Source: Sporisorium sorghi (Eukaryota > Basidiomycota > Ustilaginomycetes > Ustilaginales > Ustilaginaceae). From it: a stretch of DNA of 64,000 bases. The translations under genes and the position numbers were made by a program. Location: assembly GCA_023212695.1 (NCBI GenBank), contig JALCCG010000006.1, positions 62,001 through 126,000 of the forward strand, given 5' to 3'. Below are positions 1 to 64,000 of this stretch, piece after piece; the first letter of the stretch is position 1, and each line of letters begins with the position of its first letter. Below the pieces are notes generated by a model, which saw only the letters and a program-made list of their open reading frames with translations, was not told where the DNA came from and ran no database searches.

Positions 1-1320
1 TCCGGCTGCGGCGGAGGTACGAAGGAACCGAGCGGTACGGCAGGAGAAGGCGCCGCCGAGGGTGGAGAGACGGTCAATCTGAGGTTGTATACGCACGGTA
101 CGGAGGAAGCCTACAATTGGAGCAAAACGATTCAAGCTTACGAGGATGCAACACCCGGTGTGACCATTGAGCTGGTTCAGTTAAGCGAGAAGGGAGACAG
201 CCAGGAAGCGATGAAGAAGATGGACCTTGAAGCCGCGTCCTCGGCGCAAATGGATATTCTCATGTTCAGCGATCCGGCAGGGTATGCCCAGCGGGTTGCG
301 CTCGGCATGGCCGAACCGCTGGACGAATACATCGCCAAGGACGGCTACACCGTGGAGACTGACTATAAAGTGGATACCCATCTGGATGGAAAAGTGTATG
401 CGCTTCCCGGAAAATTCAACCCCTGGTATGTGCTGCTGAATAAGGACCACCTGGAGGAGGCGGGCCTTCCCGTTCCGACCGATTGGACCTGGGACGATTA
501 TGCGGACTATGCGAAGCAGCTGACTCAGGGCGAAGGGGCAAGCAAGCGCTATGGCACATATTTTCACGGCCCGCAAGGGGGTGGCTGGATGGAATTCCTG
601 AAGCTGAAGATGGCTAACCAGCCGCAGGATGCCGACTTCCTGAAGGCGGATGGGTCTTCCAATCTGGATAACCCTACATTTCGGGAGACGCTGGAGCTGA
701 GAGTGAAGATGGAGAAGGAGGATCAGTCTTCTGTTCCCTATACCGACATTATCTCTCAGAAGCTGAATTACCGGACACAGTTCTTTAACCAGTCGGCAAG
801 CATGATCACGATTGGAAGCTGGATGAATACCGAGATCGGCGGAACCGACAAGGTGCCGCTGGATTTCCAAGTGGCTGTCGCCCCGTATCCCAAAAACAAA
901 GAGAGTGACCCGATCGGACTGACATCAGTCTCTACGGACTATGTGGCCGTTGCTGCCAAATCGAAGCACAAGGAAGAGGCTTACAAGTTTGTCCGCTGGT
1001 ACACAACGGAAGGTCAGATCGTACAGGGCAAGAACATTCCTGCCTGGCAGCAGGTGAAGAGCGAGCAGGTGGAGGGAATCATCGACACCATCCTGGCAGG
1101 CACCAAAAGTCCGGAAAAGGTAGACAAAAAATCGCTTGTCGACACACTTGTTATATCGAAAGCCTCGGCCATCGCTCCGCCTTCCTCCTATCAGGCCGAA
1201 GTGTACGAGGCGGTGAATGAGGAGTATGAGAAGCTGATCCTCGGCAATCAGGATATAGATCAGACCCTTAAGAGCACCCAGGAGCGTGTGAACAAAATTA
1301 TCGATTCCAACAAAAAATGA
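1..1320 (+). CDS. Extracellular sugar-binding lipoprotein of an ABC importer (5' truncated)
   Basis: The frame is open from base 1, so the start lies outside the window. The first codons read Ser-Gly-Cys, the end of a lipobox, so the mature lipoprotein begins at this Cys and is followed by a Gly/Glu/Thr-rich linker. The rest has the layout of family-1 solute-binding proteins: an early segment with ITIP-like spacing (ATPGVTIELVQL), a central Trp/Tyr-rich part and a C-terminal helical lobe. It would capture an oligosaccharide at the outer membrane face and deliver it to an ABC permease, presumably encoded upstream. The following YesM/YesN pair and the lyase/hydrolase genes suggest an acidic polysaccharide fragment as ligand. 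The substrate is inferred from context only. Confidence 0.88.
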   Translation, partial: SGCGGGTKEPSGTAGEGAAEGGETVNLRLYTHGTEEAYNWSKTIQAYEDATPGVTIELVQLSEKGDSQEAMKKMDLEAASSAQMDILMFSDPAGYAQRVALGMAEPLDEYIAKDGYTVETDYKVDTHLDGKVYALPGKFNPWYVLLNKDHLEEAGLPVPTDWTWDDYADYAKQLTQGEGASKRYGTYFHGPQGGGWMEFLKLKMANQPQDADFLKADGSSNLDNPTFRETLELRVKMEKEDQSSVPYTDIISQKLNYRTQFFNQSASMITIGSWMNTEIGGTDKVPLDFQVAVAPYPKNKESDPIGLTSVSTDYVAVAAKSKHKEEAYKFVRWYTTEGQIVQGKNIPAWQQVKSEQVEGIIDTILAGTKSPEKVDKKSLVDTLVISKASAIAPPSSYQAEVYEAVNEEYEKLILGNQDIDQTLKSTQERVNKIIDSNKK

Positions 1321-1336
1321 TCTGGTATAATAAACG

Positions 1337-1367
1337 AAAAAAAGGGGCGAGCCTTCGTCCCTTTTTT
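1337..1367 (+). terminator. Rho-independent terminator after the binding-protein gene
   Basis: An A-rich arm followed by GGGGCGA is mirrored after a short loop by TCGTCCC and a run of T, 17 bases after the stop codon. It separates the binding protein from the two-component genes. Confidence 0.75.
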
Positions 1368-1422
1368 GCCATCGTATCTCGAAGCGTATAGGTAAGGAAC
1401 ACTCCGGGCTGAGGTGAAGGAT

Positions 1423-3234
1423 ATGCTTGAACGGCTCAAAAGATATGTGCCCAGCTCCATTCGTCATAAGCTGATTCTGGCGTCCGTCATGTGCATTATC
1501 GTTCCGGCAATTGTCAGCTTGATTCTGTACAATTCCTTAACGAAGGAAGCTCTGCGGCAGCAGGCAGTATCCAATGCCAATGATGCGCTGCAGCTGGTTC
1601 GCGGGTCCGTCACGAACCTGCTCCTGAGCAAGCTCAATATCGCCAACTACATCCAGGTGAATTCCACCTTGAATTCCTATTTCAAGCAGGTGGCTTCCGG
1701 CAATGAGGATGAAGATCCGTACCGCCGATTCGTTGAATCGCATCGCGTGCTGGAGCTTCTGGACAGCTTGACGGTGGTGGGCGAGCACAGCTATGTTACC
1801 GTGCTGCTGACAAACGGAGCTTATTATATGAATTATTCCGTAAGCGATTACAATCCGCTGGATTACAGGCGGCAGTCCTGGTTCAGGCAGGTCGAGCAGC
1901 TGCGGGGACTGGAGTCGCTGTGGACAGGGCCGGAGCCCACGGTGTTCCGTTCCGATCGGATCGATCATCCGAATCAGCTGTCCGTGGTGCGCACCCTTCG
2001 GCTTCTGGATTCGGAGGTTTACGGTTATGTTATCGTGACATTTACCGAGGATCAAATCAGCAGGATCTTTAACTCTCTGTCCGAAGGCAGCGATGTGCTG
2101 ATGATTGATGGGCAGGGGAACATTGTGTCGAGCACTCATCCGGACAGCATCGGCACCCCATTTGCCTACCTGAGCGAGACCGGAACGGCTGAGCCATACT
2201 CCATCGTTACGATGGACGGAGAGAAATATTTGATGGTGCAGCAGGACATTCCATCTGCCGGATGGCGGCTTGTAATGATGCAGCCGTACAAATCGGCAAT
2301 CGTGAACATCAATGCCATTTTCAGCAGGGTGTTTCTGTTTCAGATGGGCTCTTTCCTGGTCTTCTTGCTGCTGCTGATTGCACTGGTCCGGACCTTCACG
2401 AAGCCGCTTGTTCGGCTCGGCAAGGTAGTGACGAGTGTGCAGCGCGGCAATTTGGAGGTGCGGTCGAACATCGAAGGCAATGATGAGATCGGCCGTTTGG
2501 GGCATCTATTCGATGACATGCTGGACCGGTTCAAGCTGATGATTGCCGAAATATCGGATAACCAGACCCGCAAAAGAAAGGCGGAGCTGAGGATGCTCCA
2601 GGCCCAGATTCACCCCCATTTCCTGTTCAACGTCCTCAACTCCATCCGGATGAAGGTTATGAAGCGGGGAGACCCGGACAGCGCCAAGATGATAGGCTCC
2701 TTATCGATGCTGCTGCGCATGACAATCAGCCGGGAAGAGGATGAAATTTATCTTCACGAGGAGATCGATCTGATCTCGCATTACGTGGCCCTGATGAATC
2801 TCAGGCAGAAGGAGGACGTCCGGCTGGAATTGGATATTGCCGCAGAAGCGTTCCTGTTTAAGGTGCCGCGCCTCTTCCTGCAGCCGATTGTGGAGAATGC
2901 GCTGATCCATGGGTTTAATCAGCATGCGGGAACGATTGCCATAACAGCGGTTATGGAAGGCAGGCATATTATATTGAAGGTGAAGGATAACGGGATCGGC
3001 ATGGAGGTCGCGACAAGGGAGTCCATCATCCGGAAAATAAGACAAGGAGCAGCAAACGCCTCGATACAAGATGAAGCAGGCAGCGGGAGTTTCTCCCGGA
3101 TAGGTCTGCAAAATGTGATGGAGCGGATGAGAATGGTGTTTGGCGAGGCTTTTCAGTGCCATGTTTACAGCGAGCCGGGTCAGGGAACGGTGATCGAAAT
3201 GCATATACCGGAAAGAGGGAATGCCGATGTATAA
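1423..3234 (+). CDS. YesM-type sensor histidine kinase
   Basis: Membrane sensor kinase of the YesM/LytS class. A first membrane helix lies near residues 15-38, then an extracellular Cache-like sensor domain of about 260 residues, and a second helix near 303-322. A HAMP segment follows (GNDEIGRLGHLFDDML). The His_kinase motif QIHPHFLFN lies near residues 395-403, and the HATPase shows N-box NALIHGF and G-box DNGIGM. I chose ATG 1423 because GAGGTG sits 6 bases upstream; an in-frame GTG at 1414 is the alternative. The stop overlaps the start of the response-regulator gene, so the two are translationally coupled. It probably senses an oligosaccharide or loaded binding protein and activates the downstream regulator. 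Confidence 0.93.
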   Translation: MLERLKRYVPSSIRHKLILASVMCIIVPAIVSLILYNSLTKEALRQQAVSNANDALQLVRGSVTNLLLSKLNIANYIQVNSTLNSYFKQVASGNEDEDPYRRFVESHRVLELLDSLTVVGEHSYVTVLLTNGAYYMNYSVSDYNPLDYRRQSWFRQVEQLRGLESLWTGPEPTVFRSDRIDHPNQLSVVRTLRLLDSEVYGYVIVTFTEDQISRIFNSLSEGSDVLMIDGQGNIVSSTHPDSIGTPFAYLSETGTAEPYSIVTMDGEKYLMVQQDIPSAGWRLVMMQPYKSAIVNINAIFSRVFLFQMGSFLVFLLLLIALVRTFTKPLVRLGKVVTSVQRGNLEVRSNIEGNDEIGRLGHLFDDMLDRFKLMIAEISDNQTRKRKAELRMLQAQIHPHFLFNVLNSIRMKVMKRGDPDSAKMIGSLSMLLRMTISREEDEIYLHEEIDLISHYVALMNLRQKEDVRLELDIAAEAFLFKVPRLFLQPIVENALIHGFNQHAGTIAITAVMEGRHIILKVKDNGIGMEVATRESIIRKIRQGAANASIQDEAGSGSFSRIGLQNVMERMRMVFGEAFQCHVYSEPGQGTVIEMHIPERGNADV

Positions 3235-4849
3235 CGTGATGCTGGTAGACGATGATTATCCGGTCATCGAGTTATTATCCGAGACGATATCATGGAATGA
3301 GCTGGGTCTGAACCTGATGGGAAGTTATGAGAATGGAATGAGTGCCTGGGAGCATGCCAGGACTCAACCCCCGGACATTCTGATCACCGATATCGGTATG
3401 CCCAAGATGAACGGACTTGAGCTGTCTGCACGCATAAAAGAGGTCAAGGCCGATGTCCGAATTGCCATTCTCTCTTGTCATAATGAGTTCCAATATGCCC
3501 AGCAGGCCATGCGCCTGAACGTGCAGGATTATCTGCTTAAGGACACGCTGGACCCCGAGGAGCTGGCACAGCTGCTGAGAAGATTCAAGCAGGCGATGGA
3601 CGAGGAGGTCCAGAAGGGCTGGGAGCGGTCTCGCATGATTCATCTTGTGGACGAATCCCGGGAGCTGCGCAAGGAGCAGAGTTTTAAAAATTTCATCCAC
3701 CAGCCCCTGCTGTCTCCGGAAAAATGGCAGCATGAGCTGTCGGAGTACGGCGTGCTGCGGCCTGGCCATCATTGTCTTCCCGTTATCGGATACCTGGAGG
3801 ACGCACGGGATATCAAGCATCGCTTCGCCTCCAACCAGACGCTGCATTTTGCTCTCTCCAACGTGCTGCGCGAGGTGCTGGACGACCTGAATCCGGATGC
3901 GGTGCATGTCGGATATGATGCAAAGACTTCATTGCTCTTGTTCTCCTATGCTCCCGGATTGAAAAACAACATATATGATGAAGTCGCCGCATGCCTTCAA
4001 GGAGTCCGGGCTACACTTACGAGCGTGCTCCGAATTCGAATGTCGTTTCTGGTTGGCAGTGGATGCGCAAGTCCGGAGGGGCTAAAGCTTGGGCTGAACG
4101 AACTGCTGGCTTGCGAGCATCAGCGATTTTATCTGGAACCGGGGGAGGTATCCAGATCTCTGGGAAGCCGGGAAAAGCCGGGACTTGGCCGAGCATCCGA
4201 TCCCTTCGTCCATTATGAACAGGCCAGCTCGGAGCTGCGGGAATCGCTGCTTAGCAAGGATGCGTTCGATGCAGTCCGCGATACGGCGGATCGATGGATT
4301 GCCTGGATTCAAGAAAACCGGTTTGCGCCGGAATTGGTGAAGGACTGGGTCTTGAAGCTCCTGCTGGATATGAAGCTGCGGCTTCATCTTCTGCAATCGC
4401 TTTCCCCCGCTTATACGGCAGATGCGCTGCATAAGGAGATTATGGACATGGATTCCTTGAACGAGCTGCGGTCGTGGTTATACGCGCATTTGGAATCCAC
4501 GGCACAGGCACTGGGCGGAGGATTTGGAGGCAGCAGAAGATCCGAGGTAGCGGATGCCTGCAAATATGTGTCCCTCCGGCTGGACCGGAGGATCACGCTG
4601 GATGAGGTAGCGGGCAGTCTGCATCTGAACCCGAGTTATTTCAGCCGTTTGTTCAAGAAAGAAACCGGCATTACCTTTATCGAATACGTAACCCGGATGA
4701 AGATGGAGCGCGCCAAGGATCAGCTGAGACAGACGGACCGCACGGTTGGGGAGATCTGCGAAAGCCTGGCCTATGACAATGTAAGTTATTTCAGCAAAAT
4801 ATTTAAGGCGTATGCGGGCGTAACGCCCATAGAGTACCGGAGTGGTTGA
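3227..4849 (+). CDS. YesN-type AraC-family response regulator
   Basis: N-terminal receiver domain with the acidic pair near residues 9-10 (VDDD) and the phospho-acceptor Asp at about residue 55 (TDIGMPKMNG). A long variable linker follows, and the last ~100 residues form an AraC double helix-turn-helix (ITLDEVAGSLHLNPSYFSRL, then VSYFSKIFKAYAGVTPIEYR). AGAGGG lies 7 bases before ATG 3227; an ATG at 3221 is in frame but has no usable spacing. It overlaps the kinase gene by 8 bases. Expected role: when phosphorylated by the partner kinase, it activates transport and degradation genes for an extracellular polysaccharide, probably including those that follow. Confidence 0.93.
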   Translation: MYNVMLVDDDYPVIELLSETISWNELGLNLMGSYENGMSAWEHARTQPPDILITDIGMPKMNGLELSARIKEVKADVRIAILSCHNEFQYAQQAMRLNVQDYLLKDTLDPEELAQLLRRFKQAMDEEVQKGWERSRMIHLVDESRELRKEQSFKNFIHQPLLSPEKWQHELSEYGVLRPGHHCLPVIGYLEDARDIKHRFASNQTLHFALSNVLREVLDDLNPDAVHVGYDAKTSLLLFSYAPGLKNNIYDEVAACLQGVRATLTSVLRIRMSFLVGSGCASPEGLKLGLNELLACEHQRFYLEPGEVSRSLGSREKPGLGRASDPFVHYEQASSELRESLLSKDAFDAVRDTADRWIAWIQENRFAPELVKDWVLKLLLDMKLRLHLLQSLSPAYTADALHKEIMDMDSLNELRSWLYAHLESTAQALGGGFGGSRRSEVADACKYVSLRLDRRITLDEVAGSLHLNPSYFSRLFKKETGITFIEYVTRMKMERAKDQLRQTDRTVGEICESLAYDNVSYFSKIFKAYAGVTPIEYRSG

Positions 4850-4927
4850 TGGTTTAGATAGTAATCAGATTAACATCTTACGCGAAGCCAATATTTTAAC
4901 AAGAAAAGAGCAATGGGGGTTTACTTG

Positions 4928-6898
4928 ATGAGCAGGGAGCAGGAGCTGAAACCGGCCGTGACCCGCTGGGCTTCGGTGGATCTACGATTGTATTATCCGA
5001 ATGGAGACCAGAGGTCATTCTGGGAAGATATCCAGAGCAGCGGGGCTTACGAGGAGGACATTGCCCAGATTCGGCGGGAAGGGGTACGGGTGCTGGCGGA
5101 ACCGATCCCGCAGCTGACCTATGATTTATTCGCGCGGTTCGCCCGGCAGGGAACGAGACTGGAATACGAGAAGGTCTACTTCGAGCGAAGGCGGCGGCTG
5201 AATACGTGTGCTCTTCTGACCCTGCTTGAGCCAGGCAAGGAGGAGTATCTGCTGGCACTTCAGGAGATGATCTGGACAATCTGCGATGAGTATACCTGGT
5301 GTTTGCCGGCCCATCTGAACGGTGAGTCGTCCGCCAACATCCGAAGCACGATCGATCTGTTCAGTGCAGAGACAGGGTTTACCCTCAGCGAAATCCGCTT
5401 GCTGCTGCAGGATCGCTTGCCGCCGCTGCTGATCTCGCGGATGGAGGACGAGGTTGCAAGGCGCCTGTTCACCCCATTTCTCAGCGATGAGTTTGGATGG
5501 GAGACCGCAACGCACAATTGGTCTGCCGTCTGTGCGGGCTCCATCGGCTCTGCTGCCCTCCTGATGATGGAAGATACGGGTAAGCTGGAGGAGATTTTGT
5601 TGAAGACGGAGCGCTGCATGGCTTATTATCTGCAAGGCTTTGGTGCTGATGGAGCTTGTCTGGAGGGGCTGGGATACTGGAACTATGGGTTCGGTTATTT
5701 TGTGTATTATGCCGATTTGCTGCTTAAGCGCAGCCAAGGTGCAATGGATTGGTTCCGTGATGAGAAGGTGAGCCGTATCGCCTTGTTCCAACAACGGTCT
5801 TTTTTGGGCGGGAGGGCGGTTGTCAACTTCTCCGACTCGCAGCCGGAAAGCGCGGTACATATCGGCTTGTCTCATTATTTGGCTGGATTATATGAAGACT
5901 TCGAGACACCGCCTCCTTCCCTTCGGTCCGCGTACGGTGACGATCATTGCAGCCGCTGGGCTCCGACTCTGCGCAATCTGATCTGGAGGGACCCCGGGAA
6001 GCCGGGAAGCGAATGGGGGGAGGCAAGCTATTACTTGCCGGATGCCCGGTGGCTGATCTCCAGAGTCTCGGATGGAGAGGAGCTCTATGCATTTGCGGCT
6101 AAGGGCGGCAGGAATGACGAGCCTCACAACCATAATGATCTTGGTCATTTTATTCTGTATGGTGCGGGAGAGGTGTGGTGCTCGGATCTCGGTTGCGGCG
6201 AGTACACGGCGGATTATTTCGGCGATGGACGATACGATTATGATTGCAACGGCTCACAGGGCCATTCCGTGCCAATTATTGATGGGCATGTCCAGCGCGA
6301 GGGCGCGGACAGCGAAGCGGTTGTATTGGAAGCTGCGACCGGGCAAGAAAAGGATATGCTCACGGTCGAGCTGACCTCGGCCTACCGCGCTCCGGTGCTT
6401 CGGGAATTCGTTAGGTCCTTGGAGTGGAACAAGCAGGAGGTGAGACCGGTATTAACGCTGCGTGACCGTTTTAATTTTCATTCGCCGCCGGGCAGCCTGG
6501 TAGAGCGAATTGTGACAAGGGTACAGCCTGAACTGAAGCAGCTGGATGACTGCTGGATGGTTGTGCTGCGGGCAGCGGGTGCTGATGAGCAGGGGGAGAT
6601 TAGGGAGCAGGAACAGGTTCAGAGGAAAGAAGAGGCTGCGGAAGAGCTAGCAGCAGATGAACGAACCTGGAAGCGGACAGCCGTTCAAGATTCGGAATGT
6701 ACCCAGGTGCCGGATCCTTCCATGGACGACAGACTGGGTCTGGCGATCCATTACGATCCCGGGCTGATGGAGCCTGAGCTGAAAGCTTATACGTTCCGTG
6801 ATCATGATGGCAAGGATGCAGCTTGGTATGCCATTGATTTTAACGTGAAGGACCCGGGCTTGTGCGTGAATATAGGGCTTGGATTTCAATTCATATGA
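4928..6898 (+). CDS. Heparinase II/III-family protein (polysaccharide lyase-like)
   Basis: About 656 residues without a signal peptide, so probably cytoplasmic. The first ~330 residues are alpha/alpha-toroid-like. The C-terminal part has the Heparinase_II_III signature EPHNHNDLGHFILYGAGE followed by a beta-rich domain. The His/Asn cluster EPHNHND marks the catalytic and metal-site region. A charged stretch near residues 555-580 (Glu/Gln/Arg-rich) is probably an unstructured insert. ATG 4928 has GGGGGT 7 bases upstream; ATG 4913 is an alternative. The family cleaves uronic-acid polysaccharides such as heparin, alginate or ulvan. The neighbouring GH88 gene fits removal of the unsaturated uronyl end that such a lyase leaves. 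The exact substrate cannot be read from sequence. Confidence 0.85.
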   Translation: MSREQELKPAVTRWASVDLRLYYPNGDQRSFWEDIQSSGAYEEDIAQIRREGVRVLAEPIPQLTYDLFARFARQGTRLEYEKVYFERRRRLNTCALLTLLEPGKEEYLLALQEMIWTICDEYTWCLPAHLNGESSANIRSTIDLFSAETGFTLSEIRLLLQDRLPPLLISRMEDEVARRLFTPFLSDEFGWETATHNWSAVCAGSIGSAALLMMEDTGKLEEILLKTERCMAYYLQGFGADGACLEGLGYWNYGFGYFVYYADLLLKRSQGAMDWFRDEKVSRIALFQQRSFLGGRAVVNFSDSQPESAVHIGLSHYLAGLYEDFETPPPSLRSAYGDDHCSRWAPTLRNLIWRDPGKPGSEWGEASYYLPDARWLISRVSDGEELYAFAAKGGRNDEPHNHNDLGHFILYGAGEVWCSDLGCGEYTADYFGDGRYDYDCNGSQGHSVPIIDGHVQREGADSEAVVLEAATGQEKDMLTVELTSAYRAPVLREFVRSLEWNKQEVRPVLTLRDRFNFHSPPGSLVERIVTRVQPELKQLDDCWMVVLRAAGADEQGEIREQEQVQRKEEAAEELAADERTWKRTAVQDSECTQVPDPSMDDRLGLAIHYDPGLMEPELKAYTFRDHDGKDAAWYAIDFNVKDPGLCVNIGLGFQFI

Positions 6899-6916
6899 AT
6901 CGAGGAGTGAAGAGGC

Positions 6917-8053
6917 ATGGGAACAGAAACGGCATTAGATTGGTTGACGGAGGCCTGGGAGAAGGCGCTTGTAAAAACACAGCGAAATGCAGTTCGGATC
7001 GGGGCGGGCTTTCCGCATGCCAGCCAGAACGGGGTTTATCAACTGGAGGCGCCGCATTGGTGGACGGCCGGCTTCTGGCCGGGGATGCTGTGGCTTCTGT
7101 ACAATGACAGCGGCGATGCGGCATTACGAAGTTTAGCCGAGCAATGCGAGCTCCGTCTGGACGATGTGCTGAACGAGTATGTGCGTCTGGATCACGATCT
7201 CGGCTTTATGTGGATGCTGACCAGCATGGCCTCTTACAAGCTTACCGGCAATGAAGAGTCGAAGATTCGGGCGCTGAAGGCAGCCAACTACCTGGCTGCA
7301 CGCTTCAATCTGAACGGTCGGTATATTCGAGCCTGGAATCCGTGGTCGGAAGGAGAGGACAATGCAGGTCTTGCCATTATCGACTGCTCCATGAATACGG
7401 CGCTGCTGTTCCAGGCATCCGAGATCAGCGGCGATCCGCGCTATCGTCATATTGCCGAAGCACATATGGATACGGTAGTCAGGGACTTTGTCCGTCCTGA
7501 CGGGTCCGTGTATCATATCGTTCGTTACGATCCGGTATCCGGTGAGCGCATCGAAGGCATCGGAGGTCAGGGCTATGCGCCGGAATCCGCCTGGTCCAGA
7601 GGGACGGCATGGGCGATTTACGGCTTGACGCTTGCCTACCATCATACAGGTAAGCAGGTTTACCTCGATACAGCCAAAACGGTCGCGCATTTCTTTCTTG
7701 CGAACCTGCCGGAAGATCATGTGCCGTTCTGGGATTTCCGCGCACCGGACGAGGCCCGCATATACCGGGATTCTTCCGCCGGTGCCTGTGCGGCAAGCGG
7801 ACTGCTGCTTCTGGCCGACAAGGTAGATCAAGGGCAAGCTGCCTTATACCGGAAGCCTGCGATCCGGATTCTGGAATCGCTGTACCGGAATTACGGCACT
7901 TGGGACAATGATGAAGAGGAGGGCTTGATTCTGCACGGCACAAGCCACTACCCGCAAGCTCAGAATGTCGACGTGCCTCTCATTTATGGTGACTTCTTCT
8001 TTGTGGAAGGTCTCGCGCGGTTGCGAGAGATGGGGCCCTTTTATTGGGAGTAA
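6917..8053 (+). CDS. Glycoside hydrolase family 88 (unsaturated uronyl hydrolase)
   Basis: A 378-residue (alpha/alpha)6-barrel enzyme of normal family length. The two Asp positions expected for GH88 hydration chemistry are present at about D94 (LDHDLGFMW) and D157 (AIIDCSMN), close to D88 and D149 of the Bacillus enzyme. Other family blocks are HWWTAGFWPGMLWLL and ESAWSRGTAWAIYGL. There is no signal peptide, so it acts in the cytoplasm on imported oligosaccharides carrying a 4,5-unsaturated uronic acid. The start has GAGGAG upstream and lies 18 bases after the lyase gene, implying one transcript. Confidence 0.93.
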   Translation: MGTETALDWLTEAWEKALVKTQRNAVRIGAGFPHASQNGVYQLEAPHWWTAGFWPGMLWLLYNDSGDAALRSLAEQCELRLDDVLNEYVRLDHDLGFMWMLTSMASYKLTGNEESKIRALKAANYLAARFNLNGRYIRAWNPWSEGEDNAGLAIIDCSMNTALLFQASEISGDPRYRHIAEAHMDTVVRDFVRPDGSVYHIVRYDPVSGERIEGIGGQGYAPESAWSRGTAWAIYGLTLAYHHTGKQVYLDTAKTVAHFFLANLPEDHVPFWDFRAPDEARIYRDSSAGACAASGLLLLADKVDQGQAALYRKPAIRILESLYRNYGTWDNDEEEGLILHGTSHYPQAQNVDVPLIYGDFFFVEGLARLREMGPFYWE

Positions 8054-8203
8054 GGAGAATGAGGGGGCAGTCTCGGTATTAAGAACAGATGAAGGAAGTT
8101 ATAGAGGAAATACCAGATTTACGGAAACATGAAGAAACCGAGGAAGATCAGAAGAGATAGAGAAAACCGAGAAGATATTGGATTGACGGGAAAAGGATAT
8201 GAA

Positions 8204-8332
8204 GCAGGCAGATCAGAGAGAGGATTGAGAAGAAGAGATAGGGAAAGCAGGCAGATCAGAGAGAGGATTGAGAAGAAGAGATAGGGAAAGCAGGCAGATC
8301 AGAGAGAGGATCGAGATGAGGAGATAGGGAAA
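8204..8332 (+). repeat. Three tandem 43-bp purine-rich repeats
   Basis: Units begin at 8204, 8247 and 8290 with GCAGGCAGATCAGAGAGAGG. The first two are identical and the third differs at a few positions. The period is not a multiple of three. The repeats fill most of the 352-base gap between the GH88 and DUF2264 genes. The 150 bases before them contain similar, more decayed GA-rich sequence. No gene is visible in the gap. Confidence 0.9.
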
Positions 8333-8405
8333 GCAGACGTTTCAGATATAGGCCGGCCCGGAAGATAAGAGCAGAGAACCCCCGGAAATGGAGTGAGTAT
8401 TTAAG

Positions 8406-10328
8406 ATGAGCATAGAGGCTGTTGGAAATCCCGGGGGTGGCTTTACACAACCGGTTTCCCAGAATCCGCTGAAGACAAGACTGGATGTGCAGGAGGCGCT
8501 CTCGCAGCTATTGGAGCCTTTGAAAGGGTGTTATAGTGCGGGGCATTCCAGATTAATCCTTGGCAGCTCAAGTAAGGATGCCTACGCCAATATCGCAGAG
8601 ATGGAAGGCTTCTCGCGGATACTGTGGGGACTCGTTCCGGCCATCGCGGGCGGCTCACACGAAGAACTATGGGAGCTCTGTCTTCAAGGGATACGTTCGG
8701 GAACCGATCCGGGACATGCGGAGTATTGGGGGGAGGTACGCGACTATGATCAGCGTCTGGTGGAGATGGCGGTATTCGGATTAGCCTTTGCCCTAGTTCC
8801 GGACCGGATTTGGCAGCCGCTGAGCGATAGAGAGAAGTCGAATCTCTATCAGTGGCTGGATCAGATCAACCATCATCCTTGTCATGATTGCAATTGGCTG
8901 TTCTTCCATGTGCTGGTGAACGTTGGCTTCCATAAGACTGGACTGCCTTACGATGCAGTTCTGTTGGAGAAAAACCTTCAACGGATTGAGGATTTCTATC
9001 TGGGTGCTGGCTGGTATAGCGATGGAGTTGGCGGACACTGCGATTATTACGTGCCGTATGCCTTTCATTTCTACGGCCTAGTATATGCAGAGCTGATGGG
9101 GGATGAGGATTCTGAACGTGCCCAGAGTTATCGGGAGCGGGCGGCGGTGTTTGCCCGTGATTTTGTCCACTGGTTTACTCCCGATGGGGCGGCTATTCCA
9201 TACGGACGCAGCCTGACTTACCGATTCGCCCAGTCGGCCTTCTGGTCGGCTGCTGCCTATGCCGGACTGGAAGGGCTGAGTCCGGGAGCGCTGAAGGGAC
9301 TTGTCCTGCGAAATCTCAGATGGTGGTTTCAGCAGCCTATTTTTGACCGGGACGGTGTATTAACGGTGGGTTATGCCTACCCGAATCAGATCATGTCCGA
9401 GAATTATAATTCGCCAGGCTCCGTGTATTGGTCATTGAAGACGTTTCTAATTCTGGCCTTGCCAGAGGAGCATCCTTTCTGGTTGGCCGAGGAGCTGGAG
9501 ATGACGAAGACAGAGACGGGGATAGGGACAGGAACAAGGACAGGCACAGGAAGCATGTCGGTGCAGGAGCCGGCACATCTGGTCATTTGCCGTGAGGAGA
9601 AGGCTGGTCACGTGGCAGCTTTTAATACGGGTCATCCCTCTACGAACGAGCATACACATACATCCGCCAAATATGAGAAGTTTGTTTACTCTACCGCCTT
9701 TGCGTTCAGTGTGCCAAGAGCCGAATGGGGACTATCCCAAGGGGCTTTTGATTCCATGCTGGCCCTTAGCGAGGGTGATCATCTGTTCAGGGTGAAACGC
9801 TTGTGCAAGGAGACGCGGATACAGGAGCATGTATTATATGCGAAGTGGAAGCCGTGGAGAGACGTGGAGGTTCAGACGTGGATTGCTGCAGGCCTGCCCT
9901 GGCATATCCGTATTCACCGGATCAGCACGGGCAGGACACTGGATGCTGCGGAAGGTGGGTTTGCGTTAGGTTTAGGATCTCTGAGCAGCTCCCGTGCGGG
10001 AGATGGAGCAGCTTCGGCTTCCGGTACTTTCGGCACCAGCGCCATCTACGGCATGCTCGGTTACGATATGGCAGAGCTCATCTATCCGCAGTCGAATACG
10101 AATCTTTTGCATCCCCGGACCGTCATTCCTACGTTAAGGGCGGCGATGGACCCCGGGACGCATTGGCTGATTTCTGCCGTATATGGTGATCCGAGCGGTC
10201 CCGGCACTCCCGCCATTGAGGAGCCTTCCATGGAAGACGTGAAAGAAAGGCTGGGCGTCGAGATCTTGCAGCGTCAGATTACAATCACCACACAGACGGG
10301 GAATGTGATCGTGATTCCGATGGACTAA
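8406..10328 (+). CDS. DUF2264 domain-containing protein
   Basis: 640 residues without a signal peptide. The N-terminal ~370 residues carry the DUF2264 hallmarks, notably AEMEGFSRILWGLVPAIAGG near residues 60-80 and a Trp/His/Tyr-rich helical barrel (GGHCDYYVPYAFHFYG). The family is distantly related to the alpha/alpha-barrel lyases and hydrolases. A low-complexity Thr/Gly insert (TETGIGTGTRTGTGS) near residues 370-385 probably joins the barrel to the beta-rich C-terminal domain. The reaction is unknown. Position after a heparinase-like lyase and GH88 suggests a further step on uronate oligosaccharides. The ATG has only a weak upstream ribosome site (GGAGTG). Confidence 0.88.
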   Translation: MSIEAVGNPGGGFTQPVSQNPLKTRLDVQEALSQLLEPLKGCYSAGHSRLILGSSSKDAYANIAEMEGFSRILWGLVPAIAGGSHEELWELCLQGIRSGTDPGHAEYWGEVRDYDQRLVEMAVFGLAFALVPDRIWQPLSDREKSNLYQWLDQINHHPCHDCNWLFFHVLVNVGFHKTGLPYDAVLLEKNLQRIEDFYLGAGWYSDGVGGHCDYYVPYAFHFYGLVYAELMGDEDSERAQSYRERAAVFARDFVHWFTPDGAAIPYGRSLTYRFAQSAFWSAAAYAGLEGLSPGALKGLVLRNLRWWFQQPIFDRDGVLTVGYAYPNQIMSENYNSPGSVYWSLKTFLILALPEEHPFWLAEELEMTKTETGIGTGTRTGTGSMSVQEPAHLVICREEKAGHVAAFNTGHPSTNEHTHTSAKYEKFVYSTAFAFSVPRAEWGLSQGAFDSMLALSEGDHLFRVKRLCKETRIQEHVLYAKWKPWRDVEVQTWIAAGLPWHIRIHRISTGRTLDAAEGGFALGLGSLSSSRAGDGAASASGTFGTSAIYGMLGYDMAELIYPQSNTNLLHPRTVIPTLRAAMDPGTHWLISAVYGDPSGPGTPAIEEPSMEDVKERLGVEILQRQITITTQTGNVIVIPMD

Positions 10329-10405
10329 CAAGCAGGTGGTCTCACCCGAACAGGTGTGAAGCAGTGGTTTGTCAGAATTAATATAGATCATACAGATAGA
10401 CACGC

Positions 10406-10435
10406 GAAAGCCGGGGGCATTAACCCCCGGCTTTC
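10406..10435. terminator. Hairpin between convergent genes
   Basis: GAAAGCCGGGGG and CCCCCGGCTTTC form a perfect 12-bp stem with a 6-base loop between the DUF2264 gene and the convergent stalk-domain gene. It has no long T run on either strand, so it is a likely but imperfect bidirectional terminator. Confidence 0.6.
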
Positions 10436-10475
10436 AATATCATGGCCTTCCGCCCGCACGAATCATCGCAAGGAC

Positions 10476-11183
10476 TTATTTTGTCAAATAGGAACTGGTC
10501 AGAGGAACAAACAGGGAAGTGCCCGGACCTTCATCAACGATCTCCACAAAAATAAAATCGGCAGCCGATACATCGACGTCTACGCCGACCAGGCCATCTT
10601 CAGCAGTCAGGGACACCTTTTTGAGCGTTGAGTTGTTGTGGTCCATAATTACGATTTCTTGCGCACCGCCAGTCACGGCCAGCTCGAGATGCAGTTTGGC
10701 ATATTTTTTACCCGTCATGATCTGGAAGCTGTTGCCTTGTTTGGCCGAATTGGTATGTAAATAAACGTCTTTATAATCCTTGCCTTTGTAGACCGTATCG
10801 CTGGAATCTTTGGTGTGCCAGGCCGATGTCCCCAATACGGAGGCTCCGAGTGAGCTTAATGATAACGGACTGGAGGTTTCGGATGGGGATCCCTGATTGC
10901 CGCCAATCAGTACTGAAGAAGTTGCACTATCATAGCGAATGTCGATATCCATCAGATCGCCTACAGCTCGCACAGGCAAGTACGTCGTGCCGTTATAGGT
11001 GATCGGCAGCACGGTTTTGCCGTTTGCGTCTTTTGGCGTTACCACCGTACCGTTTAACTTCAGGGAAATCTTGCTGTTCAAATAGGCTTTGATTGGCTCC
11101 AAAGCTGACGACGCCATAGCGCCTGTACCGATCCCCAGAGTGAGCGTACCCGCCAATAACCCATACAATACTTTCTTCCTCAT
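10476..11183 (-). CDS. Secreted stalk-domain protein (copper amine oxidase N-terminal-like domain)
   Basis: A 235-residue exported protein. A signal peptide covers residues 1-25 (charged MRKK, hydrophobic core, cleavage near AMASSA). Residues 35-90 match the copper-amine-oxidase N-terminal stalk fold: a short beta unit, then TYNGTTYLPVRAVGDLMD and ending near SSVLIGG. The remaining ~140 residues are a beta-rich domain without an assigned family. Stalk domains are very common in secreted Paenibacillus proteins and probably hold other domains at the cell surface; no oxidase activity is implied. The ribosome site GGAGGGG lies 6 bases before ATG. Confidence 0.82.
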   Translation of the reverse strand: MRKKVLYGLLAGTLTLGIGTGAMASSALEPIKAYLNSKISLKLNGTVVTPKDANGKTVLPITYNGTTYLPVRAVGDLMDIDIRYDSATSSVLIGGNQGSPSETSSPLSLSSLGASVLGTSAWHTKDSSDTVYKGKDYKDVYLHTNSAKQGNSFQIMTGKKYAKLHLELAVTGGAQEIVIMDHNNSTLKKVSLTAEDGLVGVDVDVSAADFIFVEIVDEGPGTSLFVPLTSSYLTK

Positions 11184-11327
11184 TTAAAGCCCCTCCCAAA
11201 ATTTAGGTTAACTTTCATACTTTATAGTAGTAAAGTGTTAGAAGGAAGTCAACCTCTTGAAAGGGAAGGTCCGATCCTTCATGGACCTATCCAGGGTATC
11301 GGCTGTGCACCGGCTTATACTTGTTGT

Positions 11328-11377
11328 GAAAATGCCCTTTTTTCCGAAAGCATGTCAGAAAAGGGCGGGATATTTTC
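11328..11377 (+). promoter_or_regulatory. Long hairpin in the ilvA leader
   Basis: An inner perfect stem GCCCTTTT/AAAAGGGC (11334-11341 with 11359-11366) is extended by GAAAAT/ATTTTC across a five-base bulge. It lies about 95 bases before ilvA. No T-box signature (GGGTGG) is visible. It may be a leader structure or an operator. Confidence 0.35.
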
Positions 11378-11470
11378 ATGAAAAGTGATACAATGATAGA
11401 AATACGTAACGAAGGGTAGCGGAGGGATATACGCAAACCTGGCAGCGAAGTGGGAGTGTGATCTTAGAGA

Positions 11471-12739
11471 ATGGAAGAGACGTATACGACAAAACGAACA
11501 GTCAGCATGGAGGACATCGTACGCGCACACCATGTGCTTCGCGAAGTGATCGTGCGGACACCGCTGCAGCGGGATGCTGTGCTGTCAGCCAAATATGACT
11601 GCGAAGTGTACTTGAAGCGCGAAGACTTGCAGGTAGTTCGATCCTTCAAGATCCGAGGCGCTTACAACATGATTCGCAGCTTGACCGAAGAGGAACGAAG
11701 CGAGGGCATCGTGTGTGCGAGTGCTGGAAACCACGCGCAAGGGGTGGCTTTTTCCTGTAATGCGCTGAATATTAAAGGCAAGATTTATATGCCAAGCACG
11801 ACCCCGAATCAGAAGGTGAAGCAGGTGAAGCGTTTTGGCGGGGGCAGCGTGGAGGTCATCCTGACAGGCGATACCTTTGACGATGCTTATGCCGAAGCGA
11901 TCAAGGCTTGCGATGAATTCGGCATGACCTTCATCCATCCGTTTGATGAAGCGAAGATTATCGCGGGCAACGGTACGATCGGCATGGAGGTAATGGAGGA
12001 GCTCGATACGCCAGCGGATTATATATTTGTAACGATTGGCGGCGGCGGTCTTGCTGCAGGGGTTGCAACTTATGTCAAAACCGTAAGCCCAACGACGCAA
12101 GTCATTGGCGTTGAACCGCTCGGCGCAGCATCCATGATCGAGTCCAAGAAGCAGGGCGAGGTCGTCACCATGAACGAGATCGACAAGTTTGTGGATGGCG
12201 CTGCGGTGAAGCGTGTCGGGCAGCTGACCTACGATATCTGCAACGAGCTGGTTGATGACATTGTGACTGTCCCGGAAGGAAAAGCCTGTACTACCATCCT
12301 TGAGCTGTATAACGAGAATGCCATCGTTGTTGAGCCTGCGGGCTCGCTGGCCGTTGCTGCGCTGGATATGAACCGGGACCGCATTAAGGGAAAAACGGTG
12401 GTATGCATCATCAGCGGGGGCAATAACGATATTGACCGGATGCAGGAAATCAAGGAGCGTTCCTTGATATACGAAGGATTGAAGCATTACTTCATGATTA
12501 ACTTCCCGCAGCGTGCAGGTGCGCTCCGCGAGTTTCTGGAAGAAGTGCTTGGTCCGGATGACGATATCGCCCGCTTTGAATATACCAAGAAGCATAACAA
12601 GGAAGATGGGCCAGCCCTCGTGGGCATCGAGCTTCTGAGACCGGAGGATTACGGTCCGCTAGTTGAGCGAATGCAGCGCAAGGGATTGGATTATACAGAG
12701 CTGAACAAGAACATGAACCTGTTTAATCTGCTGATTTAA
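11471..12739 (+). CDS. ilvA: Threonine ammonia-lyase (threonine dehydratase)
   Basis: Converts L-threonine to 2-oxobutanoate and ammonia, the first step of isoleucine synthesis. The 422-residue protein shows the PLP-binding Lys near residue 60 (SFKIRGAYNM), the substrate loop SAGNHAQG and the PLP phosphate-binding GGGGLAAG. A C-terminal ACT-like segment of about 80 residues (HYFMINFPQRAGALREFLEE) contains a single domain, as in the short IlvA form, and suggests allosteric control. The gene stands alone between a divergent secreted-protein gene and a terminator. Confidence 0.95.
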   Translation: MEETYTTKRTVSMEDIVRAHHVLREVIVRTPLQRDAVLSAKYDCEVYLKREDLQVVRSFKIRGAYNMIRSLTEEERSEGIVCASAGNHAQGVAFSCNALNIKGKIYMPSTTPNQKVKQVKRFGGGSVEVILTGDTFDDAYAEAIKACDEFGMTFIHPFDEAKIIAGNGTIGMEVMEELDTPADYIFVTIGGGGLAAGVATYVKTVSPTTQVIGVEPLGAASMIESKKQGEVVTMNEIDKFVDGAAVKRVGQLTYDICNELVDDIVTVPEGKACTTILELYNENAIVVEPAGSLAVAALDMNRDRIKGKTVVCIISGGNNDIDRMQEIKERSLIYEGLKHYFMINFPQRAGALREFLEEVLGPDDDIARFEYTKKHNKEDGPALVGIELLRPEDYGPLVERMQRKGLDYTELNKNMNLFNLLI

Positions 12740-12768
12740 ACTTCAGAGTCAGGCAGCAACCAGGTGAT

Positions 12769-12815
12769 AAAAAAAGGCCGGAACCCCTGTTACCATCGGG
12801 AGTCCGGCTTTTTTA
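12769..12815 (+). terminator. Terminator after ilvA
   Basis: AAAAAAGGCCGGA and TCCGGCTTTTTT flank a partly paired loop, ending in a T run about 60 bases after the stop codon. The mirror-image A run lets it also serve the convergent gene at 12893. Confidence 0.85.
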
Positions 12816-12892
12816 ACATAGTTAACATTTAATTGGATGCTTGCCCTGGTGAATAGAGGTCACTGCATTTGCATGCTCACCATCAACTGTTT

Positions 12893-13834
12893 CTAGTCAA
12901 CGACCGGAACCGCCTTGGCACGGTATTGTTCCACTTCCTGTGTCAGCTTGTCCTTGTTGCTCTCAAGCACATCGGACCAGGCTTTCAGTTTTTTGAGAAG
13001 GGCGCTTTTGGATACGGCGTCGCTGTTCTTCAGGGCTTTATCGAAGGCTTGCCGCACTTCCGGATCCAAGAGGTTGTCCTCGTATTTAATAAGCGGTGTA
13101 TTGTTATACCCATAAAACAGACTTAGTTCGGTAAAACGAAGCTTCAGCTTCATGTCAGCAGCCCGGTTGGATTTGGGATAAGCCGTGAGAAAGGCTTCCA
13201 GTGAAAGCCCCCGGTCGATCACTTCGGACCAAGAGATAACCAATGCCGCATCACTGACCGCAGGCTTCTCGGATTCTACGACCATAATATCGATGTATGC
13301 CTGAACATCCTTGTTGATGTAGGGTTTGTAAGGCTCCAGCGTTTTATAATCTATAATCGGGAATATCACGCCTTCGGTTGTGTACAGTCGGTAGCCGCTG
13401 TCGCGCAGGTTAATGAGCACCTTCCGCAGCGTTTCGTCTTTGGCTTTGCTGATGGTGGTGTTAATCGGCTCCCCGTACTTGTAGAGATTCATCAGCTTAT
13501 CCTGAATGCCGATTGTGTACACTTTATCGGTTTTTGCAGGGAGCGCGTCGTTCATTGCGTTCTCCAGCTTGAGTATCAGCATGGTGGCCTGATACTTGGT
13601 CACACTTCCGATATGCTTGGTGATATAAGACTTGGCGTAAGCCACGTCTGAGTCCTTCAGCAGTTTATTGGCTTTGTTGTACACCGCATTGCCGAAGGCC
13701 GTGGGTTTACTTGAAGCTGCGCTGGAATCAGCTAGAGGTTCAGAAGCGGGTGCTGCGCTTGCGATGACACCGGTCTGGATGGACAGAATAAGTGCAAGGA
13801 TGGCAGCAATCGCGGATTTTTTGGATTTTGACAT
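12893..13834 (-). CDS. Secreted protein of unknown function
   Basis: I do not recognise a family. The 313-residue protein starts with KSKK and a hydrophobic segment ending near ASAAPAS, a clear Sec signal peptide. The rest is mostly helical with a conserved-looking core (KTLEPYKPYINKDVQAYIDI) and no membrane helix. ATG 13834 is preferred because GGAGG lies 8 bases upstream; a longer in-frame start at 13858 lacks a ribosome site. It converges on ilvA and shares its terminator. Confidence 0.8.
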   Translation of the reverse strand: MSKSKKSAIAAILALILSIQTGVIASAAPASEPLADSSAASSKPTAFGNAVYNKANKLLKDSDVAYAKSYITKHIGSVTKYQATMLILKLENAMNDALPAKTDKVYTIGIQDKLMNLYKYGEPINTTISKAKDETLRKVLINLRDSGYRLYTTEGVIFPIIDYKTLEPYKPYINKDVQAYIDIMVVESEKPAVSDAALVISWSEVIDRGLSLEAFLTAYPKSNRAADMKLKLRFTELSLFYGYNNTPLIKYEDNLLDPEVRQAFDKALKNSDAVSKSALLKKLKAWSDVLESNKDKLTQEVEQYRAKAVPVVD

Positions 13835-13960
13835 ATATATTCCTCCCTTACCACACATTACCCTTATCCTATCATCTTCTTCAGAGCCGTAGTTTACAAT
13901 GTACTAAAAAATATTAAAGATTTTGTTATGCTTCCGTATCGAATTCATGACGAGTTTGTA

Positions 13961-14626
13961 TCATTTGCTCGAAAAAAGAAATTTTGTCCCTGCGATCCCG
14001 ACCAGGAACAGCACGAGACTGACCCATGGCGCAATCGTGAGTACCGGCAGCAGCCGTCCCAGCCACACACCGGCTATAAGAATCAACACCGTGATGGCCA
14101 TATAAATCCCCATGCTGCGCACGTTGATCTTGCGCCGAGCTTCATCGGGCTGAAAGGTATCATTCTTCATCCATCTCATCAATGCGTGGATTAACACGTA
14201 AGAGCCCCCGGCAATCAGCACCAGGGTAGAAATTCGCACCTGCGTCATGCGTTCTACCGGGCCGCCTGTCCACGTTGTTATAAATCCGACCAGGGCCTGA
14301 ACGAAGAAAAACCACGTTAAGGCGATCCACGGAATCATGAGATGGTATTGCAGACGGTTTAAGCCTTTCATTTTGGGCAGCTGCTCTACCAGTTCCTTGC
14401 AGTAGGATTCAGGATCGCTGCCGAATACCTCCTCGGCTGTTTTGCCTTTGGCCTGGGCATCCAGCAGATGCTGGGCGATCTCAAGCAGCAATTCCTCGCC
14501 TTTTGATTCCTCGACGGAGCTGCTGCGAATATATACAACCATGTCCTGATAGTAACTTAGATTGTCTGGTTTCATGGCATCCTGGAGCCTGTTGTTTTCC
14601 TTGATCATCTGTTTGGTATTCATCAT
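13961..14626 (-). CDS. HAAS/DUF1129-type membrane protein paired with PadR
   Basis: 221 residues. A soluble N-terminal helical domain (HAAS-like: LLLEIAQHLLDAQAKGKTAEEVFG, residues 45-70) is followed by four or five membrane helices in residues 105-218. Its start codon shares one base with the PadR stop codon (TAATG), so translation is coupled. HAAS-domain membrane proteins commonly accompany PadR regulators in Firmicutes and are thought to act in envelope-stress response. The specific role is inferred. Confidence 0.8.
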   Translation of the reverse strand: MMNTKQMIKENNRLQDAMKPDNLSYYQDMVVYIRSSSVEESKGEELLLEIAQHLLDAQAKGKTAEEVFGSDPESYCKELVEQLPKMKGLNRLQYHLMIPWIALTWFFFVQALVGFITTWTGGPVERMTQVRISTLVLIAGGSYVLIHALMRWMKNDTFQPDEARRKINVRSMGIYMAITVLILIAGVWLGRLLPVLTIAPWVSLVLFLVGIAGTKFLFSSK

Positions 14627-14961
14627 TATTGTCCTCCACGGGTTAAAATATGGTCCACGCTATCTTTAAGCGTTCCCCAATGTTCCTTGAATTGTTGTAG
14701 AATATTCCGGCCTTTGTCGGTGAGATTGTAATATTTGCGGGGTGGCCCGCCGGCTCCGGGCGCAGGTCGGATGGTTCCTTCAATAAGCTGTTCTTTCTGC
14801 ATGCGAAGGAGCAAAGGATAGATGCTGCCTTCACTTACAAACGTAAGCCCGCTGTCTTCCAGTAATGTACCAAGCTCATATCCATACACCTCCCGATGCT
14901 CCATAAGCGAGAGAATGCAGCCTTCGAGAATGCCTTTGAGCATTTGACTTTGGGTGGTCAT
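14626..14961 (-). CDS. PadR-family transcriptional regulator
   Basis: A 111-residue winged-helix protein with the PadR pattern: LKGILEGCILSLMEHREVYG, then EGSIYPLLLRMQKEQLIEG (recognition helix and wing), and YYNLTDKGRNIL in the wing. It probably represses its own operon with the following membrane protein. The ribosome site GAGGAGG is about 12 bases from ATG, a wider gap than usual. Inverted and direct repeats upstream are good operator candidates. Confidence 0.92.
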   Translation of the reverse strand: MTTQSQMLKGILEGCILSLMEHREVYGYELGTLLEDSGLTFVSEGSIYPLLLRMQKEQLIEGTIRPAPGAGGPPRKYYNLTDKGRNILQQFKEHWGTLKDSVDHILTRGGQ

Positions 14962-14988
14962 GAATCCGATGATCCTCCTCTGGGTATG

Positions 14989-15137
14989 TTGTTATGCAAG
15001 GTACTGGGTCGAAATAAGATTATATTCTGAATGTGATAGACCTCAAAACCCTATGCACCCTGTATAAGAAGTGCTATCTGCCAACTACCTTGTTATGCAA
15101 TATATCATATCAGCAGCATGCTTGCATTGCAAGGTAG
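14989..15137. promoter_or_regulatory. Candidate PadR operators (repeats of ATGCAAGGTA type)
   Basis: ATGCAAGGTA occurs at 14994-15003. CTACCTTGTTATGCAA lies at 15085-15100, and TTGCAAGGTAG near 15127-15137 makes an inverted pair with CTACCTTG. All are within 180 bases upstream of the padR start. Use by PadR is inferred from position and symmetry. Confidence 0.45.
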
Positions 15138-15264
15138 CATGAACAATCCATGTCGTTATTCATAAAGAGGGTATAATTCCACGCCTCCTATTTCACAATA
15201 ATAAGCATTCTGAATCTATACACGACTCCCTGCAGGTGCAGGGATAAGAAGGAGGAAATCACAG

Positions 15265-15516
15265 ATGAGCGCTAACTTATATGATGATGAATTAAGCGGG
15301 GGAGAATCTATACCGGCTAACGGGCAATGGGTTGTCGACGGCAGTTCAGTTGAAAAGACGGTAGGCGAGTTAGAAGAAGGATACACTTCCGGCAGCGATG
15401 AGCAGGATTCTTCGGCTTCTTCCTTATGGGGGAATGAACGGAGCGAGGAAACCTGGATGAATGGTTGGAGCGGACGTGAGGAGACGCATGCGATGTTTCG
15501 TCAGAGCTATGAGTAG
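15265..15516 (+). CDS. Small acidic protein of unknown function
   Basis: 83 residues, very rich in Glu, Ser, Gly and Trp (EETWMNGWSGREE), with no signal peptide or membrane helix. A strong ribosome site AAGGAGG lies 8 bases before ATG, which is the main support that it is real. It looks largely disordered. No family recognised. Confidence 0.65.
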   Translation: MSANLYDDELSGGESIPANGQWVVDGSSVEKTVGELEEGYTSGSDEQDSSASSLWGNERSEETWMNGWSGREETHAMFRQSYE

Positions 15517-15634
15517 TGCGGATTTACGTCTTCTGGCGTAGGCTTTAGTCAAGCAGGTAACGGAATCGCTGAATCCATGTTTCTGAGCTAAAGCTCCATA
15601 TCCAATAGATGTAAACGGCCTCGTTCCCATTGCG

Positions 15635-15693
15635 TTGACAAATCCCTGATCACGATGCTAAGATAAGTTTAATTAATTCATATTAATCTTATC
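15635..15693 (+). promoter_or_regulatory. Promoter and inverted repeat of the alpha/beta hydrolase gene
   Basis: TTGACA (15635-15640) and TAAGAT (15659-15664) are 18 bases apart. Overlapping the expected start of transcription is GATAAG...CTTATC (15662-15693) with AT-rich partly symmetric sequence between, which could be an operator. Confidence 0.5.
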
Positions 15694-15744
15694 GGAATTA
15701 TTAATATTAATGATAAAGGCGCGTTATCGCAAGGAGGAGTCGGC

Positions 15745-16572
15745 ATGGAGCGGCAAATTACAATTCGTCATAACCAAGAGGAACTTACAGCTACGCTACA
15801 TTATCCGTTAAAAGAAGCGGCAGAAGGTGGCAGATGCCAGCGGATTCCGCTCATCGTTATCTGCCATGGCTTTGTCGGAAGCCGGATCGGCGTGGATCGG
15901 TTGTTTGTCAAAACGGCACGCGAGTTTGCCGAGGACGGATATATGGTGATCCGGTTTGATTATATCGGGTGCGGTGAAAGCTCTGGGAATTATGGCAGCG
16001 AGGGCCTCGATTCAATGATTGCCCAAACGCGTTCCGTCCTGGATTATGGCCTCAGCTGTGCCGATGTCGATCCTACGCGCATCACGCTCATCGGACACAG
16101 CTTGGGCGGCGCGGTGGCCTTGCAAACCGCCGTTCGGGACCGGCGGGTGAAGAATTTGATTCTGTGGTCGGCTGTAGGTTATCCATTCAATGACATCGTC
16201 AAAATCACCGGGCGCGGCGTCTATGATACCTCCGTTAAGACAGGTTCCGCTGATTATTTGGGATACTCGTTTACACCGGTATTTTTCGATTCCTTGGCTC
16301 AAGGGCAGCCATTCCAGGAAGCGATCAAGTTTACGGGCAATGTGCTGGTGGTGCATGGCACCTCGGACGAAGTCATCCCGGTGGATTATGCTTTCCTGTA
16401 TCAGAAGGTGTTCTGGATGCGTCCGGAAGGGCGCTGCGATAAGGAAATCGTGTTCCAGGCGGATCACACCTACTCTGAGGGACCACAGCGGGAGCTGCTT
16501 CTCCAGCGGACACGGGATTGGCTGAACGAGCAGGAGCATATTCAGCAAGAATGGCAGAACTGGAGTATTTAA
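15745..16572 (+). CDS. Alpha/beta-fold hydrolase
   Basis: 275 residues. An oxyanion region (VICHGFVGSR, residues 35-44), a nucleophile elbow GHSLGGA with Ser at about 119, an acid in HGTSDEVIP (Asp near 215) and His near 246 (ADHTYS) give the complete catalytic triad of the BAAT/FrsA-like cytosolic esterases and peptidases. AAGGAGG precedes ATG. The substrate cannot be predicted. Confidence 0.9.
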   Translation: MERQITIRHNQEELTATLHYPLKEAAEGGRCQRIPLIVICHGFVGSRIGVDRLFVKTAREFAEDGYMVIRFDYIGCGESSGNYGSEGLDSMIAQTRSVLDYGLSCADVDPTRITLIGHSLGGAVALQTAVRDRRVKNLILWSAVGYPFNDIVKITGRGVYDTSVKTGSADYLGYSFTPVFFDSLAQGQPFQEAIKFTGNVLVVHGTSDEVIPVDYAFLYQKVFWMRPEGRCDKEIVFQADHTYSEGPQRELLLQRTRDWLNEQEHIQQEWQNWSI

Positions 16573-16649
16573 GGGAGTTATTTGGCATATTGGGCGGTTT
16601 AACGTTACAATAGAGTTGTCCCTTGATTTTGAAGCTGGAGGTGGCATCG

Positions 16650-17426
16650 ATGACGTTACCTGCTTTATTTATTGCCCACGGTTCGCCGATGATGGCCCTG
16701 GAGGACAACGAGTACACCCGCTTCCTGGAGCAATTGGGACGGGAGCTGCCGACACCTAGAGGCATAGCGGTATTTTCTGCTCATTGGGATGATCCGGATC
16801 AACGGCTGACTGAAGACGCCGAGCATGGCACGATGCATGATTTTTATGGATTTCCGGAGGAGATGTACCAGATCACGTATCCTGCTAAAGGAAGCGTGGA
16901 GCTGGCGGCTCAAATCCGTGAACGGTTTTCGGCAAACAATCTGCATGCCAAAGCCGTAACCGGCCGTGGACTGGACCATGGCATATGGGTCATTCTGCGC
17001 AAAATGTATCCCGATGCGAATATTCCTGTGGTGGCCTTGTCCGTGGACTCCAAGCGCTCGCCACGCGAACAATATTCCATCGGTAGGATGCTGTCCGATC
17101 TGCGGGAGGAAGGCATACTGATAATCGGCAGCGGCGGCTTGGTGCATAATCTGCGGATGGTGCACAAGAGTGATGAGCCGGATGCATGGGCGGCTGCGTT
17201 CGATGAATGGATCGCAGAGCAGCTGTCGGAATGGAATCTGCACAATCTGTTTGCGTACGACAAAAAAGCGCCTCACGCGAGCGACGCGGTACCCTCCTAT
17301 GGACGGGAGCATTTTGTTCCTCTGTTCTATGCGATGGGGGCTGCGGATAATGGCCGCAAGGCGAAGCGATTGTTTCAATCTTACCAATATGGCAGTTTGA
17401 GTCTGAACTGCTGGTCATTCGAATAA
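16650..17426 (+). CDS. LigB-type class III extradiol ring-cleavage dioxygenase (DODA/YgiD family)
   Basis: 258 residues from ATG 16650, which has GGAGGTGG upstream; the longer frame starts with TTG and lacks a ribosome site. The expected metal ligands are visible: H10 (IAHGSP), H45 (SAHWD), a His near 110 (GLDHGIW) and one near 165 (GGLVHNL). The family opens catechol rings such as DOPA with a non-haem metal. The physiological substrate in Firmicutes is usually unknown. Confidence 0.9.
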   Translation: MTLPALFIAHGSPMMALEDNEYTRFLEQLGRELPTPRGIAVFSAHWDDPDQRLTEDAEHGTMHDFYGFPEEMYQITYPAKGSVELAAQIRERFSANNLHAKAVTGRGLDHGIWVILRKMYPDANIPVVALSVDSKRSPREQYSIGRMLSDLREEGILIIGSGGLVHNLRMVHKSDEPDAWAAAFDEWIAEQLSEWNLHNLFAYDKKAPHASDAVPSYGREHFVPLFYAMGAADNGRKAKRLFQSYQYGSLSLNCWSFE

Positions 17427-17430
17427 TGAG

Positions 17431-17464
17431 AAGCCGGGCCTGGATGACAGGCTCGGCTTTTGTT
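17431..17464 (+). terminator. Terminator after the dioxygenase gene
   Basis: AAGCCGGGCCTG and CAGGCTCGGCTTTT form an 11-bp stem with one mismatch directly after the stop codon. Confidence 0.8.
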
Positions 17465-17574
17465 GTGTATTGGCGGGATGCCTGAGCTGGGAGATGTCTA
17501 TGTGTGCGAGTCGGGTAGATGTCGTGGGGAGAACCTCTCATGTTGCACCGGACGCAGCGTTCGGTAGGGTCGGC

Positions 17575-17923
17575 CGGGCAGGGCCGGGCTGTATCGGACC
17601 TCAGATCCGCTATTTTTACTTTTTGCTCGCAATTGGGGATCTATCGGACACACGATAGGGTCGGGTCGGGCTGTATCTGACCTCAGATCCGCTATTATTG
17701 CTTTTTGCTCGCAATTGGGGGATCTNNNNNNNNNNNNNNNNNNNNNNNNNNNNNNNNNNNNNNNNNNNNNNNNNNNNNNNNNNNNNNNNNNNNNNNNNNN
17801 NNNNNNNNNNNNNNNNNNNNACCTATCGGACACACGATAGGGTTGGGCCGGGTTGTATCCGGACCTCAGATCCGCTATTATTGCTTTTTGCTCGCAATTG
17901 GGGGATCTATCGGACACACGATC
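17575..17923. repeat. Tandem ~83-bp repeats spanning an assembly gap
   Basis: Each unit contains CCTCAGATCCGCTATT, then CTTTTTGCTCGCAATTGGGG and ATCGGACACACGATAG. Copies begin near 17575, 17658 and 17841, and a partial one ends at 17840. Reading frames across the array are a by-product of the repeat and are not genes. Confidence 0.85.
17726..17820. other. Assembly gap (95 N)
   Basis: The run of N lies inside the 83-bp array, just where repeat collapse would be expected. The true copy number is therefore unknown. Confidence 0.99.
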
Positions 17924-17969
17924 CGTTAAATTGCGGATATCACGTAAAATGAGGGGCTAATTCGATGAA

Positions 17970-17990
17970 TAACGGATCTCTGGTCCGTTA
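17970..17990. repeat. Short inverted repeat in dispersed-repeat-like sequence
   Basis: TAACGGA and TCCGTTA flank seven bases. Related fragments (CCGTTAAATTGCGG, GGTCCGCTGAGTCCGC) lie on both sides between 17920 and 18050. They look like a decayed intergenic repeat family. Confidence 0.5.
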
Positions 17991-18098
17991 GTGTTAAAGA
18001 AAAGGTGGTTTTGGTCAAAATAAGGTCCGCTGAGTCCGCTAAAATTGAAGTAACTAGTCAGTGCCTTATAAAGTAACGCTCGAAAGAAAGTACAAGCT

Positions 18099-18265
18099 CG
18101 TATGCTAAACCTTGAACGTATGCAAAACTCGAACGTATGCTAAACCTCGAATGTATGCTAGACCTCGAACGTATGCTAAACCTCGAACGTATGCTAGACC
18201 CCGAATTATGCTAAACCTCGAACGTATGCTAAACCTCGAACGTATGCAAATGCTCAAATGTATGC
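18099..18265. repeat. About nine imperfect 18-bp tandem repeats
   Basis: The unit is CGTATGCTAAACCTCGAA with scattered substitutions and one short unit near 18206. Because 18 is a multiple of three, an open frame runs through it (repeating Tyr-Ala-Lys-Pro-Arg), but it has no ribosome site and is probably not a gene. Confidence 0.85.
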
Positions 18266-18284
18266 CCCAACGCATGCCAGAACA

Positions 18285-18320
18285 AAAACAGCCCGGCTTG
18301 ATTGCTCAAGTCGGGCTGTT
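18285..18320 (-). terminator. Terminator of the first doxX-like gene
   Basis: Read on the minus strand, AACAGCCCGACTTGAG and CAAGCCGGGCTGTTTTTG form a 14-bp stem ending in a T run about 45 bases after the stop codon. Confidence 0.85.
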
Positions 18321-18362
18321 AATCAATAGGTTAGATCCTTTAAGTTTTAGTTGGTTACTATA

Positions 18363-18902
18363 TTAAGCCGTTTGTTTTTTTAGCGGTGTAGGGTTGTTGC
18401 CGTCGCCTTTGGTTGTTTTGTGCGTTACTTTGTTCCACAGGCCGCGAAGGTAAGGGAGTACCCAACGATCGAGACCGATTTTACCGGCATTGGCTGCTGC
18501 GACGATGATCAGTACCTCTAGCAGTAACATTTGGGCGTTGGTGCTCACCGTGCCCGAGAAGAGGAACGCGGCATTCATGACAAGTCCCATCAGTGCGGCG
18601 AAGGTAGTGAAGGTACCAAGGATCAGCCCGACCCCTACGAGGAACTCGCCCATCGGTATGATGAAGTTGAAGATTTTCACGCCTGGCAGTGCTGCATGTT
18701 CCAGGAATGCTGCCCACCAGCCTTGCACGGCTGGATGATCTCCGGTTGCCTTGGCAATCGCGCCTTGCAGGAACCCGCCTGCTTCAAAACCGCCCGTCAA
18801 TTTCCCCCAGCCTGCGACCATCCACTCATAACCGATGTAGACCCGAATGAAGGTCAGAAGCCACATTGCAATTTTGTTTGTTCTCAGCCAGTTGTTAAAC
18901 AT
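18363..18902 (-). CDS. DoxX-family membrane protein, paralogue 1
   Basis: 179 residues with four membrane helices: residues 8-26, about 76-98, 100-120 and 126-145. The DoxX core is clear, with RVYIGYEWMVAGWGKLTGGF after helix 1 and FIIPMGEFLVGVGLILGTFT. DoxX proteins are small integral membrane proteins tied to redox and thiol-stress functions in several bacteria; their chemistry is poorly defined. ATG 18902 is preceded by AAGGAGTG at 6 bases. Two other copies lie at 20247-20771 and 21033-21569. The promoter shares an element with the third copy. Confidence 0.9.
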   Translation of the reverse strand: MFNNWLRTNKIAMWLLTFIRVYIGYEWMVAGWGKLTGGFEAGGFLQGAIAKATGDHPAVQGWWAAFLEHAALPGVKIFNFIIPMGEFLVGVGLILGTFTTFAALMGLVMNAAFLFSGTVSTNAQMLLLEVLIIVAAANAGKIGLDRWVLPYLRGLWNKVTHKTTKGDGNNPTPLKKQTA

Positions 18903-19028
18903 ATAAACCACTCCTTAAAAGTATGATTTCTTTTTTATGAAAGCTTCCTTGCTGGTTCTCGGATGTGTTGAAGTTGTGCGCTGGTGTTGATTTAGGAAGA
19001 TGATCATCTCTTTCATGTCTTTATTATA

Positions 19029-19065
19029 AGTGAAATAAATCACAATATATGTGATAAAAATCACA
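19029..19065. promoter_or_regulatory. Two FNR/CRP-like palindromes upstream of doxX paralogue 1
   Basis: AGTGAAATAAATCACA (19029-19044) and TGTGATAAAAATCACA (19050-19065) both fit (T/A)GTGA-N6-TCACA. Their starts are 21 bases apart, two helical turns. They lie 127-163 bases upstream of the start codon. The same arrangement occurs before paralogue 3. Confidence 0.6.
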
Positions 19066-19198
19066 TTTGTAATTAATATCATAAAAAATAATCATCTTGG
19101 GGAAATGGAAGCATGTGCAGGAGTATGAGTATGAGAACTCAAGAGCAGTAGGATAGAGGAGTAGGAGTGGAGAGCAGCAGTATGCCAGGATGGAGAGC

Positions 19199-19690
19199 AG
19201 ATGTAGAAAGTAAGTGAAGATGCAGCATGTTGGTGTGCAAAGGGCAGTAGTCGGAGGGAGCATGAGCCGGTGCAGAAGTGTGGTGGAATAGAAGGAGTAG
19301 AGTAGAGGTCAGTAAGCAGAATGAAGTTCAAATGTAGGAACTAGTCGAAGGAGCAGGGAATTGGTGTGCTTAGGGCAGTGTCAGGAATTGTACATGAGCG
19401 AACAGGGCAGCAGTGTACAGGAAGATGATTAGGGGAGCTGTATGTTGGATGAAGTTAGATGTAGAAAGTACTTGAAGGTGATGTGCAAGGCAAGGGAGCA
19501 GGAAATTGGTGTGCAAAGGGCAGTGGCAGGAGTACCTATGATATGAGTAAGGGAGTAGTGTATAGGGATAGGATTAGGGGCAACCGTACGTAGGATGAAG
19601 TGTAGATGTAGCAAACGTATGTGAAGGTGCTTGAAGTTGGTGTGCTAGGCAGTGGCAGGAGTGCGCTCATTAGCAGGAGTAAGCAGGAAG
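19199..19690. repeat. Decayed tandem repeats of ~120-150 bp
   Basis: Four diverged copies near 19199, 19319, 19447 and 19594 share GATGTAGAAAGTA- or GATGAAGT-like starts and a GGTGTGCAAAGGGCAGTGGCAGGAG-like end (shortened or altered in each copy). The region is purine-rich on the plus strand and has no credible gene. The rest of 18903-20246 shows no supported feature apart from the operator listed above. Confidence 0.6.
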
Positions 19691-20246
19691 TCGTAAGTTG
19701 TGGGTGCATATGTGCAGAAATAGTCTAACATGTGAATGCGGTATAAATATAGATCCAGGGTCGTACGGAGAGCAAGGATTGCCTAATAAGATACGGATGA
19801 CCGGGATGGAATGCCGCAGTCACCCGTTGGTGTGAGTGGAGCACAAAGCTGTTCCGTACTGTGCCTGAAACTAATGAGCAGAATAATTGGGTATCAACAC
19901 AGCAGGAGCAAGCTCTCAGGCTCCAAGTAAGAGAAAGAGCGGGTACTTAAGCTAAGGAGTAGTCGTAATGATCAGAACGACTGCATTTTTCAGCCTAGCA
20001 GGAGCAGTACATTCATGTTTTAAGCTGGCAAAGAAGTGGTTCACTGCTGTAAGCGACAGAGGGGAAAAGCCCGGACAATATACTTAAAGTTAATCGAATG
20101 AGTCGACTCAGACAGCAGAGGAAGCCAAACGCCACCTGATCGAGGAAAAAGATAACCACATTAAAACTGGAGTTAAGCTGGTATTACGTAATCTATTGAT
20201 TCTGTTCTGCTGAATGCCATTGGTGCACCAGAGAGACTCCTTCTAC

Positions 20247-20771
20247 TCAGACTGTTTGCTTCTGAAGAGTGGAGGGATCGCTGCTGATTTTGACCCGGCG
20301 TGTGAATTTCTCCTGGAGATATGGCATAAGCCAGCGGTCAATACCGATCTTGCCGCCGTTGGCAGCAGCGAGAATAATGAGGAATTCCAGCAGCAGGAGC
20401 TGACCATTGATACTGATGGAGCCCGAGAACAGGAACGCTGAGTTCATCACAAGTCCCATAAGTGCCGCGAACGCGGTAAACGTGCCGAGGATTAGACCGA
20501 GCCCAACGAGAAATTCACCAAGGGGAACGATAATGTTGAACCATTTGACGCCCGGCAGTGCGGCATGCTTCAGGAATACGGCCCACCAATCTTGAACCGC
20601 GGGTTGTTCTCCTGTAGATTTGGCAATCGCCCCTTGCATAAATCCGCTTGCATCAAAACCTCCCGTTAACTTGCCCCAGCCTGCCGTCAACCACTTATAC
20701 CCGACATACACCCGGATGACCGTTAGCAGCCACATTGCGATTTTGCTTGATTGCAACCATTGAATAAACAC
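20247..20771 (-). CDS. DoxX-family membrane protein, paralogue 2
   Basis: 174 residues from a GTG start, chosen because GGAGGAG lies 8 bases upstream and because the protein then aligns with paralogues 1 and 3 from its first residues (VFIQWLQSSKIAMW against MFNNWLRTNKIAMW). It has four membrane helices and the same RVYVGYKWLTAGWGKLTGGF block. It is the most diverged of the three. Its upstream region lacks the TGTGA-N6-TCACA pair and instead has an 18-bp palindrome. Confidence 0.88.
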   Translation of the reverse strand: MFIQWLQSSKIAMWLLTVIRVYVGYKWLTAGWGKLTGGFDASGFMQGAIAKSTGEQPAVQDWWAVFLKHAALPGVKWFNIIVPLGEFLVGLGLILGTFTAFAALMGLVMNSAFLFSGSISINGQLLLLEFLIILAAANGGKIGIDRWLMPYLQEKFTRRVKISSDPSTLQKQTV

Positions 20772-20917
20772 CAGCACCACTCCTCCATGAATAATCATTC
20801 TCTTTTTTGTTTTCAGATTTTTGCAAATTTGAAATTCGTTAAAGCGAAGATCACCGAAAAAAACAGCAACGATCTATTTAATGTCGTCTCTAAACAAATT
20901 ATTCATATTTGCAAAAA

Positions 20918-20935
20918 ACTGTATTTAAATACAGT
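20918..20935. promoter_or_regulatory. Perfect 18-bp palindrome upstream of doxX paralogue 2
   Basis: ACTGTATTTAAATACAGT is an exact palindrome about 150 bases before the GTG start. This form is typical of operators bound by dimeric regulators such as the MarR or HxlR types. The regulator is unknown. Confidence 0.5.
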
Positions 20936-20974
20936 ATTCGCGTAAGGTGCGATTTGGCCTGGGTTCTTGGCATG

Positions 20975-21014
20975 AAAAAAAAGATGACGGGAACCGAAGT
21001 TCCCATCATCTTTT
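20975..21014 (-). terminator. Terminator of doxX paralogue 3
   Basis: On the minus strand AAAGATGATGGGAAC and GTTCCCGTCATCTTT make a 15-bp stem with a TTCG loop and a following run of eight T. Confidence 0.92.
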
Positions 21015-21032
21015 CTGGTGAATCAGACTATG

Positions 21033-21569
21033 TTAAGCTGTGCGCTTTTTAAAATTTGTTGTCGTTGTTTCAGGCTCGCTGGCGCGGTGCGTAATCCGGC
21101 CCCACACACCACGGAGGTAAGGCAGTACCCAACGGTCAAACCCGATTTTACCGGCATTAGCAGCGGCTACGATGACCAGTACTTCAAGCAGCAGCATCTG
21201 GGCGTTGGTGCTTACCGTACCCGAGAAGAGGAACGCGGCGTTCATGACCAGTCCCATCAGTGCGGCGAAGGTGGTGAAGGTACCGAGGATCAGTCCGAGA
21301 CCGACCAGGAATTCACCGAGTGGGATGATGAAGTTAAACAGGTTCACGCCCGGCAGTGCCGCATGTTCGAGGAACGCTGCCCACCAGCCTTGTACTGCCG
21401 GGTGATCGCCGCTTGCGTTGGCAATCGCGCCTTGCAGGAAACCTCCGGCATCAAAGCCGCCGGTTAGTTTACCCCAGCCTGCCGTCATCCACTCGTATCC
21501 GAGGTAGACCCGAATGATGGTCAGCAGCCACATTGCAAATTTGTTTGTTCTCAGCCAGTTGTTAAACAT
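21033..21569 (-). CDS. DoxX-family membrane protein, paralogue 3
   Basis: 178 residues, nearly identical to paralogue 1 through most of its length (same MFNNWLRTNK start, GYEWMTAGWGKLTGGFDAGG, NAQMLLLEVLVIVAAANAGK), diverging in the last 25 residues. Four membrane helices. The ATG has AAGGAGTG 6 bases upstream, and even the leader resembles that of paralogue 1. This pair is therefore a recent duplication, including the promoter. Confidence 0.9.
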   Translation of the reverse strand: MFNNWLRTNKFAMWLLTIIRVYLGYEWMTAGWGKLTGGFDAGGFLQGAIANASGDHPAVQGWWAAFLEHAALPGVNLFNFIIPLGEFLVGLGLILGTFTTFAALMGLVMNAAFLFSGTVSTNAQMLLLEVLVIVAAANAGKIGFDRWVLPYLRGVWGRITHRASEPETTTTNFKKRTA

Positions 21570-21683
21570 ATAAACCACTCCTTAAGTGAGTTTTTGATTT
21601 TTGGTTGATTGCTGTGTTTCCGATGTCGATGTTGTGGGTTCTTGTTGTCTAGAAGTGATCACCTTCTCTATGTCTTTATTATA

Positions 21684-21720
21684 AGTGAAAATATTCACAA
21701 TATATGTGATAAATATCACA
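21684..21720. promoter_or_regulatory. Two FNR/CRP-like palindromes upstream of doxX paralogue 3
   Basis: AGTGAAAATATTCACA (21684-21699) and TGTGATAAATATCACA (21705-21720) repeat the pattern and 21-base spacing seen before paralogue 1. The bases between arms differ while the arms are kept, as expected for a bound site. Confidence 0.62.
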
Positions 21721-22294
21721 ATGTTGTGAACGTTCCAGAATAAGCACTGGGTAAGAATATGACAAACATGAAATAACAGTCTGTGTGGAAAGTATAAATC
21801 ATGCCAAGCTGTAGACGACAAAATAAATAATTCATAACTAATTAAAGATTTCTGAATTTAGAGATCATGAGAGAGTACTTTATAAATGTTTTGTGGAACA
21901 GTGTGGTATAGATTAAATGATGAGCTACGGTCAAGTTTGAAATAGAAACATCCAATAATTGAGAAAAATAAAAAATAATTCATAACTTATTGTGTTTTTG
22001 GGTGTTTTATATAATGAGTAAGTTTAAAGCACCAAGATTTTAAAAAATTTCAAGAACAATCCGGTATTAATTATTTCTCGATTGTAACAGTATTACTTCT
22101 GTTAACAATAATAAGCTGCAACTAATAATTATTGTAAGAAGAATCGTTGGGAGCAGTTCAGGCGATCCCTAATTTAACAGAATGCACAATTACACAGCGG
22201 GATGATTTTGGCCATGGAATGGAGTCGAGAAGTACTTCGTTACTAGATCGGATATTACTTTCAAAAATAATAAAATCTTGGAGGTATGTATTCA
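21721..22294. other. AT-rich intergenic stretch without a gene
   Basis: About 570 bases of low-GC sequence between the doxX promoter and the next secreted-protein gene. I see no gene, strong hairpin or repeat in it. Composition changes clearly here and marks the start of an AT-rich insert that runs to about 24 kb. Confidence 0.6.
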
Positions 22295-23245
22295 ATGCGA
22301 AAATTTATAACTCTTTTTTTACTTATTGTATTAAGCATAAATTTTTTAAATAATTCATCAGCATTTGCGGATGATGGGAGCAATGATCAACAGACGTTGA
22401 GCAAGGATCCCCCAATAGAATTAACCGTATTTGAAGAACACCAAGGGATATTAGTTTCTCATGGTAGTTCTTACCAGGCGTTGAATAAAGAAAAAGAAAA
22501 TAATGAAAAAAGCTACACAATTAAACAAATGGGTAAACAACAAGAGCACACATTATATGAAGTTGTGGATGGGGGGGATCTTCCTTACAATATGGTGTTA
22601 GATGTTCATGGTGATCAAAGTGTTTTTCAAGCAGTAGGTGAAATTGCAATAAATTCTAATAATATTGACGAAGTGAAAAATGATAACCGGCTTTCTACAG
22701 AAATTAAGAGTGATTTAGATAAACTTTTGCAGGAGATTAAGGAGAGGAACCTGAAGGATGTTTCAGTTACCTTATACTCTCCTAATTTGCTAGTTTCTGA
22801 TACATCAGCAGATGAGGTTTCTGTAATGGCACCAGGTCATAGTTGGACATCACCAACTTATTGGTGGGGAGAAGGTGGACACAGATACAAACTTGAGACG
22901 TTAATGATCAGAAACTATGTTTCAAATACAGGTGATAAATATTTTAATTCGAAACTAGAGGCACGAGATTTTTGGAACAAAGTATTTAGCAATACTGTAA
23001 AAACACTTGTTAACAACGTAACGGGACTCTGGGAAGTTACTGACATCCCAGCCCAAATCAGTGGTATTATCCCTTTTCCGAGCCAAATTGGCGGAACAAC
23101 TGGAGATAGAATAAGAGCATATATAACAGAAGATAAAAATATTAATTATTATTCCATCCAATATCCACAAGCTGATTATACGACTAAGGCAATTGGTGAA
23201 GAATCTTGGCACAGATTGGTAGGGATAACGATTGTCAATGGTTAA
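22295..23245 (+). CDS. Secreted protein of unknown function
   Basis: 316 residues from ATG 22295, placed 9 bases after GGAGGT; an earlier ATG at 22286 abuts the ribosome site. A signal peptide MRKFITLFLLIVLSINF is cleaved near SSAFAD. Residues 30-170 look like a mixed alpha/beta prodomain. After about residue 175 comes a Trp/Tyr/Gly-rich segment (SPTYWWGEGGHRYKLE) and a C-terminal domain ending WHRLVGITIVNG. No family recognised. Base composition is far more AT-rich than flanking core genes, suggesting acquisition. Confidence 0.75.
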   Translation: MRKFITLFLLIVLSINFLNNSSAFADDGSNDQQTLSKDPPIELTVFEEHQGILVSHGSSYQALNKEKENNEKSYTIKQMGKQQEHTLYEVVDGGDLPYNMVLDVHGDQSVFQAVGEIAINSNNIDEVKNDNRLSTEIKSDLDKLLQEIKERNLKDVSVTLYSPNLLVSDTSADEVSVMAPGHSWTSPTYWWGEGGHRYKLETLMIRNYVSNTGDKYFNSKLEARDFWNKVFSNTVKTLVNNVTGLWEVTDIPAQISGIIPFPSQIGGTTGDRIRAYITEDKNINYYSIQYPQADYTTKAIGEESWHRLVGITIVNG

Positions 23246-23465
23246 AGTACGATGACACAATCAAATGTGATTTATAAAAAGACTCCTGAATTTAATAATT
23301 TAGCACATTATTGTTATCTGTTTAGAGATAGTACTTCCCAATATAGAGAATGGCTCTTGACGTGGAATTATTACGGTCTAGTGTTTAAAAGTGCTAGCTA
23401 ACATCAAATACAAGAGGTTGTAATAGCACGTTCTATATCTAAAGTTGTCAAGACAGTAACAATAA

Positions 23466-23502
23466 AATAAACTAACTACATGTTCATGTAGTTAGTTTAT
23501 TT
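23466..23502 (+). terminator. Perfect hairpin terminator between the two AT-rich genes
   Basis: AATAAACTAACTACATG is mirrored exactly by CATGTAGTTAGTTTATT around a TT loop, a 17-bp stem. It ends about 20 bases before the next gene, so the second gene may be read only when this hairpin is passed or from its own start. Confidence 0.7.
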
Positions 23503-23523
23503 TATAAGGAGGGAGAATGAATA

Positions 23524-23973
23524 ATGACTATTAAAAAAAAGTACATAAAGGTCTTTCTATTTTTTCTCTTTATAATATTGATTATTGGGACAATTTATTA
23601 TTTTCGCCCACAAAGTGCGAACGACGTGTTTGAATTGAAAAACGTGGAGAAAATAAATTTTAATGTAAGATTTGATGAAATTAAAGATAGTAAGTTTTTA
23701 AATACTGAAATTAGTGGAGAAGATGCAGATTATTTTATCCATTTATTAGAACTCTCCAAGTACCGAAGAGTTTTAGGTGGGACGAATATTCAAAGTCAAA
23801 CAAATGCATATGATATCGTAATAGTTAATAAGTCAAACAATTATTCAATTGTGATTAATGATAGAGGCTATGTAGTTGTTGAAGTTAGTAATAATGAGAA
23901 AAAATATAAGATCTTAAGTTCAAGAAGCGACACACTGATAAAATTAATAGACGATATGCTAATGACTAAATAG
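23524..23973 (+). CDS. Membrane-anchored protein of unknown function
   Basis: 149 residues. One N-terminal membrane helix after TIKKKYIK (residues 9-28, FLFFLFIILIIGTIYYF), then an extracellular domain with alternating strands (NAYDIVIVNKSNNYSIVIND). AAGGAGGGAGAATGAATA precedes ATG. No family recognised. Shares the AT-rich composition of the secreted-protein gene before it; the two may work as a pair. Confidence 0.72.
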   Translation: MTIKKKYIKVFLFFLFIILIIGTIYYFRPQSANDVFELKNVEKINFNVRFDEIKDSKFLNTEISGEDADYFIHLLELSKYRRVLGGTNIQSQTNAYDIVIVNKSNNYSIVINDRGYVVVEVSNNEKKYKILSSRSDTLIKLIDDMLMTK

Positions 23974-24468
23974 TTTTCTCTCTATATTAGTATTGGCTTA
24001 AAGTACACTTAAATGTCTAAAGCTTCATATTCTGTTTGTACCATCTTGCAGTCTAATACTGGCATGTTTAATATTCTCACTATCTCATTGAGGTGCAGCA
24101 TGAATGAGAAGTAAGTCATTTTAGAAATTACTGAAAAAAGAAGCTAACACCTTACTAAGTATGAAAAAATGCTAATACGTGGGAGGATAAATGCACGCAT
24201 CAGAAGTCGCGGATACCGCGGCTTTTTTTATAGCTCACGTCAAGAACTTATACTTGTTTGCTAGATAATCCATTCCTCGTAATCCGAAAATAATAGCCAA
24301 CTCCGTGAAGGAGATTCATGAGCCGATGGTATCCCTTCTTTATACAGACAAAGCACGGATTTTGTGATTAAATGTAAATTAAAGTTGAAACGTCGGTTGG
24401 AAATTTCGGGTAAAAGGGTTGGAATATTAGGGTAATAAGTAACGGGAGCGTTCATAGGGGGAAACAAT
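23974..24468. other. Intergenic stretch with one terminator-like hairpin
   Basis: No gene is supported. AGTCGCGG/CCGCGGCT followed by seven T (24205-24230) is a plausible plus-strand terminator. Normal composition returns within this stretch. Confidence 0.5.
24205..24230 (+). terminator. Short terminator
   Basis: An 8-bp stem with one G-T pair, a three-base loop and a T7 run. The transcript it ends is unclear. Confidence 0.55.
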
Positions 24469-25599
24469 ATGTTTAGCAAAGGGTCTTTGTCTTTCAAGAG
24501 GTTTGCATGGAGGACAAGCTTGTTGTCGATTGCGGCTGTACTGCTGCTGTCAGCATGCAATGGGGATAAGAAGGCGGAGCCTGCTCCGACACCGGAGGTG
24601 GAGGCTCCAATGGAGCAGCCGGCAGAAGAAACGCAGGAGAATACGTCTTCTCCTTATCACGCACCTCTGACGGGATTGCCGTTAGAAGCGTCACTGACGC
24701 AGAGGCCGCTGGCCGTTATGATCAATAACGCACCAGCCGCAAGGCCGCAGTCGGGTCTGGGACAAGCGGATATGGTATATGAAGTTCTGGCGGAGGGAGG
24801 AATCACGAGACTGATCGGCATCTTTCAAAGCCAGTCCGGGATCGAGAAGATCGGACCGATTCGCAGTATCCGCCCATATCTGATTAATCTGGGCGAGAGC
24901 TATGGCGGCGTTCTTGTGCATGCAGGAGGCAGCCCTGAAGCTTATACGATCATTCAACAGCAGCGCAAGCAGGACATGGATGAGATCGGAAATGCAGGGG
25001 CCTATTTCTGGAGGGCCAACGACCGCAAAGCTCCGCATAATTTGTATTCCAGCGACGAGAAGCTCCGCGAAGGAGCGGCCAAGCTCAATTACGGCAACGA
25101 TGTGCAGGTGCCGCAGTATACGTTCTATCCGGAGACAATCGCTGCAAGCGGCGACGGGGCAGAGGGCACTGAACCCGTGGAGGGGGTTTCCGGCGAACCC
25201 GCAGAGAAGGTCGAAATCAAATTTTTACTGGACAGCTATGTGGTGGATTATCAGTATGACGGCTCCTCGAATACGTACAAACGGTCGGTCAATGGATCTC
25301 CGCACGTGGATCTCAACGATAACGTTCAGCTTGAGGCTGCGAATGTAATTGTCCTCGGGGCAGACCATAAGGTGCTGGATGATGTGGGCAGACTTGCCGT
25401 GAACGTGGAAGCTGGCGGGGAAGCGATGCTGTTCCAGCGTGGAGAGGTCATTACGGGCCAGTGGGCAAGAGCTGCGGGTGATGCGATCCGTTTTGTGAAG
25501 GACGGCAAGGAAGTGCCGCTGGTTCCGGGAACGACTTATTTCAACATTGTGCCGAATGCGCCTTCTTTTGAAAGCCATGTAACCATCTCGAATCCTTAG
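24469..25599 (+). CDS. DUF3048 (YerB-like) lipoprotein
   Basis: 376 residues. A lipoprotein signal ends at C30 (LLLSAC), then a Pro/Glu linker to residue 60. The DUF3048 N-terminal domain covers about 65-210 (HAPLTGLPLE, RPLAVMINNAPAARPQSGL, IGPIRSIRPYLINLGE), and its C-terminal domain covers 250-375. The YerB family is found on the outer face of Firmicute membranes and its function is undefined. AGGGGG precedes ATG. Confidence 0.9.
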   Translation: MFSKGSLSFKRFAWRTSLLSIAAVLLLSACNGDKKAEPAPTPEVEAPMEQPAEETQENTSSPYHAPLTGLPLEASLTQRPLAVMINNAPAARPQSGLGQADMVYEVLAEGGITRLIGIFQSQSGIEKIGPIRSIRPYLINLGESYGGVLVHAGGSPEAYTIIQQQRKQDMDEIGNAGAYFWRANDRKAPHNLYSSDEKLREGAAKLNYGNDVQVPQYTFYPETIAASGDGAEGTEPVEGVSGEPAEKVEIKFLLDSYVVDYQYDGSSNTYKRSVNGSPHVDLNDNVQLEAANVIVLGADHKVLDDVGRLAVNVEAGGEAMLFQRGEVITGQWARAAGDAIRFVKDGKEVPLVPGTTYFNIVPNAPSFESHVTISNP

Positions 25600-25758
25600 G
25601 TTCTAAGTTCGGATAATCGACACGGTTCTGGGATAATTTGCACGCTTACGGAGATGTTAATAGGCAAGGGAAATGGAATGATATCCATACATTAACTCAG
25701 CTGTTGTTTTCTCACATTTTTGAGTGTTACTTTTCTATACACACCCTGCCATGGATGT

Positions 25759-25784
25759 GATAAGATATTCAAGGTTGTCTTATC
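25759..25784. promoter_or_regulatory. Inverted repeat upstream of the phosphate-transport pair
   Basis: GATAAGA...TCTTATC around 12 bases, about 45 bases before the DUF47 start codon, within the likely promoter. Possible operator or leader hairpin. Confidence 0.35.
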
Positions 25785-25829
25785 TTTAAGGACGTTCGCG
25801 GCAATTTATCGAAAAAAGGGGTTAAGAGT

Positions 25830-26444
25830 ATGAAATTGAAGAAGAAGGATATATTCTTCCAAACGCTGGAGAATATGGCCGATACGGTGGTACAAGCCGC
25901 AGATTATTTTTCGCAGCACGTTTCCAATCTTCAGGATGTGCTTGAATTCGCCAACGAAATGAAGAGATATGAGTCGCAGTGTGATACCTATACACATACA
26001 ATTATCACCGAGCTCAACAAAACGTTTATCACGCCAATCGAACGCGACGATATTATGGACCTGACAACCAGCTTGGACGATGTGATGGACGGACTGGAGG
26101 CTACGGCATCCCGATTCTATATGTATCAGTTGGGTAAACCTGATGAATACATGGTGCAGTTTGCGGAAATTCTGCGTCAATCGGCTTATGAAATCCAGAA
26201 AGCCATTCATTTGCTCTCCCAGAAAAAACTTCTGGCTATTCGTGAGTACACGATTCGCCTGAACGATCTGGAGAACCAAGGCGACGAACTGCTGCGTATC
26301 AGCATCAAGGATCTGTTCGCTACGGTATCTGACCCGATTCTGCTGATCAAGAAAAAAGAGATTTACGAACGACTTGAGACAACCACGGACACCTGCGAAG
26401 ACGTGGCTAATATGCTGGAATCCATCATTATGCGCAACTCGTAA
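25830..26444 (+). CDS. DUF47-family PhoU-like protein, partner of PiT transporter
   Basis: 204 residues, entirely helical, of standard DUF47 length. Typical blocks are ADYFSQHVSNLQDVLEFANE and FITPIERDDIMDLTTSLDDV, with acidic metal-binding clusters like those of PhoU. It lies 14 bases before the PiT gene. DUF47-PiT pairs are widespread and the DUF47 protein is thought to modulate low-affinity phosphate uptake. Confidence 0.93.
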   Translation: MKLKKKDIFFQTLENMADTVVQAADYFSQHVSNLQDVLEFANEMKRYESQCDTYTHTIITELNKTFITPIERDDIMDLTTSLDDVMDGLEATASRFYMYQLGKPDEYMVQFAEILRQSAYEIQKAIHLLSQKKLLAIREYTIRLNDLENQGDELLRISIKDLFATVSDPILLIKKKEIYERLETTTDTCEDVANMLESIIMRNS

Positions 26445-26458
26445 GGGAGTCCTGAACT

Positions 26459-27448
26459 ATGGATACAACGATGGTAGTACTAGTAATTGTTGTTTTTTTG
26501 GCGCTTGCATTTGACTTCATTAACGGGTTCCACGATACGGCGAACGCCATAGCAACATCGGTATCAACCCGGGCCTTGAAGCCGCGTGCGGCAATTTTAC
26601 TTGCAGCCGGCATGAACTTTGTCGGTGCGATGATGTTTACCGGCGTTGCCAAGACGATAGGGGGCAGCGTGGCGGATCCCGCAGCACTGGATAACGGTCT
26701 GCAGGTTGTGATTGCAACCCTGCTGTCAGCGATTATCTGGAACCTGGTCACCTGGTGGTTTGGTTTGCCGTCATCTTCTTCCCATGCTCTGATCGGAGCT
26801 TTGGCAGGAGCGGTATTCGTTGGAGCGGGTAGTGATAAGCTGAATTATGGCGGATTTACCGATATTGTGCTTGCGCTCATCCTATCACCCATTATCGCGT
26901 TTGTTATCGGTTATCTGGTGATGCAGCTGCTAAAAGTCATCTTTGCGAAGCGCAGTCCGCATACGGTGAACAAAGGCTTCCGTACTATGCAGATTTTTAC
27001 CGCGGCACTGCAATCCTTCACGCACGGTACCAACGATGCACAGAAGGCGATGGGGATTATCACCTTTGCCCTGGTTACGTCAGGTCAGCTGTCCGAGATG
27101 GAAGTTCCATTCTGGGTTAAACTCTCTGCAGCTACGGCGATGGCCCTTGGGACCTCGGTAGGTGGCTGGAAGATCATCAAAACCATGGGCACGAAGATTT
27201 TCAAAATCGAGCCGATCAACGGATTCGCTGCTGATTTCACGGGAGCTTCCGTTATCTTTTCAGCTACGCTGCTTCACTTGCCAATCAGTACGACGCATGC
27301 GATCACATCGGCCATACTCGGGGTAGGTTCAGCAAAACGCTTCTCCGCTGTAAAATGGTCACTGGCAGGACGTATTATTGTAACCTGGTTTATTACCATT
27401 CCGATTACGGCCGTGCTGGCAGGCATCATATTTAAAATTCTTTTCTAA
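26459..27448 (+). CDS. PiT-family inorganic phosphate transporter
   Basis: 329 residues with about ten membrane helices. The duplicated PiT signature is present: GFHDTANAIATSVSTRAL near residue 22 and SFTHGTNDAQKAMG near residue 190. It imports phosphate, usually as a metal-phosphate complex, with a proton. It is the second gene of the DUF47-pit operon and is closed by a terminator. Confidence 0.95.
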   Translation: MDTTMVVLVIVVFLALAFDFINGFHDTANAIATSVSTRALKPRAAILLAAGMNFVGAMMFTGVAKTIGGSVADPAALDNGLQVVIATLLSAIIWNLVTWWFGLPSSSSHALIGALAGAVFVGAGSDKLNYGGFTDIVLALILSPIIAFVIGYLVMQLLKVIFAKRSPHTVNKGFRTMQIFTAALQSFTHGTNDAQKAMGIITFALVTSGQLSEMEVPFWVKLSAATAMALGTSVGGWKIIKTMGTKIFKIEPINGFAADFTGASVIFSATLLHLPISTTHAITSAILGVGSAKRFSAVKWSLAGRIIVTWFITIPITAVLAGIIFKILF

Positions 27449-27492
27449 ACCAATTAACGCTACATTACACATAGATTATGGATAGTTGTGGG

Positions 27493-27520
27493 GCCAATCA
27501 GGAATCGATTGGCTTTTTTT
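27493..27520 (+). terminator. Terminator of the DUF47-pit operon
   Basis: GCCAATC and GATTGGC flank a seven-base loop and are followed by seven T, about 45 bases after the stop codon. Confidence 0.88.
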
Positions 27521-27562
27521 GTTTAAAGAAACAGCAGGTGCAGGGAAGGGGAGAATGCTATC

Positions 27563-28519
27563 ATGATTCGCACATTAGCCATTACGCCAAGCTATGAAAC
27601 GGTCACCGGGCTTTCACTCGAAGATATCCGGATGGAGGACTACGCCTGGATCTGGGCGGATTTCAGCAATCCTACGCCGGAGGAAGCGCGGATGCTGGAG
27701 AGTTATTTTCATTTTCATCCGCTGGCGGTGGAGGACTGTCTGCACATTCTGCAGCGGCCCAAGCTGGATTATTACGAACAAACGAAGTTTTTTGTCCTGC
27801 ATGCACTTCAGCCGGATACGCTGCAGGCGGTGGAGGTGGATCTGTTTCTGGGCCCTGCGTTTGTGGTCTCCTTCCACCAGCAGGAGCTATCCGAAATGGA
27901 TGATGCCTGGGAACGGGTGACCTCGGTCGCCGGCAAGGGACCGCTCGGTCAGGATGGTCCAAGCTTTACGGCATATACTATTATGGATAAGCTGGTGGAT
28001 CAGTATTTCCCGAGCCTGTTCGCCATCGAGGACGAGCTGGCCGAGCTCGAAAGCCAAGGGGAGAAGGATTCCGTTGAGGACCTGATGAATCAGGTGTTTG
28101 CGCTTCGTTCCAGACTGCTGCGCCTGCGGCGGACGGTCGTGCCGATGCGGGATCTGCTGTACCGGATCGTGAACTCGCAGCATATGGAGCATCACGCGCA
28201 CCATGCCTATTTTTCCGATATCTATGATCACCTGCTGAAGCTGGCGGACATGATTGAGGCGGACCGCGAGATGACGGCGGATCTTCGGGACAGTTACATA
28301 TCGGTGAATTCGAACCGGATGAACACGATTATGAAAACACTCACGGTCATCACGACCATATTCATGCCGCTCACCCTGATCGCCGGGATTTACGGGATGA
28401 ATTTTGAGAATATGCCGGAGCTTGGGTGGCATTATGGATATTTCCTTGTGCTTCTGCTGATGTTTGTGCTCGGCGGAGGCATGGTGACGTGGTTTATTCG
28501 GCGAGGCTGGTTTAAATAA
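27563..28519 (+). CDS. corA: CorA-type magnesium transporter
   Basis: 318 residues: a large cytosolic N-terminal domain, a long stalk helix, and two C-terminal membrane helices. The pore-mouth signature YGMNFENMPE lies at the end of the first membrane helix, near residue 282. The protein ends with basic residues (WFIRRGWFK), as is usual. It forms a pentamer conducting Mg2+ (or Co2+/Ni2+). GGGGAGAATGCTATC precedes ATG. Confidence 0.95.
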   Translation: MIRTLAITPSYETVTGLSLEDIRMEDYAWIWADFSNPTPEEARMLESYFHFHPLAVEDCLHILQRPKLDYYEQTKFFVLHALQPDTLQAVEVDLFLGPAFVVSFHQQELSEMDDAWERVTSVAGKGPLGQDGPSFTAYTIMDKLVDQYFPSLFAIEDELAELESQGEKDSVEDLMNQVFALRSRLLRLRRTVVPMRDLLYRIVNSQHMEHHAHHAYFSDIYDHLLKLADMIEADREMTADLRDSYISVNSNRMNTIMKTLTVITTIFMPLTLIAGIYGMNFENMPELGWHYGYFLVLLLMFVLGGGMVTWFIRRGWFK

Positions 28520-28717
28520 GAGGGTTCGTGGATGTGAAGTCGTTAAGCTCTTCTGAATCAGACGGACTTCCTTCCAGTGTCTCTGCCGTTCCAAGTGTTA
28601 GGTAAATGTTGATCGGATCATCGGGAAGGGTTGTCCTACATAAAAAAGGCCAATGCTGAATCGCTGTGGTTCTTGTTCTTCCGTAAGGGGTATAAGCTTG
28701 CTGAGGGGGGACTGCAT

Positions 28718-29083
28718 ATGAAGCCTGGGCTCAAACCACATCCCAAGAAGCGTACATCGCGTCATCAAGATGAGCCTGTTCGTAACCGGCTCCTGCGCCG
28801 GATGTTCCGCTTGGCCTGGAAACGAAAGCGTAAGCTGGCCGTTACGAACCGTTACGAGGTTGGCATGGTCATCAGCGAAATTATGACAGGGATACTATTC
28901 ATCGCGGGCAGCATTCTGATGTTCTATCCGCAGATGAAGCGGATTGCGACGGTGCTGTATCTGCTGGGCAGCATTACGATGCTGCTGCGTTCCGGTCTGC
29001 GCGGCTCCTATTGGTTCCGCCTGAAGTCACTCGAGAGCGACGAGCAGCAAGAAGCCGGTCCCGAAGGGGACTGGACGCGCTGA
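28718..29083 (+). CDS. YrhK-domain small membrane protein
   Basis: 121 residues from ATG 28718, which has GAGGGGGG 7 bases upstream; a longer frame from 28631 has no ribosome site. The N-terminal 45 residues are Arg/Lys-rich (RRMFRLAWKRKRKLAVTNRYE), followed by two membrane helices (IMTGILFIAGSILMFYP and IATVLYLLGSITMLLRSG) matching the YrhK pattern. Function unknown. Confidence 0.75.
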   Translation: MKPGLKPHPKKRTSRHQDEPVRNRLLRRMFRLAWKRKRKLAVTNRYEVGMVISEIMTGILFIAGSILMFYPQMKRIATVLYLLGSITMLLRSGLRGSYWFRLKSLESDEQQEAGPEGDWTR

Positions 29084-29112
29084 ATAGGATCATATTTTAG
29101 GAAAAAAGATAG

Positions 29113-29143
29113 GGCTCCAGTCTGGAATTGACAGACCGGAGCC
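29113..29143. terminator. Hairpin after the YrhK-like gene
   Basis: GGCTCCAGTCTG and CAGACCGGAGCC pair across a seven-base loop with one mismatch. The T run is weak. Probable terminator. Confidence 0.5.
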
Positions 29144-29297
29144 TACTTCGTCATGTATGAGCTTGCTATTTATCCCGCCTGTTGTTCGCTAAGGCGCAGC
29201 TGCGCTGTTGGTTAGAGCAGATCGTCTCAGCTGTTCAGAGGCTGTGGTCTTGCTGAAATGCGCGGTGCTGGTGCTGATGCCGAGATTTCACCTCAGA

Positions 29298-29915
29298 TTA
29301 ACGACGACGTCTGCCTTTGCGTGATCCTGAGCTTTTGCGCGAGCCGGAATGTCGTCTGCCCCCCGAGGACCGGCGTTTCCGCGGTCTGTATTCGTAGTCG
29401 TCGTTCTGGTCCGTGTATGCCGTGGATGATCCGCGGCCGCCCTTCTTCTTCGTGAACGCGCCTGCAAGCAGGGAAACCATGGGCGCAAGCTGCTGGAAGC
29501 CCTGCATGACCTTCTGTACCTTGCCGATGTTGTTAACCAGCCCGTCGATGCCCCCCATCCGATCGATGAGGCCCTTGACGTCACTCAGATTGTTGACCCC
29601 GAGTCCGCCAAGGAGTTTGCTTATTCCGCCTCCACTCCCGCTGCCGCCTCCGCCGAGGAGACTTGCCAGACCCCCGCCGCCAGAGTTGCTGGATGGTGTT
29701 AGAGCCGAAGCCGAAGCCTCCATGCCCGGTACAGGCAGCGTATCGTTTGAAAGAGCGTCAGCGTATGGATACAGATTGGATTCGCCGACTTCTGAAAAAT
29801 CGCTGTATGGAGAAATACCGGGGTATGACGTTGGCTCCTGCGGCAGTGAATCATATTCGCTTAGCGAGCGCTTAGAGGAAGGTCGGCGATGATAATAGTG
29901 AGAATGACCAGTCAT
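29298..29915 (-). CDS. YqfQ/VrrA-like low-complexity protein
   Basis: 205 residues in three parts: a His/Ser/Tyr/Pro-rich N-terminus, a Gly/Ser/Leu-rich core (GGGGLASLLGGGGSGSGG) followed by an amphipathic region (DVKGLIDRMGGIDGLVNNIG), and a very basic Arg/Ser tail (GSRKSSGSRKGRRRR). This resembles the YqfQ/VrrA-type spore or cell-surface proteins of Bacillales, but the match is by composition and layout. AAGGAAAGTG precedes ATG. The basic tail could bind nucleic acid or cell-wall polymers. Confidence 0.6.
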   Translation of the reverse strand: MTGHSHYYHRRPSSKRSLSEYDSLPQEPTSYPGISPYSDFSEVGESNLYPYADALSNDTLPVPGMEASASALTPSSNSGGGGLASLLGGGGSGSGGGISKLLGGLGVNNLSDVKGLIDRMGGIDGLVNNIGKVQKVMQGFQQLAPMVSLLAGAFTKKKGGRGSSTAYTDQNDDYEYRPRKRRSSGGRRHSGSRKSSGSRKGRRRR

Positions 29916-30205
29916 GATATCACTTTCCTTTGTGAGTTAAGATACTATACTGTATGATACGGGCGGGCGATGGGTTTAGGCGAATACCCCTATTTTCGGG
30001 ATAGGAGCGGAATCGGGCGATGGCCCAGGAAGGTTTTGGCGTGTCCTTCGTTAGGTTAAAATAAGAGAGTACATCAGGGTGAATGACCTCTCGTAATGGT
30101 TGTCCTGCAGTGCGTGAAATCGTTAATGCTTGAAAAGACTATATCCGCTCGGGTACAATGGGAGTGCGAGTGTTATACACAGTAACAATAGGGGATGATC
30201 ATCCA

Positions 30206-30496
30206 GTGCAATTAAAGAAGTTAAATGATAAAAGCATCGATCAATTATTCGAAGCTGTATTAACCCTGAGCAGTGTGGAAGAATGCTATGTATTCTTCGA
30301 TGATCTCTGCACCGTGAACGAAATCCAGTCCTTGTCACAACGGCTCGAAGTAGCGCGTATGCTTGGCAAGGGTTGCACATACAACCAGATTGAAGCAGAA
30401 ACGGGAGCAAGCACCGCAACCATCTCGCGTGTGAAGCGTTGCCTGAATTACGGCAATGACGGTTATAAAATGACGCTGGAGCGTTTAGGGCGTTAA
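30206..30496 (+). CDS. YerC/TrpR-related DNA-binding protein
   Basis: 96 residues from GTG 30206, chosen because the protein then matches the length and first residues of B. subtilis YerC and has GGGGATG upstream. A longer ATG frame from 30158 adds 16 unrelated residues. The TrpR-like helix-turn-helix lies in SLSQRLEVARMLGKGCTYNQ and TGASTATISRVKRCLNYG, which is highly conserved in the family. Its regulon is not established. It is the first gene of a close-set run with the CbiX-like and dgkB genes. Confidence 0.88.
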   Translation: MQLKKLNDKSIDQLFEAVLTLSSVEECYVFFDDLCTVNEIQSLSQRLEVARMLGKGCTYNQIEAETGASTATISRVKRCLNYGNDGYKMTLERLGR

Positions 30497-30500
30497 CACC

Positions 30501-31265
30501 ATGACGAAGCCGGGTGTGCTGGTCATTAGTCATGGTTCGCGTGAACAGAACTGGGTGTCGCTGGTGGACGAAGCTGTCCACGAATTGGCGTCCCGCATGG
30601 ATATACCGGTCGTATCTTCCTATCTGGAATTGGTAGAAGGCCGTCTGATTCAAGACGGCATCACGGCCTTGGAGGATCAGGGTGTCACTGACATCGTGGT
30701 CATTCCGTTATTTGTCTCGTCCGGCAGCACACATGTTGACGAAATAGCTTATGCTATAGGAGCGAAGGCTGTTCCGGACATGGAAACCGACCTTGCGCCG
30801 TTCAGGGTACGATCCCGGATTCACTTCGGTGCGCCGATGGATGACGACCCCGAGATTGCCGCAATGGTATGGGATAAAGTAAGAGAGCTGTCCGTGAATC
30901 CGGCGAAGGAGATTATTCTTCTTGTCGGACACGGCAGCAGGCATGATCTGTTTCGCCGCCGCTGGGAAAAGGGTATTAACTCATTGGCACGGCGAGTTAG
31001 CGAAGTAAGCGGTACAAGCGCGGATTATGCCTTACTCAGTCCCGGCGATGTGCGGGACAAAGTGACAGCATGGATGGAGCGCGGCTGCGATGTGATCGTA
31101 GCTCCGCTTTTTTTGAGTGAGGGGTATTTTACGGAGAAGGTTATACCCGATCGGCTCGAGGGGCTTGAGTGCCGGTATTCCGGCAGGACTTTGCTTCCAC
31201 ACCCGCTGCTTCCGCAGTGGATGGAGTCGCAGGCCAAACTTCTTCTTCAATCCTTGAAATCATAA
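30501..31265 (+). CDS. CbiX/SirB-type sirohydrochlorin chelatase-like protein
   Basis: 254 residues with two tandem CbiX domains. The catalytic His motif occurs twice, ISHGSRE near residue 10 and VGHGSRH near residue 143, each followed by an IPLF- or APLFLSEG-type metal-site segment. Such two-domain proteins insert Co2+ or Fe2+ into sirohydrochlorin. No sirohaem or cobalamin genes are nearby, so the physiological metal is open. It starts 4 bases after yerC. Confidence 0.88.
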   Translation: MTKPGVLVISHGSREQNWVSLVDEAVHELASRMDIPVVSSYLELVEGRLIQDGITALEDQGVTDIVVIPLFVSSGSTHVDEIAYAIGAKAVPDMETDLAPFRVRSRIHFGAPMDDDPEIAAMVWDKVRELSVNPAKEIILLVGHGSRHDLFRRRWEKGINSLARRVSEVSGTSADYALLSPGDVRDKVTAWMERGCDVIVAPLFLSEGYFTEKVIPDRLEGLECRYSGRTLLPHPLLPQWMESQAKLLLQSLKS

Positions 31266-31283
31266 GTAGGTGGCGTATCGTTA

Positions 31284-32165
31284 ATGAGAAGTGCAAGGTT
31301 AATCTATAATCCAACCTCCGGCCGGGAGGAGATGAAGCGTCGGCTTGCTGATATTTTGGACCGTCTTGACAGTGCTGGCATTGAAACCTCCAGTCATGCT
31401 ACCAAGGGGGAGGGAGATGCTACCCGTGAAGCTGCAGATGCTGTAGAGCGGGGGTACGATCTTGTGATTGCCGCCGGAGGAGACGGAACGATCAATGAAG
31501 TCATCAACGGGATGGCTGGCAGGGATAACCTTCCGCCGCTCGGCATATTCCCTATGGGGACCACGAATGATTTTGCACGGGCACTCGGCATCTCGAAGAA
31601 CTGGGAGGAGTACTGCGATCTGGTGATTCGAGGCGAGACGCGTCCGATTGACGTGGGCAAAGCCAATGATCGCTACTTCATTAATATAGCGGGCGGCGGT
31701 ACGCTGACCGAGCTCACCTACGAGGTGCCGAGCAAGCTGAAGACGATGATCGGGCAGCTGGCGTATTATTTGAAGGGGATCGAGAAAATGGTCAGCCTCA
31801 CGCCGCAGGAGCTCATCATCAACGCCAGCGGTCACGAGGCGATCCATGACGAATTCATGGTGTTCCTCATTGCCAACAGCAACTCAGTCGGCGGCTTTGA
31901 CAAAATCGCGCCAGGCGCGAGCATTGACGACGGCTTGTTCGACGTCATTGCACTGCGCAAGTGCAATCTGGCGGAGTTCGTGCGCGTCGCTACCCTCGCC
32001 CTGCGCGGCGAGCATATCAACGACAAGAAGGTCGTGCATTTCCGCACCGACTATATGGAGGTCGTCTCTCCCGGACCGGTTCAACTGAACCTGGACGGCG
32101 AGTTCGGCGGCGTCCTGCCGGGCACGTTCCGCGTCCTGCCGCAGCATTTAAGGATTTTTGGGTGA
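31284..32165 (+). CDS. dgkB: Diacylglycerol kinase (lipid kinase of the DagK/YegS family)
   Basis: 293 residues. The nucleotide-binding signature GGDGTINEVINGMA lies near residues 66-79, and PMGTTNDFARALG follows near 95. The C-terminal half is the beta-sandwich domain ending VLPQHLRIFG. It phosphorylates diacylglycerol released by lipoteichoic acid synthesis, returning it to phospholipid synthesis. It lies upstream of rlmD, as often in Bacillales. Confidence 0.92.
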   Translation: MRSARLIYNPTSGREEMKRRLADILDRLDSAGIETSSHATKGEGDATREAADAVERGYDLVIAAGGDGTINEVINGMAGRDNLPPLGIFPMGTTNDFARALGISKNWEEYCDLVIRGETRPIDVGKANDRYFINIAGGGTLTELTYEVPSKLKTMIGQLAYYLKGIEKMVSLTPQELIINASGHEAIHDEFMVFLIANSNSVGGFDKIAPGASIDDGLFDVIALRKCNLAEFVRVATLALRGEHINDKKVVHFRTDYMEVVSPGPVQLNLDGEFGGVLPGTFRVLPQHLRIFG

Positions 32166-32367
32166 GATGGGGCAGGTAGAGAGGCGGATGGCATCGGGGC
32201 GCGTAAGGCGTGATGGTTGCTGCCGATGGCTCAGCGTGGACTGTTGGCATTAGCGATGGATAGGCGATTGGGGCGATGGGCCATGGAACGAGATGGAACA
32301 GGCCGAAGATCGCCGCTTAGGCTCCAGGCTCTTGTAAGTAAATGATTGGATTTGCAGGCTGGATGGA

Positions 32368-32396
32368 TTGAATAACATACGAGGCTCCCGTATAAT
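32368..32396 (+). promoter_or_regulatory. Strong sigma-A-type promoter before rlmD leader
   Basis: TTGAAT (32368-32373) and a perfect TATAAT (32391-32396) are separated by exactly 17 bases. Transcription would start near 32403. Confidence 0.65.
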
Positions 32397-32405
32397 GATG
32401 GACGT

Positions 32406-32444
32406 GAGCTTGTGCGCTAAGCTCCCTTGGGGGAGCTTTTTGTT
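32406..32444 (+). promoter_or_regulatory. Terminator with overlapping alternative hairpin (attenuator-like leader)
   Basis: AAGCTCCC and GGGAGCTT (32419-32438) pair around TTGG and end in TTTTTG, a complete terminator only about 40 bases after the promoter. AAGCTC at 32419-32424 can instead pair with GAGCTT at 32406-32411. The two hairpins exclude each other, as in an attenuator. rlmD begins 115 bases later. A very short terminated RNA is the alternative. Confidence 0.55.
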
Positions 32445-32558
32445 GTTTAAGCGAAGGAACAGTAACGGAGAGCTTCCGCTTTGATTATGGATGATGATCC
32501 GATGGGGAATATAGAGTAGCAAGAGACAAGTTGAACGGAAAGAAGTGAACAGCACATC

Positions 32559-34133
32559 ATGAAGAAGAACCGCAAGGGAAGCGACACGCGCCGCAGCGGC
32601 AAGCCGGCGGCTTCGGAGGCCCTCTTGGACCTGCCGGTGGCGAAGAACGACGAGGTCGTGATCGATATTATAGGAATGAACCATGACGGGGAAGGGGTCG
32701 GCCGTGCGGACGGCTACACCCTGTTCGTTCAGGGCGCCCTGCCGGGCGAGAAGGCCCGGGTGAAGGTGCTCAAGACCAAGAAGCAGTATGGCTACGCCAA
32801 GCTGCTGGAACTGGTCGAGCAGAGCCCGAACCGCATCGCGGCCCCGTGCCCGATCTACGACCAATGCGGCGGCTGCCAGCTCCAGCATATGCGTTACGCC
32901 GGTCAGCTGGAGTGGAAGCGCCAGCTGGTGGTGGACAACCTGGAGCGGATCGGGAAGCTGCGGGTGGCGCGTGAGGCGGCAGGTGCTGGAGAGACGCGTG
33001 TGGACGAAAAGCCGAGTGGCGCAGATGGTGGAGGGGGCATTGAGAATTCTGAAACCAATGGGGCGAATCCTGCCGTGTCCGGCGTTGAATCAGATCAAGA
33101 GGGGATTCTCGTGCGTCCAACACTCGGTATGAGCGAGCCTTGGCGCTACCGCAACAAGTCCCAGGTGCCCATCGGTATAACAGAAGGCGGCCTGGTCGGC
33201 GGCTTCTACGCCCGTGGCAGCCACCGGATCGTGGATATGGAGACGTGCCTCATTCAGCATGAGCAGAACGACGAGGTCGTCAGCCGCGTCAAAGCCATCG
33301 GGCGGAAGCTAGGCATCACCGCGTACAATGAAGAGACAGGCCAAGGCCTGCTTCGCCATGTGGTGGTCAAGATCGGGTTTGCTACCCGTGAGATGATGAT
33401 TGTGCTCGTGACCAATGGTGAGCGCATTCCACGCGTGAACGAGTGGATCGCGGCAATCCGCGAAGAGCTCCCCGCTGTGGTGAGCATCTGCCAGAACGTG
33501 AACACACGCAAAACGAACGTGATCTTCGGTGATGTAACCCGTGTCCTGTGGGGGCGTGAGGTCATCCATGACTATATCGGCGATGTGAAGTTCGCGATTT
33601 CCGCGCGTTCCTTCTATCAGGTGAACCCAGCTCAGACGGAAGTACTGTACGGTAAAACGGTGGAGTATGCAGGATTAACCGGAGCGGAGACCGTGATTGA
33701 CGCCTATTGTGGCATCGGAACGATATCTCTGTTCTTGGCTCAACATGCCAAAAAGGTGTATGGGGTCGAGATCGTGAAGGAAGCGATCGAGGATGCGCGT
33801 GCGAATGCGGAACTGAACTGTATGAAGCATGTGGAGTTTGAAGTTGGCGCATCTGAGGATGTGATTCCACGCTGGAAAGAGCAGGGCATCAAGGCGGATG
33901 TGATCGTGGTCGATCCTCCGCGTAAGGGTTGTGATCCGCGACTCTTGGAGACGATCCTTGAGATGAAGCCGGAGCGGGTGGTGTATGTGAGCTGTAATCA
34001 GTCAACGCTGGCAAGGGATTTACGAGTGTTGGAGGATGGCGGGTATCGGACGGTGGAGGTTACGCCGGTGGATATGTTTCCGCATACGGTGCATGTGGAG
34101 AGTGTTTGTTCTTTGATCTATAAGGGTTTTTAG
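32559..34133 (+). CDS. rlmD: 23S rRNA (uracil-C5)-methyltransferase RlmD-type
   Basis: 524 residues. An N-terminal TRAM domain (residues 25-88) is followed by the [4Fe-4S] cysteines CPIYDQCGGC (near residues 94-103) with a later Cys in DMETCLIQH. The SAM site is VIDAYCGIGTISLF, then DPPRKGCD and the catalytic Cys in VSCNQSTLARDL. It methylates C5 of a uridine in 23S rRNA. A 50-residue low-complexity insert (Gly/Ala/Glu-rich, near residues 145-190) sits between the cluster domain and the methylase. B. subtilis RlmCD-type dual specificity is possible. Confidence 0.93.
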   Translation: MKKNRKGSDTRRSGKPAASEALLDLPVAKNDEVVIDIIGMNHDGEGVGRADGYTLFVQGALPGEKARVKVLKTKKQYGYAKLLELVEQSPNRIAAPCPIYDQCGGCQLQHMRYAGQLEWKRQLVVDNLERIGKLRVAREAAGAGETRVDEKPSGADGGGGIENSETNGANPAVSGVESDQEGILVRPTLGMSEPWRYRNKSQVPIGITEGGLVGGFYARGSHRIVDMETCLIQHEQNDEVVSRVKAIGRKLGITAYNEETGQGLLRHVVVKIGFATREMMIVLVTNGERIPRVNEWIAAIREELPAVVSICQNVNTRKTNVIFGDVTRVLWGREVIHDYIGDVKFAISARSFYQVNPAQTEVLYGKTVEYAGLTGAETVIDAYCGIGTISLFLAQHAKKVYGVEIVKEAIEDARANAELNCMKHVEFEVGASEDVIPRWKEQGIKADVIVVDPPRKGCDPRLLETILEMKPERVVYVSCNQSTLARDLRVLEDGGYRTVEVTPVDMFPHTVHVESVCSLIYKGF

Positions 34134-34159
34134 TAAAGAGATTAGTAGGGGGGCGAAAT

Positions 34160-34190
34160 GGGGACGGAAGTTATTACCGTTCCCGTTTTC
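34160..34190 (+). terminator. Terminator after rlmD
   Basis: GGGACGG and CCGTTCCC pair with one bulged base, followed by GTTTTC, about 30 bases after the stop codon. Confidence 0.55.
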
Positions 34191-34197
34191 GTAATAG

Positions 34198-35170
34198 ATT
34201 GACTCGAATTTTTAGCCGCTGATTTATCTGCGGATCTTAATGCATGGCCGTAAACATTCATGGTGGTGTTGATATCCCCATGTCCAAGTCTTTCGGATAT
34301 TATTTTAGTGCGAACCCCTTGATTAATGAGTAAAGTAGCTTAAGTATGCCGAAGATCATGGAATCGAATGTATCTTAAATTGTTTTTCTTGATGAAGTTA
34401 CGAAACCATAAGTAAGGTCGCTCTTGATGGAAGCTCTCCCATCAGGATGACAAAACCTAAGCAATAATCATCTATCATGGATGTGGTTGCGTTCTTTCAT
34501 CTTATGACGATAATAATCTCGTAGTTCCTCTAATATCGAACTGGGCAGTGAAACTTTATGTTTAGAATTTTTTGTTTTCGGTTCTTTCATATGTGCAACT
34601 CCAGCAGGAGATATTGAAACACTTTGTACAACGTCGATAATGCTTGAATTCCAGTCGATATGCTTCCACTCCAAAACCAAGCAGTTCACCTCGCCTTAAT
34701 CCAGTAGCAAGGGATAGGCTAACCATAACCCTCCAATGTATAGGTTCTTTTTGTAATGCGTTCAAAAGCGTCTGAACATCTTCTTCATTGTATGGAATAA
34801 TCACATTATGGTTTACGAGAGGTTTCTTAACTTCAGAAACTGGATTTTATTAGATTAATTTCCATTCGAGAGCACAAGGAAATATTTTTCAATACTCGAT
34901 GATTGATTTCAATTGTACCAGAAGATAATTTCCCTATTCTAAATCCTTGCCTTTTACCATCATCTAACAGCGAGTTAATAAATCTAACGATGTGCATTGT
35001 TTTAATATGGTCAATCCGTAAGTGGCCGAATGCTGGGAGAATTCTATTTTTTTAAATTAGATAAATAAGAGTACAAGGTCTTTTCTGCCAGATGTCTATT
35101 TGGTATTTTTATTCCTACTTTTTTTACAAATGTGGTGCTTATAAACAAAATCTTAGTTCCTACACGAAGC
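34198..35170 (-). pseudogene. Decayed phage-type tyrosine integrase
   Basis: Pieces in different minus-strand frames read in family order. An N-terminal arm domain lies near 35030-35170 (AEKTLYSYLSNLKK), then the core-binding domain (HIKTMHIVRFINSLLDDGKR) and the catalytic start TGLRRGELLG. A frameshift near 34680 follows, then VLEWKHIDWNSSIIDV. HDLRHT is followed by a stop codon near 34350, and the last segment is SERLGHGDINTTMNVYGH. The catalytic Arg, HxxR, His and Tyr are recognisable, but stops and at least two frameshifts make it inactive. It marks a prophage that once lay beside rlmD. Confidence 0.85.
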
Positions 35171-35187
35171 TGTGGAATTCTACCTGC

Positions 35188-35985
35188 CCGTACTTCACTA
35201 TAAAGCAGCAAACTCGTACAAATTCATTGACATTATTTATTTCAGTAATGTACCGGAGTTTAAAGGTACGTGTATTACTGCTTTCGTTAAAAATCGATTG
35301 TTTTTCAATAGTTCTTCTAATCCTTCCAGTTCCAATTCGACAATGTACGTTTTCTTGGCAGTTAATTTGTTGAGCAACATCTTATCCCTTCATTCTTCGG
35401 GGATCATGTTATTGAATATTAAAAAATCTATCCGATCCGTGAAGGCTTTACCGGTATGCGGTAATCCTAGGAGAATGAAGAATTTCTTAGCTCGCCATTC
35501 ATTGCTGATAATGTATCCAGTCAACTGTTGTAAGGACTTCATTTTTTTACGATCCCCGCCCGCACAATTTTCCAGAAAACGTCTAAAATAATTTCCTCGT
35601 TCGTCGACCTCTCGATTCCAGCGATAAACCGGAATACTTGAAAACGACTCCTCGTAATCGGCATCGATGTAACTTCCGGACTATGGAGATAGCATCTCCG
35701 CTGCTTTACATCGAAAATCTCGTTCCGTAAATTGATTAAGTGAGTGTGGCTGTCAAAAGCTATGTAAGAAACTTGAAGTTCCGGACTACTGACAAGGCGA
35801 TGGGCAACTTCTGCCATTTTATGTTTCCCGAGTCTCATGTCCATTTCCGCTGATATACACTGTCGGATAGCTACGTAGAGACTTGCTTCCGTTTGTTCAT
35901 TGAAACGACTAAACTCAACGTTATATATAAACACTGTTGTACCACAGCATCGAAATACCCGCTCTTCAAGCAAAGCGCCATCTTT
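35188..35985 (-). pseudogene. Decayed phage primase/helicase
   Basis: One frame (35600-35973) gives LINLRNEIFDVKQRRCYLHSPE-type sequence, the region before the D5 domain in phage P4-type primase-helicases. After a frameshift near 35600-35640 another frame gives FRRFLENCAGGDRKKMKSLQ, then ISNEWRAKKFFILLGLPHTG, a Walker A remnant ending GKA. Both ends are missing. It belongs to the same dead prophage as the integrase. Confidence 0.7.
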
Positions 35986-36206
35986 GCTTGGACATCAATT
36001 TGTGTCTTTGCTTCCTGGTTTTCGTTTGCTAGTTCTCCTTAATGAACGCTCGTAGATGCTCATATCTACGAGTAGACTTTTGCATTTATCAGCAGTTATT
36101 TTGGGCTGTGGGAACAGAAGCTATGACCGTCGTTTGTTTGTCTTATAAAACTTGACTGCTGTGGTGAAGCCGTATGCACCGCAAATGTTGTTGATGGCTT
36201 TATTTA

Positions 36207-36623
36207 TTACTTTTTTGACTGTTTAATGAACTTAGTTATCTTCTCCATTGTACCTTCAAAGTCATTTTTAACTTCATGTTCCCATACTCGTAATACAAAC
36301 CACCCTAGTTTTGAATAGTAGAGATTAACATCATTATCTCTGGCGACATTCCTCTGGAGTTTTTCCTCCCAGTATTCTATATTTGAACTCGGTTTTTTTC
36401 CGTGTATTGGACATGAATGCCAAAAGCAAGAATCAATGAAAATGACTATTTTGTACTTTTGGATGGCGATATCAGGATTGCCCATGAGTTTTCTAACGTT
36501 TTTTCTGAATCTGAATCCTTTATTCCATAATTCCTTTGTAACCTTGCTTTCCAATAAAGACCCTGTAGAACGTATTGCCCTCATATTCTTCGAACGTTGT
36601 TCTTTGGTATGCTTATCCGCCAT
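36207..36623 (-). CDS. vsr: Very-short-patch repair endonuclease (Vsr)
   Basis: 138 residues from ATG 36623, placed after GGAGGATTTT. Vsr motifs are complete: RSKNMRAIRSTGSLLE at the N-terminus, the catalytic Asp in NPDIAIQKYK, FIDSCFWHSCPIHGKKP for the zinc site and active site, and YWEEKLQRNVARDNDVN. It nicks DNA 5' of T in T:G mismatches formed by deamination of 5-methylcytosine, so it fits the C5 methyltransferase of this locus. It is divergent from the nuclease/ATPase genes. Confidence 0.94.
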   Translation of the reverse strand: MADKHTKEQRSKNMRAIRSTGSLLESKVTKELWNKGFRFRKNVRKLMGNPDIAIQKYKIVIFIDSCFWHSCPIHGKKPSSNIEYWEEKLQRNVARDNDVNLYYSKLGWFVLRVWEHEVKNDFEGTMEKITKFIKQSKK

Positions 36624-36982
36624 AAAATCCTCCAAGATAAAATGATTTTTTCATGTATAGGCCGCACATTAGAATAAAAACGAGGGTAATAGTTCCCCAT
36701 TGTTAACAAGGACTTTTGACCCTTATTGTCGAATTAAAATATTCAGGATATTGTTCAGAATAAACCAGAGATATAAAAACGTACATAAACAACACTCATG
36801 AGGTTTTGGGACATTTACTGTGGTTACCTTGGCGTTAAAAAGTGAAGCTGTTAACTGTTTTAAATTTTACAGGAAGACAATCCGGACAGAATACTATTTT
36901 AACGGCACCTACTGTTATATCGAGAAGGTTCAAATATTACAATTAATGTCGAAAATCAGAGTTAACGCAAAGGAGTAATAAA
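36624..36982. promoter_or_regulatory. Divergent promoter region of vsr and the restriction genes
   Basis: About 360 AT-rich bases with no gene. AAAGGAGTAATAAA is the ribosome site of the first nuclease gene. I saw no repeat matching the HTH operator at 42.4 kb. Confidence 0.5.
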
Positions 36983-38134
36983 ATGAAATTGTTATATTCC
37001 AATATACTGCCCCTTAGTATACCCGAAGGTCAAGAAACATTTATTGACTGTTTTAATGAACAGTTTGCAAAATCAGATCGTGTTGAGATTGCAGTTGGGT
37101 ACGTATCGCGTGCTGCATTAGAGGAACTAGACATTCTGGTTGAAGAGCATAAGTTATCTCACATATGTATTAATATTGGTATGTACTTCACAGAAGGAAT
37201 GCCTGAAGGTACTTACAATATCGCACTTGAACTGAACAAGAAATGGAAAGATGCTGGTATTGGCGAAATTAGGATTGTAAAAGCATTTAAGTATCACGGG
37301 AAATTATACTGCTTTTATCAAAAAGGAAATCCCATTTCTGCTATCATTGGTTCTGCAAACTTAGGAGCAATCAAATTGGAGGCTAGTAATCGCCGACAGT
37401 ATGAAATCTCATCGATTACTGATGATCCTGCCGAATGCAGAGAAATCGCTGAGTTTATTGAGAGGCTTAAAGAACAGAATTGTTCTTCTAATATTGCCTG
37501 CATAGAAGGAATGCCGCTAATTAGAGAAGTTAATACATCACTAAGCGGCATCGACAGAGTAACTCAAATTCCTCAAACCGGTGTACAGCTTTATGAAAAA
37601 CATAAGACAGAAGTTTCATTTGTCTTGCCGTTAAAAGTCCCCACTTATATTGAGCGGCATATGGATGATGGCAAGCATTTTACGAAATCAAATATTAACG
37701 TCTGCTATGCAGCACCACGGAGTAAGAGAAAATCCCGTGATTGGTATGAGGTCCAGCTGACCGTAAGTAAAGAGATTACTCGTTCTGTGGGATACCCTGA
37801 AAAGAACAATGCCTTTTTTGTTGTTACTGATGACGGCTATTGGTTTAAGGCTCATACCACAAGTGATGGCAATAAACAGTTCAGCGCCGTTGGCGATGAG
37901 CTTATTCTTGGTCGTTGGATTAAAGGCAGACTTGCAGCTGCAGGACTTGTAAAATCTGTTAATGATACCCAAGCTGATACAGATCGCAAAGGAATGATTA
38001 CTAAAGAAATGCTACAAGCGTATGGTTGCGATAGCCTTGTCCTTTCCAAAACAGACCAAAGAGCTTTGGATGAAGATGGGTCAGAGCTTGACGTATGGGT
38101 TTTATCGTTTGAAACAACAACTTTGAATGAATGA
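36983..38134 (+). CDS. PLD-superfamily restriction endonuclease (NgoFVII-like), catalytic subunit
   Basis: 383 residues in two domains. Residues 1-185 form a phospholipase-D-fold nuclease with the half-site HxK at H105/K107 (KYHGKLYCF), IIGSANLGA with N126, and a Glu in RRQYEIS. The C-terminal ~200 residues resemble the B3-like DNA-binding domain of NgoFVII/BfiI-type enzymes (NNAFFVVTDDGYWFKAHTT, then ITKEMLQAYG). PLD nucleases work as dimers that build one active site from two subunits and need no metal. The stop codon lies just before the next gene. Assignment as the restriction nuclease is strong from fold and context; the recognition site is unknown. Confidence 0.82.
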   Translation: MKLLYSNILPLSIPEGQETFIDCFNEQFAKSDRVEIAVGYVSRAALEELDILVEEHKLSHICINIGMYFTEGMPEGTYNIALELNKKWKDAGIGEIRIVKAFKYHGKLYCFYQKGNPISAIIGSANLGAIKLEASNRRQYEISSITDDPAECREIAEFIERLKEQNCSSNIACIEGMPLIREVNTSLSGIDRVTQIPQTGVQLYEKHKTEVSFVLPLKVPTYIERHMDDGKHFTKSNINVCYAAPRSKRKSRDWYEVQLTVSKEITRSVGYPEKNNAFFVVTDDGYWFKAHTTSDGNKQFSAVGDELILGRWIKGRLAAAGLVKSVNDTQADTDRKGMITKEMLQAYGCDSLVLSKTDQRALDEDGSELDVWVLSFETTTLNE

Positions 38135-38145
38135 GAGGTACGGCT

Positions 38146-40002
38146 ATGCAATACTTAAAAACATATCTTCAAAAGATTACAGACCGAGGTAATGTAAAAT
38201 TGGCAGAGTCTATTGCTAAAACTGCTGAAGATATTGGCAATCAACATATTCGAAATTTTTCATTTATAACGCATGAAATTGGTCTGTTGTTTGGAAATGT
38301 ACAGTCGGGGAAAACCGGCCAAATGTTTGGCATCATGTGTAAAGCTACGGACTTGGGTTTTCCAGCATTTATCTTGCTCACAACGGATAATGTTGTTTTA
38401 CAAAAACAAACCTTGGAACGCGTCAGAAACGACTTGGACGGTTTCTGTATCTGCGGTGAAAACGATTCTGGTTTATTTATTGAAAATAGCCTTGTCAAGC
38501 CAGCAATTGTTGTTCTGAAAAAAAATGCAAGAGTGCTGAGGCTGTGGGCGAATGTATTCAATTCAACGGGCTTTATGAAAGGTAACCCTCTATTCATCGT
38601 TGACGATGAGGCGGATGCGGCTTCATTGAATACACTTGTAAACCGCAATGGTCAGTCATCGATTAATAAGTATTTGGATTCTATAAAGAATGGGGCATCA
38701 AGCAGTTTGTATCTACAAGTTACTGCTACCCCTCAAGCTATCTTACTACAGACAATTGCTTCCGGATGGCATCCGTATTTTTCCTACTACTTCCGTCCAG
38801 GCGATGGCTATTTAGGCGGAGATTTTTTCTTCCCGAATACCGGTAAGCCTGAATGCATTGACTATCTTGAGACAATTAAACGACCAACGCGAAATGTTGT
38901 TTTACGCCACCTTGCTGTTTCTGCACAGATAATGGCAACCGGTGGGAAAGTATCTAATTGTCTTGTACATCCAAGTGTGCGTCAAGCTGTCCACCAGCAT
39001 TTTGCTGATGATGTAAAAAAAGAACTTAGTTGGTGTTCTGAACACATCAATGATGATTTTATATCTGAATTGCAAGTTCAGTATGCTTCTTTAGCACCTG
39101 AGAAAAGCGATAAACTTCCGTTTAACGATATCTACAAGATTACCAAGAGATTGTTGGAAAATAAGATTATAAAAATCCTTGTGATGAACGGAAAAACAGA
39201 TGTTGAAAGTTCAGAATATGAACTAGGGTGTAATTTTATCATCGGAGGAAACACCCTTGGTCGGGGTGTCACTTTCCCTGGATTGCAGACTATTTACTAT
39301 ACAAGAACAAGTAAAACACCGCAGGCTGATACAATGTGGCAACATAGTCGAATGTTCGGTTATGACAGAGATCCGGGAATGATGAAGATATTTATAGAGG
39401 AACATCTTTATAAATTATTTTCGGATATCAACGCCACTAACAATTCCGTCATCACTCAGATAGAGCAAGGCATTGATGACATAAAAATCTATTATCCGAT
39501 TGGATTAAATCCAACAAGAAAGAACGTGCTTGATAATAAACACGTAGAGGTTATCTCAGGAGGAGCAAACTATTATCCGTTTTATCCAGATAATGATTCT
39601 ATCGAAGGTATTTCAAAACTATTAGAACCCTTTTCCGACGATGAACCTTACTATCAAGTGAATTTGAGATTTATTAAGGAGATATTATCACATATTATTC
39701 CGAGTCCTGATTTTAAACTGAATGCGTTCCTTTCTGTTATTGACACTCTTCTTTCAGAGCAACCCGCAGGACAAGGTGTTTTAATAGTTCGCAGAGAAAG
39801 AAATGTAGCACAAGGAACAGGTGCGTTATTGTCTCCTAACGACTGGAAACTAGGTGGTACAATCCTCGACAAAGTAGTCCTTACCATGTACCAAGTCACG
39901 GGAACTAAGGGATGGGGCGGAAAGGCTCTTTGGGTGCCCAATATTAAACTTCCTCACGATACCATGTATTATGATGTGGTTGAAGATGAGACGGAAGCGT
40001 AG
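38146..40002 (+). CDS. Z1-domain superfamily II ATPase
   Basis: 618 residues from ATG 38146, with GAGAGG 8 bases upstream. Helicase-like motifs in order: Walker A GNVQSGKTGQ (residues 50-59), Walker B IVDDEADA (near 150), motif III VTATPQA, the Z1 signature IIGGNTLGRGVTFPGLQ near 370, and motif VI QHSRMFGYDR. Z1 ATPases are known from restriction and repair loci that also carry C5 methylases, Vsr and various nucleases. It probably translocates on DNA or remodels the nuclease complex. It lies 11 bases after the first nuclease gene and 14 before the second. Confidence 0.88.
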   Translation: MQYLKTYLQKITDRGNVKLAESIAKTAEDIGNQHIRNFSFITHEIGLLFGNVQSGKTGQMFGIMCKATDLGFPAFILLTTDNVVLQKQTLERVRNDLDGFCICGENDSGLFIENSLVKPAIVVLKKNARVLRLWANVFNSTGFMKGNPLFIVDDEADAASLNTLVNRNGQSSINKYLDSIKNGASSSLYLQVTATPQAILLQTIASGWHPYFSYYFRPGDGYLGGDFFFPNTGKPECIDYLETIKRPTRNVVLRHLAVSAQIMATGGKVSNCLVHPSVRQAVHQHFADDVKKELSWCSEHINDDFISELQVQYASLAPEKSDKLPFNDIYKITKRLLENKIIKILVMNGKTDVESSEYELGCNFIIGGNTLGRGVTFPGLQTIYYTRTSKTPQADTMWQHSRMFGYDRDPGMMKIFIEEHLYKLFSDINATNNSVITQIEQGIDDIKIYYPIGLNPTRKNVLDNKHVEVISGGANYYPFYPDNDSIEGISKLLEPFSDDEPYYQVNLRFIKEILSHIIPSPDFKLNAFLSVIDTLLSEQPAGQGVLIVRRERNVAQGTGALLSPNDWKLGGTILDKVVLTMYQVTGTKGWGGKALWVPNIKLPHDTMYYDVVEDETEA

Positions 40003-40016
40003 GAGGGTAAGCAGGT

Positions 40017-40973
40017 ATGTTCACTAATAATATAGCACAAAAAATCTTTTTTGCTCCTTTACTTCAAGGAGCAGATACTTTACTGATATTAAGTGGATAT
40101 GCTACTCCCAATATGGCATCATGGTTGATAAAGAGTTTTCAGGATCAGAATATGTCTTCTGTAAAAATTGCATTGCTGATAGGCATGGTTCCTTACGACG
40201 GGCTTAGTGTTCCTATACATGAAGGATTTAAAGAACTCCATGGCAAGGTATATCCAAATGCCGTGGAGAGTTTTACCTGTAGTTATGTTTGCGAAAATCC
40301 TCCAGTCCATGCGAATTTATACATTTGGCTAAGAGATGAAACGCCAATGCTGGCTTATACAGGTTCTGCTGATTTTGTACAAAACGCATTTATTACATCG
40401 CGAAAAGAAATCATGGAATACTGTGATCCAGATGAAGCATATAGATTTTTTGTGGAAGTTGAAGCAAACTCTATATATTGTAACCATTCAGAGGTTGAAG
40501 ATCATATCGTTCTCCGCCCAAAACATCAAATATTAGATACTGAAAATAATCACATAACCACTTTGGCTGGGGAGGGTATTGGTTCCATAAAATTATCTCT
40601 TCTTACGAATAAAGGTGACATTGGAGAAAAGTCCGGTCTAAATTGGGGCCAGCGTAAGGGTAGAAACAGAAACCAAGCGTATATACATCTTCCTGCACAA
40701 ATCGCGAGAACGGGTTTCTTTCCGCTTAATAAACAGCATTTTACTGTAGTTACAGATGACGGTCATACGCTCCTATTAAGGGTAGAGCAACAAAACAATA
40801 AGGCGATTACAACACCCCTCAGTAATGCTCAGCTTGGAGAATACTTTCGAAACCGTTTAGGACTTGGGAATGGAGCGTTCATAACGAAGCAGGATCTTCT
40901 AAATTACGGAAGAACAGAAGTTATCTTTTACAAAATTGATGATGAGCAATACTTTATGGATTTCCATGTATAA
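40017..40973 (+). CDS. NgoFVII-like PLD protein with altered catalytic residues
   Basis: 318 residues with the same two-domain plan as the protein at 36983. In the PLD half-site the usual HxK is H98-A-N100 (PPVHANLYIW), and GSAN is GSAD (D119), so the catalytic Lys and Asn are both replaced. The following E (SRKEIMEYC) is kept. The C-terminal domain is the better match to the NgoFVII B3-like domain (SGLNWGQRKGRNRNQAYI, FTVVTDDGHTLLLRVEQQNN, GEYFRNRLGL). It may be a specificity or structural partner of the first nuclease rather than a nuclease. AGGAGGG precedes ATG. Confidence 0.8.
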   Translation: MFTNNIAQKIFFAPLLQGADTLLILSGYATPNMASWLIKSFQDQNMSSVKIALLIGMVPYDGLSVPIHEGFKELHGKVYPNAVESFTCSYVCENPPVHANLYIWLRDETPMLAYTGSADFVQNAFITSRKEIMEYCDPDEAYRFFVEVEANSIYCNHSEVEDHIVLRPKHQILDTENNHITTLAGEGIGSIKLSLLTNKGDIGEKSGLNWGQRKGRNRNQAYIHLPAQIARTGFFPLNKQHFTVVTDDGHTLLLRVEQQNNKAITTPLSNAQLGEYFRNRLGLGNGAFITKQDLLNYGRTEVIFYKIDDEQYFMDFHV

Positions 40974-41020
40974 AAAAAGCAGTTACTTTGTTGTTTTTCT
41001 AACAAAGTAACTGCTTTTTT
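40972..41020. terminator. Bidirectional terminator between restriction genes and methylase
   Basis: AAAAAAGCAGTTACTTTGTT and AACAAAGTAACTGCTTTTTT form a perfect 20-bp stem around eight bases. A and T runs on both sides serve both converging operons. The methylase stop codon lies inside it. Confidence 0.95.
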
Positions 41021-42071
41021 ATATTTTAATACTTGGGGCAACACTTTCGTATTCAATTCCAGCAAAACACTTCAAAATAGCCTCGAAAATAATTTTCGCA
41101 CCTTGGCAAGGTACAGCCATACCAATTTGCTTTCGTACACTCTCTTTACTTCCTAAGAACCTATAGTTATCAGGGAAAGTCTGCAACCTTGCCCGCTCTC
41201 TATTAGTCAACGCCCGTGGCTCTCCCCAATGATAAATGTGTGTTCCTCCCCCGCCGCTTCCTGTAACTGTATATGATGGCTTTGTTGGATCGAGTCTTTT
41301 ATAGATTTGACTTATTTTTGCACCTGTAACGTTAAGCCGCAGTTCTTCTGGGAGGTCTGCTGTGAATGCATTCTGCCCTGGAAGAATATGCTGCAGTCTT
41401 TTAACAACAGTTGCTGATTGTTTCGTCAGTTCGTTATTGAAAGCATCCTTTGGAATGGGAGGGTTTTCTATTGCATTTCTGCAAGTATTATCAATTTGGG
41501 TATAAGGTGCTGTTGATGGAACTTTAAATTTAATGTCGATATCATTTCGTATGCCGACAATAATCAAACGGTGTCTTGCTTGAGGTACTCCGTATTCCTC
41601 AAATTTATACAAATGAGGTGTGATCGTATAACCGGCCTCTCTCAACTCATTGAGAATCATAGTGAAGGCCTTACCATCATTTGCGTTTCTAAGTCCGCCT
41701 ACATTCTCTGCTATAAACCACTGTGGTTGAAAGATCTTTAAAGCTTTGACCCCGTATGAATACAAGGGACCATAAACTCCGTCCATACCTCTTTGTTCGC
41801 CAACAACGCTATAATCATTACAAGGGAAACCAAAAGCGAATGCATCAATCGGAGCTAGCTTAGACATATCAAGCTTACGAATGTCCTCATGGTAAACAGT
41901 ATTAGGTTCATCGGGACAAATATTATATCTATAAGTTTCACAGGTATCCGCGTCATAATCATTTGCCCACTGATGTACAATTCCGAAATCGTTATTATCT
42001 ATATTTGCATTCATGGCTCCCCAAGCTATACCGCCCGGACCGCAAAATAATTCTCCTAGCCTAAAAATCAT
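41019..42071 (-). CDS. DNA (cytosine-5)-methyltransferase of the restriction system
   Basis: 350 residues with the ordered C5 motifs: I (LGELFCGPGGIAWG), IV with catalytic C84 (FGFPCNDYSVVGEQRG), VI (ENVGGL), VIII (QARHRLIIVG) and X (IGMAVPCQGAKII). The target-recognition region between VIII and IX spans about residues 180-265. It protects host DNA by making 5-methylcytosine, and Vsr repairs the T:G mismatches that follow. It begins 2 bases after the HTH gene, so expression is coupled to the controller. Confidence 0.94.
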   Translation of the reverse strand: MIFRLGELFCGPGGIAWGAMNANIDNNDFGIVHQWANDYDADTCETYRYNICPDEPNTVYHEDIRKLDMSKLAPIDAFAFGFPCNDYSVVGEQRGMDGVYGPLYSYGVKALKIFQPQWFIAENVGGLRNANDGKAFTMILNELREAGYTITPHLYKFEEYGVPQARHRLIIVGIRNDIDIKFKVPSTAPYTQIDNTCRNAIENPPIPKDAFNNELTKQSATVVKRLQHILPGQNAFTADLPEELRLNVTGAKISQIYKRLDPTKPSYTVTGSGGGGTHIYHWGEPRALTNRERARLQTFPDNYRFLGSKESVRKQIGMAVPCQGAKIIFEAILKCFAGIEYESVAPSIKI

Positions 42072-42073
42072 AA

Positions 42074-42403
42074 TTAATCAACCTTCCTTTTTTTGTTGAG
42101 AAAATCGATCTGGGCTTGAATGTGTTGCTGTTCCTCGTCATCAAGAGATGAAGCACCTTGAAACACAAACCGATATTCTCTAATATCTTCCTCATTCAAA
42201 TACCCTGCTAACACATAAAGTGGTATCAATTGAATTTTATATAAACGTGCAAGTTTTTTTAAATCATCAGGAGTGCAATTAATCTGTCCTCTCTCCATTT
42301 TGCTAAGTCTTGAATCTGTTAAACCAGTTAATTCATACACCTTTTTTAGGCTCAAATCACTTTTTTCGCGACTCTCTTTCAGTCGGTCGCCTAACGCGGA
42401 CAT
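42074..42403 (-). CDS. HTH (XRE-type) controller protein of the restriction-modification locus
   Basis: 109 residues. A lambda-repressor-like HTH covers residues 5-62 (LSLKKVYELTGLTDSRLSKM is the helix-turn-helix), followed by an acidic helical tail. Such proteins in restriction loci regulate their own operon and delay restriction until methylation is established. A strong inverted repeat lies 60 bases upstream. Confidence 0.88.
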   Translation of the reverse strand: MSALGDRLKESREKSDLSLKKVYELTGLTDSRLSKMERGQINCTPDDLKKLARLYKIQLIPLYVLAGYLNEEDIREYRFVFQGASSLDDEEQQHIQAQIDFLNKKRKVD

Positions 42404-42433
42404 ACTATCACCTCTAATTTAGAATAACATATC

Positions 42434-42486
42434 CGCTGCGAAATTAAAAGTTTTTTGCTGAAAATCGCTGCGAAAGTGCAGCGATT
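42434..42486. promoter_or_regulatory. Probable operator of the HTH controller
   Basis: AATCGCTGC-GAAAGT-GCAGCGATT is a perfect 9-bp inverted repeat (42463-42486). A half-site CGCTGCGAAA is repeated 32 bases closer to the gene (42434-42443). Confidence 0.65.
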
Positions 42487-42524
42487 ATTCAATAATAAGC
42501 AACTCTATTTTTGCGAAACGGCCC

Positions 42525-43035
42525 TCAAGCTAGCTTACAATCGGTAATGGTCTTTTTGATTAGGTAAGAATTAAGTAGTCGATTAAATCCTTCACTCAGG
42601 AACTTTCTACGATTAAACCGATAACAGAATTCATCTAAATAGCTTTGCAGGTGTCTAGAGTCAAGTCCGTGAAAAGTGCCGAGTACAAATAATTTAAGAT
42701 TGGAATCAGTATGTGTATCCACTTGAGGAGTTCAGGATCTCCCTTTGCACAGATGTCCCTTCTCATTCTCTGAAAGGGAGAAAAGCACTTGGTTTTTATC
42801 GTTACCGCGTCCGTGCTTGCCATTCTTAGTCGGGGCACCGATGTAAAATCGTCAATCTCCACAAAGCCTGACAGCTTGTAGACTGTAATAAGGGGAATGT
42901 TGATGTATTAATCTGGAAATAATCGTAATAAATACAATTTAGACAGGAAAATCCAGCTGGCCATTTAAGTTGAAACAGATGCATATGGCATACTTGTTTT
43001 GAATCAAATTTCTGTTGAAATTTTGCAAAAGTCAT
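42525..43035 (-). pseudogene. Decayed IS1595-type transposase
   Basis: MTFAKFQQKF followed by a zinc-ribbon start (KWPAGFSCLNC) is the N-terminus of IS1595-family transposases. After frameshifts come NGKHGRGNDKNQVLF, matching the family GKRGRG block, and finally GTFHGLDSRHLQSYLDEFCY with RFNRR, the conserved C-terminus. The catalytic core between these is mostly deleted. Terminal inverted repeats were not found. Confidence 0.78.
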
Positions 43036-43310
43036 GATCTCCTGCTTAGCCACAATCCTCAAATACGAACATATGTTTGTTAATATCTTAACAAACAATT
43101 CTTCGTGTATCAAGATTGATCTGAGCTAACTTGACAGCCATATTTACGATCTTACTCAATCCCAAACTCATAAATTTTCTTATTTGCCTAATCATCTGAT
43201 TCTGTAAATTCAACTTATCCGGTATATGAAGTGATGTTCAGAACTCTACATTGTCACATCAACGCACTTTACTGTTTCACTGGAGTTGTTTTTCTTATTC
43301 TCACATTTTG

Positions 43311-43358
43311 AAAAAAATCTTGAACCATGACCCTATCTGTGGGTCATGGTTCAAGATT
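43311..43358 (-). terminator. Terminator of the regulator-peptide operon
   Basis: AATCTTGAACCATGACCC and GGGTCATGGTTCAAGATT form a perfect 18-bp stem around seven bases. On the minus strand it ends in a run of seven T, about 60 bases after the peptide gene. Confidence 0.93.
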
Positions 43359-43417
43359 ATAGGAATTATCTTCTGTTGCCTAATTCACCTTACATGTTTG
43401 TTATTACTACGAAATAA

Positions 43418-43579
43418 TTACCACCCACCACCCTCACCATGACTATTTGTAGTAATTATGTGAGAAGGAGAGGGGAGGATTAATTGATCCTCATTGGCAG
43501 GGATAGTGATATTGTTAGTGAATACAAATGCACATATGAAACTAAGAATGCACGCAATATCCATCAACTTTTTTCTCAT
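43418..43579 (-). CDS. Exported pro-peptide (candidate pheromone) overlapping the regulator gene
   Basis: A 53-codon gene read from ATG 43579. GGAGGT lies 11 bases upstream inside the 3' end of the TPR-regulator gene, which it overlaps by 38 bases in another frame. The product has a basic start (MRKK), a hydrophobic segment to about residue 20, a polar spacer, and a C-terminus SHGEGGGW. This is the plan of Phr/PapR/NprX-type signalling pro-peptides: export, then trimming to a short C-terminal peptide. It is the last gene before a strong terminator. Function is inferred from size, layout and its neighbour. Confidence 0.68.
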   Translation of the reverse strand: MRKKLMDIACILSFICAFVFTNNITIPANEDQLILPSPSHIITTNSHGEGGGW

Positions 43580-44948
43580 TACAATTATAAACCTCCTTCA
43601 TCAATTGGGAGTATCTTCGGAGATCTGATTGATCGATCTCATGCCGAATATGTTCGATTGTCGAGCAGCATTTTACTATATTAGCTATATTATTAATTTT
43701 ATACGAAACATTTAAACTATCCAATATAAATCCTGTGCCCTTATGGATATTTCCTTGATTTATATAATATTCACCAATTTCGGCGAGGAAGATGGCAAAG
43801 CGATTATTTATTATTTGTTGGTTATAACTTCCTACCACGCATCCCTGCTCATATTGCTCTCTTATAACACTCTCATATTGTTCTAGATACTTATCAATGT
43901 TCCAATGATGTACAATAGCTGCGTGTATAATTCTAAAAAGTGCCCTTAATATTTCATTTTCAAGAGAAGAAATATACTCAATATACTCGTCGATTACTTG
44001 AAAGTCTCCATTCATTACTTGATATAGATAGCGATTTCCTTTGGCCCACCTGATGAATTTTTTCTTAATATCTTCGGAAACTTTATCTGATTCTTTGATC
44101 CAAGTTTGATCTTCGTAACAGGAAACATAGAATAAAGCTTCATTATAATTAGATTTTTCTGCTGCTATTGAGCCTAGTAGCAAATCAGAGTATAGGATAT
44201 AACCGAATAAAGGTTTTTTAGGAGTTGAATTGTTCTTCTTATTTTTAGATTTGTTATGATTTTGTGCGTTATAAAGAAATCTCGAAATTCTCCCCATTTC
44301 CCGGGCATAGTATTTAGCTTTATCCCATTTTTGGAGGGAAAGTAGAGTATTGGTTAGATCTTCTAGAGCGTCCAATTGTACTACTTCAGGAAGGCGCTGA
44401 ACGTATGCTTCAAACTGTATTGTACAGTCTAAGTTATGTTCCTGATCCGAGTTTAAGGAGCATGTAAATATTCTATACTGACACATGCCTAATCTCTCGG
44501 AATGTTGGTATTTTTCACTCTCGGCAACCTTCTTGTATATGATCATGGCTGCTTCTCGATCTCCCTTACGATATAGCGCTTCTGCGCTATCAAAGAGCAA
44601 AGAAGAATAAGTTAAATTATCCATCATCATACCAATAACGTGATCTAAGCATTTAAGTTTGTCTAGTTCGGCACAACGCATGATAAATGGGCCAAGTCGT
44701 CTCCAATTTGGAGATGATTGAATGATACATTCATTCGCATATAAGGAATAAAAATATCCCTCTTCCAAATTCATGGCCTCAGTAATTAAATCCAGGTTGG
44801 AGACGGAAAGGGGCTGTTGCCCTTTTATGAATCGGCTGAGAGTTCCTGAATTAATCCTCGATTTATTTGCAAAAGAGGAAATGCTGAGATTTTCCCTATT
44901 TAGGTATCGTAAGAGTTCCGTACTTATCGTTGTGTCTGTAGGTATCAA
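43542..44948 (-). CDS. HTH-TPR regulator of the RNPP type (probable peptide-pheromone receptor)
   Basis: 468 residues from a TTG start with GGAGGGG 7 bases upstream. Residues 10-60 form an XRE-type HTH (LSISSFANKSRINSGTLSRF). The remaining ~400 residues are helical TPR-like repeats (EALYRKGDREAAMIIYKKVA, YYINQGNIHKGTGFILDSLN), as in PlcR, NprR and AimR. A Lys/Asn-rich loop near residues 235-247 interrupts the repeats. It probably binds a re-imported peptide and changes its DNA binding. Its gene overlaps the pro-peptide gene. Confidence 0.83.
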   Translation of the reverse strand: MIPTDTTISTELLRYLNRENLSISSFANKSRINSGTLSRFIKGQQPLSVSNLDLITEAMNLEEGYFYSLYANECIIQSSPNWRRLGPFIMRCAELDKLKCLDHVIGMMMDNLTYSSLLFDSAEALYRKGDREAAMIIYKKVAESEKYQHSERLGMCQYRIFTCSLNSDQEHNLDCTIQFEAYVQRLPEVVQLDALEDLTNTLLSLQKWDKAKYYAREMGRISRFLYNAQNHNKSKNKKNNSTPKKPLFGYILYSDLLLGSIAAEKSNYNEALFYVSCYEDQTWIKESDKVSEDIKKKFIRWAKGNRYLYQVMNGDFQVIDEYIEYISSLENEILRALFRIIHAAIVHHWNIDKYLEQYESVIREQYEQGCVVGSYNQQIINNRFAIFLAEIGEYYINQGNIHKGTGFILDSLNVSYKINNIANIVKCCSTIEHIRHEIDQSDLRRYSQLMKEVYNCNEKKVDGYCVHS

Positions 44949-45339
44949 GGATATCCCCCTCCAGATTTAAATTCCATATTCAGGAAAATAACGTATATAA
45001 GTAATTTAATGCATAATACACCATTGGTCAATAACTTTATAGTAGGATTAGAAAGATAAGTTAAATTAAAGAGAAATACGTAGTTAGTAATTGATTCTTC
45101 AAAATTTATAGAGAACTAAAATGCGTCCTTAGAAGCTACATTAAATAAAGCCTTTAGTATTAATAGACAGATTTCAGTTTTTGGTTGAACTATTAAAATA
45201 GTCTTATAAGATGGCTGTAGATGATCACTATATCCATATATGAAAAATTATTAATGCTTCTAGAATTTGCTCAACTGCAGCAAGCGCTTATCTAACTGAA
45301 CAGGGTGAATCATCATTACATGTAGAACGGAGCTTTCTT
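44949..45339. other. AT-rich divergent intergenic region
   Basis: 390 bases between the regulator and the NERD gene. It must hold promoters for both directions, but I cannot pick a convincing one. No gene seen. Confidence 0.5.
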
Positions 45340-46038
45340 ATGTTTGAAAAATTAAAGTCATTGTTTAAATCCTCTGATAACCCAAAGAAAAAATCGGCTC
45401 AACAAACGAATAAAGCCAAAACTTCAGGAAACAACGACAAACCAAAGGTTCAACCTACTCGAATTGGTGAGCTGGGTGAGCATAAGATTAATATTCAACT
45501 AGACCAACTCCCCAAAGGATGTAAATATGTAAATGATTTAATGGTGACGAATTCGAAGTCCCGTACGGGTTATTCGCAGATTGACCATGTGGTAATCACG
45601 CCGCAAGGATTGTTCGTCATCGAGACGAAGAACTACACCGGAGAGATTAAGGGAATTAGAGAGAATAAATCATGGACGGTAAGTAACCGATTTAAAATGT
45701 ATAATCCTTTTATGCAAAATTACGGCCATATTCAAGCGATTAAAAGTTTGCTCCCTGACTACCAAAAGAGCCGTTTCATTTCACTGGTTTCTTTTACGAT
45801 GCGGTGTAGATTCAGCGTAGATCCGGAGCTTAGAAAAATCCAATCGGACGAACTGATTGTGTACGATGTTGAGCTGTCCGAATATATTCAGCGAAAAATG
45901 AATCGGATTCAAGCGGAGAAGATGGAAACCGTTCTAGCGGAAGCTGATATTCAGAAGATCTATCAATCATTGATTGAGGCGAACATCACTGATCCGAAGA
46001 TTCGAGCTGAGCATGTAGAAAAGACGAAATTACGTTAG
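45340..46038 (+). CDS. NERD-domain protein (nuclease-related domain)
   Basis: 232 residues. A Lys/Ser/Gln-rich N-terminal tail of about 40 residues is followed by the NERD domain, with IGELGEHKINIQLDQLP, the catalytic-type core SQIDHVVITPQGLFVIETKN, and YNPFMQNYGHIQAIKSLL. The D...ExK pattern (QIDH, ETK) is that of restriction-fold nucleases. NERD proteins are common in accessory regions and are thought to process DNA. Confidence 0.88.
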   Translation: MFEKLKSLFKSSDNPKKKSAQQTNKAKTSGNNDKPKVQPTRIGELGEHKINIQLDQLPKGCKYVNDLMVTNSKSRTGYSQIDHVVITPQGLFVIETKNYTGEIKGIRENKSWTVSNRFKMYNPFMQNYGHIQAIKSLLPDYQKSRFISLVSFTMRCRFSVDPELRKIQSDELIVYDVELSEYIQRKMNRIQAEKMETVLAEADIQKIYQSLIEANITDPKIRAEHVEKTKLR

Positions 46039-46080
46039 TATCAAAGAAGATATGATAACACTAGAAATGAGGGCTTATAT

Positions 46081-46653
46081 ATGAAAGGCAAATTCTCTAC
46101 AGAGGCATTATTGCTGAGCTTGGCAGTTTTTTTTTCGTTTACGGGTGATGTCTCTGCTGCAGTAAAGAAACCGAAGGATATCTTTGCTGAAAAGTATCCT
46201 AATGAAGTGGTTAAGATCGTCAAAACCGATGACCTTAACAATGACAAGAAAAAAGAATCGTTTATTCTCACTGAATCGGGTAATTTTTATCTAATTAACT
46301 CAAAGGGACAAGTTGTTTTAATTAACACAGGTATTATAAGTGATGAAGATTTTAAGCAATCGACGATCCAAGTGTTTACAGTATCGAAGACCGAGAAACA
46401 TGTGGCTGTTACGTTCTCTTATTTCCCCTCAAATACACAACTATATGTATATCGACTTCAGTATGGGAGCTTGAGTAAAACTCTTCAATTAATGGGAGAT
46501 CTGGGAGTTTACATTGATTCAAAGGGTAAAGTACATCAGTACTGGAAGAATCATAGAATCGAAGGCGGCTGGGATCTGGCAGAGGGAATATTCACCTGGA
46601 GTACAAAGACCAATAAGTACAAAGGTTCAGGAAAATACGTGCGACAGAGTTAA
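46081..46653 (+). CDS. Secreted protein of unknown function
   Basis: 190 residues with a signal peptide (MKGKFSTEALLLSLAVFFSF, cleavage near DVSAA). The rest is a beta-rich domain with repeated strands (ESFILTESGNFYLINSKGQV, TQLYVYRLQYGSLSKTL), perhaps a propeller fragment. No family recognised. GAGGG precedes ATG. Confidence 0.7.
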   Translation: MKGKFSTEALLLSLAVFFSFTGDVSAAVKKPKDIFAEKYPNEVVKIVKTDDLNNDKKKESFILTESGNFYLINSKGQVVLINTGIISDEDFKQSTIQVFTVSKTEKHVAVTFSYFPSNTQLYVYRLQYGSLSKTLQLMGDLGVYIDSKGKVHQYWKNHRIEGGWDLAEGIFTWSTKTNKYKGSGKYVRQS

Positions 46654-46838
46654 TCCTAAGGAGATATAGTGCATGTGGAATGTTGCACACTGTTATTAAG
46701 GAAAGGCTAAGTCGAAGCCCATGTGAGTAAACTGGAGGGTAGCGGAAGGCTACCCCACCAAATACAAATGAAAATATTAATTGATGTGGAATCCTTCGCT
46801 TTACTCTGTCTTCCCATAACTTTAGAAATTTAGTTATT

Positions 46839-46922
46839 TTAAATCAAACTTCCCTGTCACTATAGTGTCATTGCCATAAAACTGCCGCGAAATACGGGTA
46901 GTCGGGCTTTGAGAAAATAGGA
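46839..46922 (+). ncRNA. Conserved structured 5' leader element, copy 1
   Basis: About 84 bases directly before the ribosome site of the lipoprotein gene at 46935. It shares with the copy at 49093 the blocks TTTTAAATCAAACT, CACTATAG, CATTGCCATAAA, CTGCCGCGAAA, ACGGGTA and GGCTTT. A closing stem, a CAC-TATA-GTG hairpin and a CTGCC/GGGTAG hairpin can form. It resembles a riboswitch in size and placement, but I cannot match it to a known class. Confidence 0.6.
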
Positions 46923-46934
46923 GGATTCAACCTA

Positions 46935-47402
46935 ATGAAGAATCTCTCTCGCGGAATTTTATCTTTATGTTTAATCGGAGCATTACTTCTCTCTGCATGC
47001 GGGAAATCAGATGACACTGACACTGTTTCTAATAGCGAAGAACCTACCACCACAACAAGCCTAGCAACTTCAACCAACAATACACCAACAAACACAGAAA
47101 GTCTGATCGAACCAGTCGAGAAAGAAGCAATTAAGGTCATTACAGCAGCCGATTTTAAGAAAGGCGTCTCTATTGACTTTGACAAATATAAAGGCAGCTT
47201 CTTTGACGACAACATTATCTCCAAATTAAGGAACAATCTTGAATCGGTTGTGGAGAACAACAAAGAAACGTTTAAAGAGAATCTGAATAAGGAGTCTTTG
47301 GAATCTATAAGAGAAGGCTTCTATTACACAAACGAAAGCGATCAATTTATGTTCTATGATTTGGATCTCATAGAAAAAGTCGATCAACCAGAACAAAATT
47401 AG
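46935..47402 (+). CDS. Small lipoprotein, probably frameshifted near its 3' end
   Basis: A lipoprotein signal ends at C22 (ALLLSAC), then a Thr/Ser/Asn-rich linker to about residue 60 and an unassigned domain. The frame ends at 47402. The +1 frame continues without a stop from there to 47517 and encodes protein-like sequence (GITYFFTKNEAGGWGIENID), followed directly by a terminator. A one-base indel near 47380-47400, real or a sequencing error in the A-rich stretch, best explains this. GGAGGA precedes ATG, just after the structured leader. Confidence 0.72.
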   Translation: MKNLSRGILSLCLIGALLLSACGKSDDTDTVSNSEEPTTTTSLATSTNNTPTNTESLIEPVEKEAIKVITAADFKKGVSIDFDKYKGSFFDDNIISKLRNNLESVVENNKETFKENLNKESLESIREGFYYTNESDQFMFYDLDLIEKVDQPEQN

Positions 47403-47535
47403 AGTAGGCGTGCGCTTTGCAAAAAAATCCTCAGACGGGAGTGTTGAAAATCAAGGAATTACCTACTTCTTTACTAAAAACGAAGCAGGAGGATGGGGTA
47501 TTGAAAATATAGATTAAAACCCATACAAAAAATAG

Positions 47536-47562
47536 AGGCGGCTCCTCGTAAGGAACCGCCTT
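47536..47562 (+). terminator. Terminator after the lipoprotein gene
   Basis: AGGCGGCTCC and GGAACCGCCT pair with one mismatch around six bases, followed by T-rich sequence. It supports 47517 as the original end of the gene. Confidence 0.75.
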
Positions 47563-47857
47563 GTTGTTGTTTAAGTAAATTCGTTATCTCAGGATCGGCA
47601 GTAATGCGGACTTCCGGATATTACTCCTTATAAGTTTGGACGTATTGGTAAACGTCCGCTGCCGTTTCTAATGATCAGGTGCAGTCTGCCGGTCGCTTTT
47701 CATGCCGTTGTATTGTTTGAATTGTAATAATCTGATTAAAAAAATTATGGAATTAACTTAAAAAAACGGAAATAAAGTAAGATCATAGCACATTTAAAAC
47801 CTGTGGCATGTCTCATGGGAGCGCTACAGATAAATAAAAAAACAAGGAGGTTTGAAA
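47563..47857. other. Leader region of the lysozyme-like gene
   Basis: About 295 bases with no gene. CTGTGGC/GCTACAG (near 47802-47829) can form a 7-bp stem just before the ribosome site AAGGAGG. It does not resemble the leader element of the neighbouring genes. Confidence 0.4.
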
Positions 47858-48874
47858 ATGACTAATAAAAGGTTTCCTTTTAAGCGCTTATCACTTTTGG
47901 TAATTTTAGCAGTATTTCTATTCACATTCTGTGCAGCCTTACCATCAGTAAACGCAGCCGCTAGAGGAGCATGGGCTCCAAATACCGCATATGCAGTAAA
48001 TGACACAGTAACCTATAGTGGAAGCACTTATACTTGTCTTCAGGCACATACTTCTCTCGTAGGTTGGGAACCGTCCAATGTTCCCGCTTTATGGCAGAAA
48101 GGCGGTAGCGACGGAACTACGCCACCAACCCCACCACCGACAACGAATGGAGTAACATTCTATGCAGATATAAACTATGGAGGAAAAGCAGTGACACTCG
48201 GGATAGGCAATTATACACTGTCTCAGTTGAACGCAAACGGAATTCCGAATGACTGGATGTCGTCTCTTAAGGTTCCAAGCGGTTGGACGGTTGAAGTATA
48301 TGAGAATGATAATTTTGGAGGAACAAAGTGGACCTTTACTTCAGATTCTTCCTGGGTTGGCAACACGATCAATGACAAAATGTCATCGGTCAAGATTTAT
48401 ACGGGTTCACCATCTCCTATAGTAACAAAGCCTGCCGAGGTTCCGAGCCATATATGGACATATGTCATGAATGCGGACAATGCCTATGGGAAAGGCGGAG
48501 ATTTTGCTTTATTGCTAAGTGCTGTTATCAAAAAGGAAAGCAGCTTTGGAGCAGGTTTACCAGGTAGTCCATCGGCCGGCGACGGATTGATGCAGGTAGA
48601 ACCAAACACACGCAATGCGTATTTATCTCAATTCAGCTCAAAATTTGGCCGTGCGTATAATCATAGCAGTGAACAAGATCAGGTATATCTGGGTGCGTTG
48701 ATTTTAAATGAGAAGATTACGAAGTTTGGAAATATCTACAACGGATTATTACACTACAACGGTGGAGATAACTGGTATCCGGGAGCTACGGATTCTTATG
48801 GCCGTCCTATTCTGGCAGATCAATATGCAGATGCAGTTTACGCTACTTATAAGGGCTATGGCGGAAAGAATTAA
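47858..48874 (+). CDS. Secreted chitin-binding, crystallin-fold, lysozyme-like (SLT) enzyme
   Basis: 338 residues from ATG 47858 (AAGGAGG upstream; TTG 47852 rejected). Order of parts: signal peptide to about residue 36 (ALPSVNAAA); a CBM5/12 chitin-binding module at 38-80 (APNTAYAVNDTVTYSGSTYT); a Thr/Pro linker; a beta/gamma-crystallin module at 98-185 (VTFYADINYGGKAVTLGIGN, YENDNFGGTKWTF); and a lysozyme-like transglycosylase domain at 195-338. The catalytic Glu is at about residue 227 (AVIKKESSFGAG). It would cleave peptidoglycan or chitin outside the cell. The combination of modules is unusual. Confidence 0.88.
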   Translation: MTNKRFPFKRLSLLVILAVFLFTFCAALPSVNAAARGAWAPNTAYAVNDTVTYSGSTYTCLQAHTSLVGWEPSNVPALWQKGGSDGTTPPTPPPTTNGVTFYADINYGGKAVTLGIGNYTLSQLNANGIPNDWMSSLKVPSGWTVEVYENDNFGGTKWTFTSDSSWVGNTINDKMSSVKIYTGSPSPIVTKPAEVPSHIWTYVMNADNAYGKGGDFALLLSAVIKKESSFGAGLPGSPSAGDGLMQVEPNTRNAYLSQFSSKFGRAYNHSSEQDQVYLGALILNEKITKFGNIYNGLLHYNGGDNWYPGATDSYGRPILADQYADAVYATYKGYGGKN

Positions 48875-49092
48875 GGTGTTATGCCATGAAGAATAGCCTC
48901 AGTATGGATACAATCTTATAAACAAATTAAGAAGACGAATTATGACAAGACACTGAGAAATTCTAAGGAATATAGGATCGAACTAAGAGAACTGCCATTC
49001 ATGGCGGTTCTCTTGTTTCCGTATATGACCATAATCATGGTATGATAGACCTTCACCTAAGGGAAATATTTTACCTTTAGAATATATGTTGT

Positions 49093-49180
49093 TTTTAAAT
49101 CAAACTAGCCTGGCACTATAGGTGCCATTGCCATAAATCTGCCGCGAAACACGGGTAATCAGGCTTTAAGAATATAGGGG
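49093..49180 (+). ncRNA. Conserved structured 5' leader element, copy 2
   Basis: About 88 bases ending at the ribosome site GGGGGA of the gene at 49187. Closing stem AGCCTG/CAGGCT and hairpin GGCAC-TATAG-GTGCC are better paired than in copy 1, and the changed bases keep pairing in several positions. The loop sequence between hairpins (CATTGCCATAAA) and CTGCCGCGAAA are unchanged. Confidence 0.62.
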
Positions 49181-49186
49181 GATGAC

Positions 49187-49756
49187 ATGTCCTGGAGCAA
49201 ATTAAAGCAACAACTGGAGAGTTTTCTCTCTCCTGCGTTACACGGAAGGGTCGAATACCGGGCAACCAGTTATCGTTATCTACCTGATAAATCCGGAAAT
49301 TGTTATCTTGCCGTAGATAAAAAGAACGTCCTTAATATGAGTGATACAACGGGCTTCATCCGATGGTATCAGACAGAGCAGGAAATTAAGAATGATCCGA
49401 ATATCCAAATTCCGATCAGCCACGAGGAAATTGAAGCGATCAGACAGGATACCAAGGGGACCGTTCCCGAGGATCGTCTTCAAGTCATTGCAAGAAGCCG
49501 GAAAATTTCAGAGCTTGCAAAAGAGCTTTTGTCCGCGCAGGCCGCATTAAGTAAATCCAATTTTACTGTGGTAGCTACTACGTTTTTATCGACTTCTATA
49601 GATGAAAGCTTGGAGAGCAATGATATCTTATTGAATATTTTAGCTTTGGTGGACAGACGAGTTGGCAAAAAGCGAATTTTAAACATGAGCGAGAAAATGA
49701 AGTTAAAGCATCCGATTGTGCAGTATTTTTATGAATTGCGGCGCAATACGTTATGA
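49187..49756 (+). CDS. SF0329-like protein of unknown function
   Basis: 189 residues without export signal. The start MSWSKLKQQLESFLSPAL and the block GRVEYRATSYRYLPDKSGNC resemble the small SF0329-type family of Firmicutes, recalled from general knowledge and not certain. It is controlled by the leader element just upstream. A shortened relative lies at 51315. Confidence 0.65.
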   Translation: MSWSKLKQQLESFLSPALHGRVEYRATSYRYLPDKSGNCYLAVDKKNVLNMSDTTGFIRWYQTEQEIKNDPNIQIPISHEEIEAIRQDTKGTVPEDRLQVIARSRKISELAKELLSAQAALSKSNFTVVATTFLSTSIDESLESNDILLNILALVDRRVGKKRILNMSEKMKLKHPIVQYFYELRRNTL

Positions 49757-49949
49757 ACATGAACTTGCATTGACGTGAGCACATCGTTTTTAGGAGTGTA
49801 TTCACTGCTGCTACGATTAACATATACTGCCGTTTGATTTATGTTGCTTAAACATGCTATAAGTTAGGAAAAAGCAAGAGTTTGAACAGTTTGTATTTAC
49901 TATTTCGGGATGAAGATTTTTCCTGGTTATTTAAAGAGGGGTATTGGAT

Positions 49950-50939
49950 ATGACGGATAATTTTTGGCGTGATTTGCCACGACCTTTTTTTGTACTGGCG
50001 CCCATGGAAGATGTGACGGATGTTGTGTTTCGTCATGTCGTAAGTGAAGCAGCCAGGCCGGACGTGTTTTTTACGGAGTTTGCGAATACCGAGAGCTACT
50101 GTCACCCGGAGGGGAACCACAGTGTGCGCGGACGTTTGACTTTTACAGAGGATGAACAGCCCATGGTAGCCCATATCTGGGGAGATAAGCCGGAATATTT
50201 TCGTCAGATGAGTATCGGCATGGCGAAGGAAGGCTTTAAAGGCATCGATATTAATATGGGTTGTCCTGTAGCGAATGTAGCTGAGAATGGGAAGGGAAGC
50301 GGTCTGATCTGCCGTCCCGACATTGCAGCGGAACTTATCCAGGCCGCCAAAGCCGGGGGACTTCCCGTCAGTGTAAAAACAAGGCTCGGTTTTAGCAGCG
50401 TAGACGAATGGCGCGGCTGGTTAACCCATATCTTGAAACAAGACATTGTGAATCTGTCCATTCATCTGCGAACAAGAGAGGAAATGAGCAAGGTAGATGC
50501 TCACTGGGAACTGATTCCGGAGATTAAGAAACTTCGTGATGAGGTGGCACCTGATACACTGCTGACCATTAACGGAGATATTCCGGACCGTCAGACTGGC
50601 CTTAAGCTCGCTGAACAATACGGCGTGGATGGCATTATGATTGGCCGCGGCATTTTTCAGAATCCGTTTGCTTTTGAGAAGGAGCCGAAGGAACACAGCA
50701 GTGAGGAATTGCTTGATCTGCTGCGGCTGCATCTGGATCTCCATGATCAATATTCTGCACTGCTGCCACGTTCGTTCAGCCCTCTCGCCCGTTTCTTCAA
50801 AATCTATGTCCGTGGATTTCGAGGGGCAAGTGAACTCAGAAATAGCTTAATGAACGCTAAGTCAACAAGTGAAGTACGTGCGCTGCTCGATGAGTTTGGA
50901 AGCAAGGATCATGATGAGGCAGATGAACGCGGAAATTAA
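49950..50939 (+). CDS. dus: tRNA-dihydrouridine synthase
   Basis: 329 residues from ATG 49950 (GAGGGG at 9 bases; TTG 49944 rejected). An FMN-binding TIM barrel starts [15 protein letters not shown]. The conserved [18 protein letters not shown] contains the catalytic Cys (near residue 108), SVKTRLGF contributes an FMN-binding Lys, and [13 protein letters not shown] binds phosphate. A C-terminal helical domain recognises tRNA. It reduces uridine to dihydrouridine in tRNA D-loops. Composition is core-like, unlike its neighbours. Confidence 0.94.
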
Positions 50940-51314
50940 ATTAATTGGCTGGAGAAACAACAAACGAGTGGCATAGCTTTTTGTTTGTGAATACTCAAGC
51001 TTTGGCAAAAAATGGAGCCGCTTTCATCGCATAGCTATGTATTTGTTGAGTGGAACAGGGTGCTTCAAGAGAACAAGTAACATTTTGAAAAACATGGCTG
51101 ACTTGGCTGTGTTTTTTCTTTTGGAAACAGCAGAGAAGAATGATTAGCAGAAATACTGGTAGAGGAATGACTTATTGAACAGAAACTCCGTCAACAGCAT
51201 ACATTACCTTATTTGTTCTCAAATTTGATCATAGAGGATAAGTGCTGGTTATTGTTGATGGATATAGATAGGCCACCTCAAGGATGGTTATGAATATCAA
51301 ACAAGGAGAAACCT
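50940..51314. other. Intergenic stretch without a gene
   Basis: 375 bases. A weak hairpin (AAAACATGG...TGTGTTTTTT, 51088-51121) may end the dus transcript. Unlike the intact paralogue at 49187, the shortened gene that follows has no copy of the leader element. Confidence 0.45.
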
Positions 51315-51525
51315 ATGTCTTGGAGTAAATTGAAACAGCACTTGGAGCAATTTTACAGTATAGAGGTAAGTCTGGAGAGCCATGTTATCTTGTTGAATAA
51401 TCTTCCTTTGGAAGACAGACGAGTTGACAAAAAACGAGTTCTGAACATATCCAAGAAAATAAAGTTAAAGCATCCAGCCTCGTGCAGTATTTTTATGGAT
51501 TACGGCGTAGTACATTTGTGAAACC
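51315..51525 (+). pseudogene. Truncated, frameshifted copy of the gene at 49187
   Basis: MSWSKLKQHLEQF matches the first residues of the 49187 protein. The frame then jumps across a deletion of about 110 codons to SIEVSLESHVILLNNL...KKIKLKHP, matching its last third. A frameshift follows the Pro, since the original reads KHPIVQYFYELRR. Not functional. Confidence 0.85.
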
Positions 51526-51542
51526 GTTAAGATGATATGCGA

Positions 51543-51640
51543 GATAGCGGATGCCTGCAAAATGCCACGCGTGGCGGGCCGCTATCTTAGCCGGAGATAC
51601 CTTTGTCTATGGGGGAGGACGTTACTGCGTCCTCCTTTTA
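51543..51640 (+). other. Nested hairpin followed by a terminator (possible short RNA)
   Basis: GATAGCGG and CCGCTATC enclose a smaller GCCACGCGTGGC hairpin. Thirty bases later GGAGGACG/CGTCCTCC with TTTTA forms a terminator (51614-51639). No ribosome site precedes the short frame through it. A small structured RNA or a decayed gene end are both possible. Confidence 0.4.
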
Positions 51641-51829
51641 ATTTGCCTTAAATCATCAAAGGTGAATCTGTTCAGCGATACGTTGCATCATAAACGGCGG
51701 AACGCTCATACCGCACACGTAATGTACATCCGAATCAATGAAATCATAGTTGCTCGGAAAGATCTGCATCCAAATGATATCCGTATCAGAGATCTGTTAC
51801 GGTACGTCATCGCGTAGGATGGTTGGCTA

Positions 51830-52640
51830 GCGTGTTCGCGATTTTTGATTCTTAACCAGTATAGTGTTGAAGTTGCTAGTTTTTCCCTCTTCGCGTTCAG
51901 TCACATCTCCCATGTTTTGGTCAGGAGGACGTTTCTTGTACCAACGCTGGAAAGTCTTACTTTCTGGATTAGTTGGCGGTCCCTGATCGGCCCGAATCTC
52001 CCTATACTGTATAGGCGCCTCATTGAATTTCAATTTAAGTTTCGGGAAAGGTGTGTCTTCCGGTGCGGCCACAAAGAAGACTCGCTCACGTTTCTGTGGG
52101 ACCCCTATCGTTGCTGAATTAAGTAGGAATAACTGCGGCTTGTATCCGATTTGTCTCGTGCCCTATAAGACCAGACTAACGAATCCTTTTGCCTTACCAA
52201 TAAGCTTACCTTTAACGTTCTCTGCCACGATCACACGGGACTGGAGCTTCTCGGCCACATCGAGAAATCAAAGAATTGATTCATCTAACTGCTGACAGCC
52301 GGACACCTTATTAAGTGCGAGATTAAGATGACGTTCCTGTTGATCATCTAGATCGAAGACACTCACGGCCAACTCCATATGTCATTGTTCATGGACCATG
52401 ATCTTATACCGCTGATGACCGCCGACCATGTTGTCGGTACACTTGTTCCAAACGATCGGCTCTACATAGACGAATTCCTCAATGCTACGCTTCAAATTTC
52501 CATATTTTGAATATATCGGTTGTAAATCCACTCTTGGGTTGTAAGATGCTGCATTGATTTGATTAATCGGCACGATTCGAATGTTCACTTCTATCACCTC
52601 GTAAATGTTTTCAGGGCCCCTTAATAAAGTCATGGACATG
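51830..52640 (-). pseudogene. Remnant of phage ParB-domain and C5-methyltransferase genes
   Basis: Minus-strand pieces: NIRIVPINQINAASYNPRVD and VGGHQRYKI are a ParB-type nuclease domain. ELAVSVFDLDDQQERHLNLA continues it. Then VIVAENVKGKLIG (C5 methylase motif VI) and IGVPQKRERVFFVAAPEDT (motif VIII) follow after stops and an internal deletion. The tail to 51830 is the methylase target region. A dead phage segment, separate from the integrase remnant at 34-36 kb. Confidence 0.75.
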
Positions 52641-52829
52641 CCCTTATAAGTAATTGAAGGGGAAATTCCCTCGCATCGTTTCTCCGAGCAAGAACGACTA
52701 CCTATAGTAGGGATGCCCGCTGATGAAAATCTCTTTTGCATCACTTGAAAAAATCAGTTTTCGGTTGCAACTAAACGCTTGGTCATTCCGATAGTTAGTT
52801 CGTCAAGACCAGAAAGGAGTGAGTGCTTT

Positions 52830-52940
52830 ATGACAACGCCATATTTGCTGTTCTTCATAATGTATGTTGTAACAATCCTCATCCTTAAGAAAGTAACGCT
52901 ATCCATTAAACGAAAAGAGGCCCCTACTAAAAGCACCTAG
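52830..52940 (+). CDS. Small membrane protein (36 residues)
   Basis: MTTPYLLFFIMYVVTILILK is one hydrophobic helix followed by a basic tail (SIKRKEAPTKST). AAGGAGTG lies 8 bases before ATG. The strong ribosome site and clean helix suggest it is real. Function unknown; small membrane proteins of this kind occur in phage and stress loci. Confidence 0.45.
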   Translation: MTTPYLLFFIMYVVTILILKKVTLSIKRKEAPTKST

Positions 52941-53105
52941 CCCTTCCTGAAATTAGTTGAGTTGGACCCTATACGAATGCAAGGCAAATAGGAGCATACG
53001 CCAGGCTATACCCCCTCTCTGAAGTTTTCTGGTCATCTTCTAATCGTCCACAATTGACAATCAGGCTTAAAACAGCTTATATTTCGTCGCATAAGAGCAA
53101 AAGAA

Positions 53106-53127
53106 AAAGCACCCACTGGGGTGCTTT
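53106..53127. terminator. Bidirectional hairpin
   Basis: AAAGCACCC/GGGTGCTTT with a short loop, A-rich on the left and T-rich on the right. It follows the small membrane protein. Confidence 0.6.
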
Positions 53128-53511
53128 AATCATCACTTACTGATAGAAGTAAACGCAGTATATCGTAAATACAATGCCTGGAATAATGAGCATTAGACAA
53201 AGTAAAAAATAAGCGAATTTTTCGTTCTGTTAATCTTCCAGGTGATTTTTTCATTAACGAACTCAAAATCGGCAATATAATCATAGGATTCTTTCAATAA
53301 GGATCACCGAATACTGCTTGATGTCTTAAATATTGCATTACACCCCTCCTAAATCTCCGATAACATTTCGACATCAGGAAGGTTTTCTCTTCTTCACCAA
53401 TCGTCGTCTACTATAGAACCATTTCGTTCCACTTACTCCACACAACTGCAATTATCAGTCTGTTTCGAAATGAGAGAGTGTTGATTTATTACGTCTATAG
53501 GCGACATTGAC

Positions 53512-53542
53512 AAAAAAACAGACTGGAAAAATCCAGTCTGTT
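53512..53542 (-). terminator. Terminator after the gene at 53597
   Basis: AACAGACTGGA and TCCAGTCTGTT form an 11-bp stem around AAAA. Read on the minus strand it ends in seven T. Confidence 0.9.
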
Positions 53543-53596
53543 ACTAACAGTACGCCCAGGGTGAGATTTCAAACTATAATTCATTGAATTGAAAAA

Positions 53597-54064
53597 TTAA
53601 GGAGCAGGGGGACCTATTTTGAAACTATCTCGCCAGCCCCATTTATCTCCTGGTTGTGAACCAAAAGTTATACCAGCTACACCTAAGGCCATATTAATCA
53701 AACTATTAGTTTGTGCATGTGCATAAGCACTTGCAAATGCAGCTGTCTTTCCTTGGTCGGATACTGGAATTCTAACTTCTGTAGTCAGCGTTCCAATATG
53801 TTGGCCAGTAAGAGCACGAAGATCAACTTCAGCTTTAGTTCCTGTTAAGGAGGACTGATCGATACTTTTGAATCCAAAATCACTTCTTAAGGCTAAGTTT
53901 TGAACATAGTATTCACCAGTTGAATTTTTGGGAGTAGCATTAGTCTTCCAAGAATGCCCAATTGTATCTACATAAGTATAGTTTGGTCTCTCATTAAAAT
54001 AGAATCTATTATGATAAGTATAGATGTATTCAGCACCAAATGAGGCTTCACGTACTGAGATCAC
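53597..54064 (-). CDS. Unknown protein, probably missing its N-terminus
   Basis: The frame gives 155 residues of beta-rich, Tyr/Thr-rich sequence (YTYHNRFYFNERPNYTYVDT, DFGFKSIDQSSLTGTKAEVD) with a C-terminal segment KWGWRDSFKIG. The only start is a GTG with no ribosome site, and an in-frame stop lies four codons before it. It looks like the C-terminal part of an exported protein that lost its signal peptide by mutation. A terminator follows. Confidence 0.5.
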   Translation of the reverse strand: MISVREASFGAEYIYTYHNRFYFNERPNYTYVDTIGHSWKTNATPKNSTGEYYVQNLALRSDFGFKSIDQSSLTGTKAEVDLRALTGQHIGTLTTEVRIPVSDQGKTAAFASAYAHAQTNSLINMALGVAGITFGSQPGDKWGWRDSFKIGPPAP

Positions 54065-54133
54065 AATCCTGCATTTTCAAGAAGCTTAATACGAAAGTTC
54101 GATTCATCTTCAGTCATACTATGCTCCAAATCA

Positions 54134-54316
54134 TCATAGTTGGGATACATCCATCATAGTAACGGTGATCATAGGTACTTCTGCATTATCATTAAGCTGC
54201 ATAGTGTTCAAGATCGTTTTAAAAGCTTCTCGGTTCCTTGAAGCAAGCTCTTTGTTATCACGGCTGCTATTATAACGCTCACGCTGTGCCTGCAGTTCCT
54301 TTGTTTCTGTTGTCAT
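54134..54316 (-). CDS. Small charged protein of unknown function
   Basis: 60 residues from the ATG after GGAGG (54316). MTTETKELQAQRERYNSSRD starts a helical, charged protein. Its stop overlaps a further 29-codon frame (MYPNYDDLEHSMTEDE) that ends near 54060, just before the truncated gene. These may be successive small genes or pieces of one broken gene. Confidence 0.5.
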   Translation of the reverse strand: MTTETKELQAQRERYNSSRDNKELASRNREAFKTILNTMQLNDNAEVPMITVTMMDVSQL

Positions 54317-54460
54317 ATGTATAACCTCCAGTAGCTTGAGAGTAGGACCTCTATAGAGAGAGCCGCAATAATTGAATAAACTGTTCCCAAAACCACCGTG
54401 AAAGCAAGCATGATGGTCATTATCTCGGATTGTTTCTTGTATCATTCAATTTTTTCGCCG

Positions 54461-54484
54461 GTTATCCTGGCTTACCTGGATAAC
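54461..54484. promoter_or_regulatory. Inverted repeat between divergent small genes
   Basis: GTTATCC and GGATAAC flank ten bases. Lies 145 bases upstream of the 54316 start and 70 before the tiny frame at 54554. Possible operator. Confidence 0.3.
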
Positions 54485-54553
54485 TTGTTTTGATTTTCAT
54501 CAAAAGAGAGAGAAGGTCACATATAAAAGGAGAGGGAGGTCGAGGGAGGCAAT

Positions 54554-54637
54554 GTGAAGAATACTGGTTCCAATTTAAATGAAGAGGTACTCTTAAACTC
54601 TAAATAGATACAAAGCAGCTTAAATACGTACTGCTTT
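54554..54637 (+). other. Possible 17-codon leader frame with terminator
   Basis: GTG at 54554 follows GAGGGAGG and encodes MKNTGSNLNEEVLLNSK. A hairpin AAAGCAG/CTGCTTT with T6 follows at 54612-54640. This could be a tiny peptide gene or chance. The rest of 54317-54987 shows no other gene. Confidence 0.3.
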
Positions 54638-54987
54638 TTTATTTGGAGATGTCGATTCCTTACATTGTAGGGAGTACACTCTAAATAATTGAGAAAATAT
54701 ATTTTTATACCAACTTTTTCATTTTACTGTGTGTTTATTTATATGAAACACAATTATTGAAAAGAGGCTGGTTATATGATGTAAATCTAAATTCAAATTA
54801 GCTCAGTAAATCTTTCAAACCATTTGGTAGTGATTATTATTTCATAAACAGAACTAAATACCTAGTTCTTATTTACAATTTTCGACGATATTTACATATT
54901 ATATATATTATAATTAAAATTGTAATCACATACAGTTCTAAATAAGGGATAATTAGTAATCAAATCATGCTATTTAGGAGGAAAACA

Positions 54988-55896
54988 ATGAATATTAAAT
55001 CCAAAATTAAAAAAGCCTTTTTATTAACACCTCTTCTTCTTATATTTTCTGCGCAGTCGGTTATGGGTAGTCCTTTAACAGATTCCCCTAGTTCTGATGC
55101 ATTGTCAGCAAAACAGGCACTAGTTAAAAAATACGAAAGTAAATACAACCCCAACTTGACTGAAGAAGAAAAAGATGAGAGAAGTAAAGAAGTAGAACGA
55201 AAAATGAATCAAATGGCCGCATCTGATGTGCCTCTATCAGTTATGAAGGCAACTCTTGAACAAGATGATATTTATGTATTAGATACACCTGTTATCGAGT
55301 CAGAAGTTTCGCCTTTTTCCCAGGCAGCTGATATTTCGATGTCTAATGTAACTATTAGTTACGACGCGCAAACACAAAGGTGGACAGTAACAGGTGGCGG
55401 AAGTTGGAACAATAACAACTGGGTAAATGATCTCCCATCTTTCTTTGGTGAGTGGGTAGGTACTGTTAAAAATGTAGGCTCTTATGACACAGTGGGCTTT
55501 ACCTTCTATAATACCAGTGGCACTGCTCCTGTTATGCTACGGTCTTCTGCATATATTACTGATCATAGTGGAAGAACACTTGAGTCAACCAGCCCTAGCC
55601 ACGGGGATGGAAAAAAAGGAGTTGCTTTTGATTATCAAGACAACGCCAAACTTATTGCTGTTAATCCAAGTACCTTTACATATTTAGGTAGAGGGTTCGC
55701 AGCCTCAGCCACATATTCAAGCACGTTCACCAATTACCACGGGTATGCACGAAGCTTTTATGGACATACTTGGAATACGACTGGAATCTCAAGTGTATCG
55801 TTTGGCGGTACAGGATCTACCTATGGAGTGACAATAAACTTCTCAAGCACATCTAACCGTTTCCCAGCATATAGTAATGCTGATAAAACTTTTTAA
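54988..55896 (+). CDS. Secreted protein of unknown function
   Basis: 302 residues from ATG 54988 (TTAGGAGGAAAACA upstream; an earlier frame start at 54967 has none). A signal peptide ends near SVMGSP. Residues 25-100 are a charged helical propeptide-like region (NLTEEEKDERSKEVERKMNQ). The rest is a Ser/Thr/Asn/Gly-rich beta domain (WTVTGGGSWNNNNWVNDLPS, YHGYARSFYGHTWNTTGISS). No family recognised. AT-rich, with its own terminator. Confidence 0.75.
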   Translation: MNIKSKIKKAFLLTPLLLIFSAQSVMGSPLTDSPSSDALSAKQALVKKYESKYNPNLTEEEKDERSKEVERKMNQMAASDVPLSVMKATLEQDDIYVLDTPVIESEVSPFSQAADISMSNVTISYDAQTQRWTVTGGGSWNNNNWVNDLPSFFGEWVGTVKNVGSYDTVGFTFYNTSGTAPVMLRSSAYITDHSGRTLESTSPSHGDGKKGVAFDYQDNAKLIAVNPSTFTYLGRGFAASATYSSTFTNYHGYARSFYGHTWNTTGISSVSFGGTGSTYGVTINFSSTSNRFPAYSNADKTF

Positions 55897-55919
55897 TAAT
55901 TTTATTTTAGAGTATTATA

Positions 55920-55956
55920 GTCAACAGAGCTGCTTTATGCATCTCTGTTGACTTAT
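55920..55956 (+). terminator. Terminator between the secreted and anchored proteins
   Basis: GTCAACAGAG and CTCTGTTGAC form a 10-bp stem around 13 bases, followed by TTATTTAA. Confidence 0.65.
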
Positions 55957-55976
55957 TTAAATTGCAGGGGGAAGTT

Positions 55977-56549
55977 ATGCGTAAAAAAACACTTCTAGGT
56001 TTATCAGTCATGCTTATTCTGATCTTCATAATCATCTTAGTTGTAGTGCAGTTTTCAAAAAAAGACCAAATTAAAGGTTTTGAAAATAGGTTAAAAAATA
56101 ATGGATATGAAATTCAAGAAATTCAGAAACCAGTCTCAATAAATGTTCATATTAAACCAGAGTGGATCGCAAATAAAACTGAAAACACGAAAAAAGTAGA
56201 AGTAACCATTTTAGAAAAAAATAACACGAAAATAATATTGGAGAATGTTCAATATAGAGAAAATGATATATATTTCACTTTTAAAACATCAACTAAGATC
56301 AATAAAGACGATAGCGTCTTTCTGTCTAATAATGTATTCAATGCAGATGGAACATCACATGCTTATACTCCAAATAACCTTTTTGAAATTACGACCAGCA
56401 AAAAAGAAATCATACCACTGGGGCAGATTGCATTTGAAGAGAATTCAGGATTTTCATTTGGAGTACCAGTTGAGAACTATCATTCAATAAAAAATGGATT
56501 TGATTTAAAGTACTCAGGATTTATTTTGTATAGTTACTTCAAAAATTAA
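55977..56549 (+). CDS. Membrane-anchored protein of unknown function
   Basis: 190 residues from ATG 55977, after AGGGGGAA. One N-terminal helix (LLGLSVMLILIFIIILVVVQ), then an outside domain with Lys/Asn-rich strands (VSINVHIKPEWIANKTENTK). The arrangement of a secreted protein, a terminator and a single-helix protein repeats that at 22295-23973, but the sequences are not visibly alike. Confidence 0.72.
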   Translation: MRKKTLLGLSVMLILIFIIILVVVQFSKKDQIKGFENRLKNNGYEIQEIQKPVSINVHIKPEWIANKTENTKKVEVTILEKNNTKIILENVQYRENDIYFTFKTSTKINKDDSVFLSNNVFNADGTSHAYTPNNLFEITTSKKEIIPLGQIAFEENSGFSFGVPVENYHSIKNGFDLKYSGFILYSYFKN

Positions 56550-56716
56550 ACGATAAACCAAAAAGAGTAGGCCAACCTAAGAATAGGTAAACATGAGCTC
56601 TCTTTGATTTCTTTTTTCTCAATTCTCATGGTGTTGTTCGTAAAACAAAACATTGAAATATGCTCTGATAGAGCTCGTGATCAACTTATTGTCTGAACAT
56701 AGCAAATGATATCAGA

Positions 56717-56750
56717 AAAAAAGACGAACCCGTAATTGGGTTCGTCTTTT
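56717..56750. terminator. Bidirectional terminator
   Basis: AAAAGACGAACCC and GGGTTCGTCTTTT form a perfect 13-bp stem around six bases, between converging genes at 56549 and 56801. Confidence 0.92.
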
Positions 56751-56800
56751 GGTGATTTTGCAGGTTGAGTCAAGTTTGTGTCCGTTATACCAGCTTCTTC

Positions 56801-57247
56801 TTAAAGAACTTCATACCCTATATAGTTTTCTCTTCTATAAAAAAGACTATCATAACCGTTTATTGCATCTCCTACCTCTGAAAGCAAATCTCTTTTAGCA
56901 TGTAATAATAACAATTCGTCGAATAAACGTTCATTAATAGGACTCAACAAAGATCCTAGATGAGGTTTGAATTTTTTAATAGTCCTTGGTCTCCATCCTC
57001 GTGTGAATGAAGAGAGGCTTTCAAGCGCATAAAATATATCCTCAAAATGACTTTTTTCTGGTGAAAAATAATTATCCAATTTCGTGGAAACTTCATTTAA
57101 AAATGGCACTCTGTTGATATTTTGAGTCTTAGGATCATATATTTCCTGTACTCTTGCCCTCACCCTATAAGTGAGGTCTACTGATAGTGGTCCACCTATG
57201 TCTACACTTGCACCCGCTCCATGTAAACCTCCTACTATTAAATTCAT
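56801..57247 (-). CDS. SIR2-like NAD-binding domain fragment
   Basis: 148 residues. The N-terminus GLHGAGASVDIGGPLSVDL fits the GAGAS-xx-G-PLS nucleotide-binding loop of SIR2-like proteins found in antiviral systems. The following helical part (EDIFYALESLSSF) is consistent. Usual family members are several hundred residues long and this one stops early with no continuing frame, and it lacks a ribosome site. It is probably a remnant of a defence gene. Confidence 0.5.
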   Translation of the reverse strand: MNLIVGGLHGAGASVDIGGPLSVDLTYRVRARVQEIYDPKTQNINRVPFLNEVSTKLDNYFSPEKSHFEDIFYALESLSSFTRGWRPRTIKKFKPHLGSLLSPINERLFDELLLLHAKRDLLSEVGDAINGYDSLFYRRENYIGYEVL

Positions 57248-57663
57248 ATTTCTAAGCTACCATATATTTCAGTCGAAATCATAGATAAGAATTATCGTTA
57301 GCTATATCTGCAACAGGATGGGACTTCTCACTACTTAAAAGCTGCTGCAAGAGTTGTCAAGGCATCACTCCTGACCTGCCTAAAAAAACTATCGCTAATC
57401 CCAAACTCCCCACAACTTATATATTCAAACCTACCTTAATTCTGACTGTAATACTGATTTACTAAGTAAAAAAGGCGAAAAGAGGTACTCTTCGGTCATA
57501 TGCCGCATTCATGCAGCCATGAGTGTCATTCTCGCCTTTTTCTATGGTTACATCCTATCACGGGAAAACTTTCATGCGGTGCTCAACTTAGAGTCACTTT
57601 AGAGTCAATTTGTGTTCATATCGTGGTCAATAAATTCCAGAGCATCAGTCTGCCGGTTTGTCA
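57248..57663. other. Intergenic stretch with a long imperfect hairpin
   Basis: AAAAAGGCGA (57469) and TCGCCTTTTT (57532) could pair across about 53 bases. No gene is supported. Confidence 0.4.
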
Positions 57664-58060
57664 GGTTCTTCTGTCATACCGCCTCCCTTCCCAATTCCAG
57701 AACCCTTACTGCCCTTTCGCAGGAATCGTCTCCGAAATGCGCTGCACATCGGACATTTTCCAAGCATAACGGCCACGGGAGTAATAGCTGAACTTATCCT
57801 CTTTTAAACTGACACACTTGTCTTGCCTGTCGGCACCGTTGTATAGTAGCCGCATACCACTTTGATAGTCTCTTCCGATTGACCAACACTCAGTCAGGTT
57901 TGCAATCGAAACGACTGCTCCAGTTGGCCGGTTATCGGCTGAATACCCGTGCCGCGCTAATCTTCCTTGATTTATGGCACCTTGTAGGCATCCCGGTTGA
58001 TCTTCTTGTCGGCGTAAATGGCGAAGGACCAACGTACTTTGTTGCTCACCCACGAGTTTC
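57664..58060 (-). pseudogene. Remnant of an ASCH-domain phage-type gene
   Basis: TGAVVSIANLTECWSIGRDY and YSRGRYAWKMSDVQRISETI match the pattern of ASCH-domain proteins common in phages. The conserved end PAKGQQG-FW is broken by a stop (Gln codon to TAA) at about 57710. Upstream a fragment NKVRWSFAIYADKKINRDAY is in another frame. Not functional. Confidence 0.6.
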
Positions 58061-58294
58061 GTTACCTTTTTCCAAGATAGTGATCAGCGTCGCCAAGTAT
58101 GACAGTGTAGTATCCAGTTCTTTTGCATCATTAACGTCTTCCTGTACGATATCCAGTTGAATTCAGTATCCATAGAAATCTCTGCCATCATTCTCGCTAT
58201 AGCTTTTAACTATAACTAGTTATGATCTTTTGGTATGCCTTCTAACTCTGCTCGTCGTGATATGATATCGCTATACAACGAGGGGGTTATGTAC

Positions 58295-59455
58295 ATGACG
58301 GATAAGTTCCAGATCGTAGGAAGTTTGTTGCGGCCCGAAGAGCTGCTGAAATATAAAACGCAAATTGAACACCGTGATGATATCCAGTACCCGTTCTATG
58401 AGAATTTTGAAGGGTATGCCGAGTGCGAGACCGAGGCGATCACACAGGTCGTGAACAAGGAAATCGAGCATAACCTGTCGGTTATTACGGACGGCGAATT
58501 CTCCAAATCGATGTGGCATCTGGATTTTGTATGGGGTTTTGGCGGAGTTGAGCGTTACATCGCGGACCATGGCTACTTCTTCCGGGATGTGGACGGAACC
58601 TCGAAATATGAAACACGCAAAGATATTGGCCTGCGCATTACGGGCGCACTGAGCGGAAGGAATCATCACTTCATTAAGCTGTTCAAACAGCTCCAAGATA
58701 CGGCAGGCGATCAGCAGACGAAGCTTTGCGTACCGTCTCCTTCCCATATTTACGGTGAACTTTCCTGGTCGGATAACATTGGTGGCACCGATGCTGTTTA
58801 TCAGAACAAACAGGAGCTCAAAGCGGGTCTTGTGAGCGCGTATAAGGAATTCGTGGAGGAATTCGCTGCGGCAGGCGGCAAAATCCTGCAATTCGATGAT
58901 TGCTTGTGGGAGCTGTTTGCAGACGACAACCCGAACTCTCCGTTTACAGGGGAGCATATTAATCAAGTGGAAGTACAGGGTCTCGCCACCGAATTTATTG
59001 ATATTAATAATACCGTGATTGATTTTGGTCATAGCCTCGGCTTGAAAATGTGGACACACAACTGCCGCGGCAACTACGATTCCCGCAACATGGGCGGTGG
59101 ATCTTATGCGAAAATCGCCAACCTGTTCCTGAAGCAGTTGAAATATGATCGCTTCTTCCTGGAGTGGGATGATGATCGTGCAGGCTCGATTGAAGCCCTG
59201 GAGGTCTTCAAGGACAGACCGGAGACGGAGATTGTTCTGGGCTTGCTGTCTTCCAAAACCAATACGCTGGATGATGAAGCACGCGTCATCCGTCTGCTTG
59301 ACGAAGCATCCAAAATCATTGATAAGGACCGTCTGCTGCTCTCGCATCAATGCGGCTTTGCATCCTGCGATGGCGGTAACGAGCTAAGCGAAGCCGAGCA
59401 ATGGGCGAAAATCAACCAAGGTCAACAGATTGCCAAGCAATACTGGAATAACTAA
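58295..59455 (+). CDS. MetE C-terminal-like protein (cobalamin-independent methionine synthase family)
   Basis: 386 residues from ATG 58295 (GAGGGGG at 9 bases). A single TIM barrel equal to the catalytic half of MetE: VGSLLRPEELLKY, VITDGEFSKSMWHLDFVWGF, LQFDDCLWELFADDN, MWTHNCRGNYDSR and LLLSHQCGFAS. The zinc ligands expected from MetE (His and Cys in THNCRG, Glu, Cys in HQCGF) are visible. Such stand-alone proteins transfer methyl groups between thiols, but the donor is often unknown. Confidence 0.9.
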   Translation: MTDKFQIVGSLLRPEELLKYKTQIEHRDDIQYPFYENFEGYAECETEAITQVVNKEIEHNLSVITDGEFSKSMWHLDFVWGFGGVERYIADHGYFFRDVDGTSKYETRKDIGLRITGALSGRNHHFIKLFKQLQDTAGDQQTKLCVPSPSHIYGELSWSDNIGGTDAVYQNKQELKAGLVSAYKEFVEEFAAAGGKILQFDDCLWELFADDNPNSPFTGEHINQVEVQGLATEFIDINNTVIDFGHSLGLKMWTHNCRGNYDSRNMGGGSYAKIANLFLKQLKYDRFFLEWDDDRAGSIEALEVFKDRPETEIVLGLLSSKTNTLDDEARVIRLLDEASKIIDKDRLLLSHQCGFASCDGGNELSEAEQWAKINQGQQIAKQYWNN

Positions 59456-59487
59456 ATTCGGATAAACATCATCTTGAGCTAATAGGG

Positions 59488-59532
59488 ATGACTCAACGGG
59501 TCGCTTATGGACCCTAGAGTCATCTTTTTTTT
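59488..59532 (+). terminator. Terminator after the MetE-like gene
   Basis: GATGACTC...GGGTC and GACCC...GAGTCATC pair through 13 bases with small bulges, followed by nine T. Confidence 0.92.
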
Positions 59533-59774
59533 ATATGCAGCGTGTTGCAGCATCTGCAGCATCGAACAGGAGAAGCCTTCGTTGTTTTGATATGGGTTCC
59601 CACAAGGATATGTACTCGACTCAGGTATTCAAATATGCCACAATAGAGGATCAGGGCCGCAGGAGAATTGGCCTAAGGTACAGCAATACAAGCCGCAAGA
59701 TCGCTAACAAATCTACGTTCCAATACTTTATACTAAATAAGCCAGAATATATCTAAGGAGCTGCAGAGTCCGCT
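59533..59774. other. Intergenic leader of the DUF4317 gene
   Basis: About 240 bases. A 73-codon frame across it has no ribosome site and is not supported. AAGGAG lies 14 bases before the next ATG. Confidence 0.4.
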
Positions 59775-60953
59775 ATGAACAAAAAAGAAGTCGCCAACAT
59801 ACGCAAGCAATTTAAGCTGGACCACGATTTACTGAATATTTACGATATTCTCAATGTCTATATTACGAAGGAAACGAATGAAATCTATCACTGGGAGCGT
59901 CTGCCGTTCGAGCTGGTGGATCGGGAGAAGCAGGAGTTATATATGGGTAATTTCAAAAAACTGCTGACCGGCGAACTGGATCAAAAATTGTTCGAATTGA
60001 GGTTTCAGGAAGCAGCGGAGGAACCGGCGCAGGTACTGCTTCACCAAGCTCTCGTATCGGGTGACCCGGAAGAATGGCAGGACTTGATGCTGATGCTTGT
60101 CGAGAGAATGCTGGCGGATGCCAAATATGAGCGGGATATGGTGGTCACGTTCGTTCGGGGACAGTATTATATGCCGACCAAGGCGAGAAACGATGAAGCG
60201 GAAGAGAGCGAGAAGAACGAGGTGTTTGCTCATCCGTTCATTTTATGCAGCGTGAATTCTACGGAGAAACAACGGAAGACGCTCTTGTTCGATTATGTGG
60301 AGAGGGAGTTCAAGTACAATGTCATTGTAGATCCGATCATCAAGTTAAGTACGCCGGAGCAAGGATTCCTGTACCCTAGCGTGACGGACAATTATTCCGA
60401 TGTGAATCGTATTTTGTATTGTACGGGAAAATCGAATTTTCCGGATCCGCATTTTGTCGAACAGGTCTTGAACGGGGAAAGATCCGTAACGGCACTTGAA
60501 GAGCGAGCGATCTTCGAAGATATCGTTAAGGAAGTGGCCGGCGAACAGCTCGATTCAGCCACCATTGCACAGGTGTACGAGGAAATCAACCGGGTGATCG
60601 AAATTAACGAAGAGACAAAGGAGGAAGAACCTCCGAAGCTGGATTATAAAGATCTGGAGCGCGTACTGAACGCAAGCGGCGTAGAGGACGTGACGACCGA
60701 GAAGGTGGAGCGGGCATTCGAAACGATCGTGGACAACAAGAACTATGAGATGAAGGCAACCAGCGTCCTGCCGAAGTTTACTTCCAAATCCATTAAGATC
60801 GAAACCAAGGTAGCTACGATTTCGGTTAGTCCGCAGGATTTAAGGTACGTCAAACAGGTTAATTACCAAGGTAAACGCTGCATCATGATTGAAGTGGACG
60901 AAGATGTCGCGATTGAAGGGTTTACGCTGGCTTCAGAGACGCTTTTAAGTTAA
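59775..60953 (+). CDS. DUF4317 protein
   Basis: 392 residues, soluble and acidic. The start MNKKEVANIRKQFKLDHDLL and the block AHPFILCSVNSTEKQRKTLL are typical of DUF4317, a Firmicute family without a known role. An acidic linker lies near residues 278-290 (EINEETKEEEPPKL), and the C-terminal domain ends VDEDVAIEGFTLASETLLS. Alone between two terminators. Confidence 0.88.
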   Translation: MNKKEVANIRKQFKLDHDLLNIYDILNVYITKETNEIYHWERLPFELVDREKQELYMGNFKKLLTGELDQKLFELRFQEAAEEPAQVLLHQALVSGDPEEWQDLMLMLVERMLADAKYERDMVVTFVRGQYYMPTKARNDEAEESEKNEVFAHPFILCSVNSTEKQRKTLLFDYVEREFKYNVIVDPIIKLSTPEQGFLYPSVTDNYSDVNRILYCTGKSNFPDPHFVEQVLNGERSVTALEERAIFEDIVKEVAGEQLDSATIAQVYEEINRVIEINEETKEEEPPKLDYKDLERVLNASGVEDVTTEKVERAFETIVDNKNYEMKATSVLPKFTSKSIKIETKVATISVSPQDLRYVKQVNYQGKRCIMIEVDEDVAIEGFTLASETLLS

Positions 60954-61032
60954 ACCGCGCATTGCACGGCATAGGTCAGGTGCCGCACCAATAACTTAAT
61001 AAAAAGCACTAATGCAACAGGAGATGACTTCG

Positions 61033-61425
61033 ATGAACAAAATGCTTTTGATCTTGATTACAGCCGCAGCGCTGCTGACGGCTTGCCAATCGAACCCGGC
61101 GGATAATGGGAATGCCACAGGCAATAACGAACAATCTGTACAGACCGAGACGTCGCAGCAAAACAACGAATCAGCCGAGGAAAGCCTAGACCACGGCGAG
61201 TGGTCTGCACTTCCCGAATATGACGTGATTGTTCGGAATATGGATTCGCAAGATTACACCTTTCGAACGGTAACCGATAACGAAAATGAACGCATTCTTC
61301 TGCTCACGAACCCAGACGGTGTGGAGAAATACAAGACCATTTTTATCAAAAACACGAGTCGCCTTAAAATCATTGATGTCGATGGCGGCGGACAACTCTT
61401 CAATGATATTTTGGAAAACAGTTAG
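61033..61425 (+). CDS. Small lipoprotein of unknown function
   Basis: 130 residues from ATG 61033, spaced 9 bases from CAGGAG; two earlier in-frame ATGs have no site. The lipobox LLTAC places the lipid at C18, followed by an Asn/Gln/Glu-rich linker to about 55 and a small domain (YDVIVRNMDSQDYTFRTVTD). No family recognised. Confidence 0.78.
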   Translation: MNKMLLILITAAALLTACQSNPADNGNATGNNEQSVQTETSQQNNESAEESLDHGEWSALPEYDVIVRNMDSQDYTFRTVTDNENERILLLTNPDGVEKYKTIFIKNTSRLKIIDVDGGGQLFNDILENS

Positions 61426-61437
61426 CAGAATGGAACT

Positions 61438-61475
61438 GACCGCTATCCTTCAGTAGGATGGCGGTCTTTTTTTTT
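61438..61475 (+). terminator. Terminator after the lipoprotein gene
   Basis: GACCGCTATCC and GGATGGCGGTC pair with one mismatch around seven bases and end in nine T. Confidence 0.93.
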
Positions 61476-61761
61476 CGCCTCTGGAAAATTTCGTCCGGAT
61501 TCAGCCATTGTAAGCGCGGCAGGAGAAACAATGTGAGATGGGAGCCTTTCCGGATTCTTCGGAAGGGTTCTTTGTTTGCTTGAGGCTCGTGTTTCCTCAG
61601 GAATGGAGGGGAAATCCCTTAGCCAGTAGTTGAGCAAAACCCTTCTTGAGGCTGATGATGGAATACATCGCTTGTCGGGTGTCTCTTGTAACGTAGGGTG
61701 TAACATGGAGATTAGACGCATCAAGGCCAACTGAAATTTTTAATACGAGGAGATGTAAGAA

Positions 61762-62466
61762 GTGGCAACGTTAATCGAATTCAAAAATGTAACCAAGGCA
61801 TATCAAATCGGCGAAGTGAAGATTCAAGCCCTCGCGGGCGTTGATTTCTCCATATCAGAGGGGGAATTCGTCGTTATTTTAGGAGCCAGCGGGGCGGGAA
61901 AAAGCACGATTTTGAACATTCTCGGCGGGATGGATACCGCTAGCTCAGGACATGTGTTTGTTGGGGATCAAGAGATTACGGGATGGAGCGAGAAGAAATT
62001 AACCGAATACCGCGGGGAGCAGGTTGGCTTCGTATTTCAATTCTATAACCTCATCCCGAATTTGAATGCGCTGGAGAACGTTGAATTTGCGACAGAGGTA
62101 TGTAAGGACCATCTGGACGCCCGTGATATTTTACATAAGGTTGGACTAGCGAATCGCATGAAGAACTTCCCTTCCCAGCTCTCTGGCGGCGAACAGCAAC
62201 GAGTTGCGATCGCGAGAGCGGTTGCCAAGAATCCCGCACTTCTGCTCTGCGACGAACCCACCGGTGCTTTGGATTACGTGACAGGGAAGTCAGTCTTAAA
62301 GCTCCTTCAGGATTTGAACAAGGAAACGAAGACCTGCGTCGTTCTGGTCACCCATAATTCGGCCATAGCGCCGATGGCGGATAAAGTGATCCGCGTCAAG
62401 AGCGGAAGGATCGAGAGCATCACGATCAATGATCACAAACAAAGCGTTGAAGGGATCGAGTGGTGA
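61762..62466 (+). CDS. ABC transporter ATP-binding protein (MacB/LolD type)
   Basis: 234 residues from GTG, with GAGGAG 8 bases upstream. Walker [10 protein letters not shown] (near residue 37), Q-loop [15 protein letters not shown], signature [14 protein letters not shown], Walker [13 protein letters not shown] and switch His in VLVTHNS are all intact. The [13 protein letters not shown] block is typical of the MacB/LolD class that powers FtsX-type permeases for mechanotransmission or export of lipids or peptides. Its stop overlaps the permease start by one base. Confidence 0.95.
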
Positions 62467-64000
62467 TGAAGATTTTATCGTTGAAATTATTAAGGGATAT
62501 GAAACAATCGATGGGGCAATTCATAGCCATTGTATTGGTTATCGCGGTGGGCGCCTTTTTCTACACGGGGCTGGTCACCTTAAGCGACAATCTTAGCGCC
62601 TATACGAAGGGGTATTTTGAAGAGCATAATTTAAGCGATCTGAACGTATTTTACAGTCAAATCTCTGCGGAGGACGCCGCTGGTCTACACAGTATGGAGG
62701 GCATTCATCATATCGAAGGCCGTTACACCGTTCATGCCACACAGTCCTTTGAAGATGATAAAGCTGCACTAACGTTGCATTCAATTCCTGTACCTAATGA
62801 AATTAACACGCCCAAGATGATTGAGGGCAGGATGCCATCCAAGCCGAATGAGATCCTATTGGACTCCCATTATGCCGGGGCGCATCATTACCGTGTCGGT
62901 GATCCCCTCAGCCTCCGTGTGAATGACAAGGATATGACGTTCACGATTAGCGGCTTGAATGAGAATGTGGAGCATGCCAAAAAGAACGAAACCCAGGATC
63001 ATCAAGCTTATGGAGCAGCCTATATCCCCGAGGAGACCATATCTGAAATCGCAGGCAGCTTTTTTTACAATGAGATCCTGATTGATGCCAAGGATGGTTA
63101 CGACATTGACAAGATAGGGCAGGCCATTGAAGCCAATTCCGGTTCACTCCCTTATGTGAGCCAGATGAGCAAAGAACGGACCTTCAATTATTCCCAAATC
63201 CACCAAACGATCCATAACAATAAACTGATGAGCCGGGTGATCCCGATCGTTCTCTTCTTGATTGAAGCGGTGATCCTGTTTCTGATCATGTCAAGGATGA
63301 TCGATTCCCAGCGCAATCAAGTGGGCATTATGAAGGCATTAGGGGTGAAAAATAGAAGCATCCTGCTTCATTACATGGGCTACCCTGTGCTGGCAGGTGT
63401 CATCGGCTCCATCCTGGGTTACGCCATCGCCGCCGCCCTGTTCATTCCACTCATTACAACGTCGATTGGAAGATCCTATTCCCTGCCAGACCTGACATTC
63501 ACCCTTTCGTTTTTTACACTCCTTCCTCCGATGATATGCTCCAGCGCTTTTGGCATGCTGTCCTGTTATTTAAGCGGCAGAGCAATATTACAAGAACGTG
63601 CTGCCCAGGCGATGCGTCCGAAACCGCCCAAGAAGATGAAGAAGCTGCTCATCGAGAAAGTTCCCGGGCTGTGGCGCCGGCTGCCATACAGCTACAAGAT
63701 CATGCTAAGAAATATATTCTTAAATAAACAAAAGGCACTCGCAAGCTCGGTTGGTGTTGTGGTCAGTACGGTTTTGTTGATCACGGCTTTTGGCACGCAG
63801 ACGGCCCTGCTCCAGGTAGCCGGCCAAATTGAGGAGGTAAATACGTATGACTTACGAGTCGATTATTACACGGGATCGTTCCCGGATACGGTAACACTGC
63901 CCCCTGGCATTGCAGAAAGTTACGGATTGTCCACCTACCCTGTGGAATTCATCCAAGGGGAGAACAAAGAACAGGCTACGCTTGTGGTTACGGAGCAAGA
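62466..64000 (+). CDS. FtsX/MacB-type ABC permease (3' truncated by window end)
   Basis: Starts at ATG 62466, which shares a base with the ATPase stop (TGATG). The frame stays open to base 64000, about 511 codons. A first membrane helix (QFIAIVLVIAVGAFFYTGL, residues 18-36) is followed by a ~220-residue outside domain of the MacB periplasmic type (LSDLNVFYSQISAEDAAGL). The FtsX core with three helices lies near 260-385 (IPIVLFLIEAVILFLIM, then NQVGIMKALGVKNRSILLHY). After a basic loop, a further membrane helix near residues 425-443 starts the second half, so it is a large duplicated permease. The substrate is unknown; no two-component pair is seen here, as would mark a bacitracin-type resistance locus. 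Confidence 0.9.
   Translation, partial: MKILSLKLLRDMKQSMGQFIAIVLVIAVGAFFYTGLVTLSDNLSAYTKGYFEEHNLSDLNVFYSQISAEDAAGLHSMEGIHHIEGRYTVHATQSFEDDKAALTLHSIPVPNEINTPKMIEGRMPSKPNEILLDSHYAGAHHYRVGDPLSLRVNDKDMTFTISGLNENVEHAKKNETQDHQAYGAAYIPEETISEIAGSFFYNEILIDAKDGYDIDKIGQAIEANSGSLPYVSQMSKERTFNYSQIHQTIHNNKLMSRVIPIVLFLIEAVILFLIMSRMIDSQRNQVGIMKALGVKNRSILLHYMGYPVLAGVIGSILGYAIAAALFIPLITTSIGRSYSLPDLTFTLSFFTLLPPMICSSAFGMLSCYLSGRAILQERAAQAMRPKPPKKMKKLLIEKVPGLWRRLPYSYKIMLRNIFLNKQKALASSVGVVVSTVLLITAFGTQTALLQVAGQIEEVNTYDLRVDYYTGSFPDTVTLPPGIAESYGLSTYPVEFIQGENKEQATLVVTEQ

Follow-up and report, generated by a model that had tools for sequence, protein, structure and literature searches.

A very probable AloR-AloP quorum-sensing pair of a Paenibacillus glucanolyticus-like bacterium, from an Alo branch without the usual neighbouring spo0E gene

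Alo systems and related receptor-peptide pairs

The closest described relatives of the locus reported here are the Alo systems of Paenibacillaceae. According to the main text of the paper that describes them (Voichek 2020, PMC7425212), an HTH-TPR receptor is followed in these systems by an exported pro-peptide of 32-50 aa, a range given there for strain ATCC 842. The same text reports that frames overlapping the 3' end of aloR were searched for, that mass spectrometry showed secretion and C-terminal processing for nine of 14 P. polymyxa AloPs, and that AloP13 changes AloR-dependent transcription. The AloP13 pro-peptide has a tail ending NITIGNGSQITVSSHGRGG, ITVSSHGRGG, and its mature, tested signal is SHGRGG. 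Arbitrium modules, whose receptor AimR has a published structural clan in common with AloR, are presented there as similarly arranged, with a receptor gene, then a peptide gene, and a regulated element downstream (PMC7425212). The Alo family is already known, and the locus described below is very probably a member of it, in a branch without the usual neighbouring spo0E gene.

An AloR-type receptor overlapped by a gene for a predicted exported pro-peptide

The window, that is, the whole 64,000-nucleotide stretch of DNA analysed here, carries on its minus strand an ORF for a 468-aa receptor (aloR, 43542..44948) that begins with TTG and is preceded by the ribosome-binding site GGAGGGGG; start and ribosome-binding site are also found in four related loci (L009, L011, L012, and L014). 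A preliminary description of this DNA had called the product an HTH-TPR protein. The reading frame stands, but the domains are hard to see with Pfam, which returned only a weak HTH_3 match (E 6.7e-4, below the Pfam cut-off) and no TPR for the 468-aa protein. Both the HTH and a TPR superhelix are visible in an AlphaFold2 model (mean pLDDT 88.4), and according to this model the receptor consists of an HTH plus a TPR superhelix. The top fold matches of the model in Foldseek and VIA-align searches were eukaryotic LGN-type TPR proteins, not RRNPP receptors. A PDB profile search likewise found no RRNPP receptor, giving four weak matches in the HTH region (E 0.045 or worse); the Rap-Phr, NprR-NprX, and PlcR-PapR systems, whose receptors did not appear in that search, also differ from the window's pair in their peptide motif.

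Relatives of the receptor are nevertheless numerous: a protein search gave 734 homologs at E <= 0.001, and among the 120 matches listed, the named ones are nearly all from Paenibacillus. The receptor is 30% identical (461 columns, E 4e-74) to the AloP13-linked receptor of P. brasilensis, whose peptide ends in SSHGRGG, and 37% identical over 99% to a plasmid receptor of P. polymyxa ATCC 842, the end of which is overlapped by 35 bp by an annotated small protein. On these alignments, the receptor is homologous to the AloR family.

The gene that we refer to as aloP (43418..43579, minus strand) encodes a 53-aa pro-peptide, slightly longer than the 32-50 aa of the published range (PMC7425212, main text). 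It overlaps the 3' end of aloR by 38 bp (43542..43579) and has its own GGAGGT ribosome-binding site inside aloR (43591..43596), 11 nt upstream of the aloP ATG. The translated ORF starts with MRKK and a hydrophobic stretch, as expected of an exported product, and its tail reads ...NITIPANEDQLILPSPSHIITTNSHGEGGGW, with SHGEGGGW at the C-terminus; frame, ribosome-binding site, overlap, and both ends all agree with what had been noted from the DNA. The octapeptide is identical in two AloP homologs, P0121 (96% identity) and P0122 (72%), and the window's AloP peptide was found in only 6 of 100 searched genomes of the genus. The gene had been regarded as unannotated, which is only partly so: a protein of Paenibacillus sp. 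LBL with 96% identity is already in the annotation, as hypothetical.

Downstream of aloP lies an intrinsic terminator (43316..43358, minus strand) with a perfect 18-bp stem and a T tract (z -5.81; 0 of 200 shuffles fold equally well). The stem had been recognised correctly; its placement directly after the peptide gene was slightly off, because the terminator begins about 60 nt past the aloP stop. Among peptide-bearing loci of the clade termed GGW below, 16 of 18 have a terminator-like site 3' of aloP, compared with none of 360 shuffles that preserve base composition only. Judged from these sequence features, aloR and aloP form a unit of two genes that ends in a terminator-like site.

The Gly/Trp-rich end of the peptide had been thought to set it apart from classical signals. 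However, it resembles the AloP13 signal SHGRGG given in the main text of PMC7425212. As far as that text describes it, Alo13 of P. polymyxa and the window's pair have in common an HTH-TPR receptor, an overlapping exported pro-peptide, and a C-terminal SHG.GG signal, whereas the receptors are only about 30% identical and the window's signal ends in GGGW rather than GG. Taken together, it is very likely that the pair is an AloR-AloP peptide quorum-sensing pair of a P. glucanolyticus-like bacterium. By analogy with the described systems, the regulator very probably senses the peptide encoded by the overlapping gene. Filing the locus under Alo in turn predicts a signal of the SHGEGGGW type.

The exported frame recurs behind related receptors

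Related loci were taken from genome contigs (79 loci, from the best 80 of 335 relatives), from viral contigs (21), and from the window's own assembly (8), and include the near-duplicates L001/L012, L002/L015, L003/L018, and L098/L105. After removal of L007 and L008, which are parts of a single receptor region, and of L090, L093, and L106, which lie at contig ends, 103 receptors were scored for a frame with an ATG, a Shine-Dalgarno match, a length of 35-60 aa, K/R near the start, and a hydrophobic N-terminal segment. Such a frame follows 87/103 receptors compared with 4/506 control genes (further ORFs from these loci, each 250 aa or longer), a difference to which no clean probability can be attached because the rows are related and partly near-duplicates; one of the four positive control frames resembles another Alo-type peptide. 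The frame starts at the identical offset in 63 of the 87 peptide-bearing loci, and HG occurs in the C-terminal part of 79. Thus, the proposal of an RRNPP-type receptor with its own overlapping pro-peptide gene is borne out by recurrence, and the suggested search behind homologous regulators was mostly successful, with 16 receptors failing the strict test. In two of these (L080 and L084) the frame lies further downstream. Two others (L013 and L074) retain a recognisable frame that lacks an ATG in register; the L013 frame is shifted at a run of A close to where it begins. The remaining 12, six of which were inspected by eye, show no frame. All six members of the sister group of the window's group (L013, L014, L016, L017, L020, and L021) are among the failures. 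Beyond this sample of closest relatives the association weakens: in P. brasilensis (28 matches minus the fragments L142 and L159-L166), a convincing exported frame follows only 7 of the 19 receptors that were examined, so receptors without a peptide partner are common.

Several loci depart from the simple arrangement. One P. campinasensis receptor (L010) is followed by two peptide genes, ending in SHGEGGDW and SHGEGEPW. In the window's assembly, two paralogous receptors that are 85% identical (L002 on contig C457 and L003 on C35) are accompanied by peptides with a common C-terminal stretch, IIKKPYTAASPQHGEGGW, so that two receptors of one genome may share one signal. On the window's own contig, about 60 kb away, another alo locus (L005, C439:166928-168295) has a receptor interrupted by one TGA, with an open peptide frame ending in YTHGGGAY. 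In the IMG/VR contig of L095, a small frame in which an NHGANS motif is repeated lies near position 3997, 3' of another gene, and possibly encodes a peptide with two copies of a signal.

Constraint on the C-terminus of AloP

The aloP genes of the window and of L012, whose receptors are 98% identical, differ by two nonsynonymous and no synonymous changes, both in the spacer. In the comparison with L009 (receptor 81% identical), 15 codons carry nonsynonymous changes, with 20 nucleotide differences among them, and every one of these codons lies within codons 5-44; there are also eight synonymous differences. Codons 46-53, which encode SHGEGGGW, carry three synonymous differences and no nonsynonymous one. 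These substitutions indicate purifying selection on the C-terminal octapeptide, and as far as codon comparison goes the pattern is the one expected of a pro-peptide whose C-terminal signal is under constraint.

Membrane microproteins and bacteriocin-like proteins are also small and have a hydrophobic N-terminal segment, and the AloP frame could in principle encode such a protein, acting alone rather than as a pheromone precursor. We consider this highly improbable, given the association of the frame with AloR receptors, the combination of a variable middle with a constrained C-terminal end of the HG type, and the likeness to SHGRGG, which is reported as experimentally active in the main text of PMC7425212. 

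By analogy with Alo13 and other RRNPP systems, the AloP pro-peptide would be exported and then processed to release a signal from its C-terminus, either the whole of SHGEGGGW or a portion of it; the signal would be re-imported by an oligopeptide permease and would bind the TPR groove of AloR, thereby changing the action of AloR on DNA.

A spo0E-less branch of the GGW clade

A tree of 103 rows (102 loci and the AloP13-linked receptor, with L007, L008, L107, L090, L093, and L106 left out) was built by a 'quick' method with SH-aLRT as its only support value; the AloR13 branch is long. It contains a clade of 24 rows (SH-aLRT 100), which we call GGW, as its peptides, where present, end in HG.GGW or close variants. 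Nested in it is a subclade of 16 rows including the window (SH-aLRT 100), ten with a peptide and six that fail the strict frame test. The other eight GGW rows (L022-L027, L088, and L089), with peptides ending in SHG.GGW, each carry a spo0E-like gene no more than 800 bases away on the 3' side, at about +250 to +470; two of these calls (L022 and L023) were confirmed by Pfam. In contrast, a scan of 1.5-2.5 kb on the 3' side found no spo0E-like gene in the 16-row subclade that includes the window; L021 gave one antisense spo0E pattern match there, without a Pfam hit. A Spo0E-like gene (PF09388) also lies downstream of the P. brasilensis receptor linked to the SSHGRGG peptide. Such a neighbour is a frequent but not a defining feature of Alo loci, and its lack separates the window's subclade from both Alo13 and the Spo0E-bearing GGW loci. 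Among the new details is the existence of this spo0E-less subclade inside a well-supported GGW clade.

A terminator-like site follows aloP in 8/8 GGW loci with spo0E, where spo0E would then have its own promoter. In the window's assembly, PF09388 finds three Spo0E-like genes, none of which shares a contig with an alo locus. Only one Spo0E-like gene of P. glucanolyticus NBRC 15330 does so with a known alo locus, at a distance of about 47 kb. With no spo0E-like gene 3' of aloP, the promoter of the pair itself becomes the sole local candidate target of AloR.

A conserved element at aloR promoters

This promoter (45003..45033, minus strand) contains the element TATTGACCAATGG (45021-45033), for which a regulatory role can be proposed. 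TTGACC is found upstream of aloR in 71/103 loci compared with 14/434 control genes, and the ordinary -35 box TTGACA in 13/103 compared with 11/434; the count leaves out L007 and L008 as well as L010, L100, and L104, whose upstream sequences are short. TTGACC also precedes aloR in 7/8 of the Spo0E-bearing GGW loci and in the P. brasilensis copy of Alo13. In three Paenibacillus genomes, the exact pattern TATTGACCNNTGG has 10 sites, eight at aloR promoters and two inside genes, compared with five sites for the reversed control pattern. In the window's assembly, there are eight exact sites (four at aloR promoters, two inside bacterial genes, and two on contigs C199 and C451) and three sites for the reversed control. 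The window itself holds a second exact match inside a gene (20331-20343), two matches being at chance level.

Sequence conservation shows that, in this part of the family, an element of the TTGACC type lies upstream of aloR, although plain -35 function could explain part of the enrichment. TTGACC was also considered as a family-wide operator behind the published cross-regulation of Alo systems. It is not family-wide, as it precedes only 3 of the 19 P. brasilensis receptors, six of which have TTGACA instead; we keep it for the window's part of the family. There, the element TTGACC(NNTGG) is a candidate AloR operator, possibly a CC-N3-GG dyad in TTGACC-NN-TGG lying over the -35 box, and its position at aloR promoters suggests autoregulation. 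The words 'motif', 'operator', and 'binding site' are absent from the main text of the Alo paper (PMC7425212), and our literature search found no paper on a 'binding motif' at Paenibacillus RRNPP promoters. If the element is an operator, the targets of many Paenibacillus pheromone systems would be predictable from sequence.

Within the 16-row subclade, TTGACCNNTGG is exact in 9/9 peptide-bearing members with enough upstream sequence and in 1/6 of the others (Fisher 0.002, a value that overstates independence, since the rows are related and the loci include near-duplicates). This bears on another reading, in which the HTH-TPR regulator is in effect an orphan receptor and the small frame is a mere relic with no part in signalling. 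On the one hand, the sister group has lost or broken its frame, 12/19 P. brasilensis receptors lack a convincing one, which gives this reading slightly more weight, and there is no spo0E target downstream. On the other hand, the window, L012, and L009 have all kept an intact frame, ribosome-binding site, signal segment, and octapeptide, P0122 has likewise kept the octapeptide, the last eight aloP codons differ only synonymously from those of L009, and TTGACCNNTGG accompanies the peptide as just described. A relic is therefore improbable.

For a functional AloR-AloP pair, the local step of the mechanism would be action of AloR on its own aloR-aloP promoter through TATTGACCNNTGG over the -35 box, with other targets elsewhere. 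One may extend this tentatively to the whole spo0E-less subclade as a free-standing, self-regulating node, whose sole conserved local target is its own promoter element, whose other targets are remote, and whose peptide-losing members tend to lose the element; we regard this extension as somewhat doubtful. The locus in any case points to an Alo branch that lacks the spo0E neighbour and to an element that may be the AloR operator in some of the family.

Genomic surroundings

Divergently from aloR lies a gene with a NERD domain (45340..46038, plus strand; PF08378, E 1.7e-25), which had been proposed as a target of the regulator. We rejected this candidate: L012, the nearest strain, has an intact aloR-aloP pair but a NERD gene broken into two frames, and of the 20 loci compared only three (the window, L012, and L014) have the gene next to the receptor, L010 being almost without upstream sequence. 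In L014 (5068-7371), the NERD gene is 93% identical to the window's, but the receptor next to it, which lacks a peptide frame, is only 65-67% identical; we take this to be a conserved site at which the receptor has either diverged strongly or been exchanged.

On the other side, between aloP and the restriction genes, is a broken IS1595-like transposase remnant (42525..43113, minus strand; PF12762, E 1.9e-6, and, in a separate ORF, PF12760, E 0.0061, below the cut-off), which forms the edge of the island. The window carries an NgoFVII-type restriction-modification system with Vsr beside it (36207-42871). The suggested link of the pair to these genes finds no support in the nearest strain, P. 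glucanolyticus NBRC 15330 (L012, 8080-13404), which has a different, Dpd-type defence island at the same site, with DpdD, DpdK, DpdJ, and an HNH protein.

Nor did a prophage-derived island, as originally suggested, find support. Among 22 window proteins scanned against PHROGs, none matched a family of capsid, portal, terminase, or integrase proteins; the matches were to regulators, a methyltransferase, a Vsr-type endonuclease, a ParB-like protein, and unknowns, with weak tail-fibre/endolysin matches for one protein (47852-48871). Plasmid records held no near match to window positions 41000-46100, and the receptor matched phage records in two Brevibacillus phages only, at 23% identity. A prophage or plasmid origin was therefore set aside. 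The same results bear on a prophage arbitrium (AimR-AimP) module that controls lysis-lysogeny. Such a module would share the gene order with the window's pair and the published structural clan with AloR, but here the family is a Paenibacillus one, the peptide is different, phage structural and integration families are missing among the 22 scanned proteins, no NCBIfam family matched the receptor, and the receptor is directly homologous to AloR. We consider an arbitrium module extremely improbable.

The assembly from which the window comes (G000; 23.2 Mb in 469 contigs) looks like a mixture, in which P. glucanolyticus-like contigs (receptor 98% identical to that of NBRC 15330) stand beside at least one contig, C451, with a eukaryote-type gene, which encodes a 663-aa GDI-domain protein. 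Elsewhere in the window, positions 18363-21578 encode three similar small membrane proteins of 181-183 aa, which are probably DoxX-like.
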